This document shows, piece by piece, positions 1-64,000 of a stretch of DNA of 64,000 nt. The notes beneath the pieces are model-generated. The model did not search any database. It was not told the DNA's origin and was given only the letters and a program-made list of their open reading frames with translations. Position 1 is the stretch's first letter. The number at the start of each line of letters is the position of its first letter. The position numbers and the translations under genes were made by a program. The stretch spans positions 916,945-980,944 of the forward strand of contig NZ_RBWX01000007.1 in the NCBI RefSeq assembly GCF_003634215.1, read 5' to 3'. The stretch is from Sphingosinicella microcystinivorans. Lineage in GTDB: Bacteria; Pseudomonadota; Alphaproteobacteria; Sphingomonadales; Sphingomonadaceae.

Positions 1-561
1 GCGAAGAAGCCGCACTTCACGTTCGCCCATTGTCCGTCAGGGGCGGGGGCTGGTTCCGGTCAGTCCAACCAGCCGTTCATCGAAGCGCTCGGCGCAGGGT
101 TCAATTCCGCCGTCGGCGTGGATACGCATTCGAACGACATGGTCGAGAACATGAAGCTCGCGCTTCTGTATGGACGTGCGCGGCATTCGCTGATTGCAGG
201 CACGTCGCCGGTGCCGGTGAAACGACCGAGCGTTGCCGATATGATTGCCGCGGCAACGCTGCACCCGGCAAATGGCCTTGGGCGTGAGGACTTGGGTCGG
301 ATCGCTGTGGGGGCCAAGGCCGATCTCGCTTCGATCGATGTCTCGGGTCTGCTGGTTGGACCGGGGTTTGCGCCGCCAGAACCGCTCAACAATCTACTCT
401 ACGCCAATGGAATGGCCGTGCGCAATGTCATGACGGCGGGCCGCGTTCAGGTCCTTGATGGTCGGCTGACTGTCGATGACGAAGCGCACGTGATCGCGCG
501 TGGCGCTACCGTCGTGCAAAGAATTTGGCGGCAGATGTTTGACGAAGGCTGGTTCGCCTGA
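1..561 (+). CDS. Amidohydrolase (TrzA/ATZ-type), C-terminal part only
   Basis: The frame is open from base 1 to a TGA at 559-561, so this is the last 186 codons of a larger gene (the family is usually 430-480 aa) that begins outside the window. The visible part holds the late metal-site region: an HCPSG segment near fragment residues 10-14 and a VGVDTHSND segment near 37-45, where the conserved Asp of the TIM-barrel metal site is expected. It then runs into the beta-sandwich tail (GRIAVGAKADLASID, then VMTAGRVQVLDG). The family hydrolyses C-N or C-Cl bonds on rings and amides. It is followed on the same strand by WrbA 70 bp on. The substrate is unknown. An amidohydrolase at the head of a CoA-dependent block suggests opening or deamination of a small N-containing compound, which is inference. 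Confidence 0.85.
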   Translation, partial: AKKPHFTFAHCPSGAGAGSGQSNQPFIEALGAGFNSAVGVDTHSNDMVENMKLALLYGRARHSLIAGTSPVPVKRPSVADMIAAATLHPANGLGREDLGRIAVGAKADLASIDVSGLLVGPGFAPPEPLNNLLYANGMAVRNVMTAGRVQVLDGRLTVDDEAHVIARGATVVQRIWRQMFDEGWFA

Positions 562-572
562 AGCACTTCGGG

Positions 573-600
573 GCCGGCACGCGTCTGCACCGGGGCCGGC
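573..600 (+). terminator. Possible weak hairpin terminator after the amidohydrolase
   Basis: Two copies of the self-complementary hexamer GCCGGC (573-578 and 595-600) can pair across a 16-nt loop just after the stop codon. The stem is short and no proper T-tract follows (ATTTCAC), so this may only be an intercistronic hairpin before wrbA. Confidence 0.25.
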
Positions 601-631
601 ATTTCACATTTCCTAACCGACGGAGGCTATC

Positions 632-1231
632 ATGGCAAAGGTGCTGGTACTTTATTATTCAAGCTATGGTCATGTCGAGACGATGGCTGTCGCCGTCGCC
701 GCGGGTGCGCGCGCCGCGGGCGCCGATGTCGATGTCAGGCGCGTTCCTGAAACTGTGCCTCAGGAAATCGCACGCAATGCCGGCTACAAACTCGAGCAGG
801 ACGCACCCGTCGCGAAGGTTGAGGATCTCGAGCGCTACGATGCCATCGTTATTGGGACCGGCACGCGGTTCGGACGCATCTCCTCACAGATGGCCGCCTT
901 TCTCGATCAGGCCGGCGGGCTCTGGGCGCGCGGCGCCCTCAACGGCAAGGTCGGTGGCGCGTTCACGGCGACGGCCGCACAGCACGGAGGACAGGAGGTG
1001 ACGTTATTCTCGCTGATCACCAACATGCTGCATTTCGGCATGATCGTCGTGGGTCTGCCGTATAGTCACGCGGGACAAATGCGCCTCGACGAGGTGGTCG
1101 GAGGATCGCCATATGGCGCAACCACTATCACCGGGAGCGATGGTAGCCGCTTGCCGAGCGCGACGGAGTGCGACGGCGCCCGTCATCAGGGCGAACTCAT
1201 TGCCCGGACCGCGATCAAATTGTTTGGCTGA
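632..1231 (+). CDS. wrbA: NAD(P)H:quinone oxidoreductase, WrbA family
   Basis: This 199-aa flavodoxin-fold protein has the usual WrbA length and start ([19 protein letters not shown]). The phosphate-binding loop for FMN is YYSSYGHVE at residues 8-16. GTGTRFG near residue 75 and TAAQHGGQE near 115 are the other FMN/quinone-site motifs of the family. GGAGG at 622-626 precedes the ATG. WrbA enzymes reduce quinones by two electrons and so avoid semiquinones. Beside ring-cleavage-type genes it may reduce a quinone or hydroquinone intermediate. It is cytoplasmic and may be cotranscribed with the upstream amidohydrolase. Confidence 0.92.
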
Positions 1232-1319
1232 CGCGAGTGCGGCCTGCGGAAAGATGCGCCTCGAAATGAGTGTCGTGTACGCGGTTTATTGCGGATTGCA
1301 GGCTGTGCAATTCCCCAAT

Positions 1320-2144
1320 TCAGACACAGACGCTTTCTGCAAAACGGCTAAGCAAGCGATTGAACGCCGCCGGAGCGTCTGCGTTGCACAAATGGCCGCC
1401 TTCGGGAATTTCGGCGCGTGTGCCGTGCGGCAGCGCGACTGCGATCGCATCGCCGACACGCCTTCGCCAAGCGGTGTCGTGCGTCCCCGTTATAACAAGC
1501 GCGGGCGCGGTTATCGCTCCGAGACCACCAATATCGGGGCCGGGCTGCGGAGCCGGCGCGAGGAGGTCTTGACCGGTATAGTTGGCGAGCATGGCGGCCA
1601 TCGGCGCATGAGTGGTACCGCTGCCGCCCTGTATCATCGGGTGCGCGGCCCATAACTGCTTCATCTCATCAAGACGGTCGGCTGTAGCGAGTGCGCGGTA
1701 ATGCTCAAGCGGGACGTCCTCGCCGGGAGCGGGGCCCGGTTCTAAGCCGCCGATGGGAGACCCAACAAGCACGAGTCCGGCGGTGCGCCCGGGGTGCTGG
1801 TTGGCGAACCGTAGCGCAGCACGTCCCGCCTGCGACTGCCCGACGAGAATGACGCGATCCACATCGAGATGGTCAAGTACGGCAATGATATCTTCGGGCT
1901 CGCGGTCGAGGTCTGGAGGTGCCTTGGATGCGCCGAAACCGCGGCGGTCGATGGCGACGAGCCGGAAACTTTGGGCAAGCGCCTGATCGTCGAACTGGGG
2001 CTGCCAAATCCGATGATCGAGCGTCCAGCCATGGAGAAACAGGATCGCAGAGGCACCCGCGCCGTGTGTTGATAAAGGAATCTGCCCACCCTCGACATCG
2101 ACCCACTGCGCCTTGTGCGTTTCGTCTGTCGTGCTGTGTCTCAT
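1320..2144 (-). CDS. Alpha/beta hydrolase
   Basis: This 274-aa single-domain alpha/beta hydrolase has its nucleophile elbow in GQSQAG (Ser about 104), the oxyanion HG-W motif at 38-40, the acid Asp about 223 (GTHD) and the catalytic His about 251 (EGGH). All of the triad is therefore present. There is no signal peptide, so it is cytoplasmic. It starts 5 bp after the stop of the VOC gene upstream and has only a weak Shine-Dalgarno, which suggests coupled translation. Pairing of a VOC protein with such a hydrolase is typical of aromatic meta-cleavage (dioxygenase plus C-C hydrolase) or of lactone/enol-ester hydrolysis. The exact substrate cannot be read from the sequence. Confidence 0.88.
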   Translation of the reverse strand: MRHSTTDETHKAQWVDVEGGQIPLSTHGAGASAILFLHGWTLDHRIWQPQFDDQALAQSFRLVAIDRRGFGASKAPPDLDREPEDIIAVLDHLDVDRVILVGQSQAGRAALRFANQHPGRTAGLVLVGSPIGGLEPGPAPGEDVPLEHYRALATADRLDEMKQLWAAHPMIQGGSGTTHAPMAAMLANYTGQDLLAPAPQPGPDIGGLGAITAPALVITGTHDTAWRRRVGDAIAVALPHGTRAEIPEGGHLCNADAPAAFNRLLSRFAESVCV

Positions 2145-2149
2145 GGCGA

Positions 2150-2680
2150 TCAGCGAAAGACGTTGGTGGACCGATGATCGCCCACGAGCCAGTTCCGCAG
2201 CGTCTTATGTGCATTGCTCCGCAGTTCCGCAGCCATGGCGATCGCCTCGGGCGCATCATAAGTAAACTCAAGGATCATCCCGTTGGGATCGGTGACATAA
2301 ACCGACCGACAGTAGCCGTGCTCAAGAACATATGTGTCGGGTGCGGTAATGCCGGCCCGCGCGATCCGCTCCTCGAGTGCTGCCTGTGTATTGCGATCGA
2401 CTTTGAGCGCAATGTGACGGAACGGCGAAGGCGGCAGGTCGGGGCCGAACAGCGCCTGGTCGTCGGGATCGACAAACTGGAAGAATGCAAGTGCACTGCC
2501 GTCCGCAAGTCCGAAAAAGCAGTGACAATAGATGCGTTCTCGCCCGAACAGTTCGTCACGTTCGGCCCAGGTCTGAACCAATGGAAGCCCTAGCACGTCT
2601 TCGTAAAACGCCCGCGTCGCTTCCATGTCGCGTGTGACGAATGCCGTGTGATGCAGACGGTGCGGTAAATTTTCTTCCAT
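2150..2680 (-). CDS. VOC-family protein (glyoxalase/extradiol dioxygenase fold)
   Basis: 176 aa. A vicinal-oxygen-chelate module carries the 2-His-1-Glu metal triad at His11 (LHHTAF), His89 (FRHIALKV) and Glu138 (MILEFTYD). The family includes glyoxalase I, methylmalonyl-CoA epimerase and extradiol dioxygenases. With two beta-alpha-beta-beta-beta repeats in 176 aa it is closer to the small, single-domain types than to the about 300-aa two-domain dioxygenases. The ATG has GGGGAGC 7 nt upstream. It lies between iclR upstream and the alpha/beta hydrolase downstream. The 80-bp gap before it contains a strong inverted repeat, so it probably has its own promoter under IclR control. Confidence 0.87.
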   Translation of the reverse strand: MEENLPHRLHHTAFVTRDMEATRAFYEDVLGLPLVQTWAERDELFGRERIYCHCFFGLADGSALAFFQFVDPDDQALFGPDLPPSPFRHIALKVDRNTQAALEERIARAGITAPDTYVLEHGYCRSVYVTDPNGMILEFTYDAPEAIAMAAELRSNAHKTLRNWLVGDHRSTNVFR

Positions 2681-2729
2681 GTTTCGCTCCCCGGATTATG
2701 GAAACCATGGATAGCAGTTCGCGGCACGG

Positions 2730-2759
2730 CGATATACGAATTTTTTTTCGTATATCGAA
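2730..2759. promoter_or_regulatory. Inverted repeat in front of the VOC-hydrolase genes, likely IclR operator
   Basis: Perfect 11-bp arms CGATATACGAA (2730-2740) and TTCGTATATCG (2747-2757) are separated by six T. The right half is the 13-mer TTCGTATATCGAA (2747-2759), which recurs with one change at 4834-4846. It lies between iclR and the VOC gene, just before the VOC start. A terminator for iclR is the alternative, but on the minus strand there is no T-run after the stem. Confidence 0.55.
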
Positions 2760-2760
2760 A

Positions 2761-3576
2761 TTATTGATAGCGCAATGCGTGGATAAGCGTTGGAAATCGT
2801 TGCAGTGCGCCCTCGATTTCGCGGGCAGTGTGCTCAAGAAGCGGGTGTCGTGTTTTGACAAGGTCGTCCTGCGTCACGCGGCTCGTGGACGCCGAGCAGT
2901 TGATTGCTGCAACGATCGAACGATCGGGTCCGAATACGGGCACGGCGACCGACACGATGCCGTAGTCGAGTTCGTTGAGCGCGGAATCGTAGCCTTGCTT
3001 ACGGATTTGCTGCAGCCTGGCTCGAAAGGCGTCGGGATCGACGATCGTCTGGTCGGTAAAGGCCTGCATTCTCACCTCAGCGAGATACCGTTCGATATCT
3101 CCACCTGCAGCGAACGCCATCAGAACCTTGCCCATTGACGTGGCATAAATGGGGAATCGTACACCGACGTGCGCGCCGATGCGAATGCGCCGGTTCGTCG
3201 AGGCGTGTGCAACATAAAGCACATCGTGCGCCGCGCGCACACCCATCGACGAGCTGTCACCTGTTTCGTCTCGGAGCTGTTGCAGGAACGGATCGATGAC
3301 CTGGTCCATGCGCATCGACGAGAGGAACGCGTTGCCGAACTCAAGCACTTTGGGCCGAAGCAGGAAGCGCCGCCCATTCTTGGCGATATATCCGAGATGA
3401 ACGAGCGTGTTGAGACACCGACGGGCAACCGCCGGATTGAGGCCGCTTGCGACAGCGACCTCGCTGAGCTGCATTTCCGGATGGCGTTCGTCAAAGACAC
3501 GAAGAACGCTGAGGCCGCGCTCGAGTGTCGAGAGGTACTCCGGGTCCTTCCCGCTTGATTCGTCATCGTTGGACAT
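2761..3576 (-). CDS. IclR-family transcriptional regulator
   Basis: About 271 aa from the ATG at 3576. An in-frame TTG at 3591 is the alternative start; neither has a clear ribosome site. The N-terminal winged helix spans about residues 15-75 (LERGLSVLRVFDE, then LSEVAVASGLN, then RRCLNTLVHLGYI). The effector domain follows (ATSMGKVLMAF, then GYDSALNELDYGIVSVAVPVF, then INCSASTSRVT). The pattern is that of the PcaR/PobR/CatR group, which mostly respond to aromatic acids. It lies inside the minus-strand block between the CoA-transferase and the VOC gene. Candidate operators of the form TTCG-N5-CGAA occur on both sides of it. Confidence 0.93.
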   Translation of the reverse strand: MSNDDESSGKDPEYLSTLERGLSVLRVFDERHPEMQLSEVAVASGLNPAVARRCLNTLVHLGYIAKNGRRFLLRPKVLEFGNAFLSSMRMDQVIDPFLQQLRDETGDSSSMGVRAAHDVLYVAHASTNRRIRIGAHVGVRFPIYATSMGKVLMAFAAGGDIERYLAEVRMQAFTDQTIVDPDAFRARLQQIRKQGYDSALNELDYGIVSVAVPVFGPDRSIVAAINCSASTSRVTQDDLVKTRHPLLEHTAREIEGALQRFPTLIHALRYQ

Positions 3577-3644
3577 AATCAAGCTTTGCAACGCTTTGGG
3601 AGCGTGCGCAAACCTTAATGGCGCCCTGTTCGTGGCACACCGGT

Positions 3645-4766
3645 TTAGCGCTCGCGGTCGAGCACGTTCCTGTTGTCCGCTCCGAGGAGGGGCGGCGCTT
3701 TAACTGACGTCATGCTGTTACCGTCAAAGCGGAGCGGCGATCGGATCGTTCGGAAGCGGCCGCCAAGCGGATGATCTGCATCGACTACGATCCCGAGGTG
3801 ACGGGCCTGTGCACTGGCCAGAACGTCGGGCGGCGACGCCAGCCGGGAGTGCGGCACTTCAACCGCGCGCAGCCGCTCTTCCCAATAGACCAGTGGCGCT
3901 GACCGGAAGCGCGTGGCGAGGTGCTCGACCACCTTGTCGTAGTTCGCAATGCGCGCCTGACGATCGCAAAACTCGGGACGCTGCATCATACCCGGATCTC
4001 CGACCGCGGCCGCGAGATTTTCCCAGAATTTTGCGGGAGACGACATGTGTAGTGCGAGCCAGTGTCCGTCCTGGCATTCGAAGACATAGGATTGCGACAC
4101 GCTTGGCCGACTGAAAGGTGTCATGACCGTATCAGCGGAAAAGAAATGGGTGAAGTCATCGAGATTGAAATGGCACATGGCCTCGAACATTGAGGTCTCG
4201 ACGAGATGTCCCTTGCCTGAGCTTTGCCGTTCTTGCAACGCGGCAAGAATGCCGAGCGCGCCGTAAAACCCCGTGACGGCGTCTGCAACCGCCGGCCCGA
4301 CGACGCGCGGCGCGGCGGGATTGATGAGGAGTCGCAGAAAGCCGCTTGCTGCCTGTGCGACAGTATCGAAAGCTGGGCGGTCGCTTTCCGGTCCCGAGGC
4401 CCCAAAGCCCGAGATCGAACAATACACGAGGCGCGGGTTGAGTGCGTGCAGGCGTGCATGTCCGACGTTCAGTTTCTCGGCGACGCCCGGCCTGAAGTTC
4501 TGAATGAACACGTCCGCGCCAGCAATCAGCCGGTCGAACGCCGCCAGATCGTCGTCGACCCGTGTATCGAGTGTGATACTGCGCTTGTTGCGGTTATAGG
4601 TTTGGAAGTGAGGCGCATATAGCCCGCCCTGATACTCGCGAAATGGATCGCCAGTATCAGGCCTTTCAACCTTTATGACGTCTGCCCCGAGATCCGCGAG
4701 CAGCATGCCGCATGCGGGCCCGGTAATGAAAGTTCCCATTTCAAGGACAATGAGGCCCTGAAGCAT
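3645..4766 (-). CDS. CaiB/BaiF family (class III) CoA-transferase
   Basis: 373 aa from the ATG at 4766, which has AAGAGGA just upstream and gives the usual family start MLQGLIVLEMG. An in-frame start at 4808 is possible. Family motifs are GPACGMLLADLGADVIKVE (16-34), NRNKRSITLD (58-67), FRPGV (91-95) and the catalytic Asp at about 134 in FDTVAQAASGF. These enzymes move CoA between carboxylic acids through an aspartyl-anhydride intermediate. It is transcribed away from the citryl-CoA-lyase-like gene. The pair could activate a hydroxy-polycarboxylate to its CoA ester and then cleave it, which is inference from the neighbourhood. Confidence 0.93.
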   Translation of the reverse strand: MLQGLIVLEMGTFITGPACGMLLADLGADVIKVERPDTGDPFREYQGGLYAPHFQTYNRNKRSITLDTRVDDDLAAFDRLIAGADVFIQNFRPGVAEKLNVGHARLHALNPRLVYCSISGFGASGPESDRPAFDTVAQAASGFLRLLINPAAPRVVGPAVADAVTGFYGALGILAALQERQSSGKGHLVETSMFEAMCHFNLDDFTHFFSADTVMTPFSRPSVSQSYVFECQDGHWLALHMSSPAKFWENLAAAVGDPGMMQRPEFCDRQARIANYDKVVEHLATRFRSAPLVYWEERLRAVEVPHSRLASPPDVLASAQARHLGIVVDADHPLGGRFRTIRSPLRFDGNSMTSVKAPPLLGADNRNVLDRER

Positions 4767-4833
4767 CCGATCCTCTTGCATTTGGGCCGCGCGAAAGGCG
4801 GCCAACACGTGTGATTATACGTAGATCATGCAA

Positions 4834-4865
4834 TTCGCATATCGAAAATATATTCGTCAAACGAA
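4834..4865. promoter_or_regulatory. Two TTCG-N5-CGAA sites between CoA-transferase and lyase genes
   Basis: The divergent region carries TTCGCATATCGAA (4834-4846) and TTCGTCAAACGAA (4853-4865). Their cores are 19 bp apart, about two helical turns. Both share the TTCG-N5-CGAA frame with the site at 2747-2759 near iclR. They sit between two oppositely oriented starts (4766 and 4935), which is suitable for control of both genes by the local IclR protein. Confidence 0.55.
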
Positions 4866-4934
4866 ATTTATTGGCATTTGGTAAAGCGATAGGATACCCG
4901 GTTGCGAAGGAGTGCGTCTTCAAAGGAGAGTGAA

Positions 4935-5726
4935 ATGCGGATCGGAAAACAAGACGCCGCCTTTAGTGCCATCTGTACCTCGGATGCAGAGCGGATCATC
5001 GTGCGCGGTCGTGATTTGTGCGAAGACATTATCGGAAAGCTGGACTTCACGAGCTATTTTTGGCTTCTCGTGACCGGGCAGACACCGAACGAGGATCAAC
5101 TTTTCCTTACCAACGCCGTGCTCACGGCGATCACCGAACATGGCCTCGTGCCGAGCGTGGTTGCTTCCCGCATGACATACGCTGCTGCTCCCGAAGCGTT
5201 TCAGGGAGCAGTCGCCGCAGGTTTGCTTGGGTGCGGCTCCGTTGTGCTCGGAAGTGCTGAAACCGCCGGCAATTTCTATGCGGGAGTCCTTGAAGCGATC
5301 AACGACAACCCCGGCGACAGTGATGCCGTCATCATTGATGCGTTGCGCGGGCTGCGCGCGGCGAAGCAAGCGGTCCCCGGCTTCGGCCATCCCCAACATA
5401 GCGGCGGCGACCCGCGGGCGCTGAAGCTGCTCGCCCTGGCCCGCGAACGCGGCGTCGCGGGAATGCATGCGGCGCTTGTCGATGATATTCGAAGGCTGCT
5501 CCCCACAGTGGTCGGGCGATCGCTGCCGGTCAATGTCAACGGTGCTATCCCGGCGGTGATGTTAGACGTCGGCTTCCCGCTGGCGGTGCTGAAGGGCATC
5601 GCGCTGCTAGCGAGAACGGCTGGCCTTATTGGGCATCTGCAAGAAGAATCTCAGCGGCCGATCGGCTTCATTCTGTCGGGAAGGGCTGCTGAGGCCATTG
5701 CATATGACGGTCCTGCGACATGCTGA
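4935..5726 (+). CDS. Citryl-CoA lyase-like protein (citrate synthase superfamily)
   Basis: 263 aa from the ATG at 4935, which has AAGGAGAG 4 nt upstream; an in-frame ATG at 4902 lacks this. At about 263 aa it has the length of the compact citryl-CoA-lyase type, not of a full 430-aa citrate synthase. Superfamily active-site histidines appear at about 69 (EHG) and 152 (GFGHP). The third position, normally Asp in an NVDG motif, reads VNVNG (about 199-203). The family cleaves or forms C-C bonds between acetyl-CoA and an oxoacid. Transcribed divergently from the CaiB gene, it probably cleaves the CoA ester that CaiB makes. The Asn at the usual Asp position makes the exact chemistry uncertain. Confidence 0.82.
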   Translation: MRIGKQDAAFSAICTSDAERIIVRGRDLCEDIIGKLDFTSYFWLLVTGQTPNEDQLFLTNAVLTAITEHGLVPSVVASRMTYAAAPEAFQGAVAAGLLGCGSVVLGSAETAGNFYAGVLEAINDNPGDSDAVIIDALRGLRAAKQAVPGFGHPQHSGGDPRALKLLALARERGVAGMHAALVDDIRRLLPTVVGRSLPVNVNGAIPAVMLDVGFPLAVLKGIALLARTAGLIGHLQEESQRPIGFILSGRAAEAIAYDGPATC

Positions 5727-5856
5727 GGTTTGAACGGCGGCGCATCGGGGACCCGCGGCGGCACCCCCGTTTCCAAGCGCTTCAGGTCGAGCAATGACGG
5801 ATGCGGGCAATCGGCGGTGCAATTGAATAATCGGTCTGCTCGAGGCGAGGCGCGCC

Positions 5857-6327
5857 CTAGTCGCGCTGCGTTCGATCAATGTACGTGAGAAAAACCTTCA
5901 GCCGATCACTGCTGTCGATATTTTCGATACCGCGCCAGGAATCAAGCGGCGCGTGAACGTGGTCGCCTGCCGTTACGAGAACGGCCTCGCCATCAATCGT
6001 CATCCTGCCGCGCCCTTCAATGATGTAATAATACTCATCGAACGCGCCAAGTTTCGGGTCAGTGAGATTGTGGAGGTGGACACCTTCGCTCGCGCCGGCA
6101 GGAATATCGTAAATCAGGAAATTGGCCGGCGCGGGCGCGTCGCCGAAATCGAAAATCTTGACATCGATCGATCCGAGCCCCTCGTGAACTGCTTTGAAGG
6201 TCTGGAAGCCTTGGGAGCCCGGTTCCAGTTTGAAACGCGGCGGTTTTGCCCGGATCGGCGCAGCGGGAAACATGAGCAGCCCGCACGTTGCCGCGGCAAT
6301 AAGGTTTCGACGGTTGATATCGTCCAT
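5857..6327 (-). CDS. Cupin-domain protein with Tat-like export signal
   Basis: 156 aa from the ATG at 6327, which has AGGGAGA just upstream. The N-terminus carries a twin-Arg motif (NRRNLIAAA) and a hydrophobic stretch to about residue 25, so it is probably exported folded through Tat. A single cupin follows with metal-ligand-type residues in the first motif (GVHLHNLTD, then DEYYYIIEGRG) and AGDHVHAPLDSWRG as the second. No enzyme activity can be named; export suggests a periplasmic dioxygenase/isomerase-like or binding role. It is convergent with the lyase gene across a 130-bp gap that shows no clear terminator. Confidence 0.78.
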   Translation of the reverse strand: MDDINRRNLIAAATCGLLMFPAAPIRAKPPRFKLEPGSQGFQTFKAVHEGLGSIDVKIFDFGDAPAPANFLIYDIPAGASEGVHLHNLTDPKLGAFDEYYYIIEGRGRMTIDGEAVLVTAGDHVHAPLDSWRGIENIDSSDRLKVFLTYIDRTQRD

Positions 6328-6360
6328 TCTCCCTGGCCTCCCGATTATTCCTAACCGCAA

Positions 6361-6896
6361 GCATGTTTAGGTCAGGCGAACCCTGCTTGAAACCTGCGGA
6401 ACGGGTAAATGCGCAGATCATTGGGCAAAGGGGCTAGGCTTTTCGTCAGCATTCAAGGCTGCTGAAACCATCGCACGCGTCGTATCTTAGCGGAATTTCT
6501 GCCCACTTACCTGCCCGAAGTCTGTCGGGCGTGATAGTGCCCGTTTCGCCGTCATTCGCCAGAGCTCGAGCAAGCACCGGGTGAGACTATATCATCATCG
6601 GCGCCGGGGTGGAGCGGAAGGCCTGCGATCCATCAGGTTCAGGTTCGTTCGACGCAGAAACATCTTTCGAGGGGCGATGCCGACAACCCAATTGGAGAGA
6701 GAAAGAAAAGGCTAGGGGTCTCGTACGCGAAATCCATGTATTCGCTTTTTCAGGCATTCGCGCAATCATGTCGGCGCATATCCGCCAATATCTTTTGGCA
6801 GTTACGCTAAAGCGGTTCTTTCTGATGGTACATGTGATGGTGCAAGACTTTTTCGAGATGCCAATGGATCATATAATTCAATGTGATAAGGTCTCT
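6361..6896. other. Non-coding stretch at the edge of the integrase relic
   Basis: No credible gene. At 6585-6608 the plus strand reads DYIIIGAG, the FAD-site signature of GMC/FAD oxidoreductases, for eight codons preceded by an in-frame stop and with no further homology. It may be a tiny remnant of a displaced oxidoreductase gene or chance. The rest is featureless. Confidence 0.4.
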
Positions 6897-7536
6897 CCTT
6901 GGCTCCCGTTGGGCGCGCGGTACTGGCGGATGAACTACCGGTATCTGGGTAAGCAGAAGACGCTGTCGTCCGGAGTGTGGCCGCTCATTGGCCTTGCCGA
7001 GGCGCGTGAGAAGCGGGAAGAGACCAAGCGATACCTCGCCGCCGGGCTCGACCCCTCCGAGGAACGCAAGCTAGAACAGATGCGTTCCGAGTTTGCCGCG
7101 AGCTACACGTTCCGTGCCATCGCAGAGGAATGGTTCCTCAAGAACGCGCGCGAAGGCCTGTCGCCGGTCACTCTGTCAAAGAACCGCTGGCTTCTCGACA
7201 AGGCCCGCATGATGCTCACCAACCGGCCGCTCTGCCAGATTGGGGTACAAGAAGTGCTTCTGGTGGTCTGCCGCATCGAAGCGGCGAGGCACTATGAAAG
7301 CGCCAAAAGGATGCGCAGCATCATCGGCCGGGTGTTCCGCTACGCCATCGCCACGGCGAGAGCCGACCGGGATGTTGCGGTGGACGTGCGCGGTGCCTTG
7401 GTGGCGCCCAAGGTGAAACACCTTGCCGCCATTACCGATCCGGCCGAGGCTTGGGGGACTGATGCAGGCCATTGCCGGATATAACGGTCACACCATCACC
7501 CAACATTCAGGGCTTCCCAGCGGGCGGTTATTCTAG
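6897..7536 (+). pseudogene. Decayed tyrosine-recombinase integrase (P4-type, DUF4102)
   Basis: From about 6900 the plus strand encodes the end of the N-terminal arm-binding domain typical of P4-type integrases (RYWRMNYRYLGKQKTL, then GVWPLIGLAEAREKREE), followed by the core-binding SAM-like domain up to about 7440 (FRAIAEEWFLKNA, then AKRMRSIIGRVFRYAIAT). Near 7450 the frame breaks and the next family motif continues one frame over as LMQAIAGYNGH (from 7459), ending at a TAG at 7536. The start of the protein and the whole catalytic R-H-R-Y domain are missing, so it cannot recombine. The relic marks an old mobile-element boundary between two catabolic blocks. No tRNA or clear att repeat was recognised beside it. 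Confidence 0.85.
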
Positions 7537-8433
7537 TTCACCATATCTCCTGACTGACGCACGTAAGACACTGACCGCGTCCCTTGTATCGGTTTCGCGA
7601 GTAATGAGATGTATGTCGATGAAGGGGCGCCCCCTTATCGACACGAATGAAAGCATCGAGCCCCAGGACGTTTCGGCTAAACGTGGAGCGATGCAAACGC
7701 CCATATGCGCCGTAACATAGGTGAGAACGGTGGGTATCTGATCGCCATAATGAAGAATGCGCGGTGCGAAACCCGCCTTCCGGCATTCCGCGATCACAGT
7801 GTCGTGATGCGCGGGAAAGAGATGGCGTTCGAGGATTGCGAAGGGTTCATCGCGAAGTTCGTCCAGGTCGATTTCTTTCCTGTGAGCCAGAGGGTGATCA
7901 AGGGGAACGACCGCGCACAGCTCTTCTCGCAGAAAGTGCTGCGCGATAACTTTGTTCGCGTGCAAACGCTCACCAAGCATCTTGAGTCCGAAGTCAACAA
8001 ACCCCGCATCGATCCGTTCGTCCAGCAAGGCGGAGAACTGTTCGTCCGAACGCATCTGTACGAACTTGAACGAAGCGGCGGGTTTGGTTTGGTGTAGAGG
8101 GTCAAGAAAGACATGAAACTTCGAGAGCATGATCGAACTCATGAAGCCCAGCACGATCTTTTCGTTGTGCCCGGCGGCCCACCGTTTGGCCTCGTCTAAG
8201 GCCAAATGGCTTTCGAAAAGTATCGTGCGCGCTTTGGGCAGTAGGGCTCGGCCGGCATCCGTAAGCTCCACAGAGCGCGTCGAGCGATAAAAGAGAGTCA
8301 CGCCGAGCAGCACTTCGAGCTCTTGAATTTGGCGGCTCAATGGGGGCTGTGACATGTTCAGGCGGGCTGCGGCCCTGCTGAAATTGCGCTCTTCAGCGAC
8401 GGTCACAAAGCTGCGAAGGTGTCTCAGTTCCAT
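7528..8433 (-). CDS. LysR-family transcriptional regulator
   Basis: 301 aa from the ATG at 8433 (MELRHLRSFVTVAEE); an upstream in-frame start at 8520 would add an atypical leader. The helix-turn-helix spans about residues 18-50 (FSRAAARLNMSQPPLSRQIQELE) and the effector-binding domain lies at about 90-295. It is divergent from the TonB receptor at 8549. The 115-bp region between them contains a 19-bp inverted repeat of LysR type, so it probably controls that receptor and the following GMC/ALDH/esterase genes as well as itself. Its 3' end just overlaps the integrase relic. Confidence 0.93.
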   Translation of the reverse strand: MELRHLRSFVTVAEERNFSRAAARLNMSQPPLSRQIQELEVLLGVTLFYRSTRSVELTDAGRALLPKARTILFESHLALDEAKRWAAGHNEKIVLGFMSSIMLSKFHVFLDPLHQTKPAASFKFVQMRSDEQFSALLDERIDAGFVDFGLKMLGERLHANKVIAQHFLREELCAVVPLDHPLAHRKEIDLDELRDEPFAILERHLFPAHHDTVIAECRKAGFAPRILHYGDQIPTVLTYVTAHMGVCIAPRLAETSWGSMLSFVSIRGRPFIDIHLITRETDTRDAVSVLRASVRRYGELE

Positions 8434-8441
8434 GCCGCAAT

Positions 8442-8460
8442 TTATACTACATGAGTATAA
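8442..8460. promoter_or_regulatory. LysR-type operator in the divergent lysR/TonB promoter
   Basis: TTATACTACATGAGTATAA is an inverted repeat with perfect 7-bp arms (TTATACT and AGTATAA) around a 5-bp centre. It fits the T-N11-A layout of LysR recognition sites. It lies 8 bp from the lysR start codon and 88 bp before the receptor start, as expected for autorepression and activation of the divergent operon. Confidence 0.65.
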
Positions 8461-8548
8461 ATGATGTCCAACATCGCATTGGACATCAACTGGACCTTCT
8501 TTCCATACTGCATCGCACAAGGGTGGGTAATAAACGGAGGGGTGCGGT

Positions 8549-10906
8549 ATGACCGTTCAAAATCAGTTTCTGAATTCGGTGGCACGTGGCGCTGTAATCA
8601 TTGCGGCGCTGGCCTCGGCGCCGGCGTTGGCGCAATCGTCGAATGAGCAGGCTGCTGAGCAGAGCGGACTTGAAGAGATCGTGGTGACTGCCACGCGGCG
8701 GTCGGAATCGATCCAGAACGTCGGCCTCGCCGTCACGTCGCTGAACGCCGCGGATCTTGCAAAATCCGGTGTCGTCAACACACAGGACATTGCCGCTGTC
8801 GTGCCGAACATGTCTGTGAATTATGGCGTTGGCAACGTCGCTTTCAATATCCGGGGTATCGGTAGCAACGAGTTCTCCACCAACCTCGACTCCCCGGTCG
8901 CGACACAAGTCGATGAGGTTTACATCAGCAAGGTGTTCATGACCGGGCTGTTCAATTTCGATATAGAGCGTGTCGAGGTCTCGAACGGCCCGCAAGGCAC
9001 GTTGTTCGGGCGGAACACGACGGGCGGGACAGTCAACATCTACACACGTAAACCCGCCTCGGAGTTGGGAGCCGGCGGTACGCTTGAATACGGAAACTAC
9101 CAACGGCTTCGGGCTGAGGCTTATGTGAACGCACCGCTTGCGGAAGGCCTCAACGCCCGCGTTTCCGGTTACCATATACACCAGGGCGAGGGGTACTACG
9201 ACAATCTGACGTTGGGTACGGACGAGGGCTATGAACGCAAATGGGCGCTGCGCGGTCAGCTCTCCTACGAGACGGGACCGACGCAGTTCCTGCTCAGCCT
9301 GCATCACGGCAAGGACAAGTCGACACTCGCGCCGTACGAGGGCGTTGGCATCTACACACCTGAATCGTATGCGGCTTTCAATCCAGGCGGGGGCTTTGCC
9401 AATATTGGTTTGCTGACACCATGCGCGCCGTATCTGGCAGGCAGAGTTTCACCCTCAGATGCGAATTGTGTGCGTGGCAACGATGGACGCTATCCAGGGG
9501 ATGCCGACCCCTACACATCAAACGGCAATCAGAAGCATTATGCCGACAATCGCTCGACGGGCGGCCTTTTCAGGATTGATCATGATTTGGGCGGTGCAAC
9601 GCTGACATCCCTCTCGGCTTATGAATATTTCCGGCGGGACCAGTCCGAAGTGGGTGATGGCAGCCCGGATTACGGTGGCACGCTGCTGTATTGGTACACG
9701 ACTATGAAACAGTACACGCAGGAGCTGCGGCTGACATCAAATGGCGACGGGCCATGGAACTATGTAGTGGGCGCCTTTTACGAGAATGACAGTTTGTATG
9801 ACGGCGATTATCTGACTTTTGGTTCGGGTCCATCGCCGTTCCTTGGCGGTGTCAAGACCAGCTTCCGGCAAAAGCTCGATGCACTGGCATTCTTCCTGCA
9901 CAACAATGTGGAACTGACGCCGACGCTGCGGCTGATTGCCGGTGCGCGCTACAACCGCGAGCGTGTCGAGATTAACGGCGGCAATTGCTTTGGCACCGGA
10001 TCGACCGGAAGCGGTCCCAGTAACCGGGACCGCGGCGAGGAAAATCCGACCAGCGGTTGTCTCGCCGTTCTTTCGACGTCGGACCTCGTCGAAGGCGGCA
10101 ATGTTCGCAAGGACGACAATGTGTCCTTCAAGATCGGATACGAATGGCGTCCCGAAACGAATGCCTTCGATGCCCTGCTCTTGTACGGAAATGTTGCGAC
10201 CGGCTTCCGCAGCGGTGGGTTCAGCGCGGTTCTGGCGGACAGTCAGCCAGCCTTCACATCGTTGAAACCTGAGGAGGTGACGTCCTATGAACTCGGCTTT
10301 AAGTCGGAACTTGCGGACCGCAGTTTCCGCCTGAATGGTGCCGTCTTTCATTACGTGTTTAAAAACGGCTACCTGAGCGTGGACACGGACACATCGATTG
10401 TTCCTGTCACTATCAACGCTGCAAAGATAAAGGCGTTTGGAGCTGAACTTTCGGCTGTATGGGCGCCCGCGCAGGGATTGCAAATCAGCGCCTCGGGAGG
10501 TTGGACGGATGCGAAGATCAAGAGCGATCTGACTTCAGCAGGGGTTTCGCTCTACAATAACCGACCCGTGAATTCCCCGCGCTTCACTTTCAGCACCAGT
10601 GCCGACTACACGTATCCTTTAAGTGAGGGGCTGAAGCTCAATCTCAACGTGAATGCGAACGCACGCAGCACACAGTATCTGGAAACGAGCAATATCCCGT
10701 CGACGCGCGAGCCGGGATACTGGTTGGTCAATGCTTCGATCGGCCTTGCTGAGATCGATGATCGTTGGAGCCTGACGGCCTACGTCAACAATCTCGGCAA
10801 CGAGGAATATCGCTCCTATGTAAACGACCTCTTCTCGTTCGGTTGGACTTTGAACCAGTATGGTCTTCCGCGCACGTATGGACTGCGGGCGACGGCAAAG
10901 TTCTGA
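8549..10906 (+). CDS. TonB-dependent outer-membrane receptor
   Basis: 785 aa. A signal peptide covers about residues 1-28 (hydrophobic core then APALAQ), followed by a TonB box (LEEIVVTATRR, about 41-51), the plug domain (IRGIGSNEF, GPQGTLFGRNTTGGTVNI) and a 22-strand-type barrel ending in the aromatic residue F (RATAKF). ACGGAGG lies upstream of the ATG. Such receptors carry substrates across the outer membrane at the expense of the TonB-ExbBD system. The plug type with EIVVTATRR is the broad sphingomonad group, not a specific siderophore receptor. It heads a same-strand group with GMC oxidoreductase, ALDH and esterase, so its ligand is probably their substrate. Confidence 0.95.
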   Translation: MTVQNQFLNSVARGAVIIAALASAPALAQSSNEQAAEQSGLEEIVVTATRRSESIQNVGLAVTSLNAADLAKSGVVNTQDIAAVVPNMSVNYGVGNVAFNIRGIGSNEFSTNLDSPVATQVDEVYISKVFMTGLFNFDIERVEVSNGPQGTLFGRNTTGGTVNIYTRKPASELGAGGTLEYGNYQRLRAEAYVNAPLAEGLNARVSGYHIHQGEGYYDNLTLGTDEGYERKWALRGQLSYETGPTQFLLSLHHGKDKSTLAPYEGVGIYTPESYAAFNPGGGFANIGLLTPCAPYLAGRVSPSDANCVRGNDGRYPGDADPYTSNGNQKHYADNRSTGGLFRIDHDLGGATLTSLSAYEYFRRDQSEVGDGSPDYGGTLLYWYTTMKQYTQELRLTSNGDGPWNYVVGAFYENDSLYDGDYLTFGSGPSPFLGGVKTSFRQKLDALAFFLHNNVELTPTLRLIAGARYNRERVEINGGNCFGTGSTGSGPSNRDRGEENPTSGCLAVLSTSDLVEGGNVRKDDNVSFKIGYEWRPETNAFDALLLYGNVATGFRSGGFSAVLADSQPAFTSLKPEEVTSYELGFKSELADRSFRLNGAVFHYVFKNGYLSVDTDTSIVPVTINAAKIKAFGAELSAVWAPAQGLQISASGGWTDAKIKSDLTSAGVSLYNNRPVNSPRFTFSTSADYTYPLSEGLKLNLNVNANARSTQYLETSNIPSTREPGYWLVNASIGLAEIDDRWSLTAYVNNLGNEEYRSYVNDLFSFGWTLNQYGLPRTYGLRATAKF

Positions 10907-10919
10907 AGAGGCGGCACTG

Positions 10920-12644
10920 ATGATCGATCCGAAAATTGAAGCGGCGCAGTGTCTTGTGGACGCTGCAGCCAGCGGCAGACTGGGGCGTCGCGGCTTCATG
11001 GCGGCTCTGACCGGTACGTTTGCCGGCATTGTCTCCGTTTCAGCGGCGGAAACCGCACTGGCAGCAGGTTCTGTCCAGCACGAGAATAGAGCCAACGGCA
11101 AGCGCAGCTTTGACTATGTTGTTGTGGGAGCGGGCGCTGCTGGCTGTATTATTGCCGCGCGTCTGGCCCGGGCCGGCTTCGATGTGGCGCTGCTTGAAGC
11201 GGGCGGGGACGATGAGGCTGCGGGCGCGCAGGTGGATGATCCCTCCATCTGGTTTACCAATATCGGCGGGCCGCTCGATTGGTCTTACCCATCGCTGCCG
11301 AGCCCACACCTCAATGGGCGTTCCATCCCGATCGGTGCGGGGCGTGTGCTTGGCGGCGGCACCAGCGTGAATGCTTCGCTCTGGGTGCACGGTTTCCAAG
11401 ATGATTTCAACGGCTGGGCCGAGGCGGGGTGTACCGGATGGTCCGCTGCCGAGGTTATGCCAATCTATCGCGCGCTCGAAAATTGGGCGGGGCCTCCCAG
11501 CGAATGGCGCGGTACCGATGGTGCGATGGATGTGTGTCTTCCGAAAACACCGCACCCGACGGCTGTCGCATGGATTGAAGCCTCGCGTGAAATGGGGCTC
11601 CCCGTTCTCGACGACATGAATGCGCCGATGCGGGAGGGGGCGGGATACACAAATCTCAGCATTCGCCCCGATGGATCGCGGGCGAGCGCGTCACGCGCTT
11701 ATCTGAGGCCAGCGTTGGGGCTGCCCAATCTGACTTTGCTTCTTGCCAGCACAGCCACGCGGTTACTGTTCAACGGAACGCGCTGCACCGGCGTCGAGAT
11801 TGCAGATGCGGGGGGAGCTCGCCAGAGCTTTACGGCGTCGCGGGAGGTCATTGTTACAGCTGGCGGCGTGGGCAGTGCCAAGCTGCTTCTCCTTTCGGGC
11901 ATTGGCCCATCAAAGGATTTGCGCAAACTCGGGATCGGAATGGTTGCTGATTTGCCCGGCGTAGGCGAAAATTTCCAGGATCATCCACTTCTGGAGGGTG
12001 TCATCCTCAAGTATCGCGGGGAGATGCCGTCCCTCGCGAAGGGAAGTGATGCTGTGGAAGCGACGAGTTTCATCCGCAGCGCACTGGGAGGGGTGCCGGA
12101 TCTCCAGCCTGTCCTTATCCAGTTGCCGATCGCAACACCTGCGCTTGTTGCGAAGTATGGCGAACCGCCCGAGCAGGGCTTCACGATCGCACCCGGTCTT
12201 GTTCGTCCCACTGGCCGCGGTTGGGTGAAGCTGTCTAGCACGAACTTTCGCGATATGCCGCTGCTCGATTGTGGCTTTCTTTCAACCGATGCGGATATGG
12301 ACGCCACGATCCGCTGTATCGAGTTCTGTCTTGAATTTGGTCAGCAAAAGGCATTCCGGGAAATCAGTGAAGGAGAGGCCATTCCGGGTCGCCCGCTTAA
12401 CCGCGCCGACATTGCAGACTTCGCGCGAGATTCTGCGACCAGCTATTATCACCCAGTCGGAACGTGCAAGATGGGCACCGACGACATGGCCGTCGTGGAT
12501 CCGACACTGCGCGTGTGTGGTATCGAAGGGTTGCGTGTCTGCGACAGCGCAGTGATGCCGACGATCACGGCAGGCAACACCAACGCGCCCGCTCAGCTCA
12601 TCGGGGAAAAGGCCGCGCGGCTGATTTTGGGAGAAGCTGCATGA
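10920..12644 (+). CDS. GMC-family FAD oxidoreductase with Tat-like signal
   Basis: 574 aa from the ATG at 10920 (GAAGAGG upstream), 13 bp after the TonB receptor stop. The N-terminus has a twin-arginine motif (LGRRGFMAAL, about 21-30) and a hydrophobic region to about 48, so it is probably exported with FAD bound. The dinucleotide fold is VVGAGAAGC (about 68-76), followed by GGTSVNASLWVHG. The C-terminal active site has His about 511 (YYHPVGTCKMG) and Asn about 555 (GNTNAPAQ), the usual His/Asn pair. GMC enzymes oxidise alcohols to aldehydes. The next gene is an aldehyde dehydrogenase, so a two-step alcohol to aldehyde to acid oxidation is likely. Confidence 0.93.
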   Translation: MIDPKIEAAQCLVDAAASGRLGRRGFMAALTGTFAGIVSVSAAETALAAGSVQHENRANGKRSFDYVVVGAGAAGCIIAARLARAGFDVALLEAGGDDEAAGAQVDDPSIWFTNIGGPLDWSYPSLPSPHLNGRSIPIGAGRVLGGGTSVNASLWVHGFQDDFNGWAEAGCTGWSAAEVMPIYRALENWAGPPSEWRGTDGAMDVCLPKTPHPTAVAWIEASREMGLPVLDDMNAPMREGAGYTNLSIRPDGSRASASRAYLRPALGLPNLTLLLASTATRLLFNGTRCTGVEIADAGGARQSFTASREVIVTAGGVGSAKLLLLSGIGPSKDLRKLGIGMVADLPGVGENFQDHPLLEGVILKYRGEMPSLAKGSDAVEATSFIRSALGGVPDLQPVLIQLPIATPALVAKYGEPPEQGFTIAPGLVRPTGRGWVKLSSTNFRDMPLLDCGFLSTDADMDATIRCIEFCLEFGQQKAFREISEGEAIPGRPLNRADIADFARDSATSYYHPVGTCKMGTDDMAVVDPTLRVCGIEGLRVCDSAVMPTITAGNTNAPAQLIGEKAARLILGEAA

Positions 12645-12657
12645 TGGGGAAGACTTC

Positions 12658-14130
12658 ATGAACCTCGGCCTTGACGCGACATACGGCGCCTTCATCGACA
12701 ATGGCTTTGTTGAGAAATCAGGGGCGACGACATTCTCCGCCATTGCCCCCGCGACAGGCGCGCATCTTGCCGATATCGTCCATTGCGACACGGCTGATGT
12801 CGATGCAGCCGTTGCCGCGGCAACCCGCGCCTTTCCAGCGTGGTCGGCAACGAGCGCTGAAGAGCGCGGACGTCTTCTCAATCGCCTCGCCGATGCGCTT
12901 GAGAGCGACCTGTCCAGGCATGCGACCATCGATGCGCATGATACAGGGCGGCGGCTCTATGAAACCACGTTTGATCAAATGGTTGCGATTGGTCAGTATC
13001 GTTATTTCGCAGGGGCAATCCTAACGTTCGAAGGAACGAGCCGGCCGATTCCAAACGGTCTGTTCGTTACGAAGAATGAACCGCTTGGCGTCTGCGCGCT
13101 CGTTGTACCATGGAACGTGCCGACCATCATGGCGGCTTGCAAGATCGCGCCTGCGCTCGCTGCCGGGAACACCGTGGTCATCAAGCCTGATGAAAATGCA
13201 TCGCTTTCGACGATGGAACTCGGCAAGAAGATCGCGGCCATCTTCCCGCCCGGTGTTGTCAACATTGTGCCTGGCGGCGGCCCGACGACGGGTCAGGCGC
13301 TCATACATCATCCCGGCGTTCGAAAGCTCAGCTTCACGGGTTCGACAGAGATTGGGCGTATCATTGCCGGCGCAGGCGCCGAGGCGCTGCTTCCGGTCAC
13401 GCTTGAACTCGGCGGCAAAAGCCCCGCGATCGTCTTCCCCGACATCGAGGATATCGACGCCGTGGTCGATAATGCTGCGTTCGCGAGCATGTATTGCAAC
13501 GGTCAGTCCTGCCTCGCCGGCACTCGTCTCTTCCTGCACGAAGCGATCTACGATGATTTCATCGGCAGGTTGAAAGCACAACTGTCGCGGGTCCGCATTG
13601 GTGGGCCCTTCGAGGAAGGCGTGACGCTTACCTGTTTGATTTCTGAAAAGCAGGGTCTACGTGTTGCGGGCTATATCGACCAGGCAAAGCGCGAGGGCGC
13701 CAAGCTCCTGCATGGTGGTGAACGCATTCCCGTTGCAGGATGTAACGCTGGTTGGTTCTTTGAACCAACGGTGTTCGAGGCAACGAATACGATGCGGATC
13801 GCACGCGAAGAAGTATTCGGCCCGGTGTTATCTGTTATTCGCTGGAATGACTATGAGACCATGATCGCCGAAGCGAACGATAGCAATTATGGCCTTGCTT
13901 CAGGAATTTATACGAGCAATCTCCGCAACGCGGTGGAAACCGCAAACCGTCTCGAGGCGGGAAGCGTCTGGATCAATCAGTATTTCAATCTCGGCAATGG
14001 AACGCCGTTCGGCGGCTATAAGCAGAGCGGTCTTGGCCGTGAATTCAGCCATGAAACCTTGAGGCATTATACACAGATCAAGTCCATTGCGGTCGCTACG
14101 AAGACGCCGGAGCCGTTTTTCGTCGGTTAG
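12658..14130 (+). CDS. NAD(P)-dependent aldehyde dehydrogenase
   Basis: 490 aa with the full ALDH signature: general-base Glu about 250 in LELGGKSP, catalytic Cys about 285 in GQSCLAGT, and the C-terminal FGGYKQSGLGRE. GGGGAAG precedes the ATG, 13 bp after the GMC stop. There is no signal peptide, so it is cytoplasmic while the GMC enzyme looks exported, which would require the aldehyde to cross the inner membrane. It oxidises an aldehyde to an acid, most simply the GMC product. The substrate is not evident from the sequence. Confidence 0.94.
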   Translation: MNLGLDATYGAFIDNGFVEKSGATTFSAIAPATGAHLADIVHCDTADVDAAVAAATRAFPAWSATSAEERGRLLNRLADALESDLSRHATIDAHDTGRRLYETTFDQMVAIGQYRYFAGAILTFEGTSRPIPNGLFVTKNEPLGVCALVVPWNVPTIMAACKIAPALAAGNTVVIKPDENASLSTMELGKKIAAIFPPGVVNIVPGGGPTTGQALIHHPGVRKLSFTGSTEIGRIIAGAGAEALLPVTLELGGKSPAIVFPDIEDIDAVVDNAAFASMYCNGQSCLAGTRLFLHEAIYDDFIGRLKAQLSRVRIGGPFEEGVTLTCLISEKQGLRVAGYIDQAKREGAKLLHGGERIPVAGCNAGWFFEPTVFEATNTMRIAREEVFGPVLSVIRWNDYETMIAEANDSNYGLASGIYTSNLRNAVETANRLEAGSVWINQYFNLGNGTPFGGYKQSGLGREFSHETLRHYTQIKSIAVATKTPEPFFVG

Positions 14131-14195
14131 TCTTGCGATTTGTTTTTTCTTACAGGAGATCTGGTGCGCACTCGCGTGCCGGCAAAGGAGATGTT

Positions 14196-15074
14196 TTGAG
14201 CAACGCACTTTCGAGGGAGGATGTCGACAGACTCTACCGGGCCATCGACCAGGTGGAGAATCCTGCCGAAGCCATGAAAGACTTTATCGCCCGTAGTCGG
14301 CGATACAGGGAAACAGCCCAAGCGGATCTCGATGTGCCCTATGGGTATCATATCGACGAGAAGCTCGACATCTTCAAGCCCGTCGACGGAAACTGTGCCG
14401 CTCCTGTACATATCTTCATTCACGGCGGCTATTGGTATCAATTCGGCAAGTCGGAATGGAGCTTCATTGCCGAGGGCCTGACGGCCGCGGGCGTGATCGT
14501 AGTCATTCCGCAATACTCTCTATGCCCCAACGTTGGTATCGGCGAAATCGTGCAACAGATGCGTAGCATGCTTTGCTGGGTAAGAGATAATATCGCGCGA
14601 TACGGCGGTGACCCAGAGCAGATTTCTATTTCCGGGCATTCTGCTGGCGGGCATCTAGCCATGGAGCTCTTGTTTACCGATTGGCTGGGAAGCTACGAAC
14701 TTCCGGAAGATACCATAAAAGGCGTCTTGTCCATTAGTGGTCTCTATGATCTTCTGCCTTTGCGTGTGAGCTATGTACAGGAGCATCTTGGACTCTCTGA
14801 AAGCGATGCAGTACGCCTGAGCCCGCTTCTCAATGTCCGACCAACCGAAGCGTCCGTTACGTTGGCTGTCGCCACGAATGACCCTGCGGGGTTTCACGAT
14901 CAGCTAGATCATATGGTAAATGCGCTTGGCAGGCGGACTTCGGAGCAAGTGATTCACTTGCGGGCTGATCACCTGTCCATTCTCAATGAGCTTGTTCGTT
15001 CCGACGGTGCGCTCCTGAAACATGTTCTGTCTCATATGGTGCATATGTGGCCCGCCAGCAGGCGCCGCGACTAA
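14196..15074 (+). CDS. Alpha/beta hydrolase, esterase/arylformamidase-like
   Basis: 292 aa from a TTG at 14196, chosen because AAGGAG (14185-14190) precedes it at good spacing. An upstream in-frame start at 14133 has no such site. Oxyanion motif HGGYW and nucleophile elbow GHSAGGH are those of the hormone-sensitive-lipase/kynurenine-formamidase-like group; a late His (LRADHLSI) completes the triad. There is no signal peptide. It closes the LysR-linked TonB-GMC-ALDH group and may release the alcohol or acid from an ester or amide. It is followed by a 484-bp gap. Confidence 0.88.
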   Translation: MSNALSREDVDRLYRAIDQVENPAEAMKDFIARSRRYRETAQADLDVPYGYHIDEKLDIFKPVDGNCAAPVHIFIHGGYWYQFGKSEWSFIAEGLTAAGVIVVIPQYSLCPNVGIGEIVQQMRSMLCWVRDNIARYGGDPEQISISGHSAGGHLAMELLFTDWLGSYELPEDTIKGVLSISGLYDLLPLRVSYVQEHLGLSESDAVRLSPLLNVRPTEASVTLAVATNDPAGFHDQLDHMVNALGRRTSEQVIHLRADHLSILNELVRSDGALLKHVLSHMVHMWPASRRRD

Positions 15075-15558
15075 ACACCTGCGGCCAATTCCAACCGGTT
15101 CCAAACCCAGACACGAATCGCCATGGAGTCGACCGAGCCCAAATTTCTTTAGGACTCAAACCAGGGGATGAAAAAGTCACTTGGTGTCGCTATGTCCTTC
15201 TGAAGGGAGATGTCACGAGCTCTCTCGGGCTGTAAATCCGTAACGCCAAACCAACTGAAAAGTTAAGCAATCTTACGATGGATCGACCGATTCGTCTCCG
15301 TATAGCTCATAATTTGGCGGTGGTGCGCGAACTATTCATGCATCGTGGCTGTGTATGCACTTTATCTTGTGCGTGATTTCTTAAGGGAAGCAACCCTCCA
15401 TTTTAATGACCCCTCATAGTCTCAGAACTCTGCGACAGCGAGTGCATCACTGATAGGCTATAAAATTTCCAATCACTCAAATTTTGAATTGACGTAAATG
15501 TTTTACATTGAGATGTTGGCCACCGGGAGAACGGGAATCAGCTCAAGAGGGGGTCTCA
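15075..15558. promoter_or_regulatory. Intergenic promoter region of the second TonB receptor, with two short palindromes
   Basis: No gene is visible in these 484 bp. Near the 3' end lie two neighbouring inverted repeats, TCAAATTTTGA (15477-15487) and GTAAATGTTTTAC (15494-15506), with a TTGACG -35-like hexamer at 15489-15494 between them. They are 50-80 bp before the receptor start and are candidate sites for the XRE-cupin regulator encoded after that receptor. AT content is clearly higher here than in the genes on either side. Confidence 0.4.
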
Positions 15559-17844
15559 ATGAAGACATCGGTCGGGGTCGTTTACGCAGCTGCCATGCTA
15601 TGTGGCACGTCTCATGCCGCAATCGCGCAGGAGCAGGAGGTGCCTGCGGTTGAAGAGATCATCGTCACAGCGCGCCTTCGTTCGGAATCGCTTCAGGATG
15701 TGCCAGCATCGATCTCCGTGTTCGGGGAGAAGGAGATCGAGAACGGCAAGATCGATCGGCCCGGCGATTTCGTGGCGCTGACGCCGAACGTCACCTTCAA
15801 CACCGCGCAGGACGCGGGCACGACGTACCTCGTGGTGCGCGGCGTGACGCAGGTGCCGAACGGCGAGACGCCCGTGGCGGTTTCTGTTGACGGCGTGCTG
15901 CAGACAAGCGCGTTCCAGTTCAATCAGGAGCTGTTCGACATCCAGCAGATCGAGGTGCTGAAGGGGCCGCAAGGCGCGCTTTATGGGCGCAACGCCATCG
16001 CCGGCGCGATCAACATCACCACCAAGCCCGTGACCAACGAATATGAAGGCCGCGTGGCCTTCGGCTACGGAAACGGCGATGCGACGCGCGCCGAGGCTTC
16101 GGTCTCCGGCCCGATCGTCAAGGACAAGCTGCTGTTCCGCGCCGGCATCTCGCACCGTCAGGCCGATGGCTGGATCACCAACACCTTCCTCGATAGGAAG
16201 GTCGACGATTTCCGCAATTTCACCGGCGATCTGAAGCTGCTGTTCAAGCCGAGCGACGTGCTGACCTTCGATCTGCGCGGGCACTATGGCCGCACGACGG
16301 GCGGTGCTGCCTATTTCGTGCGTTCGAGCAATGCCAGCGGCGGCACTGTCATCACCGACGCGCACGGCGTCGCGAACACGGTGATCGCGCCGACGAGCAA
16401 CAACCTTGGTTACAACAAACGCGTCCTCAAGAACGTCTCGCTCAAGGTCGATTACGAAACGGACGCGGGGACATTGTCGTCGATCACGTCCTATGACGAC
16501 GTGTCGATGCTAACGACATTCGATGGCTACGACTATTCGGACAACCAGAATTGCTTCGAGCTGACCGCGCCGCTCTCGACGCCCTATGCCTGCGCGACGC
16601 CGCAGATCACGTTCGGCGGACTTGACGGCGGCACGCCGTTTTTCACGGCGGCGTTCAACACGACGTTCCAGGTGTACGGTCAGCAGAATTTCAGTCAGGA
16701 GCTTCGCTTCACGAGCCCGTCCGAACTGCCGTTCCGCTACATCGTCGGCGCCTATTTCCTAAAGCGCGAGCGCGATCTCGTCACGGCGACACAGGAAGAC
16801 AAGGGCTTCGGGATCATTCCCAAGCTGGACTTCGATCCCGCGACGGCGAACCAGACCCGCGCCTATTTCGAAGAGAACAACGACGACAAGGCCTACGCCG
16901 CATTCGTCCAGGCGAACTACGACCTCACGGATACGCTCGAGCTCTCGGCGGCGATGCGCTACGATGCCGATCACCGCGAGCAGACGGACCCGCGGCCGGA
17001 CGCCTATCGGCTGGACGGCCTCTGGCGGCCGATCACCGATCCGCGCACGCGCAAGGAAAAGTTCGATTCCTGGCAGCCGAAGTTCACAGTGAACTACCGA
17101 CCGCTACAAACGCTTTCATTCTATGCCAGCTACGCCAAGGGCTTCCGTTCAGGCGGCTTCAACGCGGCAGGCACCGAATTCGACCCGTCGAGCGGCACGC
17201 GCGTTGCCGACGCGATCTTCCGCAAGGAGGTTTCGGAGAATTACGAGGCGGGCTTCAAGGCGCAGCCGCTCGGCCGGGTGCTTTCGATCAGCGGCGCGGT
17301 GTTCCGCACCGAGGCGGACGACCTGCAGGTCTTCAACTTCAACGGCGCCGTCAACGCGCAGGTGGTGAACAACATCGATAAGGCCCGCATCACCGGCGCC
17401 GAGTTCGAGTTCCGTGCGCTGCTGCCGGCCGGCTTCGAACTGATGGGCGGCGTCGGCTACATCGACTCCGAAATCCGCCAGTACGACGTGAGCCCTGCGA
17501 CGGTCGGCAACCAGCTTCCCAACATCACCAAGTTCAAAAGCAATCTGTCGCTGCAATATTCGGCAGACATCGGCGACGGCGTGGGGCTGCTAGTGCGCGG
17601 CGACTGGGAGCATCGCGGCAAAACCTATTTCCACGAAGGTGGCACCGCGATCGGTGTGCCGATCCGCGATGCGCTCGACCTGTTCAACGGGCAGATCCGC
17701 ATAAGCCTCGATAGCGGCTGGAGCGCGTCCTTGTGGGGCAAGAACCTGTCGAACAAGAAATACTACGATAAGGTGGTTGTGCCCGATTATAATTTCCAGG
17801 CGCGGCCGCGCAGCTACGGTATCGACGTCATCAAGACGTTCTGA
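15559..17844 (+). CDS. TonB-dependent outer-membrane receptor
   Basis: 761 aa from the ATG at 15559 (AGAGGGGG upstream); an in-frame ATG at 15508 gives an unlikely leader. The signal peptide ends near AAIAQ (about residue 24). The TonB box is VEEIIVTARLR, then come the plug (LKGPQGALYGRNAIAGAINI) and a full barrel ending in IDVIKTF. It stands 44 bp before the XRE-cupin regulator and the HyuAB catabolic genes on the same strand, so its ligand is probably the N-heterocyclic or amide substrate of that operon. Base composition is visibly more GC-rich than in the blocks before 15 kb. Confidence 0.95.
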   Translation: MKTSVGVVYAAAMLCGTSHAAIAQEQEVPAVEEIIVTARLRSESLQDVPASISVFGEKEIENGKIDRPGDFVALTPNVTFNTAQDAGTTYLVVRGVTQVPNGETPVAVSVDGVLQTSAFQFNQELFDIQQIEVLKGPQGALYGRNAIAGAINITTKPVTNEYEGRVAFGYGNGDATRAEASVSGPIVKDKLLFRAGISHRQADGWITNTFLDRKVDDFRNFTGDLKLLFKPSDVLTFDLRGHYGRTTGGAAYFVRSSNASGGTVITDAHGVANTVIAPTSNNLGYNKRVLKNVSLKVDYETDAGTLSSITSYDDVSMLTTFDGYDYSDNQNCFELTAPLSTPYACATPQITFGGLDGGTPFFTAAFNTTFQVYGQQNFSQELRFTSPSELPFRYIVGAYFLKRERDLVTATQEDKGFGIIPKLDFDPATANQTRAYFEENNDDKAYAAFVQANYDLTDTLELSAAMRYDADHREQTDPRPDAYRLDGLWRPITDPRTRKEKFDSWQPKFTVNYRPLQTLSFYASYAKGFRSGGFNAAGTEFDPSSGTRVADAIFRKEVSENYEAGFKAQPLGRVLSISGAVFRTEADDLQVFNFNGAVNAQVVNNIDKARITGAEFEFRALLPAGFELMGGVGYIDSEIRQYDVSPATVGNQLPNITKFKSNLSLQYSADIGDGVGLLVRGDWEHRGKTYFHEGGTAIGVPIRDALDLFNGQIRISLDSGWSASLWGKNLSNKKYYDKVVVPDYNFQARPRSYGIDVIKTF

Positions 17845-17888
17845 GCGGCGTTTGATTGGAATGTGAACAGGTAGGAAGCCGGAGAACC

Positions 17889-18494
17889 ATGGTAAAAGCA
17901 AGTGCCCCGGCGCCGACGAGCGATCCGATGATGTCGTTCGGCGAGCTTCTGCGCAACCGCCGCAAGAAGCTGCGCCTCACGCTCAACGAGGTGGCCATGC
18001 AATCCGGCCTGTCGGTGTCGTTCATATCGCTCGCGGAGCGCGGCAAGGCGACGCCGTCGATCGTGTCGCTATCGCGCATCGCGCAGGCGCTTGACGTCAA
18101 CATCAGCTACTTTCTGGCGCCGCCCCAAACCAACAACATCATGCACCGGGCGGCGGAGCCCGAATATTACCCGATCGATTCCCCGGTCACGTACATCCGG
18201 CTCAGCGCCGGGCATACCAACCAGAAGATGGACAGCTTCATCTTCATCATCCCGCCGGGGCCGATCTTTCCGCGCGTCCACCGCGACGGCGAATCCTTCT
18301 ATTATGTTCTGGAGGGCGAGCTGCATTTCGAGGTGGGCGACGAAAGCTTCGATCTGGGGCCGGGGGACAATCTGCACTTCGACGCGCGGCACAGCTATTC
18401 GATGCAGAATCGCGGCGAGGAACCGGTGAAGGTGCTGTGGGTCGGCACGCCTGTGCTGTTCCCGCCGAGCGAGGAACCGGAGCCTTCGTCGTGA
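17889..18494 (+). CDS. XRE-family regulator with C-terminal cupin
   Basis: 201 aa from the ATG at 17889 (GGAGAA upstream). A Cro/C1-type helix-turn-helix spans about residues 15-75 (LRNRRKKLRLTLNEVAMQSGLS, then RIAQALDVNI). A cupin effector domain follows at about 120-195 (FPRVHRDGESFYYVLEG, then GPGDNLHFDARHSYSMQNRG). This is the PuuR/SutR layout, where the cupin senses a small amine, amino acid or sugar acid. The stop overlaps the GTG of the next cupin gene by 4 bp. As first gene after the receptor it is the most likely regulator of the HyuAB operon. Confidence 0.92.
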   Translation: MVKASAPAPTSDPMMSFGELLRNRRKKLRLTLNEVAMQSGLSVSFISLAERGKATPSIVSLSRIAQALDVNISYFLAPPQTNNIMHRAAEPEYYPIDSPVTYIRLSAGHTNQKMDSFIFIIPPGPIFPRVHRDGESFYYVLEGELHFEVGDESFDLGPGDNLHFDARHSYSMQNRGEEPVKVLWVGTPVLFPPSEEPEPSS

Positions 18495-18796
18495 AGGTCG
18501 TTCCGTCGATCCTCGCCAGTGAAGCCGTTCGGGATCTGGTGGATCATGGCGGCGTGCGGTGCCGAACGATCGTATCCAGTTTCGCGGCGGGGCTTCGCGT
18601 TCCAGAGGACGGTTTCAGCGTTCACGACGTCACCGAAATCTCGCTCATTCTTTCGGGGTCATTCGATCTCGAAAGCGGAGGCGAGCTGACCCGCCTGAAC
18701 GAGGGCGATCTCGTCATGGTTCCGCCCGGCGAGCCGCACTTCTTCCACGTCCGTGCCGACACACGGATCTTCACGCTCACCATAGGCGACGCCTGA
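18491..18796 (+). CDS. Small single-domain cupin protein
   Basis: 101 aa if started at the GTG at 18491, whose GTGA overlaps the stop of the XRE-cupin gene. An in-frame ATG at 18437 would overlap that gene by 58 bp. The sequence is one cupin barrel (HDVTEISLILSGSFDLE, then LNEGDLVMVPPGEPHFFHV). There is no signal peptide and no recognisable catalytic partner domain. Translational coupling to a regulator that itself ends in a cupin suggests a ligand-binding helper or an isomerase/dioxygenase of the pathway. The function is unknown. Confidence 0.82.
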   Translation: MKVVPSILASEAVRDLVDHGGVRCRTIVSSFAAGLRVPEDGFSVHDVTEISLILSGSFDLESGGELTRLNEGDLVMVPPGEPHFFHVRADTRIFTLTIGDA

Positions 18797-18828
18797 AGCG
18801 GCGCGCCTGAACGTTCGGGAGTACAGAC

Positions 18829-20895
18829 ATGCGCGTGGCCACCGATGTTGGAGGCACCTTCACCGATCTCGTCTGCTATGATGTGGACAAGGCAAGCGGG
18901 CGGGTGGTGGGTCTGCGGACCGCCAAGACCGACACGACCTATCCGCAGTTCGATCAGGGCGTGATGAACGCCGTCGCCAAGGCGGGGCTCGATCCGGCGC
19001 AGTTCGATTTCTTCGCACACGGCACCACCGTGGTCATCAACGCGCTGCTGTCGCGTAAGGGTTCCAAAACCGCCCTGATCACCACGAATGGCTTCCGCGA
19101 CGTTCTGGAAATCGCGCGCGGCAACCGGCCCGATCTGTTCAATCTCGCCTTCAAGAAGCCGGAGCCGTTCGTGCCGCGTTACCTGCGCCGCGAGGTCGAC
19201 GAGCGCAGCAGCTATCTCGGCGACGTGATGACGCCGCTCGATCCCTCAGGGCTCGATCCCATACTGGAGGATTTCCGCAAGGAGGGTGTCGAGGCGATCG
19301 CGCTCTGTTTCCTTCACGCCTATGTTTCGCCGGAAAACGAGATCATCGCGCGCGATTATATCCTTGCGCGCTGGCCGGAGGTTTCCGTGATCGCCTCGCA
19401 CGAGATCTCGCGCGAATGGCGCGAGTATGAGCGCACGTCGACTGCGGTGCTCACCGCCTATGTGCATCCCGCCGCCAAGCGCTATCTCGAAACGCTCGGC
19501 CGCAGCCTGGATGCCGCGGGCTATCCGCATCAGCCCTATATCATGCAGTCGAACGGCGGCATCGATACGGTGGAAGGCGCGGTGCGCAATCCAATCGCGA
19601 TGGTCGAATCCGGACCCGCGAGCGGTGTGCTCGGTGCTGCGGCGCTCGGGCGCCTGCTAAGCGAAGACAAGATCATCGCGCTCGACATCGGCGGTACCAC
19701 CGCAAAATGCTCGCTGATCGAGAATGCGAAGACGCGGATCACCACCGAATACCGGATCGAATGGTCGCGCACCAATCCGGGCTATCCGATCCGCACGCCG
19801 GTCATCGAGATCGTCGAGATCGGCAATGGCGGCGGATCGATCGCGGGTATCGATCAGGGCGGACGGCTCTATGTCGGCCCCGAGAGCGCCGGCGCTTCGC
19901 CGGGTCCGGCCGCCTACGGGCGCGGCGGCACGCGCCCGACGACGACCGACGCCAACCTCGTCACCGGCCGCATCAACCCCGCGAACTTCCTTGGCGGCGA
20001 GATCGAACCCGACATGGAGAACGTGAAGGCGGCCTTCGCCCCGCTCACCGAGAAGCTCGGCGGGGACATGGCGGCGGTGGCGCGCGGTATCATCCGCATT
20101 GCCAACGCCAACATGGTGAACGCGCTGAAGCTCGTGTCGCTCAACAAGGGCTACGATCCGCGCGAGTTCACGCTCGTCGCCTACGGCGGCGGCGGCGCCA
20201 TGCACGCGGTGATGCTCGCCGAGGAGCTGCAGATTCCCAAGGTGATCATCCCGACCAATTCGTCGGTGTTCTCCGCGTGGGGCATGTTGATGACCGACAT
20301 GCGGCGCGATTTCGTCCGCACGCAGGTGGTGCCGCTCGCAGTCGAGAACAGCGCGCGCATCGAAAGCCTGTTCGTGGAGATGGCGGACGCCGCGAAGGCG
20401 AGCTTCGCGTCCGAGGCCGGGGCGGGCAAGCTGCCGCTGCGGCTCCAGCGTTTCGCCGACATGCGCTATCTCGGGCAGGAGCACAGCGTGAAGGTGGAAC
20501 TGCCCGACGTCGCCTTCGACGCGACGACGGTCGCCGCCGCGGCCGAACGCTTCCACACCACGCACGAGCGCGAGTACACGTTCCGCCTCGATCTGCCGGT
20601 GGAGATCGTGAACTTCCACCTCGTCGCGCTCGGCGACGTGCCGAAGCACGAGCCCGAGAAGCTCACCGCCACCGGCAAGGTGCCCGCGACGGCGATCGTC
20701 AGCGAGCGCACGGTCGATTTCGACGAGCAAGGCATCCACGCGGCGAGCATCTACGATCGCGACCGGCTGGAACCGGGCATGACGTTCACCGGCCCCTGTA
20801 TCGTCGAGGAGGCGGCGGCGACGCTCGTCGTCACCCCCGGCCGGCGCGTCGTCGTCGACGACTACGGCAACCTCCACGTCCATCTGAACGGCTGA
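18829..20895 (+). CDS. hyuA: Hydantoinase/oxoprolinase family protein, subunit A
   Basis: 688 aa, usual HyuA length. The ASKHA-type ATP-binding motifs are DVGGTFTDLV (about 6-15) and LDIGGTTAKCSL (about 285-296), with GGGGAMHAV further on. GGGAG lies upstream of the ATG. The family (N-methylhydantoinase A, 5-oxoprolinase, acetophenone carboxylase, caprolactamase CapA) couples ATP hydrolysis to opening of a lactam or imide, or to carboxylation, by phosphorylating an amide or enol oxygen. It acts with HyuB, which follows after 11 bp. In this operon an ATP-driven lactam or cyclic-imide opening is the most economical reading. Confidence 0.94.
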   Translation: MRVATDVGGTFTDLVCYDVDKASGRVVGLRTAKTDTTYPQFDQGVMNAVAKAGLDPAQFDFFAHGTTVVINALLSRKGSKTALITTNGFRDVLEIARGNRPDLFNLAFKKPEPFVPRYLRREVDERSSYLGDVMTPLDPSGLDPILEDFRKEGVEAIALCFLHAYVSPENEIIARDYILARWPEVSVIASHEISREWREYERTSTAVLTAYVHPAAKRYLETLGRSLDAAGYPHQPYIMQSNGGIDTVEGAVRNPIAMVESGPASGVLGAAALGRLLSEDKIIALDIGGTTAKCSLIENAKTRITTEYRIEWSRTNPGYPIRTPVIEIVEIGNGGGSIAGIDQGGRLYVGPESAGASPGPAAYGRGGTRPTTTDANLVTGRINPANFLGGEIEPDMENVKAAFAPLTEKLGGDMAAVARGIIRIANANMVNALKLVSLNKGYDPREFTLVAYGGGGAMHAVMLAEELQIPKVIIPTNSSVFSAWGMLMTDMRRDFVRTQVVPLAVENSARIESLFVEMADAAKASFASEAGAGKLPLRLQRFADMRYLGQEHSVKVELPDVAFDATTVAAAAERFHTTHEREYTFRLDLPVEIVNFHLVALGDVPKHEPEKLTATGKVPATAIVSERTVDFDEQGIHAASIYDRDRLEPGMTFTGPCIVEEAAATLVVTPGRRVVVDDYGNLHVHLNG

Positions 20896-20906
20896 AGGAT
20901 CCTTCC

Positions 20907-22580
20907 ATGAAAACCGATCCCTACACGCTCGAGATCATCAAGAACGCGCTCGTCGCGATCGGCGACGAGATGTTCCTGACGATGGCGCGGACCAGCATGA
21001 GCCCGATCATTTACGAGGCGCTCGATTTCTCGGTGGGCATCACCGATGCGAAGGGCGAGCTCATTGCGCAGGGGCAGGGCACCACCGTGCTCCTCGCGAT
21101 GATCGACAGCTTCGTGCGCGACATCCTCGAAAAGTTCGGCGACGCCGGCATTCGCGAAGGCGACGTCTACATCGGCAACGATCCCTATCGCGGCGGCGGC
21201 ACGCACCTTTCCGATTTCGGCATCGCCACACCGATCTTCCACGACGGCACGCTCGTCGCCTTCGCGGTGAACAAGGCGCACTGGCTCGATGTCGGCGGCG
21301 CCGTGCCGGGCAGCTTCTCGACGAATGCCACGGAGATCTTCCAGGAAGGCATCCAGATGCCGATCTGCAAGATCATCGATGCGGGCACGCTGCGCCAGGA
21401 CATTCTCGACATCATCATCGCCAACATCCGCGTGCCGCAGGAAAGCGTCGGCGACATGTGGGCGGGCGTCGCCGCGAACGGCGTCGCCGAACGCCGCGTG
21501 CGCGAGCTGTTCGACAAATATGGCCACGATGCGGTGCTGGCCGCGAAGGACGAGCTGCTCGACTACGGCGAGGCAATGGTGAAGCACGAGCTCGCCGGCC
21601 TGCCGAAGGGCGAGTTCTTCGCCGAGGATCTGATCGACGACGACGGCCGCAGCGACACGCCGCTAAAAGTGATGGTGAAGGTGACCATCACCGACGACAA
21701 GTTCATCGCCGACTTCTCCGGCAGCGCGCCGCAGACGCTGGGGCCGATCAACAATTCGCGCACCGGGCTCACCTCCGCCGTGCGTCTGATCTTCAAGGCG
21801 ATCACCAATCCGCAGGTGCCCGCGAACAGCGGCTCGTTCCGTCCGATCGAGATCATCTGCCCGGACAAGACGGTGTTCACGGCGGAGAGGCCCGCGCCGG
21901 TTTCGACCTATTGGGAAACGCTGATGTACGGCGTCGACCTCATCTGGCGCGCACTCGCGCCGCATGTGCCGGACCGGCTCGGCGCGGGGCACATGCTGTC
22001 CGTCTGCTCGGTCGTTTTCGCCGGCACACACGCGGACAGCGGCAAGAACACGATCCTCGTACAGCCGCTCGTCGGCGGCTGGGGCGGCGGCACGGGCAAG
22101 GACGGCGAATCCGGGCAGTTCGCGGCGGCCGACGGCGAGACGTACAACGTGCCCATCGAGATCACAGAGGCACGCTACGGCGTCCACGTCGATCAATACG
22201 CCTTCCACAACGAAGACGGCGGCCACGGCGAATTCCGCGGCGGCAAGGGCGTTGTGCTCGATTATCGGATGCGCACCGACGACTTCACCGTCACCGGCAG
22301 CTTCGGGCGTTTCAAGTACCCCGCCTGGGGCATGGCCGGTGGACACGACGGATCGCCCAACCACCTCGACATCATCCGCGCCGACGGCACGCGCGAGGTG
22401 CACGGCAAGGTGACGGGGGCGAAACTCGCCAAGGGCGATGTCGTGCGCATGGTGACGGCGACCGGCGGCGGCTGGGGCGATCCGAAGGCGCGCCCGAAGG
22501 CGGCGATCGCCGAAGACCTGCGCAACGGCTTCCTGACCGAGGAGCAGGCGGAACGCTATTATGGCGGCCTGCCGGGCTGA
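20907..22580 (+). CDS. hyuB: Hydantoinase/oxoprolinase family protein, subunit B
   Basis: 557 aa from the ATG at 20907, 11 bp after hyuA. Family motifs include LEIIKNALVAIGDEM near the start, YIGNDPYRGGGTHLSDF (about 90-106), and the Gly-rich C-terminal GGWGDPKARP. It is the hydrolytic partner of HyuA, and the two together make the ATP-dependent lactam/hydantoin hydrolase or a related carboxylase. Because of high GC, a longer overlapping open frame runs back to 19707, but it enters hyuA out of frame and is not the gene. The stop overlaps the region where the next gene can begin. Confidence 0.94.
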   Translation: MKTDPYTLEIIKNALVAIGDEMFLTMARTSMSPIIYEALDFSVGITDAKGELIAQGQGTTVLLAMIDSFVRDILEKFGDAGIREGDVYIGNDPYRGGGTHLSDFGIATPIFHDGTLVAFAVNKAHWLDVGGAVPGSFSTNATEIFQEGIQMPICKIIDAGTLRQDILDIIIANIRVPQESVGDMWAGVAANGVAERRVRELFDKYGHDAVLAAKDELLDYGEAMVKHELAGLPKGEFFAEDLIDDDGRSDTPLKVMVKVTITDDKFIADFSGSAPQTLGPINNSRTGLTSAVRLIFKAITNPQVPANSGSFRPIEIICPDKTVFTAERPAPVSTYWETLMYGVDLIWRALAPHVPDRLGAGHMLSVCSVVFAGTHADSGKNTILVQPLVGGWGGGTGKDGESGQFAAADGETYNVPIEITEARYGVHVDQYAFHNEDGGHGEFRGGKGVVLDYRMRTDDFTVTGSFGRFKYPAWGMAGGHDGSPNHLDIIRADGTREVHGKVTGAKLAKGDVVRMVTATGGGWGDPKARPKAAIAEDLRNGFLTEEQAERYYGGLPG

Positions 22581-22596
22581 GCGGAACGGACGGATC

Positions 22597-23820
22597 GTGA
22601 CCCTCATCCTCAACAACTGCACCGTCTTCGACGGTGTGGGGGATACGCTCCTGCCCGGGCGCAGCCTTGTGATCCGCGCTGGACGTATCGCGGAGATCCA
22701 CGAGCAGCCCCAAAGCAGCGGTGCCGCGCGCGTGATTGATGTGGGCGGCCGCACCGTGATGCCCGGGCTGATCGACGCGCATTTCCACGCCTATGCGGCG
22801 GAGGTGAATCTCGGCGTGCTCGATCGTATGCGCCCGGGCCTCCGCGCGCTTTATGCGCGGCGCGCGCTCGAAGAGGCGCTGCAGCGAGGCTTCACGTCGG
22901 TTCGCGATGCGGCGGGCGGCGATATCACGCTCGCCATGGGCATCGAACGCGGGCTCATCCGAGGCCCGCGCTTCTTTTACTCCGGCTTCGCGCTCAGCCA
23001 GACGGGCGGGCACGGCGACATGCGCGGTTCGGGCATCGAATGCGGCTGCGCCTATTGCGGATCGCTGACCATGCTCGCGGACGGCGTGGATGAAGTGCGC
23101 AAGGCGGCGCGCGAGCAGCTCCGTCTTGGCGCCACGCAGGTGAAGCTGTTCCTCTCCGGCGGCGTTGCCTCGCCCTCCGATCCCTACTGGATGGCTCAGT
23201 ATTGCGACGAGGAGATCGCTGCCGCCGTGCACGAGGCAGCGACGCGCCGCACCTATGTGATGGCGCACGCGCACACGGCGGATGCGGTGATGCGCTGCAT
23301 CCGCTCCGGTGTGCGGTCGATCGAACACGCGACGATGCTGGACAAGGAAACCGCGCAGGCCGTGGCGGACGCGGACGATGTCTATGCCGTGCCGACGCTG
23401 GTGACATTGCGCAAGCTGATCGATGAAGGCGCGGCGCTCGGCCTGTCTCCGGTCAGCCTCGCGAAGACGGTGGAGGTTGAGAAGCACGCGCTGCACTCGC
23501 TCGATCTGCTGCAGGCAAGCGGCGCGCGGATCGGCTTCGGCTCCGATCTGCTCGGGCCGTTGATGGCGCATCAGTTGGAGGAGTTCCTGCTGCGCCGCGA
23601 GGTGATGTGCGCGGCGGACATCCTCCGCTCGGCAACCTCAATAAATGCTGCGCTCCTCAACAAGGCGGACGAACTGGGCGCGATCCGGCCGGGCTATCTG
23701 GCTGACATCCTCGTGGTGGACGGTGATCCGCTGGCGGACATCGGCATCCTCGCGCGGCCCGAGGCGCTCCTGATGGTGATGAAGGACGGCGCAGTGCACA
23801 AGAATGCGCTCCCCGCGTGA
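22597..23820 (+). CDS. Amidohydrolase family protein (prolidase/imidazolonepropionase-like)
   Basis: 407 aa from the GTG at 22597 (GACGGATC upstream); the in-frame ATG at 22561 would overlap hyuB by 20 bp. The metal-binding HxH is in GLIDAHFHAY (about 60-69). Lys in VKLFLSGG, two further His (MAHAHT, IEHATM) and the Asp of GFGSDLLG complete the binuclear site. The layout matches the Xaa-Pro dipeptidase-like and arginine-carboxypeptidase-like amidohydrolases. It would hydrolyse an amide, possibly the acyclic product of HyuAB or an N-acyl imino acid. There is no signal peptide. The stop overlaps the cyclophilin start by 4 bp (GTGA). Confidence 0.9.
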   Translation: MTLILNNCTVFDGVGDTLLPGRSLVIRAGRIAEIHEQPQSSGAARVIDVGGRTVMPGLIDAHFHAYAAEVNLGVLDRMRPGLRALYARRALEEALQRGFTSVRDAAGGDITLAMGIERGLIRGPRFFYSGFALSQTGGHGDMRGSGIECGCAYCGSLTMLADGVDEVRKAAREQLRLGATQVKLFLSGGVASPSDPYWMAQYCDEEIAAAVHEAATRRTYVMAHAHTADAVMRCIRSGVRSIEHATMLDKETAQAVADADDVYAVPTLVTLRKLIDEGAALGLSPVSLAKTVEVEKHALHSLDLLQASGARIGFGSDLLGPLMAHQLEEFLLRREVMCAADILRSATSINAALLNKADELGAIRPGYLADILVVDGDPLADIGILARPEALLMVMKDGAVHKNALPA

Positions 23821-24344
23821 GTGAAGTCGCCGATCGCCGGGTTCTGATCAGCACGCCGCTTGGCGACATGCGCGTTCATGTCGACGTGGCACATGCGCCC
23901 GAGACTGCCGGCTATTTCCTGCGCGACGTTGTCGCCGGCCTCTTCGACGGCACGAGCTTCTACCGCATCGCGACCGATGCCAATCAGGACGACGATCAGC
24001 CGGTGACGATCGAGGTAGTGCAGGGTGGTGTTCGGCAGCCCGAGGTGGCGCCCGCGCCCAGTCTGCGGCACGAATCCACGGCGGAAACCGGGCTTCGCCA
24101 CAAACGCGGCACGATTTCCCTCGCGCGGTTCGCGCCGGGCGCCGTGTACCACAGCTTCTTTATCTGCCGGCGCGACGAGCCTTCGCTCGACCACGGCGGC
24201 GCGCGGCAACCCGACGGGCAGGGCTTCCCCGCCTTCGGACGGCTCGAGGAGGGGTTCGACGTGCTTGACAGGCTCTTCGAAGCCGCCGAAGCGCGGGAAC
24301 TGCTTTCGACCGAAATCCCGATCTTGCGGATCCGCCTGCTGTGA
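23817..24344 (+). CDS. Cyclophilin-type peptidyl-prolyl cis-trans isomerase
   Basis: 175 aa from a GTG that shares GTGA with the previous stop. A single cyclophilin domain covers almost the whole protein: LFDGTSFYRI with the catalytic Arg at about 50, a VVQGG segment (the Gln site), LRHKRGTISLAR and SFFIC with the Phe of the hydrophobic pocket, then FGRLEEGFDVLDRL. The Trp of human CypA is absent, as in many bacterial forms. There is no signal peptide, so it is cytoplasmic. Its location inside a catabolic operon, overlapped at both ends, is unusual. It could isomerise an imide bond to proline or pipecolate in the substrate, or fold a partner enzyme. Confidence 0.88.
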   Translation: MSEVADRRVLISTPLGDMRVHVDVAHAPETAGYFLRDVVAGLFDGTSFYRIATDANQDDDQPVTIEVVQGGVRQPEVAPAPSLRHESTAETGLRHKRGTISLARFAPGAVYHSFFICRRDEPSLDHGGARQPDGQGFPAFGRLEEGFDVLDRLFEAAEARELLSTEIPILRIRLL

Positions 24345-25282
24345 GTTCGATACCCTATCTCGATGCCGCGACCGTGGATCGGCTGCTCGCCTGGCCCGCG
24401 CTCATAGATGCCCTGCGCGCGGCGTTCATCGCGCCGCCGATCGCGCCTCCGCGCACGGCGATCAGCTACGGCGAGCAGGGCGACCAGCATTTCCTGGTGA
24501 TGCCCGCCGTCAATCCCGAAGGCCTCATCGGCGTCAAGCTGGTGAGCGTGCATCCGGCGCTCGCCGCGCGTCCGGGCGGCGCGGTGCGGGGGCTCTATGT
24601 CGCGCTCGATGCGGCGACGGGCGAGCCGCGCGCGCTCGTCGACGGCCCCGCACTCACCGAGCGCCGCACGGCGGCCGCCTCGGTTCTCGCCGCGCAGACG
24701 CTCGCGCGGCCCGGCGCATCGGTTCTGCTGGTGGCGGGGACCGGGCAGGTCGCGCACGCGCTTTGCCGTTGCTATGCCGAGGTCGTTCGCCCGCAGCGCA
24801 TCATGGTCTGGGGGCGGCGCAGCGAAGCGGCGGACGCCATGGCCGCGCATCTCCAAGCCGAAGGGGTTTCCGTGCAGCCTGTGCGGGATCTCGGCGAGGC
24901 CGTGCGCGGCGCGGACATCGTCAGCGTCGCGACCCTGTCCACCACGCCGCTGATCCGCGGCGCCGATGTTCGCCCGGGCACGCACATCGATCTCGTCGGC
25001 GGCTTCACGCCCTCGATGCGCGAGGCGGACGATGCGCTCGTCGCGCGCGCCGTCATCGTCGCCGATGGACCCGGCGCGCTGGATACGGCGGGCGATCTCA
25101 CCCAGCCCATCGCGGCAGGCCTCGTGGACCGGGCCACGGTGAAGCTGTTCGACGACATCCTCGCCGGCCGCGCCGAAGGCAGGCGAAACGACGACGAGAT
25201 AACGCTGTTCAAGTCCGTCGGCCTCGCGCTCGAAGACCTCGCCGCCGCCGAACTGCTGCTGGCGCGGTGGGAGGCGCCATGA
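24341..25282 (+). CDS. Ornithine cyclodeaminase/mu-crystallin family protein
   Basis: 313 aa from a GTG overlapping the cyclophilin stop. The family fold is recognised by YGEQGDQHFLVMPA near the start, VKLVSVHP (about 65-72), the NAD(P)-binding VAGTGQVAHAL (about 131-141) and DLVGGFTPSMREAD. Members include ornithine cyclodeaminase, L-alanine dehydrogenase and the ketimine reductase mu-crystallin, which reduces piperideine-2-carboxylate to L-pipecolate. Given the AmaA- and AmaB-like genes next door, the ketimine reductase role is the best fit. Ornithine to proline is the alternative. Its stop overlaps the next ATG (ATGA). Confidence 0.9.
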   Translation: MSSIPYLDAATVDRLLAWPALIDALRAAFIAPPIAPPRTAISYGEQGDQHFLVMPAVNPEGLIGVKLVSVHPALAARPGGAVRGLYVALDAATGEPRALVDGPALTERRTAAASVLAAQTLARPGASVLLVAGTGQVAHALCRCYAEVVRPQRIMVWGRRSEAADAMAAHLQAEGVSVQPVRDLGEAVRGADIVSVATLSTTPLIRGADVRPGTHIDLVGGFTPSMREADDALVARAVIVADGPGALDTAGDLTQPIAAGLVDRATVKLFDDILAGRAEGRRNDDEITLFKSVGLALEDLAAAELLLARWEAP

Positions 25283-26556
25283 CCGTCGACCGCGATCCGC
25301 TGTCGCACGGCCTGTGGGCGGCAAGCGCGCCGCCCGCGCCGAAAACCGCGCCCCTCATCGGCGACACGCGGACCGACGTCGCCGTCGTCGGCGCGGGATA
25401 CACGGGCCTGTCGGCGGCGCTGCATCTTGCCGAAGCCGGTGCCAGCGTCGTCGTTCTCGAAGCCGCCGGCATCGGATACGGCGGTTCGGGGCGCAACGTC
25501 GGCCTCGTCAACGCGGGCCTGTGGCTGCCGCCCGACGAGGTCGTGCGCCGGATGGGTGCGGGCGATGGGGAGCGCCTGATCGGTGCGCTCGGCGAAGGCC
25601 CCGACCTTGTCTTCGAAAGCATCGGCCAGCACGGCATCGCTTGCGAGCCGGTTCGCGCCGGCACGCTCCACTGTGCCGTGGGACGCGGCGGCGAACGCGA
25701 TCTCGAACGCCGCCATGCGCAGTGGGCCGCGCGCGGCGCGCCGGTACGGCTGCTGCGCGGGGATGAAGCCCGTACCGCGATCGGCAGCGACGCCTACGGC
25801 GCGGCGCTGCTGGATGCGCGGGCCGGAACCATTCAGCCGCTCGCCTACGCGCGCGGGCTCGCGACGGCGGCGATCGCGACGGGCGCAGTGATCCATGAAG
25901 CGAGCCCCGTCACCGCCTGCACCGAACGCGGGCCACACATGCGGCTCGAAACCGCATTGGGCGCCGTCACCGCCGCGCATGTGATCCTGGCCACCAATGC
26001 CTATACCGGTGGCCTGTGGGGCGAGTTACGCACCGAGCTTGCCGGTCTGCCTTATTTCAATCTGGCCACGGCGCCGCTTTCGGACGTCGCACTCGGCAGC
26101 GTCCTGCCTGGAAAACAGGGTGCGTGGGATACGCGGCAGATCCTCAGTTCCTTCCGGCTGGATGCGGCCGGGCGCCTCGTCGTCGGCAGCGTCGGCGCGC
26201 TGCGCGGTGCATCGCGCGCCGCACACCGAAACTGGGCGCGGCGTACGCTCGCGCGGATATTCCCGCAGCTCGGGCCCATCGATTTCGAATATGAGTGGTA
26301 CGGTACGATCGGCATGACCACCGACGCGCTGCCCCGTTTCCACAGGATGGGGCGCGTGCTCGGCATCTCGGGCTACAACGGCCGCGGCATTGCGCCCGGC
26401 ACGGTGTTCGGCAAGGCGCTGGCTCGGTATCTGCTGCACGGCGAGGCGTTGCCGCTTCCGGAAACGCCATTCGCGCGCATACTGCTGCGCCGCGTGCGGG
26501 AGCAGGTTTACGAGCACGGCGCAGGCATCGCGCACGCGCTGGGCGAGCGGTTCTGA
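25279..26556 (+). CDS. FAD-dependent amine/imino-acid oxidase, AmaA-like (DAO fold)
   Basis: 425 aa from the ATG at 25279, overlapped with the previous stop. The DAO-fold FAD site is VAVVGAGYTGLSAALHLAEAG (about 35-55) with EA at the end of the second strand and GYGGSGRNVGLVNAG after it; the C-terminal FAD loop is ISGYNGRGIAPGT. The length matches the Pseudomonas putida L-pipecolate oxidase AmaA and also gamma-glutamylputrescine oxidases. The AmaB-like gene 20 bp downstream supports L-pipecolate to piperideine-6-carboxylate. The ORF track frame extends far upstream, but that part is out-of-frame shadow over the ornithine cyclodeaminase gene. Confidence 0.88.
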   Translation: MTVDRDPLSHGLWAASAPPAPKTAPLIGDTRTDVAVVGAGYTGLSAALHLAEAGASVVVLEAAGIGYGGSGRNVGLVNAGLWLPPDEVVRRMGAGDGERLIGALGEGPDLVFESIGQHGIACEPVRAGTLHCAVGRGGERDLERRHAQWAARGAPVRLLRGDEARTAIGSDAYGAALLDARAGTIQPLAYARGLATAAIATGAVIHEASPVTACTERGPHMRLETALGAVTAAHVILATNAYTGGLWGELRTELAGLPYFNLATAPLSDVALGSVLPGKQGAWDTRQILSSFRLDAAGRLVVGSVGALRGASRAAHRNWARRTLARIFPQLGPIDFEYEWYGTIGMTTDALPRFHRMGRVLGISGYNGRGIAPGTVFGKALARYLLHGEALPLPETPFARILLRRVREQVYEHGAGIAHALGERF

Positions 26557-26576
26557 AAAGAAGAGGAGAGGGGCGC

Positions 26577-28109
26577 ATGGGTTCCAAGGAACTCGATCTG
26601 AAGGCGGAAATTCGCGAGCTTCTTATGGCGCTGGGCGTGAACGCCGCCGAAGGCCCGCTTCGCGTACACTCACCGATCTCCGGCGAGGAGGTCGCTTCCG
26701 TCGCCGTTCACGACGCGGAGACCGTGGAGGCCACGGTCGGCGCCGCGCACGCGGCCTTCCTGCTCTGGCGCGATGTTCCCGCGCCGCGTCGTGGCGAACT
26801 CGTCCGCCTGCTCGGCGAGGAGCTTCGCGCCCACAAGACGGCGCTCGGCCGGCTGGTCTCGATCGAGGTCGGCAAGAGCGTGTCGGAAGGTCTCGGCGAA
26901 GTGCAGGAGATGATCGACATCTGCGATTTCGCGGTCGGCCTTTCGCGTCAACTCTACGGCCTTACCATCGCGACCGAGCGGCCCGATCACCGGATGATGG
27001 AAACCTGGCATCCGCTCGGCGTTACCGGGATCATCTCCGCGTTCAATTTCCCCGTCGCGGTATGGGCGTGGAACGCCGCGCTCGCGCTGGTGTGCGGCAA
27101 CGCCATTGTCTGGAAGCCGTCCGAAAAGGCGCCCATCTCGGCGCTCGCGGTTCAGGCCTTGCTGAACCGCGTCCTCGTCCAGTCGGGAGCTCCCGATGGC
27201 CTCGCCGGGCTCGTGATCGGCGGGCGGGAAGTCGGGGAGGCTTTGGTCGACGATCCGCGCGTCCCGCTCGTCTCGGCGACAGGCTCCACCGAAATGGGCA
27301 GGAAGGTCGGCCAGCGGCTCGCCGGCCGCTTCGGCCGCGCTATTCTGGAGCTGGGCGGCAACAACGCCGCCATCGTCACGCCCAGCGCCGATCTCGATCT
27401 CGCGCTGCACGGCGTCGCCTTCGCGGCCATGGGAACGGCAGGCCAGCGATGCACGACACTGCGCCGGCTGTTCGTGCACGAGACGATCTACGATGGCTTC
27501 GTCGCCCGGCTGAAATCCGTCTATGCATCGGTCAGCGTCGGCAATCCCCTCGTCGAGTCCAATCTGGTCGGACCGCTCATCGATGGCCGGGCGCTGGAGT
27601 CCATGCGCCATGCACTGGAAACGGCGGCCGCGTCGGGCGGTGTCGTAACGGGCGGCGAGCGTGTCGAGATCGGCGGCTGGCCCGATGCCGCCTATGTCCG
27701 CCCGGCTATGGTGGAGATGGCCTCTCAGGATGGTCCCGTATTGCAGGAGACCTTCGCGCCGATTCTCTATGTGATGCGCTACACGCATCTTGCGGACGCC
27801 ATCGCGCTCAACAATGCCGTCAGCCAGGGCCTGTCCTCGTCGATCTTCACCACCAACATGCGGGAGGCTGAACGCTTCCTCTCTGGGCGTGGTTCAGATT
27901 GCGGGATAGCCAACGTCAACATCGGAACGTCGGGCGCGGAGATCGGTGGTGCGTTCGGCGGCGAGAAGGAAACCGGCGGCGGCCGAGAATCGGGCTCGGA
28001 TTCCTGGAAGGCCTACATGCGCCGCGCTACCAACACCATCAACTATGGCGCTACCCTGCCGCTGGCGCAGGGCGTGACATTTGACGTTAATCCCGATCAC
28101 GTCGAGTAA
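26577..28109 (+). CDS. amaB: Aldehyde dehydrogenase, ALDH7 type (aminoadipate-semialdehyde dehydrogenase, AmaB-like)
   Basis: 510 aa; AGGAGAGG precedes the ATG. General-base Glu about 258 (LELGGNNAA) and catalytic Cys about 292 (GQRCTTLRR). The C-terminal stretch NIGTSGAEIGGAFGGEKETG, followed by GGRESGSDSWKAYMRR, is the signature of antiquitin/ALDH7A1 and bacterial AmaB (PcD), which oxidise alpha-aminoadipate semialdehyde (in equilibrium with piperideine-6-carboxylate) to L-alpha-aminoadipate. It is the last gene of the operon. Of all genes here it gives the clearest hint about the pathway: lysine or pipecolate-type C6 imino acids. Confidence 0.9.
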   Translation: MGSKELDLKAEIRELLMALGVNAAEGPLRVHSPISGEEVASVAVHDAETVEATVGAAHAAFLLWRDVPAPRRGELVRLLGEELRAHKTALGRLVSIEVGKSVSEGLGEVQEMIDICDFAVGLSRQLYGLTIATERPDHRMMETWHPLGVTGIISAFNFPVAVWAWNAALALVCGNAIVWKPSEKAPISALAVQALLNRVLVQSGAPDGLAGLVIGGREVGEALVDDPRVPLVSATGSTEMGRKVGQRLAGRFGRAILELGGNNAAIVTPSADLDLALHGVAFAAMGTAGQRCTTLRRLFVHETIYDGFVARLKSVYASVSVGNPLVESNLVGPLIDGRALESMRHALETAAASGGVVTGGERVEIGGWPDAAYVRPAMVEMASQDGPVLQETFAPILYVMRYTHLADAIALNNAVSQGLSSSIFTTNMREAERFLSGRGSDCGIANVNIGTSGAEIGGAFGGEKETGGGRESGSDSWKAYMRRATNTINYGATLPLAQGVTFDVNPDHVE

Positions 28110-28370
28110 GATTTCCAATAGGCTTCCCGAAGCCACCACCCGATGGCCCGTGATCGCAGTCGATAGGGCATAACGGGGGGGAAATGCGGAAAGGGGATGA
28201 ACGTTGTGGTTGTCTAGGCAGAGCCAGTGTTGGTTGGAGGATGGTGTGGTGTTGGCCGCGCAAGGTGCGCTCGGTCTCGAACTCAACCGCATGAGAGAAC
28301 TGGATTCTCTGTGCGTGTCAGCACGGACCTATTTCGTCGCCGCGCCGCTACTTTGGAAAAGGAGCAGCGA
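28110..28370. other. Gap between convergent AmaB-like and amine dehydrogenase-like genes
   Basis: 261 bp without a supportable gene. Short overlapping frames exist on both strands but none shows a ribosome site or family motif. No strong terminator hairpin was seen. Confidence 0.4.
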
Positions 28371-30440
28371 TCATGGCCATGAACCCAGTTCTGGGTTCTC
28401 CCGTCGGAATGGAACGTCATCTCCGCAAGGCGTTTGATCCAGTTCGCGGGCGTAGCGGTGCCCGCTGAACACTGCTGCGGCAATGGCCCCGGGTGCGACG
28501 GCGTCTCCGATGCGATCCACCGTCTTGATGCCAGCCGCCGGCCACTCGCTGGAGCGAGCGAGAAGATCGTCGTAGAGTGTGCTGTTCTGAAGGCGCGCGG
28601 TGACCATGACGACCGATCGCGCCTTGAGAGTCTGCCTTGTGTCGGTGAATGCGCAGGCGAGTGTCGCTTCGCCGCCCCGGAATGCGACAAGCGCCTCGTT
28701 GGCGCGGATATGGACTCCGATTTCCAGCAAGCGGCGCTGGATACGCGGTTGCTCCAGCGTATTCACCGTCCAGGCGGAGACAAGCGGCGCCGGTGTTACC
28801 AGGGTCACGTCCAAGCCATCGGACCGCAGCTTTTCGGCGATGACGCCGCCCATATAATAGTGATCATCGTCGTAGACGATGACGGGGCCTTCGATCGTCT
28901 TTCCATTCATCACGTCATCGGGTGTGAATACGGCGGCCTGGTCGAGCTCGCTGATCGGGGCGCGATGGTAGCGGGCCACGCCATCGCGGCGCCAGTGTGA
29001 ACCCGCGGCGATCACAATACGGTTCGCGCCCGTGTCCAGAACGTCCTGCGCGGTCATCATGCTTGCCAGAAAGACCTGGACGTTGGGCAGTTGGTTGAGC
29101 TGCTCGACCCGATATTCCCGCACACGGCCCCAAATTGCGAGGCCTGGCAGACGAGGCTCACGCGCTGATCGTCCGCCGAGTTCGTTGGAGCCCTCTGCGA
29201 GCAATACGTCATATCCGCGCTTGCCGAGCGAAACGGCGCATTCCAGACCGGCGGGGCCAGCGCCGACGACCAACACCTGATCTTCGCTCTCTCGCTCGGG
29301 GATATGTTCAGGGTGCCATCCGCGACGCCATTCCTCTCCCATGGTGGGATTCTGCGTGCAGCGGATCGGTGTATAGGTGTTGTCTGCTGCGGCGCAGATG
29401 TTGCACCCGATGCATTCGCGAATGTCTCCCATCCGCCCTTCCTCCACCTTTCGGGGCAGGAAAGGGTCAGCGATAGACGGGCGCGCCGCGCCGATGAAGT
29501 CAAGGACGCCCCGGCGGATCTGCGACACCATCGTGTCCGGGGACGTGAAGCGGCCGTTACCGACCACGGGCTTTCCAGTGACCTGCTTCACAAAGCTGAC
29601 GTACTGCTCATGTGCCCCCTCGTCCCCGAACCGGGAAGGGCGGGAATCGTTGCTCCAGTCGCCAACCGTGAGGTCCCAGAGATCAGGAAGGTCAGCAAGC
29701 ATCTCGATAACGTCACGGCCTTCGCCATTGGAACAGAGGCCTGCCGGGCCGACCAATTCATCTACGCAAATCCGCACCGGTACGGCGCAGGTGTCGCCGA
29801 CGGCGCTCTTTGTTTCCTCGATCAGTTCGCGCAGCAGTCGCACCCGGTTTTCGAGCGATCCGCCATATTCGTCGGTGCGCTGGTTGTAACGCTTCGAGAG
29901 AAACTGCATCGGTGTCACAAGGCCGTGCGCGGCGTAGACGTAGATGATATCGAAACCTGCCCGTTTCGCACGGCGGGCCGCCGCGACATGCCAGCGGCGC
30001 AGATTGCGGATATCCTCTTTATCCATCACGCGCGACTGGACGGGATCGTAGGACACGACCGTGTGCGACGAGGGCCCCATGGGGATTTCCCGCGAGGTCC
30101 TGTTCTGAGCGCGAAAGCCATGATGGCCAAGTTCAACACCGGCGAGCGCATCATGCTGATGGATAGCCTCTGCCGCCCGCGCGAGTGCGGGAATGTCGGA
30201 ATCGTCCCATAGGCGAGCATGCGAATGCGGCGACACGTCCGCCGAGGGATGGATCTCGCAGACCTCGGTGCACACGACAGCCCAGCCGCCTTCCGCCTTT
30301 ACGCGGCGCATCGCAGCCATGCCGGAAGGCGCGCGGTGGCCCATGCCGTTGCAGTGGGGCACCTGATAGAAACGATTTTTGGCGGTTACCGGGCCGATAC
30401 GGAGCGGTTCGAACAAGATATCATAATGTGTACTTCGCAT
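28371..30440 (-). CDS. Trimethylamine-dehydrogenase-family flavoprotein (FMN, 4Fe-4S, FAD-like domain)
   Basis: 689 aa from the ATG at 30440 (GGAGA upstream). The order is an N-terminal OYE-type TIM barrel, an iron-sulfur cluster and two Rossmann-like domains, as in trimethylamine/dimethylamine dehydrogenase. Cys in QVPHCNGMG is the residue that carries 6-S-cysteinyl FMN in that family. YVYAAHG keeps the catalytic Tyr and His. CIGCNICAAAD, then PIRCTQN, gives all four cluster cysteines. The Rossmann motif is VLVVGAGPAGLE. The aromatic bowl that holds trimethylamine is not kept (the Tyr position after VKAEGGWA is Val, and the Trp after the cluster is absent), so another amine or an enoate is the likely substrate. 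Confidence 0.9.
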   Translation of the reverse strand: MRSTHYDILFEPLRIGPVTAKNRFYQVPHCNGMGHRAPSGMAAMRRVKAEGGWAVVCTEVCEIHPSADVSPHSHARLWDDSDIPALARAAEAIHQHDALAGVELGHHGFRAQNRTSREIPMGPSSHTVVSYDPVQSRVMDKEDIRNLRRWHVAAARRAKRAGFDIIYVYAAHGLVTPMQFLSKRYNQRTDEYGGSLENRVRLLRELIEETKSAVGDTCAVPVRICVDELVGPAGLCSNGEGRDVIEMLADLPDLWDLTVGDWSNDSRPSRFGDEGAHEQYVSFVKQVTGKPVVGNGRFTSPDTMVSQIRRGVLDFIGAARPSIADPFLPRKVEEGRMGDIRECIGCNICAAADNTYTPIRCTQNPTMGEEWRRGWHPEHIPERESEDQVLVVGAGPAGLECAVSLGKRGYDVLLAEGSNELGGRSAREPRLPGLAIWGRVREYRVEQLNQLPNVQVFLASMMTAQDVLDTGANRIVIAAGSHWRRDGVARYHRAPISELDQAAVFTPDDVMNGKTIEGPVIVYDDDHYYMGGVIAEKLRSDGLDVTLVTPAPLVSAWTVNTLEQPRIQRRLLEIGVHIRANEALVAFRGGEATLACAFTDTRQTLKARSVVMVTARLQNSTLYDDLLARSSEWPAAGIKTVDRIGDAVAPGAIAAAVFSGHRYARELDQTPCGDDVPFRRENPELGSWP

Positions 30441-30520
30441 AACGTCTCCCGCTCGCAAGGACGGCTTGCCGCCCTCCACCTCTCGCCAATTGCTTTGTGC
30501 GCGAACGACCCAAACCTGTG

Positions 30521-30576
30521 CAAGGCCGATTGTTGCAATATCTGAACTTTTTAATTAAAATCAAGGCAATTGTTGC
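30521..30576. promoter_or_regulatory. Direct repeats and AT palindrome upstream of the amine dehydrogenase-like gene
   Basis: CAAGGCCGATTGTTGC (30521-30536) and CAAGGCAATTGTTGC (30562-30576) form an imperfect direct repeat; their shared ATTGTTGC cores start exactly 40 bp apart. Between them lies the perfect palindrome TTTTAATTAAAA (30549-30560). AraC-family activators bind direct repeats, and an AraC gene lies upstream on the same strand. The sites are about 80-135 bp before the ATG at 30440. Confidence 0.5.
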
Positions 30577-30675
30577 GTTTTGGTTTCTCACTGAAGGTGC
30601 GGTGTTTGGGAAAAAGTGGCTGATCTTGGGGAGTTTTGCAGCCTGGCCGCAGAGTTGCGGCCTTATGGGGTATAT

Positions 30676-30895
30676 TCACATGCGGCGGTGGGGCGCGCGA
30701 CCGCTGCCATCGTGAAGCTGTCCACTCGTGTGGTCGATCGCGCCGGATAAGATGCGTTCTGTCCAGCACGCGGTTTTCGGGGACATCAAACCGGTCGCGA
30801 TACAGCCTATTGTCCCGAGGCTCGCCGGTTCCCAATATATGGTCGAGATCGAGGCCGCCGCAGTCTTTGAGGGGGCGAAGGAGAGCCCGTCCTGA
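30676..30895 (+). pseudogene. RidA/YjgF-family relic, frameshifted
   Basis: Read on the plus strand, 30676-30747 encodes a segment like the middle of RidA proteins (RATAAIVKLSTRVVDRAG, then a stop). After a one-base shift the frame from about 30740 continues with the RidA C-terminal half: DKMRSVQHAVFGDIKP, then PIVPRLAGSQYMVEIEAAAVF, with the characteristic VEIEA, ending at TGA 30893-30895. The N-terminal third is not recognisable. RidA proteins hydrolyse enamines/imines formed by amine-processing enzymes, so its presence beside amine-type oxidoreductases makes sense. The relic suggests the function was lost or is supplied elsewhere. Confidence 0.55.
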
Positions 30896-30947
30896 AATGT
30901 CGGGTTGCCAATCCGCTCGCCAGGGATTTCAGCCTGCAGGTTTCGGG

Positions 30948-31964
30948 TCAGGTCTTCGTCTTGAGTGCCGTGCTTGGATTCATCCCGTACCAGCGGCGGA
31001 AGGTTCGCCGGAACCCAGAAGGATCGGAAAAGCCTAGGCGTTCGGAAACGGCCGCCACGCTTGCGCCCGGATGCGCAAACAGTTCCAACGCACGTTCCTT
31101 TTGAATGTCATCTGTCAGGCTTTGGTAGGTAAGGTTCAAACGGCGCAGCCTTCGAATGAGCGTGCGTTCGGAAATATCAAGTCGATCCGCGACTTCTTTC
31201 AGTCTCGGGGGGCGTCCTTCGATGAGAAGCAGCTTCTCGATTTCGACGTTCAACCGCCGCAGTTCGTCGCGTTGGTGGGATTCCCGGCTTTCTGAAACGC
31301 AGCGTGCTTGTGCAAGGCGCCAGAGCTCAGGATCGCTGCCGATATTTCTGATCTGCAGCCATTCCGTTGGAAAGCATATCGCATTCCGGTCAGCCGTGAA
31401 TGTCACGTCGCACCCGATCAGTTCGCGCAGCCTCTGTGCATAGAGCGGTTCTTCATGCCGAAATGAAACGCGGGCAGGCTGAATATTTCCGCCCAGCACA
31501 CGCGTGAACATTCCCACGATTTTCAACATCGGCGTTTCAACGATCGGAGACGCGGCATCTCCAAACTCAATCAGATCCACGATTTCGAAATAGCAAAAGC
31601 CGTCAATATCGCGGCCAATTCTGAAATCGTGATAGCCTGGCCGGTACTTGCCGTGCTGCTGGACTAGCGCCAGAATGTCGTAGACCGACGGGCCATAAGT
31701 AAGCGCCAGTTCCAGGCCTCCGCGAAAGAGCGGAAAACCATGCTTGTAGAGATTGAGATGATAGCCCGGGTTTCCTCCGAACCGGGCGAGGTTGCTTACC
31801 ACGCGAAGGTAGTCGGCAATTGTCATGGCATGGCGCACATCGCCGCTCGGTGAGAGCAGGGCTGTGCCACCAAAAAACCAGCGAGGACGGCCCAATGCTT
31901 TATAATAAAACTCTAAAAAGGCTGTCGGCATGACACGGCCGAGTATGGGATGCGATGTCACCAT
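30948..31964 (-). CDS. AraC-family transcriptional regulator
   Basis: 338 aa. The N-terminal two-thirds is an arabinose-binding-domain-like regulatory module of the OruR/GltC-type AraC group (the DILALVQQHGKY region near 100, YFEIVDLIEF about 125-134). The C-terminal AraC DNA-binding domain covers about 245-335 (LKEVADRLDISERTLIRRLRRL, then VAAVSERLGFSDPSGFRRTFRRWYG). No good ribosome site precedes the start; an internal ATG at 31931 is possible. It lies upstream of the amine dehydrogenase-like gene on the same strand, and direct repeats between them are candidate targets. Confidence 0.92.
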   Translation of the reverse strand: MVTSHPILGRVMPTAFLEFYYKALGRPRWFFGGTALLSPSGDVRHAMTIADYLRVVSNLARFGGNPGYHLNLYKHGFPLFRGGLELALTYGPSVYDILALVQQHGKYRPGYHDFRIGRDIDGFCYFEIVDLIEFGDAASPIVETPMLKIVGMFTRVLGGNIQPARVSFRHEEPLYAQRLRELIGCDVTFTADRNAICFPTEWLQIRNIGSDPELWRLAQARCVSESRESHQRDELRRLNVEIEKLLLIEGRPPRLKEVADRLDISERTLIRRLRRLNLTYQSLTDDIQKERALELFAHPGASVAAVSERLGFSDPSGFRRTFRRWYGMNPSTALKTKT

Positions 31965-32293
31965 AGTACCGATAGCGTGGCATCAAACGTTATTGACGGT
32001 CAAGATCGTTAGATGCACTCTCATTGCGAGGCAGGGGCTCCACTTGGTCGGCTAACGTCCATTTGTTCCTTTCTGCCTGGTAAGCGTCCCGGAAAAGGTC
32101 TCGGCAGGGCAAGGGCTTGGGTGTGCATCTGCAGCGCCCCATGCCAAGAGGAGGTCACGCGCGGATTTACTTCGTTCAACCTTAGAAACCGTCAGGTTTT
32201 TCTTGAACGCGCATGGCCTGCATCTGAAGTCAGTTCGGCTGAGAAGCTTTTCGTTGCATGCGGCCCGAGGTGGCGGTGGTTGACGAGGGGAGA
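31965..32293. other. Intergenic region between divergent araC-type and secreted-protein genes
   Basis: 329 bp with no supportable gene. Overlapping short frames have no signal or family motif. Promoters for the two divergent genes are presumably here, but no clear -35/-10 pair or inverted repeat stood out. Confidence 0.4.
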
Positions 32294-33100
32294 ATGGGAA
32301 TGCAGGGACTTAGACATGCGATCACGGGCAGCCTGTTGGCTGTACTCGTGGGTGGGAGCGCCGCCGGCTTTGCAAAAGCGCCCGGAGATGTTTCGGATCT
32401 TGTCGATGCGCGGGCCAGTTCCGGAGAGAGTCAACTCTACGCGCGAGGATATTCGCTTCATCACACGAGTCCGGGCGATGATCGGAACTGGGGCTATTGG
32501 TGGAATGGCTCCAAGAAGAAATGTCTTTCCGTGGTTACAATGGACGGGCGCTATTCCGCGATAACGGAGGCCCCCAATTCCGATTGCGGCCACAAGGCAG
32601 ACAATAACGCCGCCGGTGTCGCTGCTGCGGTGGGTGCCGCGGCGATTATTGGCGCGGTGGCGCTTTCCCATAAATCGCATAACCACGACGACGGAAACCA
32701 TTACAGCAACAGTGCGGACGAAGCCGAGTATGAACGCGGCTATCGTGATGGTCTCTACAACTACAGCTATCATAACTATTCGCGCAGCAATGCGTATTCA
32801 GATGGTTATGGCGCAGGAACGTCGCAGCGCGGACATGAAGCTCCGCATCGGGACGGCTATGCGTATGCGGGGGGATATGCGGCCTATAATGGCTTCGGCG
32901 ACGTGGTCGGTCGAAACAATGCAGACGCGGACGATATGCTCCGGTCCCGTGGTTTCGCCTATTTCGGCAAGGATACGTCAGATGGTTCCGGCCATGAGCG
33001 GACATATTGGAATGCGCGCACGAAGCAGTGCATTTCCGTACGGACACGCTCGGGATCGGTCTACGATGCGCATTCGATCAAGAAGAAAAATTGCAGATAA
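32294..33100 (+). CDS. Secreted protein with duplicated Cys motif, unknown function
   Basis: 268 aa from the ATG at 32294 (GAGGGGAGA upstream). A signal peptide covers about residues 1-27 (hydrophobic core, then AAGFA). Two similar modules flank a His/Tyr/Gly/Asn-rich middle: YWWNGSKKKCLSVVT with a second Cys 20 residues on (near 60-100), and YWNARTKQCISVRT with a final Cys near the C-terminus. Each has the order Tyr-Trp-Asn, basic, Cys, Ser-Val, Thr, then Cys, so each could form one disulfide. A hydrophobic Ala/Gly stretch (AAAVGAAAIIGAVAL) follows the first module and could insert in a membrane. I do not recognise the family. It is followed after 29 bp by a PliG-like secreted protein. Confidence 0.8.
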   Translation: MGMQGLRHAITGSLLAVLVGGSAAGFAKAPGDVSDLVDARASSGESQLYARGYSLHHTSPGDDRNWGYWWNGSKKKCLSVVTMDGRYSAITEAPNSDCGHKADNNAAGVAAAVGAAAIIGAVALSHKSHNHDDGNHYSNSADEAEYERGYRDGLYNYSYHNYSRSNAYSDGYGAGTSQRGHEAPHRDGYAYAGGYAAYNGFGDVVGRNNADADDMLRSRGFAYFGKDTSDGSGHERTYWNARTKQCISVRTRSGSVYDAHSIKKKNCR

Positions 33101-33129
33101 GCCGATGCTCTCATAGGGGAGAATTGAAC

Positions 33130-33873
33130 ATGAACTGGCGGCTTATCGGCGCCTGCACGTTGGCTTTCGCCAGCGTGCAGTTCTCGCCCGCCTTGGGGCA
33201 AACCGACATTCAATCGCAGCGTGTCCAATTTGCGCGTGGCGCATCTTCGGCGACCGTCAAGGGCACGATCAAGGGTTACGCGATCAGGGATTACGTCGTC
33301 GGTGCACGCGCCGGTCAGACGATGACGGTAAAGCTCACGACGCCTAACACAGCCAATTATTTCAATGTAACCCCAGCCGGGTCGGACACCGCGATTTTTG
33401 TCGGATCTACCAGCGGGAATAGCTTCCGCGGCACGCTGCCGGTTTCAGGGGACTACACGATCAGGGTTTATTTGATGCGAAGTGCAGCCCGGCGTAACGA
33501 AACCGCGAACTACGCGCTTGCGATCGGTGTGACAGGCCGGCCTGCCGCGGTTGCCCCCAAGCCATCGGTAGACGCTGTTGTTCCGGGTACGCAATTCCAC
33601 GCGGTCACTTCAATTCCTTGCAAGGCGGCCCCTGGTCAGCCCACGCGACAGTGCAAGGCCGGGGTCATACGCTCGCCTGGTGGCGAGGCGACTGTTCGTA
33701 TCACGCTTCCCGGCGGCAGTGAGCGCAATATCTATTTCAACAACGGCAATGCGTCATCGTCGGACGCGAGAACGCCGAAATTCTCGGTGACCCGGGATGG
33801 CGACACCTCCATCGTCACCGTCGGTGCTGGGGAGCGGTACGAGATTCCCGATATGCTCGTTACTGGCGGCTGA
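33130..33873 (+). CDS. Secreted PliG-like beta-sandwich protein
   Basis: 247 aa from the ATG at 33130 (AGGGGAGA upstream), with a signal peptide ending near ALGQ (about residue 24). The first domain (about 28-138) has the pattern of periplasmic g-type lysozyme inhibitors and related pre-peptidase C-like domains: SATVKGTIKGYAIRDYVV, GQTMTVKL, LPVSGDYTIRVYLMRSAARR, NYALAIGV. A second domain of about 80 aa with two Cys (SIPCKA, RQCKAG) ends the protein and is not recognised. A role in envelope protection is plausible for the first domain. It is probably in one operon with the duplicated-Cys secreted protein. Confidence 0.75.
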   Translation: MNWRLIGACTLAFASVQFSPALGQTDIQSQRVQFARGASSATVKGTIKGYAIRDYVVGARAGQTMTVKLTTPNTANYFNVTPAGSDTAIFVGSTSGNSFRGTLPVSGDYTIRVYLMRSAARRNETANYALAIGVTGRPAAVAPKPSVDAVVPGTQFHAVTSIPCKAAPGQPTRQCKAGVIRSPGGEATVRITLPGGSERNIYFNNGNASSSDARTPKFSVTRDGDTSIVTVGAGERYEIPDMLVTGG

Positions 33874-33931
33874 GGCAAAATTGGGAAGTGAAACAAGGAA
33901 GCGCGTGGCAGAGCTATTCTCACCGTGCGGT

Positions 33932-34438
33932 TCAGGAGCCTTTCTCTGACGCTGCTGCCCTTGCAGCCTGCTCATAAACGGCGGACATGGCGCGGAAGAG
34001 ATCTTTCAGTCCCTCGGCATCGAATTCGCCCGCACTGAAATAGCGCATTGCAGGTTCCAGGTAGCGTTTCCGGTCTGCCAGATATTCGGCATAGTGCTGC
34101 TGCCCCTTTTCCGTTGCCGAATAGACCATCTCCTTGCCGAGGCGCGCTGTCTTCACGGCTTCTAGCCGGACGAGCTTCTTCAGCGAGTAGGAGACGAGAT
34201 GCATGTCGTCGATCGAGAGGGCGAAGGCGAGGTCGGTAGCCCGTAGCGGGCGCTCCCGGTAGACGAGAAGGTGGAGTAGGAACGTGTCGAGGTCGGAAAG
34301 TCCGGCGATGAGGCTGGCCTTGCTCCGCTGGTTCATCCAGCGCCGCACCGAGTTCCACAGGACGGTGAGCCCAAGCTCCAGTTCCGAGAGCTGTTCGGGG
34401 CCGATGGTGCCTTCTTTTTTCACGATCTCAACATCCAT
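33932..34438 (-). CDS. MarR-like winged-helix regulator
   Basis: 168 aa. A winged helix-turn-helix occupies about residues 45-120 (LSDLDTFLLHLLVY, RATDLAFALSIDDMHLVSYSLKKLVRLEAV, YSATEKG), preceded and followed by the helices that form a MarR-type dimer. It is the last gene of the minus-strand aromatic region and 62 bp beyond the NTF2-like gene. An inverted repeat, GTTGA-N5-TCAAC, lies 34-48 bp before its ATG. It is not a close paralogue of the two MarR genes at 42 and 52.6 kb. Confidence 0.87.
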   Translation of the reverse strand: MDVEIVKKEGTIGPEQLSELELGLTVLWNSVRRWMNQRSKASLIAGLSDLDTFLLHLLVYRERPLRATDLAFALSIDDMHLVSYSLKKLVRLEAVKTARLGKEMVYSATEKGQQHYAEYLADRKRYLEPAMRYFSAGEFDAEGLKDLFRAMSAVYEQAARAAASEKGS

Positions 34439-34471
34439 GCTTCTATGAGGCTGTCATTCCTGCATGGTGCC

Positions 34472-34486
34472 GTTGAAAGCGTCAAC
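34472..34486. promoter_or_regulatory. Inverted repeat before the MarR-like gene
   Basis: GTTGAAAGCGTCAAC has perfect 5-bp arms around AAGCG and lies between the NTF2-like stop and the MarR-like start. Its position suggests an autoregulatory operator. Confidence 0.4.
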
Positions 34487-34500
34487 CTGTGCACGGGGCC

Positions 34501-34947
34501 TCATTCAAAGCCCTTGTCTTCGATGACCGCGACCAGATGGTGGTCATAGCACTGCCAATGGTCGCCATTATGCCGCCAGGCGTTCAGATAGACGGCAACT
34601 TTGCCCTTGGTGAGTTCGGCGATCTGCTGTCCGCTCGGCATCCCGTCCCCGATGGATGCGCCTTCACGGAACTCCTCGCGCATGTACCGGACGTGACCGA
34701 TGGTGAGCACTTCATCGCCGATACGCTGGGCCTCGACCTTGACCCATTTGGTTTCCATCGCATCGATCGCCTTGTCGAGATCGATCATCTGCTGCTTGTT
34801 GACCCGAAGCGTAGGCCATGGCTGCGCCGTTCCGAGGAAATCCTCCGCGAAGAAGGCTTCCAGCCAGTCGTGCCGCTTGTTGGCGATCGCATCGCCCCAT
34901 GCCGTATAAAGTTCCTGAAATTCCTCGGACAGTGCCTGATCAGCCAC
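34501..34947 (-). CDS. NTF2/SnoaL-like small protein
   Basis: 148 aa from a GTG at 34947 preceded by AAGAGGA at good spacing; an in-frame ATG at 34980 gives 159 aa but lacks such a site. The sequence looks like an NTF2-like cone: a helical start (LSEEFQELYTAWGDAIANK), DWLEAFFAEDFLG, and late strands (KVAVYLNAWRHNGDHWQCYDHH). This fold includes SnoaL-type isomerases and the small subunits of ring-hydroxylating dioxygenases. The gene follows the third TonB receptor by 38 bp. A pathway isomerase or hydratase role is possible but not shown. Confidence 0.75.
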   Translation of the reverse strand: MADQALSEEFQELYTAWGDAIANKRHDWLEAFFAEDFLGTAQPWPTLRVNKQQMIDLDKAIDAMETKWVKVEAQRIGDEVLTIGHVRYMREEFREGASIGDGMPSGQQIAELTKGKVAVYLNAWRHNGDHWQCYDHHLVAVIEDKGFE

Positions 34948-34985
34948 GAACTTGGTTCCTCTTGAGAAATATGGGGCCAAGCCCG

Positions 34986-37385
34986 TCAGAAGCTGTAGCG
35001 GGCCTGAAAGGCGACGCTGCGGAAGGGCTGACGGTCCTGGAAAAAGCTTCCGCGGGAGTTCGGCTGATAGCCCGAGAACGTGCGTACGATCGTGTTCGTC
35101 AAATTCTTGCCGATGATGTCGAAGCCGAGCTTGCCGTCCATGAATTCAACGGACAGGCGTGCGTCCAGCCTGGCGTAGCCATCCTGTTCGGCAAGCGGAT
35201 CAAGCGTGAAGATCGTGTGGTAGCGTGAAGAGAATATGCCGGTCGCCTCTGCGATCAACTCCGTCTCGCTTGCCACTGGCACTGTCAACGTACCCGTAAC
35301 CGAACCGCTCCATTTCGGCGCATAGAGCGTTTGTCGGCCGCTCAGATCCTGTCTCTCGGCCGAAGGGTTCCGCCCCGCCAGAATGGCGGCCAGCTGCTGT
35401 GCGTATGTCGCACCGGCATCCCGATAGTTGCGGTACTTCGAGTCCAGGTATGTTCCTGAGGCGGAAACGCGGAAATAATCCGTGACTGCCAGCGCCGTTT
35501 CCAGTTCTACACCCTGCGCACGGGACTGCGCCGCATTGCGTACGAAGTTCACCGGTGCGCCGGCGGCGTTGGTGCCGTTGATGACGACCTGAAGGTCTGA
35601 GAAATCGTTGCGGAACAGGGCGAGGTTGACCGTCAGGCGGCGATCCAGGAATTCACCCTTCAGGCCGATTTCGTAAGCATCGACCTTCTCCGGTTCAAAG
35701 GGATAGTTCGCCGGATTGGCGGAAAGCTCCGCGACGCTGAAACCACCCGCCTTGAAACCGTGCGCGTAAGACGCGTAGGCCATGATATCGTCGGAGATAT
35801 CGTATTGTATGCGCGCCGACGGCATCAGCTGCCTGTCGGTGCGCTTCAGGCTGACGCTGCCCGGCGTGCCGATTCCGATAAGCCCGGCGAGCGACTGGAG
35901 CGAGGAGGGGAAGGGCGCGATGTTCCCGTAGGCGGTGGTTGCCGTACCGAACTGCAACATCCAATCGAAGCTTTTTTCGATGATGCAGCCGCGCAGGCCC
36001 GCGCTGATCTTGAAAGCGTCGGTCACATTGTAGGTGAGCGTACCGAACGCGGAATAGGTGCGTCCGTTCTGGGTTGCCAGCACCTGCTGCGCGACCGGCA
36101 GGTAGGGCACGAGCGGTGCGAACACCGGCGGCGCGGAAAGGTTGGGGGTCAGAAAGAAAAATCCGATGTCCTGCTGGATGTCGAGTTTATCGTCCTGAAA
36201 ATAGAGGCCCGCCATGAACTCCAGCGGCTGGCCGACGGGAGACGTCAGGCGCAGCTCCTGGCTGAACTGCCGGTAGTCTTCCGGCGCGTGCACGTTCAGC
36301 AGTTGTGTGGCGGTGCCATCATTGTCGAGCAAGAGTGTGAAATCATATTCGTAATAACCGGTGACGGAACTGAGGGTGAGATCTCCAACGTCCGCGTTCA
36401 GCGTCAGCACCGTTTCCTTGTTGCGGAGCCGGCTGTAGTTGCCCGGATTGGACGTATAGAGGCTGTTGTCGAGGCCGGTGGGCGCCCCTGCGGCAAGATT
36501 GAGTGCGCAGAAGCCGGCGGCCGCGAACGGCGCGGGCGGTGGGCACAGCGTTTGCCGCAGCACGAGCCCGCCCTTGTTCACGCTCTCGCTGATTTCCCCT
36601 TTCAGCAGGGCTTCGAAGCCCGGAGTCGGCGCGTAGCGGGCCGTTGCGCGAAACGCGAAATTCTCCAGGTCTGGAGCGGATTTTCCGGTGGCGACGTTGC
36701 GGTAAACGCCCTTTTGGCCGTTCATCGTGCCCGCGACGCGAAGCTGGAAACTGTCGGTGAACGGGAGTGTCGCGGCGCCTTCCAGCGCATACTGACCGCC
36801 GCTCTCGCCGCTCGTCGGCGACAGCAGTGCCCGTGCCCAGCCTGTCAGATCGTCGGAGGGTTTGACCGATACGATATTGAAGGCGCCGGCGATGGCGTTG
36901 TTGCCGAAAAACGTCGTCTGCGGCCCCTTCAGGATTTCGACGCGTTCGATGTCGAGGAACGTCGCTTCCGAGTTGCGCGAGCGGCCATGGTAGATGTCGT
37001 CGACGAACGTACCGACCGACTGATCGAACGACTGGCTTTCGCCCGAGCCGGTGCCGCGAATGAAGAAATTGCTGGATCGCCCGCTGCCCTGAACCTTGAT
37101 CGAGGGGTTTTGCCGCGCCAGCGAGACGAGCGACGTCAGATTTTCAGTGCGAAGTTCGATCGCGCCGACCACTTCAACCGAAACCGGAACATCCTGCAGC
37201 CGTTCGGCTCGGCGCTGCGCAGTGATGACGATCTCATTGCCTGTCACATCGGGTTCGGAGGCGACAGCGCTTTCCTGCTCGGCGGCCATCGCGCTCGCCG
37301 GTTCGGCGAGGATTGCGAGCGGCACAAGCGCCGTGGTGCAAAGCGTAAGGCCGCGGCCGCGCATCGAGTTTTTTTTGTTCATCAT
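34986..37385 (-). CDS. TonB-dependent outer-membrane receptor
   Basis: 799 aa from tandem ATGs at 37385/37382 (GGGGGAACGGGA upstream); the open frame runs further to 37451. Signal peptide about residues 1-34 (RGRGLTLCTTALVPLAILA, then AMAAE), TonB box NEIVITAQRRAERLQ, plug (LKGPQTTFFGNNAIAGAFNI), barrel ending in FQARYSF. Its promoter region carries a perfect 16-bp inverted repeat. It is placed at the end of the MarR-bracketed aromatic block and probably imports the same substrate. A 547-codon frame on the opposite strand is composition shadow. Confidence 0.95.
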   Translation of the reverse strand: MMNKKNSMRGRGLTLCTTALVPLAILAEPASAMAAEQESAVASEPDVTGNEIVITAQRRAERLQDVPVSVEVVGAIELRTENLTSLVSLARQNPSIKVQGSGRSSNFFIRGTGSGESQSFDQSVGTFVDDIYHGRSRNSEATFLDIERVEILKGPQTTFFGNNAIAGAFNIVSVKPSDDLTGWARALLSPTSGESGGQYALEGAATLPFTDSFQLRVAGTMNGQKGVYRNVATGKSAPDLENFAFRATARYAPTPGFEALLKGEISESVNKGGLVLRQTLCPPPAPFAAAGFCALNLAAGAPTGLDNSLYTSNPGNYSRLRNKETVLTLNADVGDLTLSSVTGYYEYDFTLLLDNDGTATQLLNVHAPEDYRQFSQELRLTSPVGQPLEFMAGLYFQDDKLDIQQDIGFFFLTPNLSAPPVFAPLVPYLPVAQQVLATQNGRTYSAFGTLTYNVTDAFKISAGLRGCIIEKSFDWMLQFGTATTAYGNIAPFPSSLQSLAGLIGIGTPGSVSLKRTDRQLMPSARIQYDISDDIMAYASYAHGFKAGGFSVAELSANPANYPFEPEKVDAYEIGLKGEFLDRRLTVNLALFRNDFSDLQVVINGTNAAGAPVNFVRNAAQSRAQGVELETALAVTDYFRVSASGTYLDSKYRNYRDAGATYAQQLAAILAGRNPSAERQDLSGRQTLYAPKWSGSVTGTLTVPVASETELIAEATGIFSSRYHTIFTLDPLAEQDGYARLDARLSVEFMDGKLGFDIIGKNLTNTIVRTFSGYQPNSRGSFFQDRQPFRSVAFQARYSF

Positions 37386-37468
37386 TCCCGTTCCCCCTTT
37401 TGAACGGATCGGGCCGCGCCGTTCCTGCGTCAGGTCCACGATACCGTGCATGAGAATGACATAACAAA

Positions 37469-37509
37469 TGCGATTCGCAAGTAAATTATCATCAAAACGT
37501 TGTCGTTTT
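37469..37509. promoter_or_regulatory. Palindromes in the promoter of the third TonB receptor
   Basis: AAAACGTTGTCGTTTT (37494-37509) is an inverted repeat with perfect 6-bp arms around TTGT. Closer to the gene, TGCGATTCGCA (37469-37479) is a second perfect palindrome around a central T. A weaker relative of the first lies at 40507-40522, before the 137-aa gene. Confidence 0.5.
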
Positions 37510-39186
37510 ATATATCAACAACAAGATCAATGGCTTGTGGGCGCGCAATGCACGGAAGGCATGTGCCGTCGCCGAGGTCGGCGGTGGAGGTTCCCTTGAT
37601 AAGCGCCGAGCGGCAGGTGAGGCATGTGCCGCTCCGGCAGCTGTTTGGCACCGCAATTCCAGCCGCTTCGGCGAGCTCAAGAAGCGAAAAGTCATCTCCG
37701 GCAAACCAGCGAACGGTTTGCCCGCTTTTCGCGAAGCGGACACTGGCCTCCGCGATCTCGCTGCGCTCTACAGTTCGCCCGAATTGCTCGAACAGAACGG
37801 TGTTCGCATTCGCGCCGCGCGCCACCAGCGCGTCCTTCAGGTCCGTGCAAAGGCTTCCGGGTCCACAAATATGGATTGCCGCCTCGAACCAGGGCAGCGT
37901 GTGGCGATGGCCGTTCACAACCACGCTGAGGTCGGACAGGGCGGCAATTACCCGGTCCGGCGTGATCCTTCCGTGAAGCGCGCCGGGAACCTCCGCGCGG
38001 CTGTAGATGAGCGTGAGAGAAAAGTCCTTGCGCGCGGCGGCCAGTGCTTCGAGGTCCTCTCGAAAGGCGAGGTCTTCCGGGCTGCGCCCCCGTAAATCAG
38101 GTATGCCGGAGGTGCGTCGCGGCGGCTGAAATGCGCATCGAGCATTGCCTTCAGCGGCGTGATGCCGATCCCCGCCGCGATGAGCACGAGTGGCCGGTAG
38201 CTGCCCATGTCGAGCGTGAAGTCACCGGCTGGAGCGCTGAGCGAAACGGTGTCGCCGGGGCGCAGTGCATGCAGACGCTGCGAGCCTTTGCCCCGCTGTT
38301 TACGGACCGTGACGCGATAGCATTCCGGCGTGAAGGAGAAGGCTGAGAGGCTCCAGGCCCTACGTAGGGTTGCGCCTTCATGTTCGAACTGCACCTGCAC
38401 GTGCTGCCCCGGCTTTGCACGGGGCAACCGGCCGCCGTCGGCTGGGGAGAATTCAACGGAGCGAATTTCCGGCGCCTCTTGGGTCACCTTGCTCACGATA
38501 AACGGGCGCCATCCCCGCCACCGGCCTTCCTGCCGGTCCTGCGCGCGTTCGGCCGCTTCACGTTTAGCGGAAAGCAACAGTCGGTTGGTGCCGCTGAGAC
38601 GCGCAAAGCTGAGCAGGCGCTGCAGGGGTTCCAGCGGCGGAGGATCGCGCTCGATCAGAAAATCGCTGACATCGGCAACGCTCGGCATCGCGGGGTTGTG
38701 TGCGATGCGACGAAGCCGATCGCCAGGGCGGACGCGCCCCGGGGATTCAACGCCAAAATAGACACCCGCGTACCGCGATTTTGCAAATGCCCGTTGGAAC
38801 GCCGGCGGCTGCCCGAGCCGCCACGAGAGCTTCAGGCACGGGCTGCGCGCACCCGCGACGAACAGGCGAACCTCCTCTCCGAGGGTGAAAACGTCGCCGA
38901 TCCTGAGATCGCTCTCATCGAGCGTATCGAAGGTTAAATTCTCGCCGAAGAAGCCGTCGGGCCATCGCGCAGCTTCAACGCCGAGCTGCTCACCCCAATA
39001 GGCATAAGCCTGTCGCGAGAAAGCGTAGATCTTGTCCGGGTGAACCGCGCGTTTGTCACCGGGAATCCCATCGTCCGTCACATGCCAGGGTTCGGGTTGG
39101 GGAACTTTCAAATGCCCCGTCGTCACGACCTCGGTGCCGATCTGGACAGCGTGCAGACCGCCTGCCGAGACATTGAGAAGATGCAT
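37508..39186 (-). pseudogene. MOSC / reductase / 2Fe-2S ferredoxin fusion, frameshifted
   Basis: One reading frame (39186 to 37948) encodes a MOSC domain (about 1-165; HVTDDGIPGDKRAVHPDK, FFGENLTFD), the three-helix YiiM extension (about 170-205), and an FNR-like domain (RRAWSLSAF, GIGITPLKAML). After AYLIYGG it loses homology. One frame over, the protein goes on as RSPEDLAFREDLEALAAARK to a plant-type ferredoxin with CRSGTCLTCRS and a late CLPC, ending at 37508. The break is at a run of five C (38087-38091); one more base restores a single protein of about 559 aa. It is either a recent mutation or a sequencing error. The intact form would be an NAD(P)H reductase feeding the Rieske oxygenase or a demethylase. 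Confidence 0.85.
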
Positions 39187-39206
39187 GGCTTGTCAGGTGC
39201 CGCAGA

Positions 39207-40007
39207 TCACGGGTTCAGCGCTTCGGCGAGCACCGTGGATGTTGTCGTGAAGCCGAAGCAGAAGCGCACATTGTGCAGTGTCGCCTGCATGCAGAAATCC
39301 GGAGATGTCGTGGCCACGCAGTCTTCCAGCATGATCGTGTCGTAGCCATGAAAATTGGCATCCATCAACGTGCCGAGTACGCAATGATCGGCATTCACAC
39401 CGGCAAAAAGCACGGTCGAAATGCCGTGGTTCTTCAGAATGGAATCGAGTGGCGTATCGTAAAAGCCGCTGATTCTGTGCTTGTCCACGCAAATGTCCGA
39501 TGCTTCCCGGGTCAGCCCGTCGATAAGCTGTGCGCCCCATTCCCCTTGCTGAAGCACCTTGTAAGTTCGCCCGCCGAACGTTGTCGATCCGGCGAGGCCC
39601 GGGCCTTGTCCGTTCGGATTGAAGGGATGCTGTGTCCCGGGCGACAGGTTGGCCCGATCGGGCCGGACACCCCAGTTCAGCCAGATCACGGGGGCGCCGC
39701 ATGCGCGCATGGCCGCCGCCGCGCGGTTGATGGGGTCGACGAGCGCGCGCCCTGCGGCGAAATCGATGCCGAGCGAGGCGATCCAGCCATCCTTGCTGCA
39801 GAAATCATTCTGCATATCAACGATGACGAGCGCGGTTCGCGCCAGATCGATCAGCACGTCCTGGGGCTCGGCGGTCAACCTTGTGGTTGGGCCCGACGGC
39901 GCGGGGCGACGCATATCGATCACCGCATCGCTCACGCGGTAGGTGTTGCGCCCCTCCGTGCCGAGCGTGGCCCAGGTGCGCGTGTCCGGAATCGTGCTGG
40001 TGGTCAT
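39207..40007 (-). CDS. Isochorismatase-fold cysteine hydrolase
   Basis: 266 aa from the ATG at 40007 (GGAG upstream); a longer in-frame start at 40046 is less likely. The catalytic triad of the fold is visible: Asp in VIVDMQNDF (about 62), Lys in CVDKHRISGF (about 174), and Cys in GVNADHCVLGTLMDA (about 204). The closest types by motif are RutB-like ureidoacrylate hydrolases and N-carbamoylsarcosine amidases, which cleave C-N bonds. It sits in the same-strand run between the 137-aa protein and the MOSC-reductase fusion, so it probably hydrolyses an amide intermediate. Confidence 0.9.
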   Translation of the reverse strand: MTTSTIPDTRTWATLGTEGRNTYRVSDAVIDMRRPAPSGPTTRLTAEPQDVLIDLARTALVIVDMQNDFCSKDGWIASLGIDFAAGRALVDPINRAAAAMRACGAPVIWLNWGVRPDRANLSPGTQHPFNPNGQGPGLAGSTTFGGRTYKVLQQGEWGAQLIDGLTREASDICVDKHRISGFYDTPLDSILKNHGISTVLFAGVNADHCVLGTLMDANFHGYDTIMLEDCVATTSPDFCMQATLHNVRFCFGFTTTSTVLAEALNP

Positions 40008-40042
40008 CGGAGTCTCCGTTGGGCAGGGGCGGCCGGCCAGGC

Positions 40043-40456
40043 TCAAAGCCCGTGCGGGCTCGGGCCCTGCCAGTTGAGTTCTTCATACCAAGTCGTGGTT
40101 TCGGCCCCGGCGCGCACCTCGCCGTGGACGATCATTTTGCGTCCATCCTCGGAGATTTCGCTGCGCTCGACGAACGGGCCCATGCCCGGAACCTCGCCGG
40201 ACACCTCAACTTTTCGGGGCGCGGGGCTGCGCAGCGACACCACAAATCCGTTGCCCTGCACGGTTGTCGCGGGGCCGCCATAGATGCCGTCGAAGCTGCG
40301 CACCGAAATCTTGCCCTGCGGATCGGTTTCGACGGACACCCAGACGAGCTGGTTGCCGTCATCTTTCAGAACCCAGAGCGTGAGCGATGCCGGGGTCAGT
40401 TTACGCGACCGTGCCTCGTCCATGACCCAGAGACCTGTTGGGATAATGCCGGACAT
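40043..40456 (-). CDS. Small protein of unknown function in the aromatic block
   Basis: 137 aa from the ATG at 40456 (AGAGGG upstream); an upstream in-frame start at 40516 gives a poor leader. There is no signal peptide or membrane segment. It begins GIIPTGLWVMDEARSRKL and is mostly predicted beta (LTLWVLKDDGNQLVWVSVE, KMIVHGEV, TTTWYEELNW), like a small beta-barrel such as a lipocalin-type or steroid-isomerase-like protein. I do not recognise the family. It is followed by the isochorismatase-fold hydrolase after 35 bp. Confidence 0.7.
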   Translation of the reverse strand: MSGIIPTGLWVMDEARSRKLTPASLTLWVLKDDGNQLVWVSVETDPQGKISVRSFDGIYGGPATTVQGNGFVVSLRSPAPRKVEVSGEVPGMGPFVERSEISEDGRKMIVHGEVRAGAETTTWYEELNWQGPSPHGL

Positions 40457-40506
40457 ACACCCTCTCATGCTGTGCATCGATATGACGCAGGCTAATGCAA
40501 AAATAC

Positions 40507-40522
40507 AAAACGTCAACGAATC
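40507..40522. promoter_or_regulatory. Weak relative of the 37494 inverted repeat
   Basis: AAAACGTCAACGAATC keeps the AAAACG-N4-CG frame of the perfect repeat at 37494-37509 but only four of six bases of the right arm. It is about 50-65 bp upstream of the ATG at 40456. It is low-scoring alone; the shared frame is the reason to list it. Confidence 0.25.
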
Positions 40523-40526
40523 GATG

Positions 40527-41783
40527 TTAAATTGTTGAACTAAACTTCGGTGCGGTCGACCGCGCGGCCCGTGCGAAGAACCAGACCGAGGCGAGCGACG
40601 AGATGATCATCGTCCACAGGAGCGCGACGCTCAGCGGCTCGCCGGTGGCGTCCATGAAAACGCCTACGAACAGCGGCCCGGCGGTTCCGGCGCAAGCGGA
40701 CATCAGCAGCGAGAGGATCGCTGTTCCGCGCGCCCGAGCGCGATCCTCCAGCGTCAGTTGAACCGGTACAGGCATCAGTGCGAGTACGGCGGAAGAGAAA
40801 AACGCGAACAGGCCATAAAGTGCGAGCGAGGGGGCGAGGTCCCGCATGAGCGGGAGTGCAATCACAACAGGGCCCAGCAGGGCCGCAAGCACAACAAATG
40901 CGCGCGCCATCAGCGCAGGACTCAAGGCGCGGCGCGATGAAAAATAGGCCGTGCCTGCCAGGGCGCCCGCGATACCCCCGACCAGATAGGTTGCGCCAGC
41001 GTGGGCGCCTGCCGAACCGGTTGTCATCCCGAGTGTTTTGACCAGCAATGCCGGATACCAGGCCAGCAGGCTTGCAGTTGCCGCGTAGAAGGCGGTGAGG
41101 GCGAAATAGTAATTGCGAAGGAACGGCTGCTCCCGGAAAATGAAGCGGAATACGCTTTTGTAGTCCGGCATTGTCGTTTGGTTTGATGGTGGGGGCGTGC
41201 GCGGCGGCTCTCGGCCAAGCATCGCAAGCAGGGGTGCCAGGATCAGGCCGGGAACACCGACCGCGAAGAAGACCACGCGCCAAGGTTCCGCGGCGCTGAC
41301 GAAATCCACAACGCCGCTTCTGGCGATCTCAAGCAGGTTGCCGCCGAGCAGGAACATGAGCCCCGTGCCGACGAAGGGCGCCAGCATGAAAATGCCGGTC
41401 AGGCGCGCAACACGCCGAGGATCGCGCTGTTGACTGAAGATCGAAAAGGCAGCCGGCGGCAGCCCCGCCTCGGCAACCGCCGTGGCCGCACGAAACAGAA
41501 GGAGTGCGGCGAAAGACCCCGCAAACCCGCAAAGGATCGTGGCCAGGCTCCACAAAGCGACGCAGGCCGCCGCGAGTTTCACCCGATTGCCGGAATCGAT
41601 CAGCCTTGAAATCGGCAAGCCGCCGATGGCGAACGCGATTGCAAAGGCGCCGCCCTGCAAAAAACCGAGCTGTGTGTTGGTGAGGCCAAAGCTCCGCTGC
41701 ACGTCGATCGCGAGCAGGCCCATGACCTGCTTGTCGGCTTGAGCAAGGATAAAACAGACAAGGAGCAGGGCGGGTGTACGCAT
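40527..41783 (-). CDS. MFS transporter
   Basis: 418 aa from the ATG at 41783 (AAAGG upstream); an in-frame start at 41858 adds a non-membrane leader. About 12 hydrophobic segments are visible. The N-terminus LLLVCFILAQADKQVMGLL, then LGFLQGGAFAIAFAIGGLP, and the loop between helices 2 and 3 are those of the spinster-like MFS group often found with aromatic catabolic genes in sphingomonads. It should carry the pathway acid across the inner membrane after TonB-driven entry. It has its own 195-bp upstream gap with an inverted repeat, so it starts a separate transcript. Confidence 0.93.
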   Translation of the reverse strand: MRTPALLLVCFILAQADKQVMGLLAIDVQRSFGLTNTQLGFLQGGAFAIAFAIGGLPISRLIDSGNRVKLAAACVALWSLATILCGFAGSFAALLLFRAATAVAEAGLPPAAFSIFSQQRDPRRVARLTGIFMLAPFVGTGLMFLLGGNLLEIARSGVVDFVSAAEPWRVVFFAVGVPGLILAPLLAMLGREPPRTPPPSNQTTMPDYKSVFRFIFREQPFLRNYYFALTAFYAATASLLAWYPALLVKTLGMTTGSAGAHAGATYLVGGIAGALAGTAYFSSRRALSPALMARAFVVLAALLGPVVIALPLMRDLAPSLALYGLFAFFSSAVLALMPVPVQLTLEDRARARGTAILSLLMSACAGTAGPLFVGVFMDATGEPLSVALLWTMIISSLASVWFFARAARSTAPKFSSTI

Positions 41784-41883
41784 GTATCGTGTGCCTTTGT
41801 CGCCCTGCGGTGCCTCCCGGCACTTTATTCGCGCGCCCGACTGGCACACGCGGCACACACATTCTAACGCTGAAATTCAAATT

Positions 41884-41897
41884 GACAACGATTTGTC
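41884..41897. promoter_or_regulatory. Inverted repeat in the MFS gene promoter
   Basis: GACAACGATTTGTC has perfect GACAA and TTGTC arms around CGAT. It lies about 100 bp upstream of the MFS start, in an AT-rich stretch unlike the surrounding genes, and is a likely operator. Confidence 0.4.
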
Positions 41898-41978
41898 GTC
41901 GAATTGCTTTTTTACTTAAAAAGGACCATTAAACGGTTGTGAGAGGCGGGTGGGCCGGCGGTCGCGCGGGGGGGCTCG

Positions 41979-42443
41979 TCAGTCGTCGAGATTGCGATTG
42001 AGCGTGCGCATCGTGCGGTTCAGGCGCGTCACCTCTTCAGCCGGGATCTTGCCGAATGTGCGGCTGTAGATCGCATCCGCCACGCCCCATGCCTGTTGGC
42101 CGGCAAGTCGTCCCGCATCCGTCAGCTTGACTTCGGTTACCCGCCGGTCTGACGCGCTCTGGCGGCAGTGGACGAGGCCGTCGATCTGCATGCGCTGGAC
42201 GATCCGGGTCATGGTCGGCAGCTTGACGATGGCGTTGTCGGCGATTTCGCTGACGCTCAAGACCTTGTCGCCGCGCAGGCTCATCAGCACGCGCCAGCGG
42301 GGAATATCGAGCCCAAGCGCTTTCAGCGCGATTTCCATTTCGTGCAGGTAGCGGCCGGTAAACCGCGTCAGCCAGTAGAACGGCCACCGCTCGATATCGA
42401 ATTCGCCGGAGGCGGAGATCGCGCTGGACGTCGGTTCTGTCAT
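41979..42443 (-). CDS. MarR-family regulator (first of a paralogous pair)
   Basis: 154 aa from the ATG at 42443. The winged helix covers about residues 45-115 (LDIPRWRVLMSLRGD, VSEIADNAIVKLPTMTRIVQRMQIDGLV, SDRRVTEVKLTDAG). It closes the operon that starts with the acyl-CoA synthetase: it begins 10 bp after the dioxygenase beta subunit. It is clearly related to the MarR protein at 52635-53099 (shared PFYxLxR near the N-terminus and IPxWRVLM). Self-repression as an operon member, with aromatic ligand release, is the usual mode for such repressors. Confidence 0.92.
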   Translation of the reverse strand: MTEPTSSAISASGEFDIERWPFYWLTRFTGRYLHEMEIALKALGLDIPRWRVLMSLRGDKVLSVSEIADNAIVKLPTMTRIVQRMQIDGLVHCRQSASDRRVTEVKLTDAGRLAGQQAWGVADAIYSRTFGKIPAEEVTRLNRTMRTLNRNLDD

Positions 42444-42453
42444 CGCTCTGCCG

Positions 42454-42933
42454 CTAGAGATACAGGTTGATATCCCCGCGCGCCGCGTCGCAGTCAAGCA
42501 GTTCCACCCGCTTCAGGGCAATGCGGAAGGACTCGCCTTCCGGGACCAGGCGGTGCGTCACGAAAGCCTCGAAGCGCGTCGTGCGATCGCGCTGATACTC
42601 GGTGGCCATCAACCGCGAGCTGACTGTGATCGTGTTCGACGCCGGGTCTTGCGCATCGATGCGGACGTTCGCGACGATACGCCAACCGCGCGGGCCGCCC
42701 TGCAGCGAAAAGGCGCTGGTGTCGGCAAAGCGGCGGATGCGGATTTCACGGAGCAGGGCGTTCTCGTAAACGAGAGAGACATGCTGCAGCGGATCATCCT
42801 GCCCCGGTGCGGCCGGCATCCAGTAGATGCCGTCTGGCGTGAACAGTGCGTTCCACGCTTCCCAGTCGCGCGCGTCGAGCAGCCGCGCCTCGTGGACAAG
42901 GAAATCCTCGACCTTCTGCAGATCGGCGCTCAT
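42454..42933 (-). CDS. Ring-hydroxylating dioxygenase, beta subunit
   Basis: 159 aa from the ATG at 42933, which overlaps the alpha-subunit stop (ATGA). It is the NTF2-like small subunit: VEDFLVHEARLLDARDWEAWNALF, then GIYWMPA at about 45-51, and late SSRLMATEYQRDRTTRFEAFVTHRLV. This subunit is structural and shapes the alpha3-beta3 hexamer. A longer upstream in-frame extension to 43065 is shadow inside the alpha gene. Its pairing with the alpha subunit marks a true multicomponent aromatic dioxygenase. Confidence 0.93.
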   Translation of the reverse strand: MSADLQKVEDFLVHEARLLDARDWEAWNALFTPDGIYWMPAAPGQDDPLQHVSLVYENALLREIRIRRFADTSAFSLQGGPRGWRIVANVRIDAQDPASNTITVSSRLMATEYQRDRTTRFEAFVTHRLVPEGESFRIALKRVELLDCDAARGDINLYL

Positions 42934-44222
42934 GCGGCCTTCTCCATGTAAGCAGCCCATGTCCGGTATTGGTTTCGGAACACGAGATCGCTCGTGCCCA
43001 TCGCCGACCAGCCGCCGTCCGCGTTCGGCTGTTCCTTGCCCATGTGGCGCTGCATGTTCACCCATTCGACCTTGTCCGCCATCAGGCCGGTCTGGATACG
43101 CTGATACGCCTCGTGATCGTCCGGACCCACCAGATTGGCCGAGGAATTGATCAGGTTGCAGTAGAGGATCGAGCGTTCCAGCAATTCGTCGGGCGCGCCC
43201 TTCATGCGGAACGTCCAGGATTCAACGAGCGTGCGATCGACTGCGATGGGCTTGATCACGCGGATGGTTTGTATCGGGCCTTTCAGTGTCAGGCTCGGAT
43301 AGACGATCGTATTGTGGCGGTTCATCGAGAAGATTTCTCGCGCACGTGCTTCGCCGTAGGCGGCGTTCATCGCGACGTTGTAGGCATCGATTTCCGAATA
43401 GCGCGAATGGATGCTCACCGTACCGCCCGAATAGCTGTGGCCGCCGGGGAAAGCCTGGATGCCCATGTCTTCGAAGAACTCGTAATTGCTGGTGAAAGGC
43501 CCGAGGATCTCGATCGCCGCCGGAAGCTTCTCGCCCTTGCCGAAGTGCCGGTTGGCGACGCTGCGCGCCGTGCCGGAGGATGACATGTGCGTCACCATCG
43601 GGTGCATCAGGTCATTGAGGTTTTCGAGGAAGATCTTCCAGTTGCAGCGGTGCATGTAGCGCAGCACGCCGCCCGTCACTTCCAGCTCACCCTCGGGTGA
43701 ACGGTCGGCCATGTTGTCGATGGAGGAATCGACGCCCCTCAGCCATTCGCGGAAGGGCGGGGCTTCGTCCGCAAGGCAGGCGAAAACGAAGCCGCGATAG
43801 GAGGCGACATTCGTCACGCGCGTCATGCTCGCGTCCGGGCTGCCCTTGCTCATGCACGTGCCTTCGTACCCGTCGTCGAGCGGGATCGTGCGCACCGCGC
43901 CGTCGCGCTGGAAGATCCAGCCGTGATAGGCGCAGCGGAACATGCGGGCATTGCCTTGCCCCTCGGGCACGACCTGCGCCCCCTTGTGGGGGCAGCGATT
44001 GTAGAGCAGGTGCACATCACCCTTGTCGCGCACCATCAGCAGCGGTTGTCGCGCGATCGATGTGGTGATGAAATCGCCGTCGTGCGGAATCTGGCTCTCG
44101 TGGCCCACATAGATCCACGTCGCGCCGAAGATGTGCTGCATCTCCAGCTCGAAGATCGCCGGATCGGTATAGACGCTGCGATGAACGCGGTCGTCTTCGA
44201 CAAGGCCTGATGTGATGGACAT
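42930..44222 (-). CDS. Rieske ring-hydroxylating dioxygenase, alpha subunit
   Basis: 430 aa from the ATG at 44222 (GGGAGGA upstream). The Rieske cluster motif is CPHKGAQ then CAYHGW (Cys-x-His ... Cys-x2-His, about 80-105). The mononuclear iron site follows in WKIFLENLNDLMHPMVTH (about 195-213): the His-x4-His ligands and the Asp that relays electrons between subunits. The enzyme needs a reductase and ferredoxin; the only candidate here is the frameshifted MOSC-reductase-ferredoxin gene at 37.5-39.2 kb. It would begin ring dihydroxylation or mono-oxygenation of the aromatic substrate. Confidence 0.95.
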   Translation of the reverse strand: MSITSGLVEDDRVHRSVYTDPAIFELEMQHIFGATWIYVGHESQIPHDGDFITTSIARQPLLMVRDKGDVHLLYNRCPHKGAQVVPEGQGNARMFRCAYHGWIFQRDGAVRTIPLDDGYEGTCMSKGSPDASMTRVTNVASYRGFVFACLADEAPPFREWLRGVDSSIDNMADRSPEGELEVTGGVLRYMHRCNWKIFLENLNDLMHPMVTHMSSSGTARSVANRHFGKGEKLPAAIEILGPFTSNYEFFEDMGIQAFPGGHSYSGGTVSIHSRYSEIDAYNVAMNAAYGEARAREIFSMNRHNTIVYPSLTLKGPIQTIRVIKPIAVDRTLVESWTFRMKGAPDELLERSILYCNLINSSANLVGPDDHEAYQRIQTGLMADKVEWVNMQRHMGKEQPNADGGWSAMGTSDLVFRNQYRTWAAYMEKAA

Positions 44223-44245
44223 GGTTGGTCCTCCCAATCAAAAAT

Positions 44246-44974
44246 TCAAAGCGTGATCGAACTGATGCTGGCACCGCCGCACACGAAGAGATTCTGGCCG
44301 GTGATGAAACCCGTGCCGTCGCCCAGAAAGAAGCCTACTGCGGTAGCGACATCCTCCGCGGTTCCTACGCGGCCCACCGGGATGGAAGCGGCGACATTGC
44401 GCTTGCGCTCCGATCCCTCGGGGATCAGTTCGTGGAACATGTCGGTCTCGATGGGCCCGGGTGAAACGACGTTGACCGTGATGCCGTCGCGCGCGAGTTC
44501 CAGCGCCCACGTGCGCGCCATGCCGATCATCCCGGCCTTGGTCGCGGCATAAGCGGTGCGGTTTTGCAGGCCGAGCGCGCCGCGCGAGGAAATGAGCACG
44601 ATCCGCCCCGTTCCGGCCGCCTTCATGCCGGGCAGCAGCGCCTGTCCGATGTGGATGGCCGCGCGCAAATGGAGGTCGACGAGATGATCGAGATCGACGT
44701 CCGTCACCTCCCCGAACGGCGCGGGCCGGATCACGCCGGCATTGTGGACGAAACCTGTGATGCCCATGTCGGCCGCCTCTTCGCAGATGCGTGCGAGGTC
44801 CGCGGCATTGGTGAGGTCGCCAACGAGCGTCTGCAGCCGTTCGTGCGTGAAATCCGGCATCCGGCGCGACACGTTGATCACCCGGGCGCCATCCTTCAGG
44901 AGGCTTTGACTGATCGCGGCGCCGATTCCGGCATTGCCGCCCGTCACCAGAACCGTGTGCGTCTGATCAGGCAT
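44246..44974 (-). CDS. Short-chain dehydrogenase/reductase
   Basis: 242 aa from the ATG at 44974, overlapping the DUF35 gene stop by 8 bp. Classical SDR motifs: cofactor loop TGGNAGIG (about 10-17), HNAG (about 76-79), active-site Ser (VLISSRGA), YAATK for Tyr/Lys (about 142-146), and SPGPIETDM. It is located just before the dioxygenase alpha gene, so it may rearomatise a cis-dihydrodiol or oxidise a beta-hydroxyacyl-CoA for the thiolase-like step. Confidence 0.94.
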   Translation of the reverse strand: MPDQTHTVLVTGGNAGIGAAISQSLLKDGARVINVSRRMPDFTHERLQTLVGDLTNAADLARICEEAADMGITGFVHNAGVIRPAPFGEVTDVDLDHLVDLHLRAAIHIGQALLPGMKAAGTGRIVLISSRGALGLQNRTAYAATKAGMIGMARTWALELARDGITVNVVSPGPIETDMFHELIPEGSERKRNVAASIPVGRVGTAEDVATAVGFFLGDGTGFITGQNLFVCGGASISSITL

Positions 44975-45296
44975 CGGCTGGGTCCTTCTCTGCGGTGAAA
45001 ACCTGGTTCTGCTCCGCATCGGCGGCAGCCTTCAGTGCGACGCGATCACCCGGCTGAACGCCGTCCCCAAGGAACGCGATCACACGCACATCGGCATCGA
45101 GTGCGACCGTGCCGATGCGAAGCGGGAGCGCGGTGTCGGGCTCAAGCGATCGGTGCAGCGTCGTCGCGGCAATCAACCGTCCCCGCCCATCATTTTCGGT
45201 GCGGACCAGCGCATCGCTGAGGCATGTTCGGCACAGATCGCGCTCGGGATATTGATGCGCGCCGCACGCCGTGCACGTCTGGAGGTGGATCGTCAT
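44967..45296 (-). CDS. DUF35 OB-fold protein with zinc ribbon
   Basis: 109 aa from the ATG at 45296, overlapping the thiolase-like stop (ATGA). The zinc ribbon is CTACG then CRTC (Cys at about 8, 11, 22, 25), followed by an OB-fold (GRLIAATTLHRS, LPLRIGTVALD, GDRVALKA). DUF35 proteins pair with thiolase-like subunits, as ChsH2 does with Ltp2 in steroid side-chain cleavage, where the complex is a retro-aldolase. The immediate overlap with the thiolase-like gene supports a complex here as well. The 5' extension to 45569 is shadow. Confidence 0.9.
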   Translation of the reverse strand: MTIHLQTCTACGAHQYPERDLCRTCLSDALVRTENDGRGRLIAATTLHRSLEPDTALPLRIGTVALDADVRVIAFLGDGVQPGDRVALKAAADAEQNQVFTAEKDPADA

Positions 45297-46465
45297 GCCA
45301 TCCCCTCCAGCAGCACCGCGCCGCTCGCAAGGCAGCGGTCGTAGGTGACCATGCCGTAACCGCTTGCGAGCGCGATGCGCGCGTCCGGCACCTGTCGCCC
45401 CAGCGGTTGCCGCGTCACCTGACGCAGCGCCTCCACCACGGGCAGGAAACCGCCCGCTGCGCCCGCCTGTCCGCAGGAGAGCTGGCCGCCGCAGCTGTTG
45501 TGCGGAAAATCGCCCTCCACGGTCAGGTCGTGCGCGCGCAGGAACGCCGGCGCGTCGCCCTTGCCGCAAAAGCCAAGGTCTTCGATCTGCATGGCGACGA
45601 TCACGGGATAGTCGTCATAGGTCTGCAGGCAATCAACCGCGTCGGGGCCAAGGCCTGCCTGCGCATAGAGCGCGTCACGGTCCATCGCCCAGCCGCCGCG
45701 CTCGGCGACCGGGTCTTCGAAGAAAGCGTTGTGCCGCTCGATTGCCCCGCGAACATGCGCATAGCGCAGCCCGAGCGCACGTGCGCGTTCATCGCTCATC
45801 ACCAGAAACGCCTCTGCGCCCGCGCAGGGCAAAACACAGTCGAACAGATGGATCGGTTCGGCAATCGGCGGCGCGGCGAGATAATCGTCGATGCTGAGCG
45901 GCTTGGCACCGAGCAGTGCATTGGGATTGCCGTTTGCATTGGCGCGCTGGCTAACGGCAATCCGCCCGAAATCCGAACGCTCCGCCCCGAAACGGCGCAT
46001 GTAATTATCGGTGATGAGCGCGAACACGCCGTTCGGGCCTGCCGCGCCATACGGATAGACGGCGGCGCTCGAAAAGCGGCTGAATTCCCTTACGAGGTTT
46101 GAGAAGCTGGCGCTCCCCGCCGTATCCCCCGCGATGCAGGCGACGATATTCGCGTCGCCGTCCTGCACGGCGCGCGCGGCGCGGCGCAGTGCCATCACAC
46201 CGCTCGCACCGCCGGTCGGCAGCCATTCGATCCAGCGCGGCGACATGTCGAAATGTTCGGTCAGCGCGATCGTCGTGTCGCTCCCCAGCGAAAAGGAGGA
46301 CACTGCAAGGCCGTCGATCTCGCCCTTGTCGAGCCCGCTCGCATCGAGGAGCGCGCGTAGCGCCGAGCCTATGAACCAGTGCGCGGGCTTGTCGCTGCGC
46401 CGGGCATAGGGAATCGTCACCGGAGAGGTGACGGCCACGCCGCGATAATCCCGCGCCCCGCTCAT
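45293..46465 (-). CDS. Thiolase-like protein (SCP-x/Ltp2 type) without usual active-site Cys
   Basis: 390 aa, thiolase fold. In place of the nucleophilic Cys motif (Cys-Ala-Ser-Gly) it reads TGGASG at about 83-88. The C-terminal Gly-His-Pro motif is replaced by GGQLSCGQAGAAGGF (about 328-342), so both classic catalytic groups seem absent. Such proteins act with DUF35 partners; Ltp2 is a retro-aldolase, not a thiolase. Overlaps on both sides (ATGA with the acyl-CoA synthetase stop, ATGA with DUF35) show tight coupling. Here it may cleave a beta-hydroxyacyl-CoA to release an aryl aldehyde/ketone and a short acyl-CoA. Confidence 0.9.
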   Translation of the reverse strand: MSGARDYRGVAVTSPVTIPYARRSDKPAHWFIGSALRALLDASGLDKGEIDGLAVSSFSLGSDTTIALTEHFDMSPRWIEWLPTGGASGVMALRRAARAVQDGDANIVACIAGDTAGSASFSNLVREFSRFSSAAVYPYGAAGPNGVFALITDNYMRRFGAERSDFGRIAVSQRANANGNPNALLGAKPLSIDDYLAAPPIAEPIHLFDCVLPCAGAEAFLVMSDERARALGLRYAHVRGAIERHNAFFEDPVAERGGWAMDRDALYAQAGLGPDAVDCLQTYDDYPVIVAMQIEDLGFCGKGDAPAFLRAHDLTVEGDFPHNSCGGQLSCGQAGAAGGFLPVVEALRQVTRQPLGRQVPDARIALASGYGMVTYDRCLASGAVLLEGMA

Positions 46466-48081
46466 GCTGCCTTCGGCCCGCGTTTCAGCGCGCGCAAATC
46501 GAAGGCACTGCCCTTCGCATGCAGGGCACGGCCCAACGAGCGGATTTCGCCGCGCTGCAATTTCTGCGATGCCGTGGTCGGCAAATGGTCGACGAAAGCA
46601 ATGTAGCCGGGCGCCTTGAAATAGGCGAGCCGGTCGAGGCAGTGACTGAAGATGTCCCTCGCAAGCGCCTCGGTTCCTGCGCCGTTATTCGTCTGCACCA
46701 GCGCCATCACTTCCTCGCCGCGCAGTTCGTCCTCGATCGGGAGCACAGCGCACGCGGAGACGGATGCGTGCTGCATCAGAACACCTTCCACTTCGACCGC
46801 CGCGATATTCTCGCCGCTGCGGCGCACGATGTTCTTGCTGCGATCGACGAAGAAGAAATTCCCCTCGGCATCGCGTTTCACGATGTCGCCGGTGTGGAAC
46901 CAGCCGCCTTCCCACGCCGCCTCGGTCGCGGCCGGATCGCGGTAATAGCCGGAAAAGAAATGGCGGCGCGGATCGTCGCCCCGCGAGCGGACCAGAAGCT
47001 CTCCGGGTTCGCCATCCGCCACGTCGGCGCCCGTGTCTCCCGCGATGCGCACGTCGAGATGGTCGGGCGCGCGGCCAAAGCAGCGTGTGCCCACATGGCG
47101 CGGCTCGCGATTGGCCGTGATCCATGCGGCGGCGCCGGTCTCGGTCATCGCCCAGGCTTCGATCAGCGGGAAGCCGAAGCGCTCTTCAAAGCGCGCGTGG
47201 TGGCGCGGATCGACGCCCGCGCCGAACCCGAACCGCACTGCAAGATCGGCCGTCTCGTCTTCCCGCTGGAGCAGAATCGCGGGCATCACGCCCAGATAAT
47301 GGATCACGCTCGCGCGCGTCTCGCGCACCGTGTCCCACCAACGCGAGGCGTGGAAACGATCAAGCTGGATCAGGCAGCTTCCCGTCATCACCGCGGCCAT
47401 GAAGCTGCACGCGAGCGCGTTCATGTGGTTGACGGGTAGCGGCGTCAGGATGCGGTCCTCGCCCTCGCGGAAGGCGCAGTGGCCGCCGAGCGTCGCGTAG
47501 AAATGCCCCACCCACGTGAAATAGGCGTTGGAAAGGATGCACCCCTTCGGCTTGCCGGTGGTGCCGGAGGTGAAAAGCATTGCCGCTTCGCGATCGGTAT
47601 CCGGCGTCTCGTCTTCGCCTGCGGCGCGCACCGCACGCGGAAGGTTCGCAAGCGTTGGCTCAGCGACGGGCACAGACGTACCGCTCAGCGTTTGCGTGCT
47701 GTCCAGCATCGCACGATGTTTCGGCCACGCGACGATGGCATCGAGATCGGCGGCTGCAACGATCGGCGCCATCTCTTCGGGGCGCATCGCGGCGTTGAGC
47801 GGCACCACGCTCGCCCCGAGCGCGTTCAGTGAGAGGAAATGCAGGAAGAATGCGGGATGGTTGTCGAGCGCGAGGCCGATGCGGTGCCCTTTGCCGTAGC
47901 CCTGCTTGCCGTAAGCGGCGCGCAGGGCGTCAACAGACGCCGCAGCTTCCGCGAAGCTCTGCTCGAAGGGCAGGGGCTCGCCGATTGCATCCGCGGGGGC
48001 GTGAAGGAAAGGGCGTTCGGCCCAGCGTTCCGCCGCTGCCGCGAAAGTTAGATAGACCGACGGGCGCGCTTTGATCGCCAC
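46462..48081 (-). CDS. Acyl-CoA synthetase (AMP-forming)
   Basis: 539 aa from a GTG at 48081, chosen for the strong GGGGAGAGGAG site 8 nt upstream; an upstream in-frame start at 48102 is possible. ANL-family motifs: MLFTSGTTGKPKG (about 170-182), EAWAMTETGAA, GELLVRSRGDD, the hinge GWFHTGDIVKRD, and the C-terminal Lys in TASQKLQR. It forms acyl-CoA from an aryl or alkyl acid. It is the first gene of the seven-gene minus-strand operon ending with MarR, and its promoter has the ACTTG-N6-CAAGT box. Confidence 0.94.
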   Translation of the reverse strand: MAIKARPSVYLTFAAAAERWAERPFLHAPADAIGEPLPFEQSFAEAAASVDALRAAYGKQGYGKGHRIGLALDNHPAFFLHFLSLNALGASVVPLNAAMRPEEMAPIVAAADLDAIVAWPKHRAMLDSTQTLSGTSVPVAEPTLANLPRAVRAAGEDETPDTDREAAMLFTSGTTGKPKGCILSNAYFTWVGHFYATLGGHCAFREGEDRILTPLPVNHMNALACSFMAAVMTGSCLIQLDRFHASRWWDTVRETRASVIHYLGVMPAILLQREDETADLAVRFGFGAGVDPRHHARFEERFGFPLIEAWAMTETGAAAWITANREPRHVGTRCFGRAPDHLDVRIAGDTGADVADGEPGELLVRSRGDDPRRHFFSGYYRDPAATEAAWEGGWFHTGDIVKRDAEGNFFFVDRSKNIVRRSGENIAAVEVEGVLMQHASVSACAVLPIEDELRGEEVMALVQTNNGAGTEALARDIFSHCLDRLAYFKAPGYIAFVDHLPTTASQKLQRGEIRSLGRALHAKGSAFDLRALKRGPKAA

Positions 48082-48123
48082 GGTATGAACTCCTCTCCCC
48101 AATGCAGAAATGCTATCCGAAAA

Positions 48124-48139
48124 ACTTGAATAATCAAGT
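48124..48139. promoter_or_regulatory. MarR-type box upstream of the acyl-CoA synthetase operon
   Basis: ACTTGAATAATCAAGT has perfect ACTTGA and TCAAGT arms around ATAA and lies about 45 bp before the synthetase GTG. It shares ACTTG-N6-CAAGT with the palindrome at 52589-52604 at the other end of the locus. Confidence 0.65.
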
Positions 48140-48175
48140 ATTATGTTGAGGCGTGATACGCGCGAACCTGTGATT

Positions 48176-49630
48176 TCAGGCGGCTTTCAGCGCCTCTTCA
48201 AGCGCTTGGCCGCCTTCATCCGAAAGCGCGGCGGTGCACAAACGACTCACCTCTTCGGCCGATTGCGGCTGCGCGGCCATGATCCGTTCGAAATTGCCGA
48301 GTCCACGCTCGAACGTGTCGCAGTAGCCTTTGATGAGCCGCTGGCAGCGAACGAGTTCGATGGCGAGTGCATTATCGCTCGCCGCCGCCGTCCGTACGCG
48401 CTCCAGCCATGTTTCGATCCGCGCCTGTTCGTCCGCGAAGCGCATTGATATCGGACGCCACCGGCGCATCCCGGCAAGCGTCCTCAGCAGCAGGAACCAA
48501 CGCAAACTTGTCGTTTCCACGTGTCTGCCATGGGTGAAGAAACCGGATATGCTGCGGGAAAACATCTCGTTCGAGAGAATGGCGCGACCGAGGCGCGCGG
48601 GCAGGATCTCGCAGATTTCGCGAAGCCGGGGATGCATGAATTCGGTGATGGTAAGCAACTGTTCGTCCGAAGCCTTCACTTCGCCCCGCACGCGCGCGAT
48701 GCGTGTCTCGCGTGTCTTGAGGTCGGCGACGCGGATCGAATCCTCGTAGCTCATCCAGAGCGCGAGATGACGCGCGGCTTCGGCGGTAAGCGTGAACGGA
48801 CTCTGGTCTTTCGCCGCGACGCTTTCCAGCCGTTCGAGGAAAAGCCCTGCGTAAGCGGCGTCCTGATAGTCCATCAGGCGCTGTATGCCATGCAGCGCAT
48901 TCGGGATCGCGGCTTCGGGGAGGTTCGCGCGGGCGCGCGCTTCCAGTGCCTTGCCCACGGTCGTCGATGCCTGCGGAACCGGATGGCTTTCCTCTACGGG
49001 CATCGTGAGCGCCCCCTCGGCCGCGCGCCATCCCGCGTCGAACCCGGCGAGATTGGTCGCAACCGCGATGCCGCTGTCGCGAATGGCCTTTTCGTATAGG
49101 TCGCGCCCGAACGGCAGTGCCCCGCTTGCCGCAAGCGCGCCGAACATCACGGCGCTGATCACGCTGTTCGTGCCTTCAGCCGCCGCTTCCATATCGAAAC
49201 CGATAAAGCGCTTCGAGCGTTCGCCCGCGGCGGCGACGATCGCGTCACCGTTGCCGCGCCCGTCGCTCATCGCGGCCTTTTCAGAAATCGCGTAGATACG
49301 ATGCGTCGATCCGATCAGCGTGGTGCGGCCCGCCGTGGAAAAGCCGCGCAGCAGCGCCCGCCCAGTTTCCATGAGTTCGGATGCGACCACGATGTCCACG
49401 TCGCCGGGCATGGGCATCTGCGCCATGATGGGCGTGCGCCCCTCGTCGTCAGGCGTCGCCAGTTCGACATAATAAACGGTCGATCCGGTCCGCTGTGCGA
49501 CTCCGGGAACCGAGGTGCCTTGCGCGAGCCAGCCGGCTTCGCGCGCGATGTGCTGGATCCAGTCGGCAAGCACGCCTCCGCCTTGCCCGCCAAGGGCCAG
49601 GATCGCGATGCTGAAACGGTTCTGCTGCAT
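48176..49630 (-). CDS. iorB: Indolepyruvate/2-oxoacid ferredoxin oxidoreductase, beta subunit (bacterial long form)
   Basis: 484 aa from the ATG at 49630; the frame is open further to 49798 but that overlaps iorA. The first about 200 residues are the gamma-type domain of 2-oxoacid:ferredoxin oxidoreductases (ALGGQGGGVLADWI, GTSVPGVAQRTGSTVYYVE). The remaining about 280 residues are the C-terminal extension of bacterial IorB. The start is 2 bp after the iorA stop. With IorA it decarboxylates an aryl-pyruvate to aryl-acetyl-CoA using ferredoxin. Confidence 0.93.
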   Translation of the reverse strand: MQQNRFSIAILALGGQGGGVLADWIQHIAREAGWLAQGTSVPGVAQRTGSTVYYVELATPDDEGRTPIMAQMPMPGDVDIVVASELMETGRALLRGFSTAGRTTLIGSTHRIYAISEKAAMSDGRGNGDAIVAAAGERSKRFIGFDMEAAAEGTNSVISAVMFGALAASGALPFGRDLYEKAIRDSGIAVATNLAGFDAGWRAAEGALTMPVEESHPVPQASTTVGKALEARARANLPEAAIPNALHGIQRLMDYQDAAYAGLFLERLESVAAKDQSPFTLTAEAARHLALWMSYEDSIRVADLKTRETRIARVRGEVKASDEQLLTITEFMHPRLREICEILPARLGRAILSNEMFSRSISGFFTHGRHVETTSLRWFLLLRTLAGMRRWRPISMRFADEQARIETWLERVRTAAASDNALAIELVRCQRLIKGYCDTFERGLGNFERIMAAQPQSAEEVSRLCTAALSDEGGQALEEALKAA

Positions 49631-49632
49631 GG

Positions 49633-51762
49633 TCAGAAAGCTCGTGCGAGGCGCGCACGCGTGTCGCGCTGTTGCAGACGTTTGATGATCGCCTGGCGCA
49701 TCTTCATCCAGGTGCGTTCGACGCGGCCCGGATTGGAAACGATGCTGGCGCGGTAGAAGCTTGGGCACAGTACCGCTGCGTGGCTCACCTCGCCGCACAG
49801 GCCGCAGCCGACGCAGCTGTTTTCCACGTGCGCCACCGGATCACGCCGAAGCGGATCGGGATTGGGCTTGATGGAAAGCGAAGGACAGCCCGAAAGGCGA
49901 ATACAGCTATGGTCGCCTGTGCAGGTATCGCTGTCGACGCCGAAGCGCTCGCGCACGACGCGTTTTCCGTCTTTCTCTGCCTTGCGCATCAGCGGCTTTT
50001 CGCGCCGCTGCCGGTTCAGCATGCACTCCGACTGCGCAATGATAACCTTCGGGCCTTTGTCGGGCGCGGTCAGCGCCTCGCGCAGCGTGTCGCGCATCTG
50101 TTTGATGTCGTAGGTACGCTCGATCGTGCGGACCCACGCGCCACCAACGCCGCGGATTGCACGCTCGATTGGATTGCGCGTCGCCCGCCGTTTGTTGTCG
50201 GCGCGGGAGGAGGGGATGTCCTGTCCGCCCGTTGCGGCTGAATAGCCATTGTCGATCACGATGGTAACGGTGTCGTCCTTGTTGAACACCGCGTTGCCGA
50301 TGCCGGAGGTGAGGCCGTTGTGCCAGAAGCCGCCGTCGCCCATCACTGCGATCGCGCGCTTTCCTTTGGGCTTGAAGGCGGACGCGCCGGCCGTGCCGAG
50401 GCCATAGCCCATTGTCGTATTGCCGATGTTGAAGGGCGGCAGGATCGAAAACAGGTGACAGCCGATGTCAGCGGAAACGTGCGCCGGGCCAAGCTCGCGT
50501 TCGAGCAGCTTCATCGCCGTGAATACCGGTCGTTCCGGGCAGCCCGTGCAGAAGCCCGCCGGACGCTGTGGGATCTGCCGCGCGACCGGCGCGGGCAGGG
50601 GGGATTCCGTCGTTTCCGCAGGCGCGATCTCGGGCGCCCATGCGTGCAGGAAGTCGGAAAGTCCCTTGCGGATCACCTGCGCGCTATATTCCCCGGCGCG
50701 CGGCAGCGTGTCCTTGCCGATGATCCGGCAATCGATTCCGGCGCGGCGCACGAGCGTATTCAGCTCGTGCTCGATGAACTCCGGCTGCCCTTCCTCAACC
50801 ACCAGAACCGCGCGCTTGCCCCGGCAGAACGCGCTCACCTCGTCGGGGATCAGTGGGTAGGTGACGTTCAGGCAATAGACCGGCAGCGCGCTGTCGCCGA
50901 ACGCGCTCGAAAGTCCCGACAGCTCCATCGCGCGATTGAGATTGTTGTAGAGGCCGCCCTGCACGATGATGCCGATGCCGTGCGCTTCATCCGGGCCGAA
51001 CCATTCGTTCAGATGCTGGTCGCGCACATAAGCGATCCCCGCAGGCCAGCGCTTTTCGATCTTCTCCACCTCGTGCAGGAAGTTCGCAGGCGGCAGAACG
51101 ATACGGTTCGTATCACGCTGCGGCGCTGCGGCGGCCTCTGCCACCGTCATTTTCGGTCGCACGTTGTCCTTCGCCGTGAACGATCCCGTCATGTGGCACG
51201 ATCGCACGCGCATCTGCAGCATCACCGGCGTATTCGAAGCCTCGGAGAGCGCGAAGCCCTGTTCGACCGCTGCGACAATGCTCGGCAGGTTGGGGCGCGG
51301 ATCGAGCAGCCAGATTTGCGATTTCATCGCAAACGCGTGCGTCCGCTCCTGCATGATCGAGGAGCCTTCGCCATAGTCCTCGCCGACGATGACGAGCGCG
51401 CCGCCGGTCACACCGCCCGATGCGACGTTGGAGAGCGCATCCGACGCGACGTTCGTGCCAACCACGGATTTCCAAACGACCGCGCCGCGCAGCGGGTAAT
51501 TGACCGATGCGGCGAGCATCGCTGCCGCGCTTGCTTCCGAAGCGCTCGCTTCGAAATGCACGCCCAGGCTTTCAAGGAGATCGCTCGCGTCCGCGAACAC
51601 GTCCATCAGGTGGCTGATCGGAGATCCCTGATAACCGCCCACGTATGCCACGCCCGATTGAAGCAGCGCCTTGGTCACGGCGAGGATGCCTTCGCCGGTA
51701 AACGTCTCGCCGGCGCCGGCCGTCAGCTTGCGGGCTTCAGCAACGAACGAACGCTCGGCCAC
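49633..51762 (-). CDS. iorA: Indolepyruvate/2-oxoacid ferredoxin oxidoreductase, alpha subunit
   Basis: 709 aa from a GTG, 3 bp after the cyclase stop. The N-terminal pyrimidine-binding domain (GYQGSPISHLMD, HFEASASEAS) is followed by the TPP-binding domain with GDGGFWHNGL and the late Asn (VIDNGYSAATGGQD). The C-terminus has two 4Fe-4S motifs (CTGDHSCIRLSGCPS and CVGCGLCGEVSHAAVLCPS). This is the IorA layout for aryl-pyruvates such as indolepyruvate and phenylpyruvate. Together with IorB it makes aryl-acetyl-CoA, which would feed the CoA-based steps encoded in the adjacent operon. Confidence 0.94.
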   Translation of the reverse strand: MAERSFVAEARKLTAGAGETFTGEGILAVTKALLQSGVAYVGGYQGSPISHLMDVFADASDLLESLGVHFEASASEASAAAMLAASVNYPLRGAVVWKSVVGTNVASDALSNVASGGVTGGALVIVGEDYGEGSSIMQERTHAFAMKSQIWLLDPRPNLPSIVAAVEQGFALSEASNTPVMLQMRVRSCHMTGSFTAKDNVRPKMTVAEAAAAPQRDTNRIVLPPANFLHEVEKIEKRWPAGIAYVRDQHLNEWFGPDEAHGIGIIVQGGLYNNLNRAMELSGLSSAFGDSALPVYCLNVTYPLIPDEVSAFCRGKRAVLVVEEGQPEFIEHELNTLVRRAGIDCRIIGKDTLPRAGEYSAQVIRKGLSDFLHAWAPEIAPAETTESPLPAPVARQIPQRPAGFCTGCPERPVFTAMKLLERELGPAHVSADIGCHLFSILPPFNIGNTTMGYGLGTAGASAFKPKGKRAIAVMGDGGFWHNGLTSGIGNAVFNKDDTVTIVIDNGYSAATGGQDIPSSRADNKRRATRNPIERAIRGVGGAWVRTIERTYDIKQMRDTLREALTAPDKGPKVIIAQSECMLNRQRREKPLMRKAEKDGKRVVRERFGVDSDTCTGDHSCIRLSGCPSLSIKPNPDPLRRDPVAHVENSCVGCGLCGEVSHAAVLCPSFYRASIVSNPGRVERTWMKMRQAIIKRLQQRDTRARLARAF

Positions 51763-51765
51763 CGC

Positions 51766-52545
51766 TTAGGCCCCGACGAGTGCGAGAACGCGGAGCGGGC
51801 TGCCCGAGCCGCCGCGAATCTTGAGCGGCGGGCAGATCAGCACTGCGCCCGTCGCGGGGAGCTGATCGAGATTCTGCAGGCACTGCAGGCCATAGCGTCC
51901 GGCGCCGTGCAGTAGGGTGTGCGCAGGGTAGGCCGGCGTCAGCAGATGTGCCTGCCCGGCATCGGTACCGATCGTCTCCACGCCGAAGCCGATCACGTTC
52001 CGCGCGATCAGATATTCGATCGCATCGGTCGCGGGTCCGGGCGTGTGCGCGCCGTCTTCGCGGCGGTTGGTGTAGGCGTCCACGTCGCGTTTCGACCAGT
52101 CGGTGCGGAACAGAACCCAGCTTCCCGCCGGGATCGGGCCGTTCGCGGCTTCCCAGTCCTTCACATGGGCGGCGGTCAGCAGGAAATCGGGATCGGCGGC
52201 GCATTCGCGGGAAAAGTCCAGAACGACCGCAGGCGCGACGAAGTTCGCGGCAGGCACCGTATCCACCGTATTGTCCGGCAGATCGCGACCGCTCACCCAG
52301 TGGACCGGCGCATCGAAATGCGTGCCGGTGTGCTCGCCCACGGTGAAGTTGTTCCAGTGCCACGCGACGCCGCGATCATCGTAGCGGGAGATTTCCTGCC
52401 GTGAGAAGGCCGCTGTCTGCCCGAATGGCTCAGGGAGAACCAGCAGCGGTGTATCTTCCGACAGTGTCTGCGTCAGATCGACAACCCGCACGTCGCCGCG
52501 AGACAAGGCTTGTGCAAACTCTGCGAGAATCGGCGTGCTGGACAT
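51766..52545 (-). CDS. Cyclase-family hydrolase (KynB/isatin hydrolase type)
   Basis: 259 aa. The family metal site is HTGTHFDAPVHW (HxGTHxDxPxH, about 74-85), with a late His in HTLLHG. The PF04199 cyclase family contains bacterial kynurenine formamidase (KynB) and isatin hydrolase, both acting on tryptophan- or indole-derived amides. There is no signal peptide. It is the first gene of the cyclase-iorA-iorB operon and is divergent from the second MarR, with a perfect 16-bp palindrome between them. An amide-opening step on an oxindole or N-formyl intermediate fits this location. Confidence 0.9.
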   Translation of the reverse strand: MSSTPILAEFAQALSRGDVRVVDLTQTLSEDTPLLVLPEPFGQTAAFSRQEISRYDDRGVAWHWNNFTVGEHTGTHFDAPVHWVSGRDLPDNTVDTVPAANFVAPAVVLDFSRECAADPDFLLTAAHVKDWEAANGPIPAGSWVLFRTDWSKRDVDAYTNRREDGAHTPGPATDAIEYLIARNVIGFGVETIGTDAGQAHLLTPAYPAHTLLHGAGRYGLQCLQNLDQLPATGAVLICPPLKIRGGSGSPLRVLALVGA

Positions 52546-52588
52546 AATCCCTCCTCCAGATCATGAAGCCCAAACTATGCTTTGATAA

Positions 52589-52604
52589 ACTTGCATATGC
52601 AAGT
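52589..52604. promoter_or_regulatory. Perfect 16-bp palindrome between cyclase and marR genes
   Basis: ACTTGCATATGCAAGT is fully self-complementary. It lies between the cyclase start (52545) and the marR GTG (52635) and matches the ACTTG-N6-CAAGT box at 48124-48139. It is a likely MarR operator for both directions. Confidence 0.7.
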
Positions 52605-52634
52605 AAAATCCGTTGCGTTTCAAGGGAGCTCGAA

Positions 52635-53099
52635 GTGGCCGAGGATTTGCGTGCCTATGGGGATCCGGGATCGGATGACTTCCGGGTGGATAACTATCCG
52701 TTTTACCTGCTGAATCGTACGGTCAGCCGCTACAACGTGAACATCGAAGCGGAACTCCGCGCCATCGGCATCGATATCCCGACGTGGCGCGTGCTCATGA
52801 TTCTGGGGGAGGCGGAGCCGCAATCTATCGGCCAGGTGGCGAAGCTCGCCGTCATCAACGTCTCCACGCTGATGCGCGTTGTGGAACGGATGGAGAAGGC
52901 CGGGCTCGTCGAAACGCTTCCGTCCGCCACAGACGGCCGCGTGACGACGCTCGCGATGAAGCCCTTGGGCCACGAAAAGCTGAAGGCGGCGCGCGCCGTG
53001 ACGGCGCCGCTCTACCGGCGCCTGATCCGCGGTTTCTCGGCCACGGATTTCCGGCGCCTGATCGAGCTTCTGAACCGCCTGCACCAGAATCTGGAGTAG
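52635..53099 (+). CDS. MarR-family regulator (second of a paralogous pair)
   Basis: 154 aa from a GTG at 52635, chosen because AAGGGAGC lies 7 nt upstream; the in-frame ATG at 52563 would place the palindrome inside the coding sequence. The winged helix has IDIPTWRVLMILGEA, IGQVAKLAVINVSTLMRVVERMEKAGLV and the wing DGRVTTLAM. It resembles the MarR at 41979-42443 in length and motifs. It is divergent from the cyclase-iorAB operon across the ACTTG-N6-CAAGT palindrome, so it is the prime candidate to repress both minus-strand operons. Confidence 0.92.
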   Translation: MAEDLRAYGDPGSDDFRVDNYPFYLLNRTVSRYNVNIEAELRAIGIDIPTWRVLMILGEAEPQSIGQVAKLAVINVSTLMRVVERMEKAGLVETLPSATDGRVTTLAMKPLGHEKLKAARAVTAPLYRRLIRGFSATDFRRLIELLNRLHQNLE

Positions 53100-53176
53100 C
53101 GGTTGGTTGAAGCCGGGGAACCTTCCCGGCTGCGGCGCCTTGTAAGCCGATGAACGGCCAGCATTTCGAGGACGCC

Positions 53177-54163
53177 ATGTCGACTCCCGAGCAGCGCGGT
53201 GCAGGCGCGAACGGCCCCCACGCCCTGACGCTGCGGGCATGGCGGGAAATCCTCTTCCGCGTGTGGCGCGGCAACGGCACGCACAATCTGTCTCTCATGG
53301 CGGCGGGCGTCGCGTTCTATGCATTCCTGTCGTTCGTCCCGCTGCTCGGGGCGCTCGTGATGAGCTATGGCCTCGTTGCCGATCCGGCGACCGTCGCGAC
53401 GCACATGCGCCTCATCATCGAACTCGTACCGGCCGATGCGGCCCGGCTCATTTACGATCAGCTGCTCAACCTCACGCGGGCGGCGGCAACGGCGAAGGGG
53501 CTCGGCCTTGCCATCGCGATCGGCATTTCGATCTTCGGCGCAAGCCGCGCCGCGCGCGCCGTCATGACGGCGCTCAACGTCATCTATGATGAGCGCGATA
53601 CGCGCGGGATCATCCGCAGCGCGGCGGTTTCGGCCGTTCTTGTTGCCGGCGCCGTGTTTCTGGGCGTCTTCGGCATGCTCGCAGCCTCGGCGCTCGGCTT
53701 CGCGCGCGAACTTGCCGAAGGGATTGGGCCCTTCGCGGCCCTTGTGATGCGCGTTGTCACCTGGCTGTGCGCCGGGATTTTCTGCAGCTTCACAATCGCA
53801 GCCATGTACCGATTCGCGCCGCACCGGGCGGATGCGCGCTGGCGGTGGCTGACGACAGGATCCCTTCTGGCGACCGTGATGTGGCTTATCGCGACGCTGG
53901 GCTTCGGGGTATACGTCGCCGAATTCGGTTCCTATCAGGCAACCTATGGTTCGCTTGGCGCGGTCGTGGTGCTGCTGATGTGGCTCTATGTTTCCGCATA
54001 TGCGGTGTTGCTTGGCGGGTTGATCAACGCGGAGGCCGAACGCCAGACGGCGTGTGACACGACGACAGGCGCTTCGCGCCCGATCGGCCAGCGCGGGGCG
54101 ACCGTTGCAGACATGAGCGTGGCCGCGGACATCTATCCCGCACTGGGGCGCTCCCGGCGCTAG
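53177..54163 (+). CDS. YihY/virulence-factor-BrkB family membrane protein
   Basis: 328 aa from the ATG at 53177 (GAGGA upstream); the in-frame ATG at 53150 is an alternative. About six membrane segments; family motifs HNLSLMAAGVAFYAFLSFVPLLGA (about 35-58 by this start), LGLAIAIGISIFGASRAARAVM and LWLYVSAYAVLLGGLINAE. The family was once called RNase BN; no enzymatic role is established. It is an inner-membrane protein, not obviously linked to the catabolic genes before it. Confidence 0.92.
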   Translation: MSTPEQRGAGANGPHALTLRAWREILFRVWRGNGTHNLSLMAAGVAFYAFLSFVPLLGALVMSYGLVADPATVATHMRLIIELVPADAARLIYDQLLNLTRAAATAKGLGLAIAIGISIFGASRAARAVMTALNVIYDERDTRGIIRSAAVSAVLVAGAVFLGVFGMLAASALGFARELAEGIGPFAALVMRVVTWLCAGIFCSFTIAAMYRFAPHRADARWRWLTTGSLLATVMWLIATLGFGVYVAEFGSYQATYGSLGAVVVLLMWLYVSAYAVLLGGLINAEAERQTACDTTTGASRPIGQRGATVADMSVAADIYPALGRSRR

Positions 54164-54215
54164 ACCGCAAACGCGCCGCTGTCTGAGGCTTGCGCTCCGT
54201 GACGGATTGATTATA

Positions 54216-54226
54216 TACCGGTCGAT
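54216..54226. promoter_or_regulatory. TetR operator half-site directly abutting the tetR start
   Basis: TACCGGTCGAT ends one base before the ATG of the TetR gene. The same 11-mer occurs in opposite orientation at 54865-54875. With TTATAT just before it, the transcript may start at or near the ATG, leaving no ribosome-binding site. Confidence 0.5.
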
Positions 54227-54835
54227 ATGGAAACGGTTGCTGCTCCTGTGAAAGGTCGTCCGCGCGAGTTTTGCGTGGATACGGCGCTTGCCGCTGCGCT
54301 CCGCGTATTCTGGAGCAAGGGCTATGAAGGCGCGTCGCTCAATGACCTCACCGAGGCGATGGGCATCACGCGGCCCAGCCTCTACGCGGCGTTCGGTAAC
54401 AAGGAAGCGCTCTTTCGCAAGGCGCTCGACCTCTACGAGACCGAAAAGCTCGCCTACGTCGGCAAGTCGCTGGCGCAGCCGACAGCACGCGGTGTCGCCG
54501 CACATTTGCTGCATGGCAGCATGGAAAATCAGACCAGCACTTGCGAGCCGCACGGCTGTCTCGGCGTGATCAGCGCGGTTGCGTGCGGCGCGGAGGCCGA
54601 GTGCATCCGGCTCGAGGTGCTTGAACGCGGCAAGGTCGCGCGGCGCGCGCTCGTCGAACGCTTCGAGCGTGCGAAGACGGAAGGCGATCTCCCCGAAAGC
54701 GTGGATGTGGAGGGGTTGACCAGCTTTCTCTATGCGCTTTTGCAGGGCATGGCCGTGCAGGCAGGGGCGGGCGCGACGCGCGCCGATCTCGAACGCATGA
54801 TCGAAACCAGCATGATGATGTGGCCTTCGAAATAG
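54227..54835 (+). CDS. TetR/AcrR-family regulator
   Basis: 202 aa. The helix-turn-helix is in about residues 15-60 (CVDTALAAALRVFWSKGYEGAS, LTEAMGITRPSLYAAFGNKEALFRKAL), followed by an all-helical ligand domain with CEPHGCLGV near 105-113. No Shine-Dalgarno is present before the ATG and no better start is seen, so leaderless translation is likely. It precedes the RND efflux genes on the same strand. The shared 11-mer TACCGGTCGAT before both transcripts points to local repression of the pump. Confidence 0.92.
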   Translation: METVAAPVKGRPREFCVDTALAAALRVFWSKGYEGASLNDLTEAMGITRPSLYAAFGNKEALFRKALDLYETEKLAYVGKSLAQPTARGVAAHLLHGSMENQTSTCEPHGCLGVISAVACGAEAECIRLEVLERGKVARRALVERFERAKTEGDLPESVDVEGLTSFLYALLQGMAVQAGAGATRADLERMIETSMMMWPSK

Positions 54836-55174
54836 CAGCTTTCGCATACCGGAAATAAATCTTTATCGACCGGTACAAAAAGCTGTTGACGCACCGCAGC
54901 ACGGTTTATATACCTCTAGGTACAGAAGGTGAGCGGCCATCCCGACGGCTCACGGCATCGAAGGGAAACCGGTGCGACACTGCAGTATTCACAAGGGCTG
55001 ACGCTGGGCGACTACGTCCGTTTCAACCCGCCAATCCATAACTGAAGATTGCCCGACGAAGCTGTCCGCTTCGCCCGATGAGGCCATGTGCCCGGCAATC
55101 ATCATCCGCAACCGACGCCGCGAAGAGACGCGGCGAACGAAGGCGCTCGCGCCTTGATCAGGGAGACTTGCACC
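54836..55174. promoter_or_regulatory. Promoter region of the RND efflux operon
   Basis: The region contains ATCGACCGGTA (54865-54875), the inverse of the site before tetR, then TTGACG (54886-54891) and, 17 bp on, TATACC (54909-54914) as a possible -35/-10 pair. TACCTCTAGGTA (54911-54922) is a palindrome overlapping the -10. The arrangement fits TetR repression by blocking polymerase. About 250 bp of leader then precede the first gene; no gene is visible in them. Confidence 0.5.
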
Positions 55175-55585
55175 ATGGCTTATCTCGCCTTCACTGATGT
55201 TCTCGGCGCCGCTGCTCCGGCTACCGCGCAGCCCGCCGCAATCCTGTCCCCCGCTGCCGACCGTCCGAGCGCCCGTTTCTCGGCTCTCGAATGGTCGGTG
55301 GTGGCCCTCGCCGAGCGCGATTCCCTCTCGACGCTGCACGCCCCCGGCCGCGTCGCCGTCGCGCTCGGCACCCTCTTTGGAAGCCGGCCCAATCCGCAGC
55401 TCGCCGATTCGAAACTGGAAGCCCTGCGCAAGATCGCCGTGCTGACGTGGCATCAGGGCTATCACATCGCCGAGTCCGCGATCCGCGGCTTCCTCAGCGC
55501 CGGTTTCACCCACGATCACTATGCGCTGCTTGCGAGCAGCATCACCAATGCGCGTGCGCGCCGCGAACGAAGGAATTCCCGATGA
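55175..55585 (+). CDS. Small uncharacterised protein leading the RND operon
   Basis: 136 aa from the ATG at 55175 (GGGAG upstream); an upstream frame to 55088 is not convincing. There is no signal peptide or membrane segment. The N-terminal part is Ala/Pro-rich; the rest is probably helical (ALEWSVVALAERDSLSTLH, GRVAVALGTLFG, LEALRKIAVLTWHQGY). I do not recognise a characterised family, though similar small proteins seem familiar from sphingomonads. Its stop overlaps the ATG of the membrane-fusion protein (ATGA), which means translation is coupled and suggests a pump-related role. Confidence 0.75.
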   Translation: MAYLAFTDVLGAAAPATAQPAAILSPAADRPSARFSALEWSVVALAERDSLSTLHAPGRVAVALGTLFGSRPNPQLADSKLEALRKIAVLTWHQGYHIAESAIRGFLSAGFTHDHYALLASSITNARARRERRNSR

Positions 55586-56856
55586 ACATGATGACTAAGA
55601 TCGAAGCCGACGGCGCGACGGCATCGCCCGTGCGGCGGCGGTTTACCGATCGCCCGCTGTGGCAGCACCTGTCCGCCGCCGCACTGCCCGTGATTGCCGT
55701 CGTGGCAGTGGGCGTTCTAAACCGTGAATCGCCTGCGATTGCTGCGGCCCCGCCGCCCACGGTCACGGTTGCCGCGCCGCTCGTGCGCGATGTGACGGAG
55801 TGGGACGATCATGTCGGCCGGTTTGAACCGTCGAGTAGCGTCGAGGTGCGGCCGCGCGTCTCGGGTGCTGTCACCGCGGTACATTTCGCCGACGGCGCGA
55901 TCGTACAGAAAGGTCAGCGCCTTTTCACGATCGATCCCCGACCGTTCAACGCCGCGCTTGCGGAAGCCCGCGCGGGTGCCGCGCAGGCGCGCAGCGACGT
56001 TGCGCTTGCGGAAGCCGATCTCGAACGTGCCAACCGTCTGCGTGCGGATGATGCCGTGTCCCAAAGCGATCTCGATCGTCTTTCGGCCCGTGTTCGCGCG
56101 GCGCGCGCTGCGCTTGCAGCGGCCGATGCTCGTGTGGGTGCCCGCGCGCTCGACGTCCAGTTCACCGAGGTGCGCGCACCAATCACCGGTCGCATTTCGG
56201 ATCGGCGCGTCGATGCGGGCAATATCGTGTCCACGGCGGATGCCACCGGCGGTACGCTGCTCACCACGATCAATGCGCTCGATCCGATCTACTTCACCTT
56301 CGACAGTTCGGAGGCGCTGTTCCTGAAGGCGCAGCGCGAACGACAGAAGTCGAACGTGGCGCAGCAGGTCGAAATCCGTTTGCAGGATGAAACCGGCTAC
56401 ACCTGGAAAGGTCGTGTCGACTTCACCGACAACGGCATCAGCGCCCATTCGGGCACGATCCGCGCCCGTGCCGTCGTCGCGAACCCGGATTATTTCCTCA
56501 CGCCCGGTATGTTCGGCAACATGCGGCTGACGGATGGGTCGCCTTCGCAGGCGCTGCTCGTTCCCGATGCAGCCGTTCGCACCGATCAGGCGCGCAAGGT
56601 GGTCTATGTGGTCGGCAAGGACGGCACTGTCGCCGCGCGCGAAGTCTCGCCCGGCCCGCGCATCGGCAGCCTCCGAAGCATCCGTACAGGGCTTTCAGCC
56701 GATGAGATGGTCGTGATCCAGGGCCTCCAGATGGTGCAGCCCGGCGCGAAGGTTACGGCACGTGTCACCAAGATCGATCTGCCGGGCGCGGCGCCGACAA
56801 CCGCTGCGTCCGTGAACGAACCCGCGGCTTCGCAGGCGACCATCGCCGCGCTCTGA
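55582..56856 (+). CDS. RND efflux periplasmic adaptor (membrane-fusion protein)
   Basis: 424 aa from the ATG at 55582 (AAGGA upstream), coupled to the previous gene. One N-terminal membrane segment (about 30-50), then lipoyl/barrel parts (SSSVEVRPRVSGAVTAVHF, VQKGQRLFTIDPRPF), a coiled-coil hairpin about 115-190 (AQARSDVALAEADLERANRL and on), APITGRISDRRVDAGN, and the C-terminal domain. This is the HlyD/AcrA-type adaptor linking pump and outer-membrane channel. A long hairpin follows it before the pump gene. Confidence 0.94.
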   Translation: MNMMTKIEADGATASPVRRRFTDRPLWQHLSAAALPVIAVVAVGVLNRESPAIAAAPPPTVTVAAPLVRDVTEWDDHVGRFEPSSSVEVRPRVSGAVTAVHFADGAIVQKGQRLFTIDPRPFNAALAEARAGAAQARSDVALAEADLERANRLRADDAVSQSDLDRLSARVRAARAALAAADARVGARALDVQFTEVRAPITGRISDRRVDAGNIVSTADATGGTLLTTINALDPIYFTFDSSEALFLKAQRERQKSNVAQQVEIRLQDETGYTWKGRVDFTDNGISAHSGTIRARAVVANPDYFLTPGMFGNMRLTDGSPSQALLVPDAAVRTDQARKVVYVVGKDGTVAAREVSPGPRIGSLRSIRTGLSADEMVVIQGLQMVQPGAKVTARVTKIDLPGAAPTTAASVNEPAASQATIAAL

Positions 56857-56881
56857 TCCGACGCACAACAAACGAAGACCA

Positions 56882-56908
56882 CGCCTCCCGCGTACAGAGC
56901 GGGAGGCG
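56882..56908 (+). terminator. Strong intercistronic hairpin between adaptor and pump genes
   Basis: CGCCTCCCGC (56882-56891) and GCGGGAGGCG (56899-56908) form a perfect 10-bp stem with a 7-nt loop. No T-run follows, and the pump ATG comes 19 bp later, so it is more likely an mRNA processing/stability or partial-attenuation element that sets the adaptor:pump ratio than a full terminator. Confidence 0.55.
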
Positions 56909-56927
56909 GCAGGAAAGGCATTGTCCG

Positions 56928-59900
56928 ATGCGCTTCAGCCATTTCTTCATCCGCAGGCCCATCTTTGCGGGCGTGATCGCGATCATCATCACGATCGTCG
57001 GCGCCTTCGCTTATTTCGGCCTGCCGGTCTCGCAATTCCCCGACATCGTTCCTCCAACGGTCACGGTGAGCGCGAACTATCCCGGTGCCTCTGCCGAGAC
57101 TGTGGCCGACACGGTTGCTGCGCCGATCGAGCAGCAGATCAACGGTGTCGACAACATGCTCTACCAGTCGTCGCAATCCACTGGGGACGGGCGCCTGACG
57201 ATTACCGTCACCTTCAAGCTCGGCACCGATCTCGATGCCGCGCAGGTGCTGGTGCAAAACCGCGTCGCGCTCGCCGAGCCCAGTCTTCCTGAAGAGGTAC
57301 GTCGTCAGGGCGTCGTCGTTCGCAAGACCTCGCCGTCCTGGTTGATGGCGGTGAATGTGCTGTCGCCCGACGGATCGCTCGATCGCAGCTATGTTTCCAA
57401 TTACGCGCTCACGCAGATCAAGGACCGGTTGACGCGTGTAGACGGTATCGGCGACGTGCAGGTTTTCGGCGCGCGCGATTATGCGATGCGCATCTGGATT
57501 GATCCGGGCCGCGCCGCCGCACTCGGGCTCACCGCGGGTGAAATCGTCTCTGCACTGCGTTCGCAAAACATTCAGGTCGCGGCCGGAACCATCGGCCAGC
57601 CGCCGTTCGATACGGGCGCGGCGCAGCAGCTGAGCGTCGAGACGCAGGGCCGATTCAAGACCGCCGACGAATTCGCCGACATCATTGTCCGCACCGATGC
57701 CTCGGGTGCGATCACGCGCGTACGCGATGTCGCGCGCGTCGAACTCGGCGCGGAGGATTACGGCGTCAACGCCTACTTGTCGGGCCAGGATTCAATCATC
57801 CTCGGGATCACCCAGCGTCCGGGCACCAATGCGCTCGCGGCTGCCGAAGGCGTCAAGGCCGAGCTTGCCGAAGCTGCAAAGAGCTTTCCGCAGGGACTCG
57901 AATACCGGGTTATCTGGAACCCCACCGAATTCATCAGCGAATCAATGGGTGCGGTGCAGGCGACATTGTTCGAGGCGGCGCTGCTCGTCGTCGTCGTCAT
58001 CCTCATCTTCCTGCAAAGCTGGCGCGCGGCGATCATTCCGATCATCGCGATTCCGGTTTCACTGATCGGCACGTTCGCGGTGCTTGCAGGCCTCGGCTAT
58101 TCGCTGAACACACTGTCGATGTTCGGGCTTGTGCTTGCCATCGGCATCGTCGTCGATGATGCGATCGTCGTTGTCGAAAACGTCGAACGGAATCTCGAAC
58201 ATGGCCTCTCTCCGCGTGAGGCATCGCATCGTTCGATGGACGAAGTCTCCGCCGCGCTGGTCGCGATCGTTCTGGTGCTCTGCGCCGTGTTCGTGCCGAC
58301 AACGTTCCTCACCGGCATCACGGGTGAATTCTACCGCCAATTCGCGGTGACGATCGCCAGCGCCACGGTGATCTCGCTCGTGCTGTCGCTCACGTTGTCG
58401 CCCGCGCTCGCGGCGCTGCTGCTGCGGCCCAAGGCGGAGACGGCGCCGGCATCCGGCTGGCACCGCCGCCTGTGGCTGGCAGGGGCGTGGTTCAACCGCA
58501 ACTTCGACCGCCTGAGCGAGGGCTACGCCAATCTCACCCGCCGACTCGCGGCAGCGCCGAAGCGTGTCTTCGCGGTTTACGGCGGGCTCATGCTCGCGGC
58601 AGGCGCGCTGTTCTGGGCGACTCCGGCCGGGTTCATTCCCGCGCAGGATCAGGGCTATGCGCTCGCCGCGATCCAGCTCCCTCCGGGCAGTTCGATCGAA
58701 CAGACCGACCGAGTGCTCAAGAAAGCCGTTGCAAAATTGCTCGAAGTGCCCGGCACCGAAGCGGCGGTGATGTTCTCCGGCTTCGATGGCGCCTCGCAGA
58801 CGCAGGCGTCGAACGCCGCGGCTGCCTACGTCACCTTCAAGCCCTTCGCCAAACGCGCGAAGACCGGCCGCACCGAGGCTGCCATCGAGAACGACATGCG
58901 CGCCGCGCTTGCCGATCTCAATGAAGCGTTCGTGTTCGTCGTGCCGCCGCCGGTCATTCAGGGCATCGGCAACGGCGGCGGCTGGCGCATGATGGTGCAG
59001 GACCGGCGCGGCGCGGGCTATCAGGCACTGGAACAGGCAGCAGGCGGTGTCATCGGATCGGCGCATCAGGCGACTGAACTCGCCAACGTGCGCACGCTGT
59101 TCAACACCGCGACGCCGCGCATCTATGCCGACATCGACCGCGCCAAGGCCGACATGCTCGGTGTGCCCGCAACGCGCGTATTCGAGGCGATGCAGGTCTA
59201 TCTCGGTTCGGCGTACGTCAACGATTTCAACCTGCTCGGCCGCACTTTCCGCGTCACCGCGCAGGCCGACGCACCCTTCCGCGACGACGCTTCCGACATC
59301 GCGCAACTGAAGACGCGCTCGAACGGCGGCGGCATGGTGCCGATCGGCGCTGTCGCGACCTTCGAGGACCGTACCGGGCCGTACCGTGTCACGCGCTACA
59401 ATCTGTTCCCGGCAGTCGAGATCGATGGCGATACCGCCCCCGGCGCCTCCACCGGCCAGGCGCTCGCACGAATGGAAACGATCGCGGAAGATCTGCCGCA
59501 GGGTTTCGCGGCGGAATGGACCGATCTCGCTTTCCAGCAGAAGGCTGCGGGTAATATCGCGGTGCTGATCTTCGGCCTGTCGGTGGTGTTCGTGTTCCTC
59601 GTGCTTGCCGCGCAGTTCGAAAGCCTGATGCTGCCGCTTGCGATCATTCTCATCGTGCCGATGACGTTGCTTGCAGCGATGCTAGGCGTGAACCTGCACG
59701 GGCTCGACAACAATATCCTCACGCAGATCGGTCTCATCGTGCTCATCGGCCTTGCCGCGAAGAATGCGATTCTGATCGTTGAGTTCGCCAAGCAGGCCGA
59801 GGAGCGGGGCCTCGCACCGCACGCGGCGGCGGTCGAGGCGGCGCGCGCGCGGCTGCGTCCGATCCTGATGACGAGCTTTGCCTTCATCCTCGGCGTGCTG

Positions 59901-60086
59901 CCGCTGATGATGGGCTCGGGCCCGGGTTGGGAACTACGTCAGGCGCTCGGCACCGCCGTATTCTATGGCATGATCGGCGTCACCGCGTTCGGCCTCATCT
60001 TCACACCCGTGTTCTATGTGGTGAGCCGCAGCCTCGGCCAACGGATGCGTCGCCGCCCATCCACTGCATTGCAACTCGCCGAATAA
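56928..60086 (+). CDS. RND efflux pump, HAE1-type inner-membrane transporter
   Basis: 1052 aa, full AcrB/MexB length. N-terminus FFIRRPIFAGVIAIIITIVG; PIEQQINGVDNMLY in the pore domain; the proton-relay Asp pair in GIVVDDAIVVVENVERN (about 405) and Lys in GLAAKNAILIVEFAKQ (about 945). Twelve membrane segments in two halves. It pumps drugs, solvents or aromatic toxicants with the adaptor before it and the outer-membrane factor after it. GGAAAGG lies upstream of the ATG. Confidence 0.96.
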   Translation: MRFSHFFIRRPIFAGVIAIIITIVGAFAYFGLPVSQFPDIVPPTVTVSANYPGASAETVADTVAAPIEQQINGVDNMLYQSSQSTGDGRLTITVTFKLGTDLDAAQVLVQNRVALAEPSLPEEVRRQGVVVRKTSPSWLMAVNVLSPDGSLDRSYVSNYALTQIKDRLTRVDGIGDVQVFGARDYAMRIWIDPGRAAALGLTAGEIVSALRSQNIQVAAGTIGQPPFDTGAAQQLSVETQGRFKTADEFADIIVRTDASGAITRVRDVARVELGAEDYGVNAYLSGQDSIILGITQRPGTNALAAAEGVKAELAEAAKSFPQGLEYRVIWNPTEFISESMGAVQATLFEAALLVVVVILIFLQSWRAAIIPIIAIPVSLIGTFAVLAGLGYSLNTLSMFGLVLAIGIVVDDAIVVVENVERNLEHGLSPREASHRSMDEVSAALVAIVLVLCAVFVPTTFLTGITGEFYRQFAVTIASATVISLVLSLTLSPALAALLLRPKAETAPASGWHRRLWLAGAWFNRNFDRLSEGYANLTRRLAAAPKRVFAVYGGLMLAAGALFWATPAGFIPAQDQGYALAAIQLPPGSSIEQTDRVLKKAVAKLLEVPGTEAAVMFSGFDGASQTQASNAAAAYVTFKPFAKRAKTGRTEAAIENDMRAALADLNEAFVFVVPPPVIQGIGNGGGWRMMVQDRRGAGYQALEQAAGGVIGSAHQATELANVRTLFNTATPRIYADIDRAKADMLGVPATRVFEAMQVYLGSAYVNDFNLLGRTFRVTAQADAPFRDDASDIAQLKTRSNGGGMVPIGAVATFEDRTGPYRVTRYNLFPAVEIDGDTAPGASTGQALARMETIAEDLPQGFAAEWTDLAFQQKAAGNIAVLIFGLSVVFVFLVLAAQFESLMLPLAIILIVPMTLLAAMLGVNLHGLDNNILTQIGLIVLIGLAAKNAILIVEFAKQAEERGLAPHAAAVEAARARLRPILMTSFAFILGVLPLMMGSGPGWELRQALGTAVFYGMIGVTAFGLIFTPVFYVVSRSLGQRMRRRPSTALQLAE

Positions 60087-60101
60087 GAAAGGCGCACGCT
60101 C

Positions 60102-61529
60102 ATGTTCCGCAATCTGATGATCGCCGCCTCCGCATTGGCGCTCGCCGCCTGCACGACCGGCCCCGACTATGCCGCGCCCAAGACACCTTCATCCGTCGAT
60201 GCGTTCGTCGCGGCGACCTCCGCCGTCGATACGCTCGCGCCGGTGAAGGCCGATTGGTGGCGGCTCTACGACGATCCCGTGCTCGATGGCCTGGTCGCCG
60301 ATGCCGTCGCCGCGAACACGGATGTGCGTGTTGCCGTCGCCCGGCTGGAGAAGGCGCGCGCCGCGCTCCGAGAGGTCCGCACCGACCGGCTGCCGGACGT
60401 TGGCATCGGTGCGCGCGCCACCTACGGCCGCGTGCCTGAAAGTCAGCGCGGCCCCGGTGCAGCGCGTGAGGACTGGTCCATCGATGCCGGGCTGGATGTC
60501 GCCTATGAGGTCGATCTGTTCGGCCGCGTCTCGCGCGGGATCGAGGCCGCGCGCGGCGATCTCGGCGCCGCCGAGGCCGATCTCCAAGCGGTTCGCATCT
60601 CGGTCGTCGCCGAAACGACGCGCGCCTATGCGACGGCCGCTGCCGCGGGCGAGCAGATCGCCGTGGCGGAGCGCATCGTGGAACTGCTCGATCGGTCGCT
60701 CAGTGTCACGGAGAGGCGGCGTGCCGTGGGTCTAACCACCAGTCTCGATGTCGCGCGCATCGCCACGCTCCGCAACCAACGACAGGCCGAAATCCCTGCG
60801 CTTACCGCCGAGCGCAATGCTGCGCTGTTCCGCCTCGCCACGCTCACCGGCCGCGTGCCCGCCGATCTGCCGCCGATCGCGGCGGTGCGCATTTCCACGC
60901 TTCGGCTCGACACGCCGATCCCTGTTGGCGACGGCGCGCAGCTCCTCGCGCGCCGCCCGGATGTCCGCGCCGCCGAACGCCGCCTCGCCGCCGCAACCGC
61001 GCGCATCGGCGTCGCGACCGCCGATCTCTATCCGCGCATCAGCCTCGGCGCGTCGATCGGTTCGACCGGTCCGAACATCGGCGACGTATTCGGCGGCGGC
61101 CCGCTGCGCTGGCTGCTCGGCCCGCTCCTCAGCTGGTCGTTCACCGATCACGAACGCGCCCGCGCGCGCGTTGCCGGTGCGGAGGCCGACACGCGCGCGG
61201 CGCTCGCGGGTTTCGACGGCACCGTGCTGCGTTCGCTCGAGGAGACCGAAACGGCGCTTTCCGCCTACGCGAGCGCGCTTGATCGGCGCACGGCGCTGAA
61301 GGCGGCGCGAGACGCGGCAGAGCAGGCCGCCCGCATCGTGCGCGCGCAGCAGCGGGAAGGGCAGGTGGATAGCCTCGCACTCATCGATGCGGAGCGCACT
61401 TTTGCGGAAACCGAAGCGCAGCTCGCCGCGATCGACGCGGGCATCGCGGACGCTCAGATCAACCTGTTCAAGGCGCTCGGCGGCGGCTGGAGCGCGGGCG
61501 CCGCCGCGTACGCAGCGGCCTTGCCGTAA
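60102..61529 (+). CDS. RND outer-membrane factor lipoprotein, NodT/OprM family
   Basis: 475 aa, 15 bp after the pump gene. A lipoprotein signal ends in LALAAC at Cys16. Two repeated OEP segments follow, each with long helices and DWWRLYDDPVLDGLV near the start. Family motifs include GLDVAYEVDLFGRVSRGIEAAR, TSLDVARIATLRNQRQAE and LLARRPDVRAAERRLAAATARIGVATADLYP-type regions further on. It forms the trimeric outer-membrane channel of the pump. It is the last gene of the tetR-linked operon. Confidence 0.95.
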   Translation: MFRNLMIAASALALAACTTGPDYAAPKTPSSVDAFVAATSAVDTLAPVKADWWRLYDDPVLDGLVADAVAANTDVRVAVARLEKARAALREVRTDRLPDVGIGARATYGRVPESQRGPGAAREDWSIDAGLDVAYEVDLFGRVSRGIEAARGDLGAAEADLQAVRISVVAETTRAYATAAAAGEQIAVAERIVELLDRSLSVTERRRAVGLTTSLDVARIATLRNQRQAEIPALTAERNAALFRLATLTGRVPADLPPIAAVRISTLRLDTPIPVGDGAQLLARRPDVRAAERRLAAATARIGVATADLYPRISLGASIGSTGPNIGDVFGGGPLRWLLGPLLSWSFTDHERARARVAGAEADTRAALAGFDGTVLRSLEETETALSAYASALDRRTALKAARDAAEQAARIVRAQQREGQVDSLALIDAERTFAETEAQLAAIDAGIADAQINLFKALGGGWSAGAAAYAAALP

Positions 61530-61593
61530 ACGCGTTCAGCCTCCGCTCATCCACGGGCGCAAAGGATGTGCCGAAGCAAGGGCGAACGAGGTC

Positions 61594-62013
61594 ATGAAGC
61601 GCGGTGGCATGAGCGTGTTGAAGGTGAGTGGGGCACTGTGCGCGGTGCTCCTCGCCCTCGTATCCGTATCTCCGGCGCATGCCGAGGTGCCGAATCGCAT
61701 CACCAACATCACTGTCTACGGCAACGAGCCTTGTCCCAAGGGCGATGGCGACGAGATCGTCGTTTGCGCGCGGGAGCCCGAGGGCGAGCAATACCGCATC
61801 CCCAAGCGCCTCCGCGAAACGAAGAAGAGCGACCCGCCCTCGCAGTCGTGGACAGCGCGCGTGCGCACACTCGACGAGGCGAGCCGCCCCACGATGCCGA
61901 ACAGCTGCTCTGCGGTCGGTTCCGGTGGGCAGACGGGCTGCACCATGGAAATGCTGCGCCAATGGTTCGCAGAGCGGCAGGCCGCGAAGGCGAGGGCGGC
62001 TGACGTCCCCTAG
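61594..62013 (+). CDS. Small secreted protein of sphingomonad type, unknown function
   Basis: 139 aa from the ATG at 61594 (a second ATG at 61609 is possible). Signal peptide about residues 6-31 (VSGALCAVLLALVSVSPAHA). The mature part has four Cys in two pairs (EPCPKGDGDEIVVCAREPEG and SCSAVGSGGQTGC), likely disulfides, and a positively charged middle (RIPKRLRETKKS). Proteins of this look occur in Sphingomonadales as periplasmic hypotheticals; no function is known to me. It lies 64 bp after the efflux operon and before an acyl-CoA dehydrogenase. Confidence 0.8.
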   Translation: MKRGGMSVLKVSGALCAVLLALVSVSPAHAEVPNRITNITVYGNEPCPKGDGDEIVVCAREPEGEQYRIPKRLRETKKSDPPSQSWTARVRTLDEASRPTMPNSCSAVGSGGQTGCTMEMLRQWFAERQAAKARAADVP

Positions 62014-62082
62014 GTGGGCGCGAACGCTCGCACGGCCTCGCGCGGCATGGCATACGGCCCTTCTGTTTGCAGGAGAATCGCC

Positions 62083-63231
62083 GTGGATGCAGAGACGTTC
62101 GGACTGTTTCGTTCGACCATCCGCCGTTTCGTCGATGAACGCCTGATCCCGGCTGAAGACGCGGTCGAGGAAGCGGACGCCGTTCCCGATGCGATCGTGA
62201 ACGAAATGCGCGAGATGGGCCTGTTCGGCATTTCCGTGCCTGAAGAATACGGCGGGCTCGGCTGCACCATGTCCGAAGAGGCCGCGCTCATCCGCGAGCT
62301 GACGCGCGCGTCGGTCGTCTTCCGTTCGGTGATCGGCACCACGCTCGGCATCGGCAGTCAGGGCATCGTCATAGACGGCACGGAGGCGCAGAAGCGCGAA
62401 TGGCTGCCAAAGTTCGCAAGCGGCGCGGCGATCGCGAGCTTCTGTCTCACCGAGCCTGAGGCGGGCTCCGATGCCGCATCGCTCCGCACTGCTGCGGTGC
62501 GAGACGGCGACACGTACCGCATCACCGGCACCAAGCGCTTCATCACCAACGCGACGCGTGCGAACGTCTTCACGCTGATGGCGCGGACCGAGCCGGACGT
62601 GAAGGGCGCGGGCGGTATTTCCGCTTTCATTCTGCCCGCCGATACACCGGGCATTACGCTCGGCAAACCCGACAAGAAGATGGGCCAGAAGGGCTCGGTC
62701 ACGACCGACGTGATCCTTGACGATGTCGTCGTTCCCGCCGCGAACATTATCGGGGATGTACCGGGGCGTGGCTTCAAGACCGCGATGAAGGTGCTGGATC
62801 GCGGCCGCATTCACATCGCAGCCGTCGCGCTCGGCATGTGCGATCGGCTCATCGAGATGAGCCTCGCTTACGCGATGGAAAGGAAGCAGTTCGGCGACCG
62901 CATCGCGAACTTCCAGCTCGTGCAGGCCATGCTCGCCGACATGAAGGTGGATATGCTGACGACAGAAGCGCTCCTGCAGTCGGTCGCCGCGAAGTTCGAT
63001 GCGGGTGAAGCGGTCAGTCTCGAATGTTCGGCATTGAAGCTTCACGCCTCCGAAGCTGTCGGCCGCATCGCCGACCGCGCGGTGCAGATCTATGGCGGCG
63101 CGGGCTACATGGCCGAATACAAGGTCGAGCGCTTCTACCGCGATGTCCGCCTGCTCCGCATCTACGAGGGCACCACGCAGATCCAGCTGACAATCATCGC
63201 CAAGCAGATGATCCGGCAGGCCGGCGCCTGA
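62083..63231 (+). CDS. Acyl-CoA dehydrogenase
   Basis: 382 aa from a GTG at 62083 with CAGGAGAA just upstream; the frame is open back to 62014. Family motifs: FGISVPEEYGGLG (about 51-63), FCLTEPEAGSDAAS for FAD contact, the GRIHIAAVALGM helix, and RIYEGTTQIQ with the catalytic Glu (about 365). The flavoenzyme introduces an alpha,beta double bond in acyl-CoA, passing electrons to ETF. The neighbours give no specific substrate. Confidence 0.94.
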   Translation: MDAETFGLFRSTIRRFVDERLIPAEDAVEEADAVPDAIVNEMREMGLFGISVPEEYGGLGCTMSEEAALIRELTRASVVFRSVIGTTLGIGSQGIVIDGTEAQKREWLPKFASGAAIASFCLTEPEAGSDAASLRTAAVRDGDTYRITGTKRFITNATRANVFTLMARTEPDVKGAGGISAFILPADTPGITLGKPDKKMGQKGSVTTDVILDDVVVPAANIIGDVPGRGFKTAMKVLDRGRIHIAAVALGMCDRLIEMSLAYAMERKQFGDRIANFQLVQAMLADMKVDMLTTEALLQSVAAKFDAGEAVSLECSALKLHASEAVGRIADRAVQIYGGAGYMAEYKVERFYRDVRLLRIYEGTTQIQLTIIAKQMIRQAGA

Positions 63232-63243
63232 ACAGGCGCCGGC
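63220..63243. terminator. Hairpin between convergent acyl-CoA dehydrogenase and peptidase genes
   Basis: GCCGGCGCCTG (63220-63230) and CAGGCGCCGGC (63233-63243) are perfect inverted arms separated by two bases. The stem includes the acyl-CoA dehydrogenase stop codon. It lies in the 18-bp space between two convergent genes and can act on both strands. No strong T-tract is present. Confidence 0.5.
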
Positions 63244-63249
63244 GCACGC

Positions 63250-64000
63250 TTATTTGTGCGTTTCGAACCAGCCGATCACTCCGGCCACCTTCTGCGCGAA
63301 GTGGCTCGGGAACATACGGATGCCGTGGTTTTCCAGCGGAACGCGCACGAACACGCTTTCGACCCCGTGGTATTTGAGCGCGGCAAAATACTGCTCCGAT
63401 TCCGAGATCGGCGTGCGGTAGTCGGCTTCACCCGTCATCACCATGGTGGGCGTCTTCACCTTGTCGACCGAGGCGAGCAGCGAACGGCGATGGTAATCGT
63501 CGGGCTGGCTCCATGGCGTTCCGAAGAAGAAGCCCTTGAAGACCAGTGGCAGGATATCGGATGTCAGCGCCTGGCTCTGCCAGTCGATCACCGGATAAAG
63601 CACGGCGGCGGCGCGGAAGCGTTCACTGCGCGCGATCATCCAGGCCGTAAGCGTGCCGCCGCCAGATCCGCCCGTCACGTAGAGGCGTGAGGTGTCGATG
63701 AAGCCGCGCGAGGCGACCGCGTCGATACCGCTCATCAGGTCGTCGAATTCGTCCCCCGGAAACGCATTTTCGATGAGATTGGCGTAGGTCTCGCCGTAAG
63801 AGGTACTGCCGCGCACATTGGGGTAGAAGACCACGTAGCCCGCTGCTGCCATCAGCTGCTTTTCGATGTCGAAACGCGGACCGTAGGCGGCGTTGGGGCC
63901 GCCGTGAATTTCCATGATCAGCGGATATTTTTTCGCCGGGTCGAAGTTCGGCGGATAAATCAGCCAGCCCTGCACGGGGAGATCGCCCTTCGACGAACGA
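63250..64000 (-). CDS. S9-family peptidase (prolyl oligopeptidase type), C-terminal part
   Basis: The frame is open through the window end at 64000, so the gene starts outside; about 249 aa are visible. This is the alpha/beta hydrolase catalytic domain of S9 peptidases: IHGGPNAAYG, GYVVFYPNVRGSTSYG, the nucleophile in GGSGGGTLTAW, Asp in TGEADYRTPI, and His in LENHGIRM. The N-terminal beta-propeller is missing only because of the cut. Acylaminoacyl-peptidase/DPP-type enzymes of this kind cleave short peptides. Confidence 0.93.
   Translation of the reverse strand, partial: RSSKGDLPVQGWLIYPPNFDPAKKYPLIMEIHGGPNAAYGPRFDIEKQLMAAAGYVVFYPNVRGSTSYGETYANLIENAFPGDEFDDLMSGIDAVASRGFIDTSRLYVTGGSGGGTLTAWMIARSERFRAAAVLYPVIDWQSQALTSDILPLVFKGFFFGTPWSQPDDYHRRSLLASVDKVKTPTMVMTGEADYRTPISESEQYFAALKYHGVESVFVRVPLENHGIRMFPSHFAQKVAGVIGWFETHK

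What the first reader, a model, noticed from the sequence alone, without database searches (positions are those of the whole stretch)
17889..28109. HyuAB-amidohydrolase-cyclophilin-OCD-AmaA-AmaB operon: a possible new lactam/imide to pipecolate pathway
Ten same-strand genes including the receptor, most with 4-bp overlaps, combine an ATP-dependent ring opener (HyuAB family, which includes 5-oxoprolinase and caprolactamase), an amidohydrolase, and three enzymes that match piperideine-2-carboxylate reductase, L-pipecolate oxidase and aminoadipate-semialdehyde dehydrogenase. I know of no described pathway with this set. It predicts that a cyclic amide of a C6 amino or imino acid is the source compound.
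Basis: partly seen in the sequence, partly recalled or inferred. Interest (0 to 1): 0.72.

Follow-up and report, generated by a model that had tools for sequence, protein, structure and literature searches.

The report
Probable pipecolate cyclic-dipeptide breakdown operon
A ten-gene run in a sphingomonad-like bacterium looks like a machine for eating small ring-shaped dipeptides that contain a proline-like amino acid: it would spend ATP to open the ring, straighten the kinked peptide bond, cut the dipeptide and burn the released pipecolate.

Summary
The ten-gene run is real and most assignments hold: the last gene passes NCBI's L-piperidine-6-carboxylate dehydrogenase model, and the FAD oxidase groups with L-pipecolate oxidases (AmaA), not PuuB. 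Only 4 of 9 junctions are 4-bp overlaps.

The amidohydrolase is a COG1228 prolidase-type enzyme (relatives cleave Xaa-Pro and N-acyl-proline; one homologue is an L-pipecolate acylase). Relatives of this HyuAB recur beside proline-peptide genes: COG1228 prolidase, unrelated M24 Xaa-Pro peptidase, this cyclophilin, proline dehydrogenase. Such genes lie near 19 of 35 HyuAB loci found by HyuB similarity, against 1 of 37 other HyuAB loci. Prolidase and cyclophilin also pair without HyuAB in four loci.

Best reading: HyuAB opens an imino-acid cyclic dipeptide with ATP; the cyclophilin turns the cis dipeptide to trans; the prolidase cuts it; here the imino acid is pipecolate, burned by AmaA and AmaB (with a ketimine reductase) where some relatives carry proline enzymes. 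The complete pipecolate version was seen in one genome only. No substrate is shown. Genes for cyclic-dipeptide breakdown were not found described in the literature searched.

The parts
15559..17844 (+). TonB-dependent receptor (probable uptake of the compound)
   Evidence: PF00593/PF07715; a TBDR lies upstream of HyuAB in most of the related clusters of Gram-negatives fetched
17889..18494 (+). XRE-cupin regulator, PuuR-like architecture
   Evidence: PF01381 + PF07883; best NCBIfam PuuR, under cut-off (51 vs 211 bits); similar regulator (30 and 32%) before HyuAB in Neobacillus and Parageobacillus
18491..18796 (+). small cupin protein (GTG start), role unknown
   Evidence: PF07883; small cupin beside HyuA in several related clusters
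18829..20895 (+). HyuA, ATP-using subunit of the predicted cyclic-dipeptide opener
   Evidence: PF05378/PF01968/PF19278; DVGGTFTD@6, DIGGTTAK@286, GASPGP@355 present, corresponding to the ATP motifs described for CapA in PMC8453981 (passages)
20907..22580 (+). HyuB, metal-site hydrolytic subunit
   Evidence: PF02538; EALDFS@37, THLSDFG@99, AHWLD@124 correspond by position and context to the Asp-His-Asp-His metal site of CapB (PMC8453981 passages)
22597..23820 (+). COG1228/M38 prolidase-type amidohydrolase (GTG start; ATG at 22561 possible)
   Evidence: closest solved structures 3mkv E 7.3e-102 and 3feq E 1.5e-97, next 9.4e-50; NCBIfam Xaa-Pro dipeptidase best, under cut-off
23817..24344 (+). 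cyclophilin-type peptidyl-prolyl isomerase (GTG start), predicted cis/trans isomerase for the Xaa-imino acid bond
   Evidence: PF00160; the Arg known as catalytic (recalled) and the following Gln are in 16 of 16 aligned rows including E. coli PpiB, QGG in 13 of 16
24341..25282 (+). OCD-family ketimine reductase (Pyr2C/Pip2C reductase-like, GTG start)
   Evidence: NF004793 318 vs cut-off 322; best PDB hit Delta1-pyrroline-2-carboxylate reductase 6t3e 4e-37
25279..26556 (+). AmaA-type L-pipecolate oxidase
   Evidence: NF050086 best, under cut-off; tree
26577..28109 (+). AmaB-type ALDH7, L-piperidine-6-carboxylate / aminoadipate-semialdehyde dehydrogenase
   Evidence: NF050084 810 vs cut-off 730; nearly full-length alignment to ALDH7-type structures 6dbb, 6rtr, 10fm, 4pxn and antiquitin 2jg7, with the C-terminal SGAEIGGAFGGEK-TGGGRESGSD stretch kept with at most a few changes in 5 of 5

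Best explanation
A catabolic operon for a 2,5-diketopiperazine (cyclic dipeptide) that contains an imino acid. Steps: (1) the TonB receptor brings the compound in; (2) HyuAB, spending ATP, hydrolyses the secondary amide and releases the linear dipeptide Xaa-imino acid; both amide bonds in the ring are cis, so the product starts as the cis conformer; (3) the cytoplasmic cyclophilin converts it to trans; (4) the COG1228 prolidase, which like other prolidases should need the trans bond (recalled), cuts it; (5) the imino acid, in this genome L-pipecolate, is oxidised by AmaA to L-piperidine-6-carboxylate and by AmaB to 2-aminoadipate; the OCD reductase returns Delta1-piperideine-2-carboxylate (from D-pipecolate or stray oxidation) to L-pipecolate. 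Shown by sequence: families, motifs, gene order, association with proline-peptide genes. Inferred: the substrate, the order of steps, and the isomerase's role. My estimates: imino-acid cyclic dipeptide for the HyuAB-cyclophilin-prolidase part 0.65; pipecolate oxidation for the tail 0.85; both parts acting on one compound 0.5.
For: Neighbourhoods of loci picked by HyuB similarity alone: 19 of 35 carry a COG1228 prolidase, M24 Xaa-Pro peptidase, this cyclophilin or proline dehydrogenase, against 1 of 37 other HyuAB loci (rule-based recount; Fisher p 5e-7, and 2.5e-6 for 16 of 31 after collapsing near-copies). The M24 and proline-dehydrogenase query sequences came from three of the test loci themselves; with the window's own prolidase and cyclophilin as the only queries it is 10 of 35 against 0 of 37 (p 3e-4). 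Two unrelated Xaa-Pro peptidase families recur (COG1228 and M24). Proline-burning genes inside such clusters: Parageobacillus plasmid NC_015665 (racemase, MFS, XRE, HyuA, HyuB, cupin, Xaa-Pro peptidase, PruA, proline dehydrogenase), Muricauda, G389 and G345 with PutA-type fusions; the ALDHs of Parageobacillus and Muricauda pass P5C-dehydrogenase models (917 vs 648; 755 vs 614) and the G389 fusion a PutA model (1384 vs 747), while the window's ALDH passes the P6C model. ABC transporters with substrate-binding protein, two permeases and two ATPases (peptide-type by my reading) flank HyuAB-Xaa-Pro peptidase in Ketogulonicigenium. The 9 best cyclophilin hits in 396 genomes, the window's own included, lie in HyuAB clusters; receptor-prolidase-cyclophilin runs without HyuAB in 4 loci. 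COG1228 prolidases 3MKV/3FEQ cleave Xaa-Pro and N-acyl-proline, and a homologue is an L-pipecolic acid acylase (PMC11511702, passages). The genome has a separate PutA, so the AmaA/AmaB pair is not needed for proline.
Against: No substrate was tested. The complete tail (OCD-AmaA-AmaB) was seen behind HyuAB in one genome only; the near-identical MAG contig ends inside OCD, and S. formosensis has the unit with no tail within about 8 kb downstream and 4.6 kb upstream (the rest of that genome was not searched), so tail and ring opener may serve different compounds. 16 of the 35 loci picked by HyuB similarity show no proline gene by my thresholds (some are cut by contig ends). 6 of 6 plasmid-borne prolidase neighbourhoods opened have no HyuAB, cyclophilin or AmaA. 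AmaA and OCD are under their NCBIfam cut-offs. Cis/trans exchange of Xaa-Pro dipeptides is fast enough without a catalyst (seconds to minutes, recalled) that an isomerase is helpful, not essential. In another alphaproteobacterium AmaA-HyuA-HyuB sit together without a prolidase in the stretch held (L189).
Confidence: 0.5

Rival explanations
1. Two functions on one transcript: a proline-cyclic-dipeptide unit (receptor to cyclophilin) whose proline goes to the genome's PutA, with a lysine/pipecolate-degradation module (OCD-AmaA-AmaB) appended by recombination.
For: S. formosensis has the unit without an adjacent tail; AmaA's nearest kin in the tree are alphaproteobacterial AmaA-like proteins of other families, several of them paired with AmaB; a separate PutA exists in the genome; OCD and AmaA are the most GC-rich genes of the ten (0.72, 0.71) against 0.62-0.67 for the other eight.
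Against: The 4-bp overlaps cyclophilin/OCD and OCD/AmaA; proline versions of the cluster carry a matching dehydrogenase pair or fusion in the same cluster, which suggests one pathway.
Confidence: 0.22
2. Pyroglutamyl-imino acid route: the prolidase cuts pGlu-Pro or pGlu-Pip and HyuAB, as a 5-oxoprolinase, opens the released 5-oxoproline.
For: COG1228 prolidases accept N-acyl-proline (PMC11511702 passages); HyuAB belongs to the 5-oxoprolinase/lactamase family.
Against: M24 Xaa-Pro peptidases, which need a free amino end (recalled), stand in the place of the COG1228 enzyme in several clusters; a separate fused 1201-aa HyuA-HyuB protein exists in this genome and open frames of that size are common among the HyuB hits listed for the order, so a dedicated 5-oxoprolinase may already be there (inference: NCBIfam gave it only caprolactamase and carboxylase models below cut-off).
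Confidence: 0.1
3. Bicyclic hydantoin of proline or pipecolate: HyuAB gives N-carbamoyl-imino acid, which the amidohydrolase cleaves.
For: Hydantoin-type racemase and NCS1 (hydantoin/allantoin-type) permease recur in related clusters; classical HyuAB are hydantoinases (recalled).
Against: No HyuC-type carbamoylase among the 30 neighbours scanned with Pfam; M24 peptidases and a cyclophilin have no clear use for carbamoyl-proline; multi-part ABC transporters of peptide type (my reading) occur.
Confidence: 0.07
4. One reading: lysine lactam, caprolactam or 6-oxopipecolate opened by HyuAB.
For: HyuA and HyuB score best against caprolactamase models; the tail is C6.
Against: Scores 481 and 274 against cut-offs of 1000; gives no role to prolidase and cyclophilin, which are recurrent partners.
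Confidence: 0.06

Closest known systems
CapAB, ATP-dependent caprolactamase of Pseudomonas jessenii (PMC6061476, PMC8453981; passages read)
   Same: Two-subunit HyuA/HyuB build, ATP motifs and Asp-His-Asp-His metal site
   Different: Far below the caprolactamase cut-offs; partners here are prolidase and cyclophilin; the known pathway goes on with an aminotransferase (abstract passage)
COG1228 prolidases Sgx9260b/c (3MKV, 3FEQ) and L-pipecolic acid acylase LpipACY
   Same: Closest solved relatives; reported to act on Xaa-Pro and N-acyl-proline, the homologue named an L-pipecolic acid acylase (PMC11511702, passages)
AmaA/AmaB, L-pipecolate branch of lysine catabolism in Pseudomonas (with DpkA)
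   Same: AmaA-AmaB pair, ALDH7 over the P6C cut-off, ketimine reductase in front
   Different: Here placed after a ring opener and a prolidase, and without lysine racemase or D-lysine aminotransferase in the operon; the two gene names are used the other way round in PMC6667623 (passage)
Hydantoin-utilisation (hyu) operons
   Same: HyuA-HyuB; relatives add a hydantoin-type racemase and NCS1 permease
   Different: Xaa-Pro peptidase instead of the N-carbamoylase (recalled as HyuC); neither racemase nor NCS1 in the window's own operon
Bacterial breakdown of diketopiperazines (PMC3852281)
   Same: The predicted overall reaction, ring to dipeptide to amino acids
   Different: The passages seen name strains but no genes and say that it remains unclear which enzymes act

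Membership tests
HyuAB / ATP-dependent lactamase family | Hydant_A_N, Hydantoinase_A and Hydantoinase_B domains; ATP motifs in A; Asp-His-Asp-His in B | tested here: met
   no direct alignment to CapB numbering was made beyond the phmmer alignment to 6yra_B
HyuAB / ATP-dependent lactamase family | ATP-dependent opening of a cyclic amide | not testable with these tools
   needs an enzyme assay
Caprolactamase CapAB | NCBIfam NF050156 and NF050157 cut-offs (1000 bits each) | tested here: not met
   481 and 274 bits
COG1228/M38 prolidase | Full-length match to Sgx9260b/c | tested here: met
   alignment over 2-405 and 5-392 of 407; HFH@62 and HAH@224 present; metal ligands recalled, not mapped on a structure
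COG1228/M38 prolidase | NCBIfam Xaa-Pro dipeptidase NF051886 cut-off | tested here: not met
   225 vs 500 bits; the model name points to a Caulobacter-type enzyme
Cyclophilin PPIase | PF00160 and the catalytic Arg (recalled) | tested here: met
Pyr2C/Pip2C reductase (OCD family) | NCBIfam NF004793 cut-off | tested here: inconclusive
   317.9 vs 322 bits; a relative beside HyuAB (L020) passes with 346
AmaA L-pipecolate oxidase | Tree position with AmaA, away from PuuB and other DAO enzymes | tested here: met
   PuuB and own paralogue L007 lie across a 100/99 branch; but the fork that joins over-cut-off AmaA with the window's side is 86/92, not starred
AmaA L-pipecolate oxidase | NCBIfam NF050086 cut-off 600 | tested here: not met
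   454 bits; 0 of 196 genomes of the order pass, 8 of 299 in the phylum sample do
AmaB / ALDH7 P6C dehydrogenase | NCBIfam NF050084 cut-off 730 | tested here: met
   810 bits; ALDH7-type structures are the best PDB hits

The most novel reading that the evidence does not exclude
This is one form of a widespread, undescribed bacterial gene system for eating proline-type cyclic dipeptides: an ATP-driven ring opener of the HyuAB family, a dedicated cyclophilin that repairs the cis peptide bond left by ring opening, and an Xaa-Pro peptidase, with the last two enzymes chosen according to the imino acid (proline in some relatives, pipecolate here). It would give a prolyl isomerase a metabolic job, and would supply missing genes of diketopiperazine breakdown in Pseudomonadota, Bacteroidota and Bacillota.
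Probability: 0.45. Interest if true: 0.8.

Novelty: new variant of a known kind. Interest (0 to 1): 0.6.

Why it matters
Cyclic dipeptides are abundant natural products, signals and food constituents; a 2013 study states that the enzymes that hydrolyse them are unclear (PMC3852281, passages), and a 2018 paper only remarks that some '5-oxoprolinase' genes may be cyclic-dipeptide hydrolase genes (PMC6061476, passage). The clusters found here turn that remark into a testable gene set with named partners. Full-text searches for such genes showed no description in the titles and abstract starts listed: 25 listed of 29 papers; 23 of 24; 20 of 179; 10 of 190; 40 of 574; 4 of 4; the unlisted papers were not seen, and subscription papers and preprints are mostly not held. 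If the cyclophilin works as proposed, it is a prolyl isomerase in small-molecule catabolism, which a specialist would find surprising.

Tried and rejected
Lactam reading: rejected as best explanation because of the prolidase and cyclophilin association and the failed caprolactamase cut-offs. Polyamine-oxidase reading of the FAD enzyme: rejected by tree. AmaA next to HyuAB in another class member (L189): HyuAB there is 32-36% identical and the neighbouring ORFs look like gamma-glutamyl/N-methylglutamate-type genes (own reading of ORF starts, not family-tested), so it was not used as support. Contexts of plasmid-borne prolidases (6 regions opened of 66 records: Skermanella, Paraburkholderia, Pseudoroseomonas, a Comamonadaceae, Caballeronia, Streptomyces) showed no HyuAB, cyclophilin or AmaA in the annotation nor by tblastn: a result against a fixed tie of the prolidase to HyuAB. 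The Paraburkholderia region does hold a proline racemase family protein, an FAD-dependent oxidoreductase not alike to the window's AmaA at E 1e-6, and a cupin. Aminobacter plasmid HyuAB lies beside phosphonate genes, without proline genes, and was counted as negative. Promoter and terminator scan gave nothing above shuffles. Structure prediction was not run.

Row handling: in the oxidase tree hits under 330 aa, identical rows or rows with stops were dropped (49 rows kept); in the HyuB tree hits under 450 aa, identical rows or rows with stops were dropped (85 rows kept; L027, L110 and L227 are not in it). Thresholds for counting a neighbour: COG1228 or cyclophilin at least 38%, M24 at least 30%, proline dehydrogenase at least 25% identity over at least 140 aa; L030 (prolidase 36%), L057 and L065 (fragments) and L063 (cyclophilin 35%) therefore count as negative; L240 counts as positive on an M24 gene in pieces. 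The labels were entered by hand and reproduced by rule. M24 and proline-dehydrogenase queries were taken from test loci L027, L102 and L103. The 37 controls were 33 chosen by hand from the list plus the four HyuAB paralogues of the window's genome. The 16-of-31 count removes L021, L028, L102 and L058 as near-copies. Of the 19 best cyclophilin hits, wide contexts (7-20 kb, the window itself included) were seen for 17 (not G032 and G104): 11 lie with HyuAB, 3 with a prolidase but no HyuAB (G015, G027, G072), 3 with neither (G048, G093, G335); G095, lower in the list, was added because a prolidase was seen beside it. All 30 loci laid were looked at within 1.5 kb.
Full report
Observation. The window lies in a 3.96-Mb, 15-contig genome. 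Ten + strand genes run from 15559 to 28109. Gaps are 44, -4, 32, 11, 16, -4, -4, -4 and 20 bp, so 4 of 9 junctions are 4-bp overlaps. A MAG contig named Sphingosinicella sp. carries the same order at 89-99% protein identity and ends inside OCD; Sphingomonas formosensis carries receptor, regulator, cupin, HyuA, HyuB, amidohydrolase and cyclophilin at 64-92% and then runs into what I read as cydDC and cydAB genes.

The tail. The ALDH passes the L-piperidine-6-carboxylate dehydrogenase model (810 vs 730 bits) and aligns over nearly its full length with ALDH7-type structures. The oxidase scores best against pipecolate_AmaA (454 vs cut-off 600). In a 49-row tree it sits in a starred set of 14 rows (99/98) with relatives of 49-63% identity, in one larger group (86/92, not starred) with eight AmaA proteins that pass the cut-off; E. 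coli PuuB and the paralogue L007 fall on the other side of a 100/99 branch, and paralogues L008 and L009, on long branches, just outside. AmaA and AmaB are adjacent in 6 of the 8 over-cut-off loci within the 1.5 kb seen and in several of the other loci; in family f8, AmaA lies beside an OCD gene in 9 of 13 loci. The OCD protein is 4 bits under the Pyr2C/Pip2C reductase cut-off. Pseudomonas uses the same reductase-oxidase-dehydrogenase series from D-lysine (PMC6667623, figure-legend passage). NF050084 passes in 90 of 196 genomes of the order; AmaA-like proteins at E 1e-100 or better occur in 15 of 196, none over the cut-off, the window's being the best.

The front part. The amidohydrolase is closest to 3mkv (7.3e-102) and 3feq (1.5e-97), the next structure being at 9.4e-50. 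[quoted passage not shown] HyuA and HyuB keep the ATP and metal motifs described for CapAB but miss the caprolactamase cut-offs by far.

Neighbourhoods. Relatives of the window's HyuB were taken by similarity alone from genome contigs (12 loci), from 396 genomes of the order (all 20 non-window hits at E 1e-150 or better, 17 regions) and from plasmids (6 opened of 42 records). Of these 35 loci 19 carry a COG1228 prolidase, an M24 Xaa-Pro peptidase, this cyclophilin or a proline dehydrogenase; of 37 other HyuAB loci 1 does (a PutA-like gene in L200) (recount). Fisher p is 5e-7, or 2.5e-6 for 16 of 31 after removing near-copies. Because some query sequences came from the test loci, the stricter figure uses only the window's prolidase and cyclophilin as queries: 10 of 35 against 0 of 37, p 3e-4. 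In an 85-row HyuB tree (quick method) 30 of 31 rows with such genes lie in a 50-row group (support 89) and 1 of the 35 rows outside it has them; the smallest starred sets around the window (2, 3 and 5 rows) are all of this kind. That tree includes loci found through the cyclophilin, so the counts by HyuB similarity are the fairer test.

The imino acid. Several clusters contain the enzymes that burn proline: Parageobacillus plasmid pGEOTH01 (PruA and proline dehydrogenase right after HyuA-HyuB-cupin-Xaa-Pro peptidase), two closely alike Muricauda-type genomes (M24 peptidase, racemase, P5C dehydrogenase, OCD, NCS1, proline dehydrogenase), G389 and G345 (PutA-type fusions of 1217 and 1185 aa beside cyclophilin, HyuAB and prolidase; the G389 fusion passes a PutA model). 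The window has AmaA and AmaB in the same role. Since the genome has a separate PutA (1378 vs 747 bits), the pair points to pipecolate.

The cyclophilin. Among 396 genomes the nine best hits (E 1.5e-41 or better, the window's own included) lie in HyuAB clusters, as do G345 and G389 further down; of the 17 of the best 19 whose wide context was seen, 11 lie with HyuAB, 3 with a prolidase but no HyuAB, and 3 (G335, G048, G093) with neither. In G015, G027, G072 and G095 a same-strand run of receptor, COG1228 prolidase and cyclophilin stands without HyuAB within about 9 kb. So the isomerase goes with the prolidase as much as with HyuAB. The Arg known as catalytic (recalled) and the following Gln are kept in 16 of 16 aligned rows. 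This fits chemistry: both amides of a diketopiperazine are cis, ring opening leaves a cis Xaa-imino acid bond, and prolidases need trans (the last point recalled; the search listed two papers, neither on it by title and abstract).

Verdict. The operon is best read as the pipecolate form of a recurrent imino-acid cyclic-dipeptide utilisation system. Shown: gene content, motifs, associations. Inferred: substrate, reaction order, isomerase role. Weak points: one complete example of the pipecolate tail, 16 of 35 HyuAB relatives without proline genes nearby by my thresholds, plasmid prolidases without HyuAB (6 of 6 opened), no assay.

Literature. The library was searched ten times. PMC3852281 says that it remains unclear which enzymes hydrolyse diketopiperazines, and PMC6061476 suggests in one sentence that some 5-oxoprolinase genes may be cyclic-dipeptide hydrolase genes; passages of both were read. 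No paper with a HyuAB-prolidase-cyclophilin operon was seen in the listings, several of which were capped.

Noticed in passing
window 6609-7484: Tyrosine-recombinase-like ORF with Arm DNA-binding and core-binding domains but no catalytic domain matched in the open frame; perhaps an integrase remnant upstream of a lower-GC stretch. No tRNA gene found in the window.
   Followed up: partly
window 1-15500 and 28200-36000 against 17889-28109: GC 0.58-0.59 on both sides, 0.67 in the operon; six other stretches of the genome 0.62-0.65. The flanks, at least as much as the operon, look unusual.
   Followed up: partly
window 8549-15074: Another same-strand run: TonB receptor, GMC oxidoreductase, aldehyde dehydrogenase, alpha/beta hydrolase; looks like a separate alcohol/ester catabolic set.
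   Followed up: no
L055, L102, L061, L024, L064: Beside HyuAB clusters, a second recurrent set: short HyuA-like protein (about 520 aa) + DUF917/S-Me-THD protein, with a TonB receptor and in some a racemase nearby.
   Followed up: no
L163 (own genome C1:446000-465900): A HyuAB paralogue with TonB receptor and an OCD-like gene (35%) nearby.
   Followed up: no
L023, L063, L102: Avidin-like proteins (about 260-270 aa) near HyuAB clusters, in L023 and L063 beside a pepsin-like aspartyl protease.
   Followed up: no
L189:703-5716: AmaA-like oxidase, HyuA and HyuB in one run with 4-bp overlaps in another alphaproteobacterium, HyuAB only 32-36% identical to the window's.
   Followed up: partly
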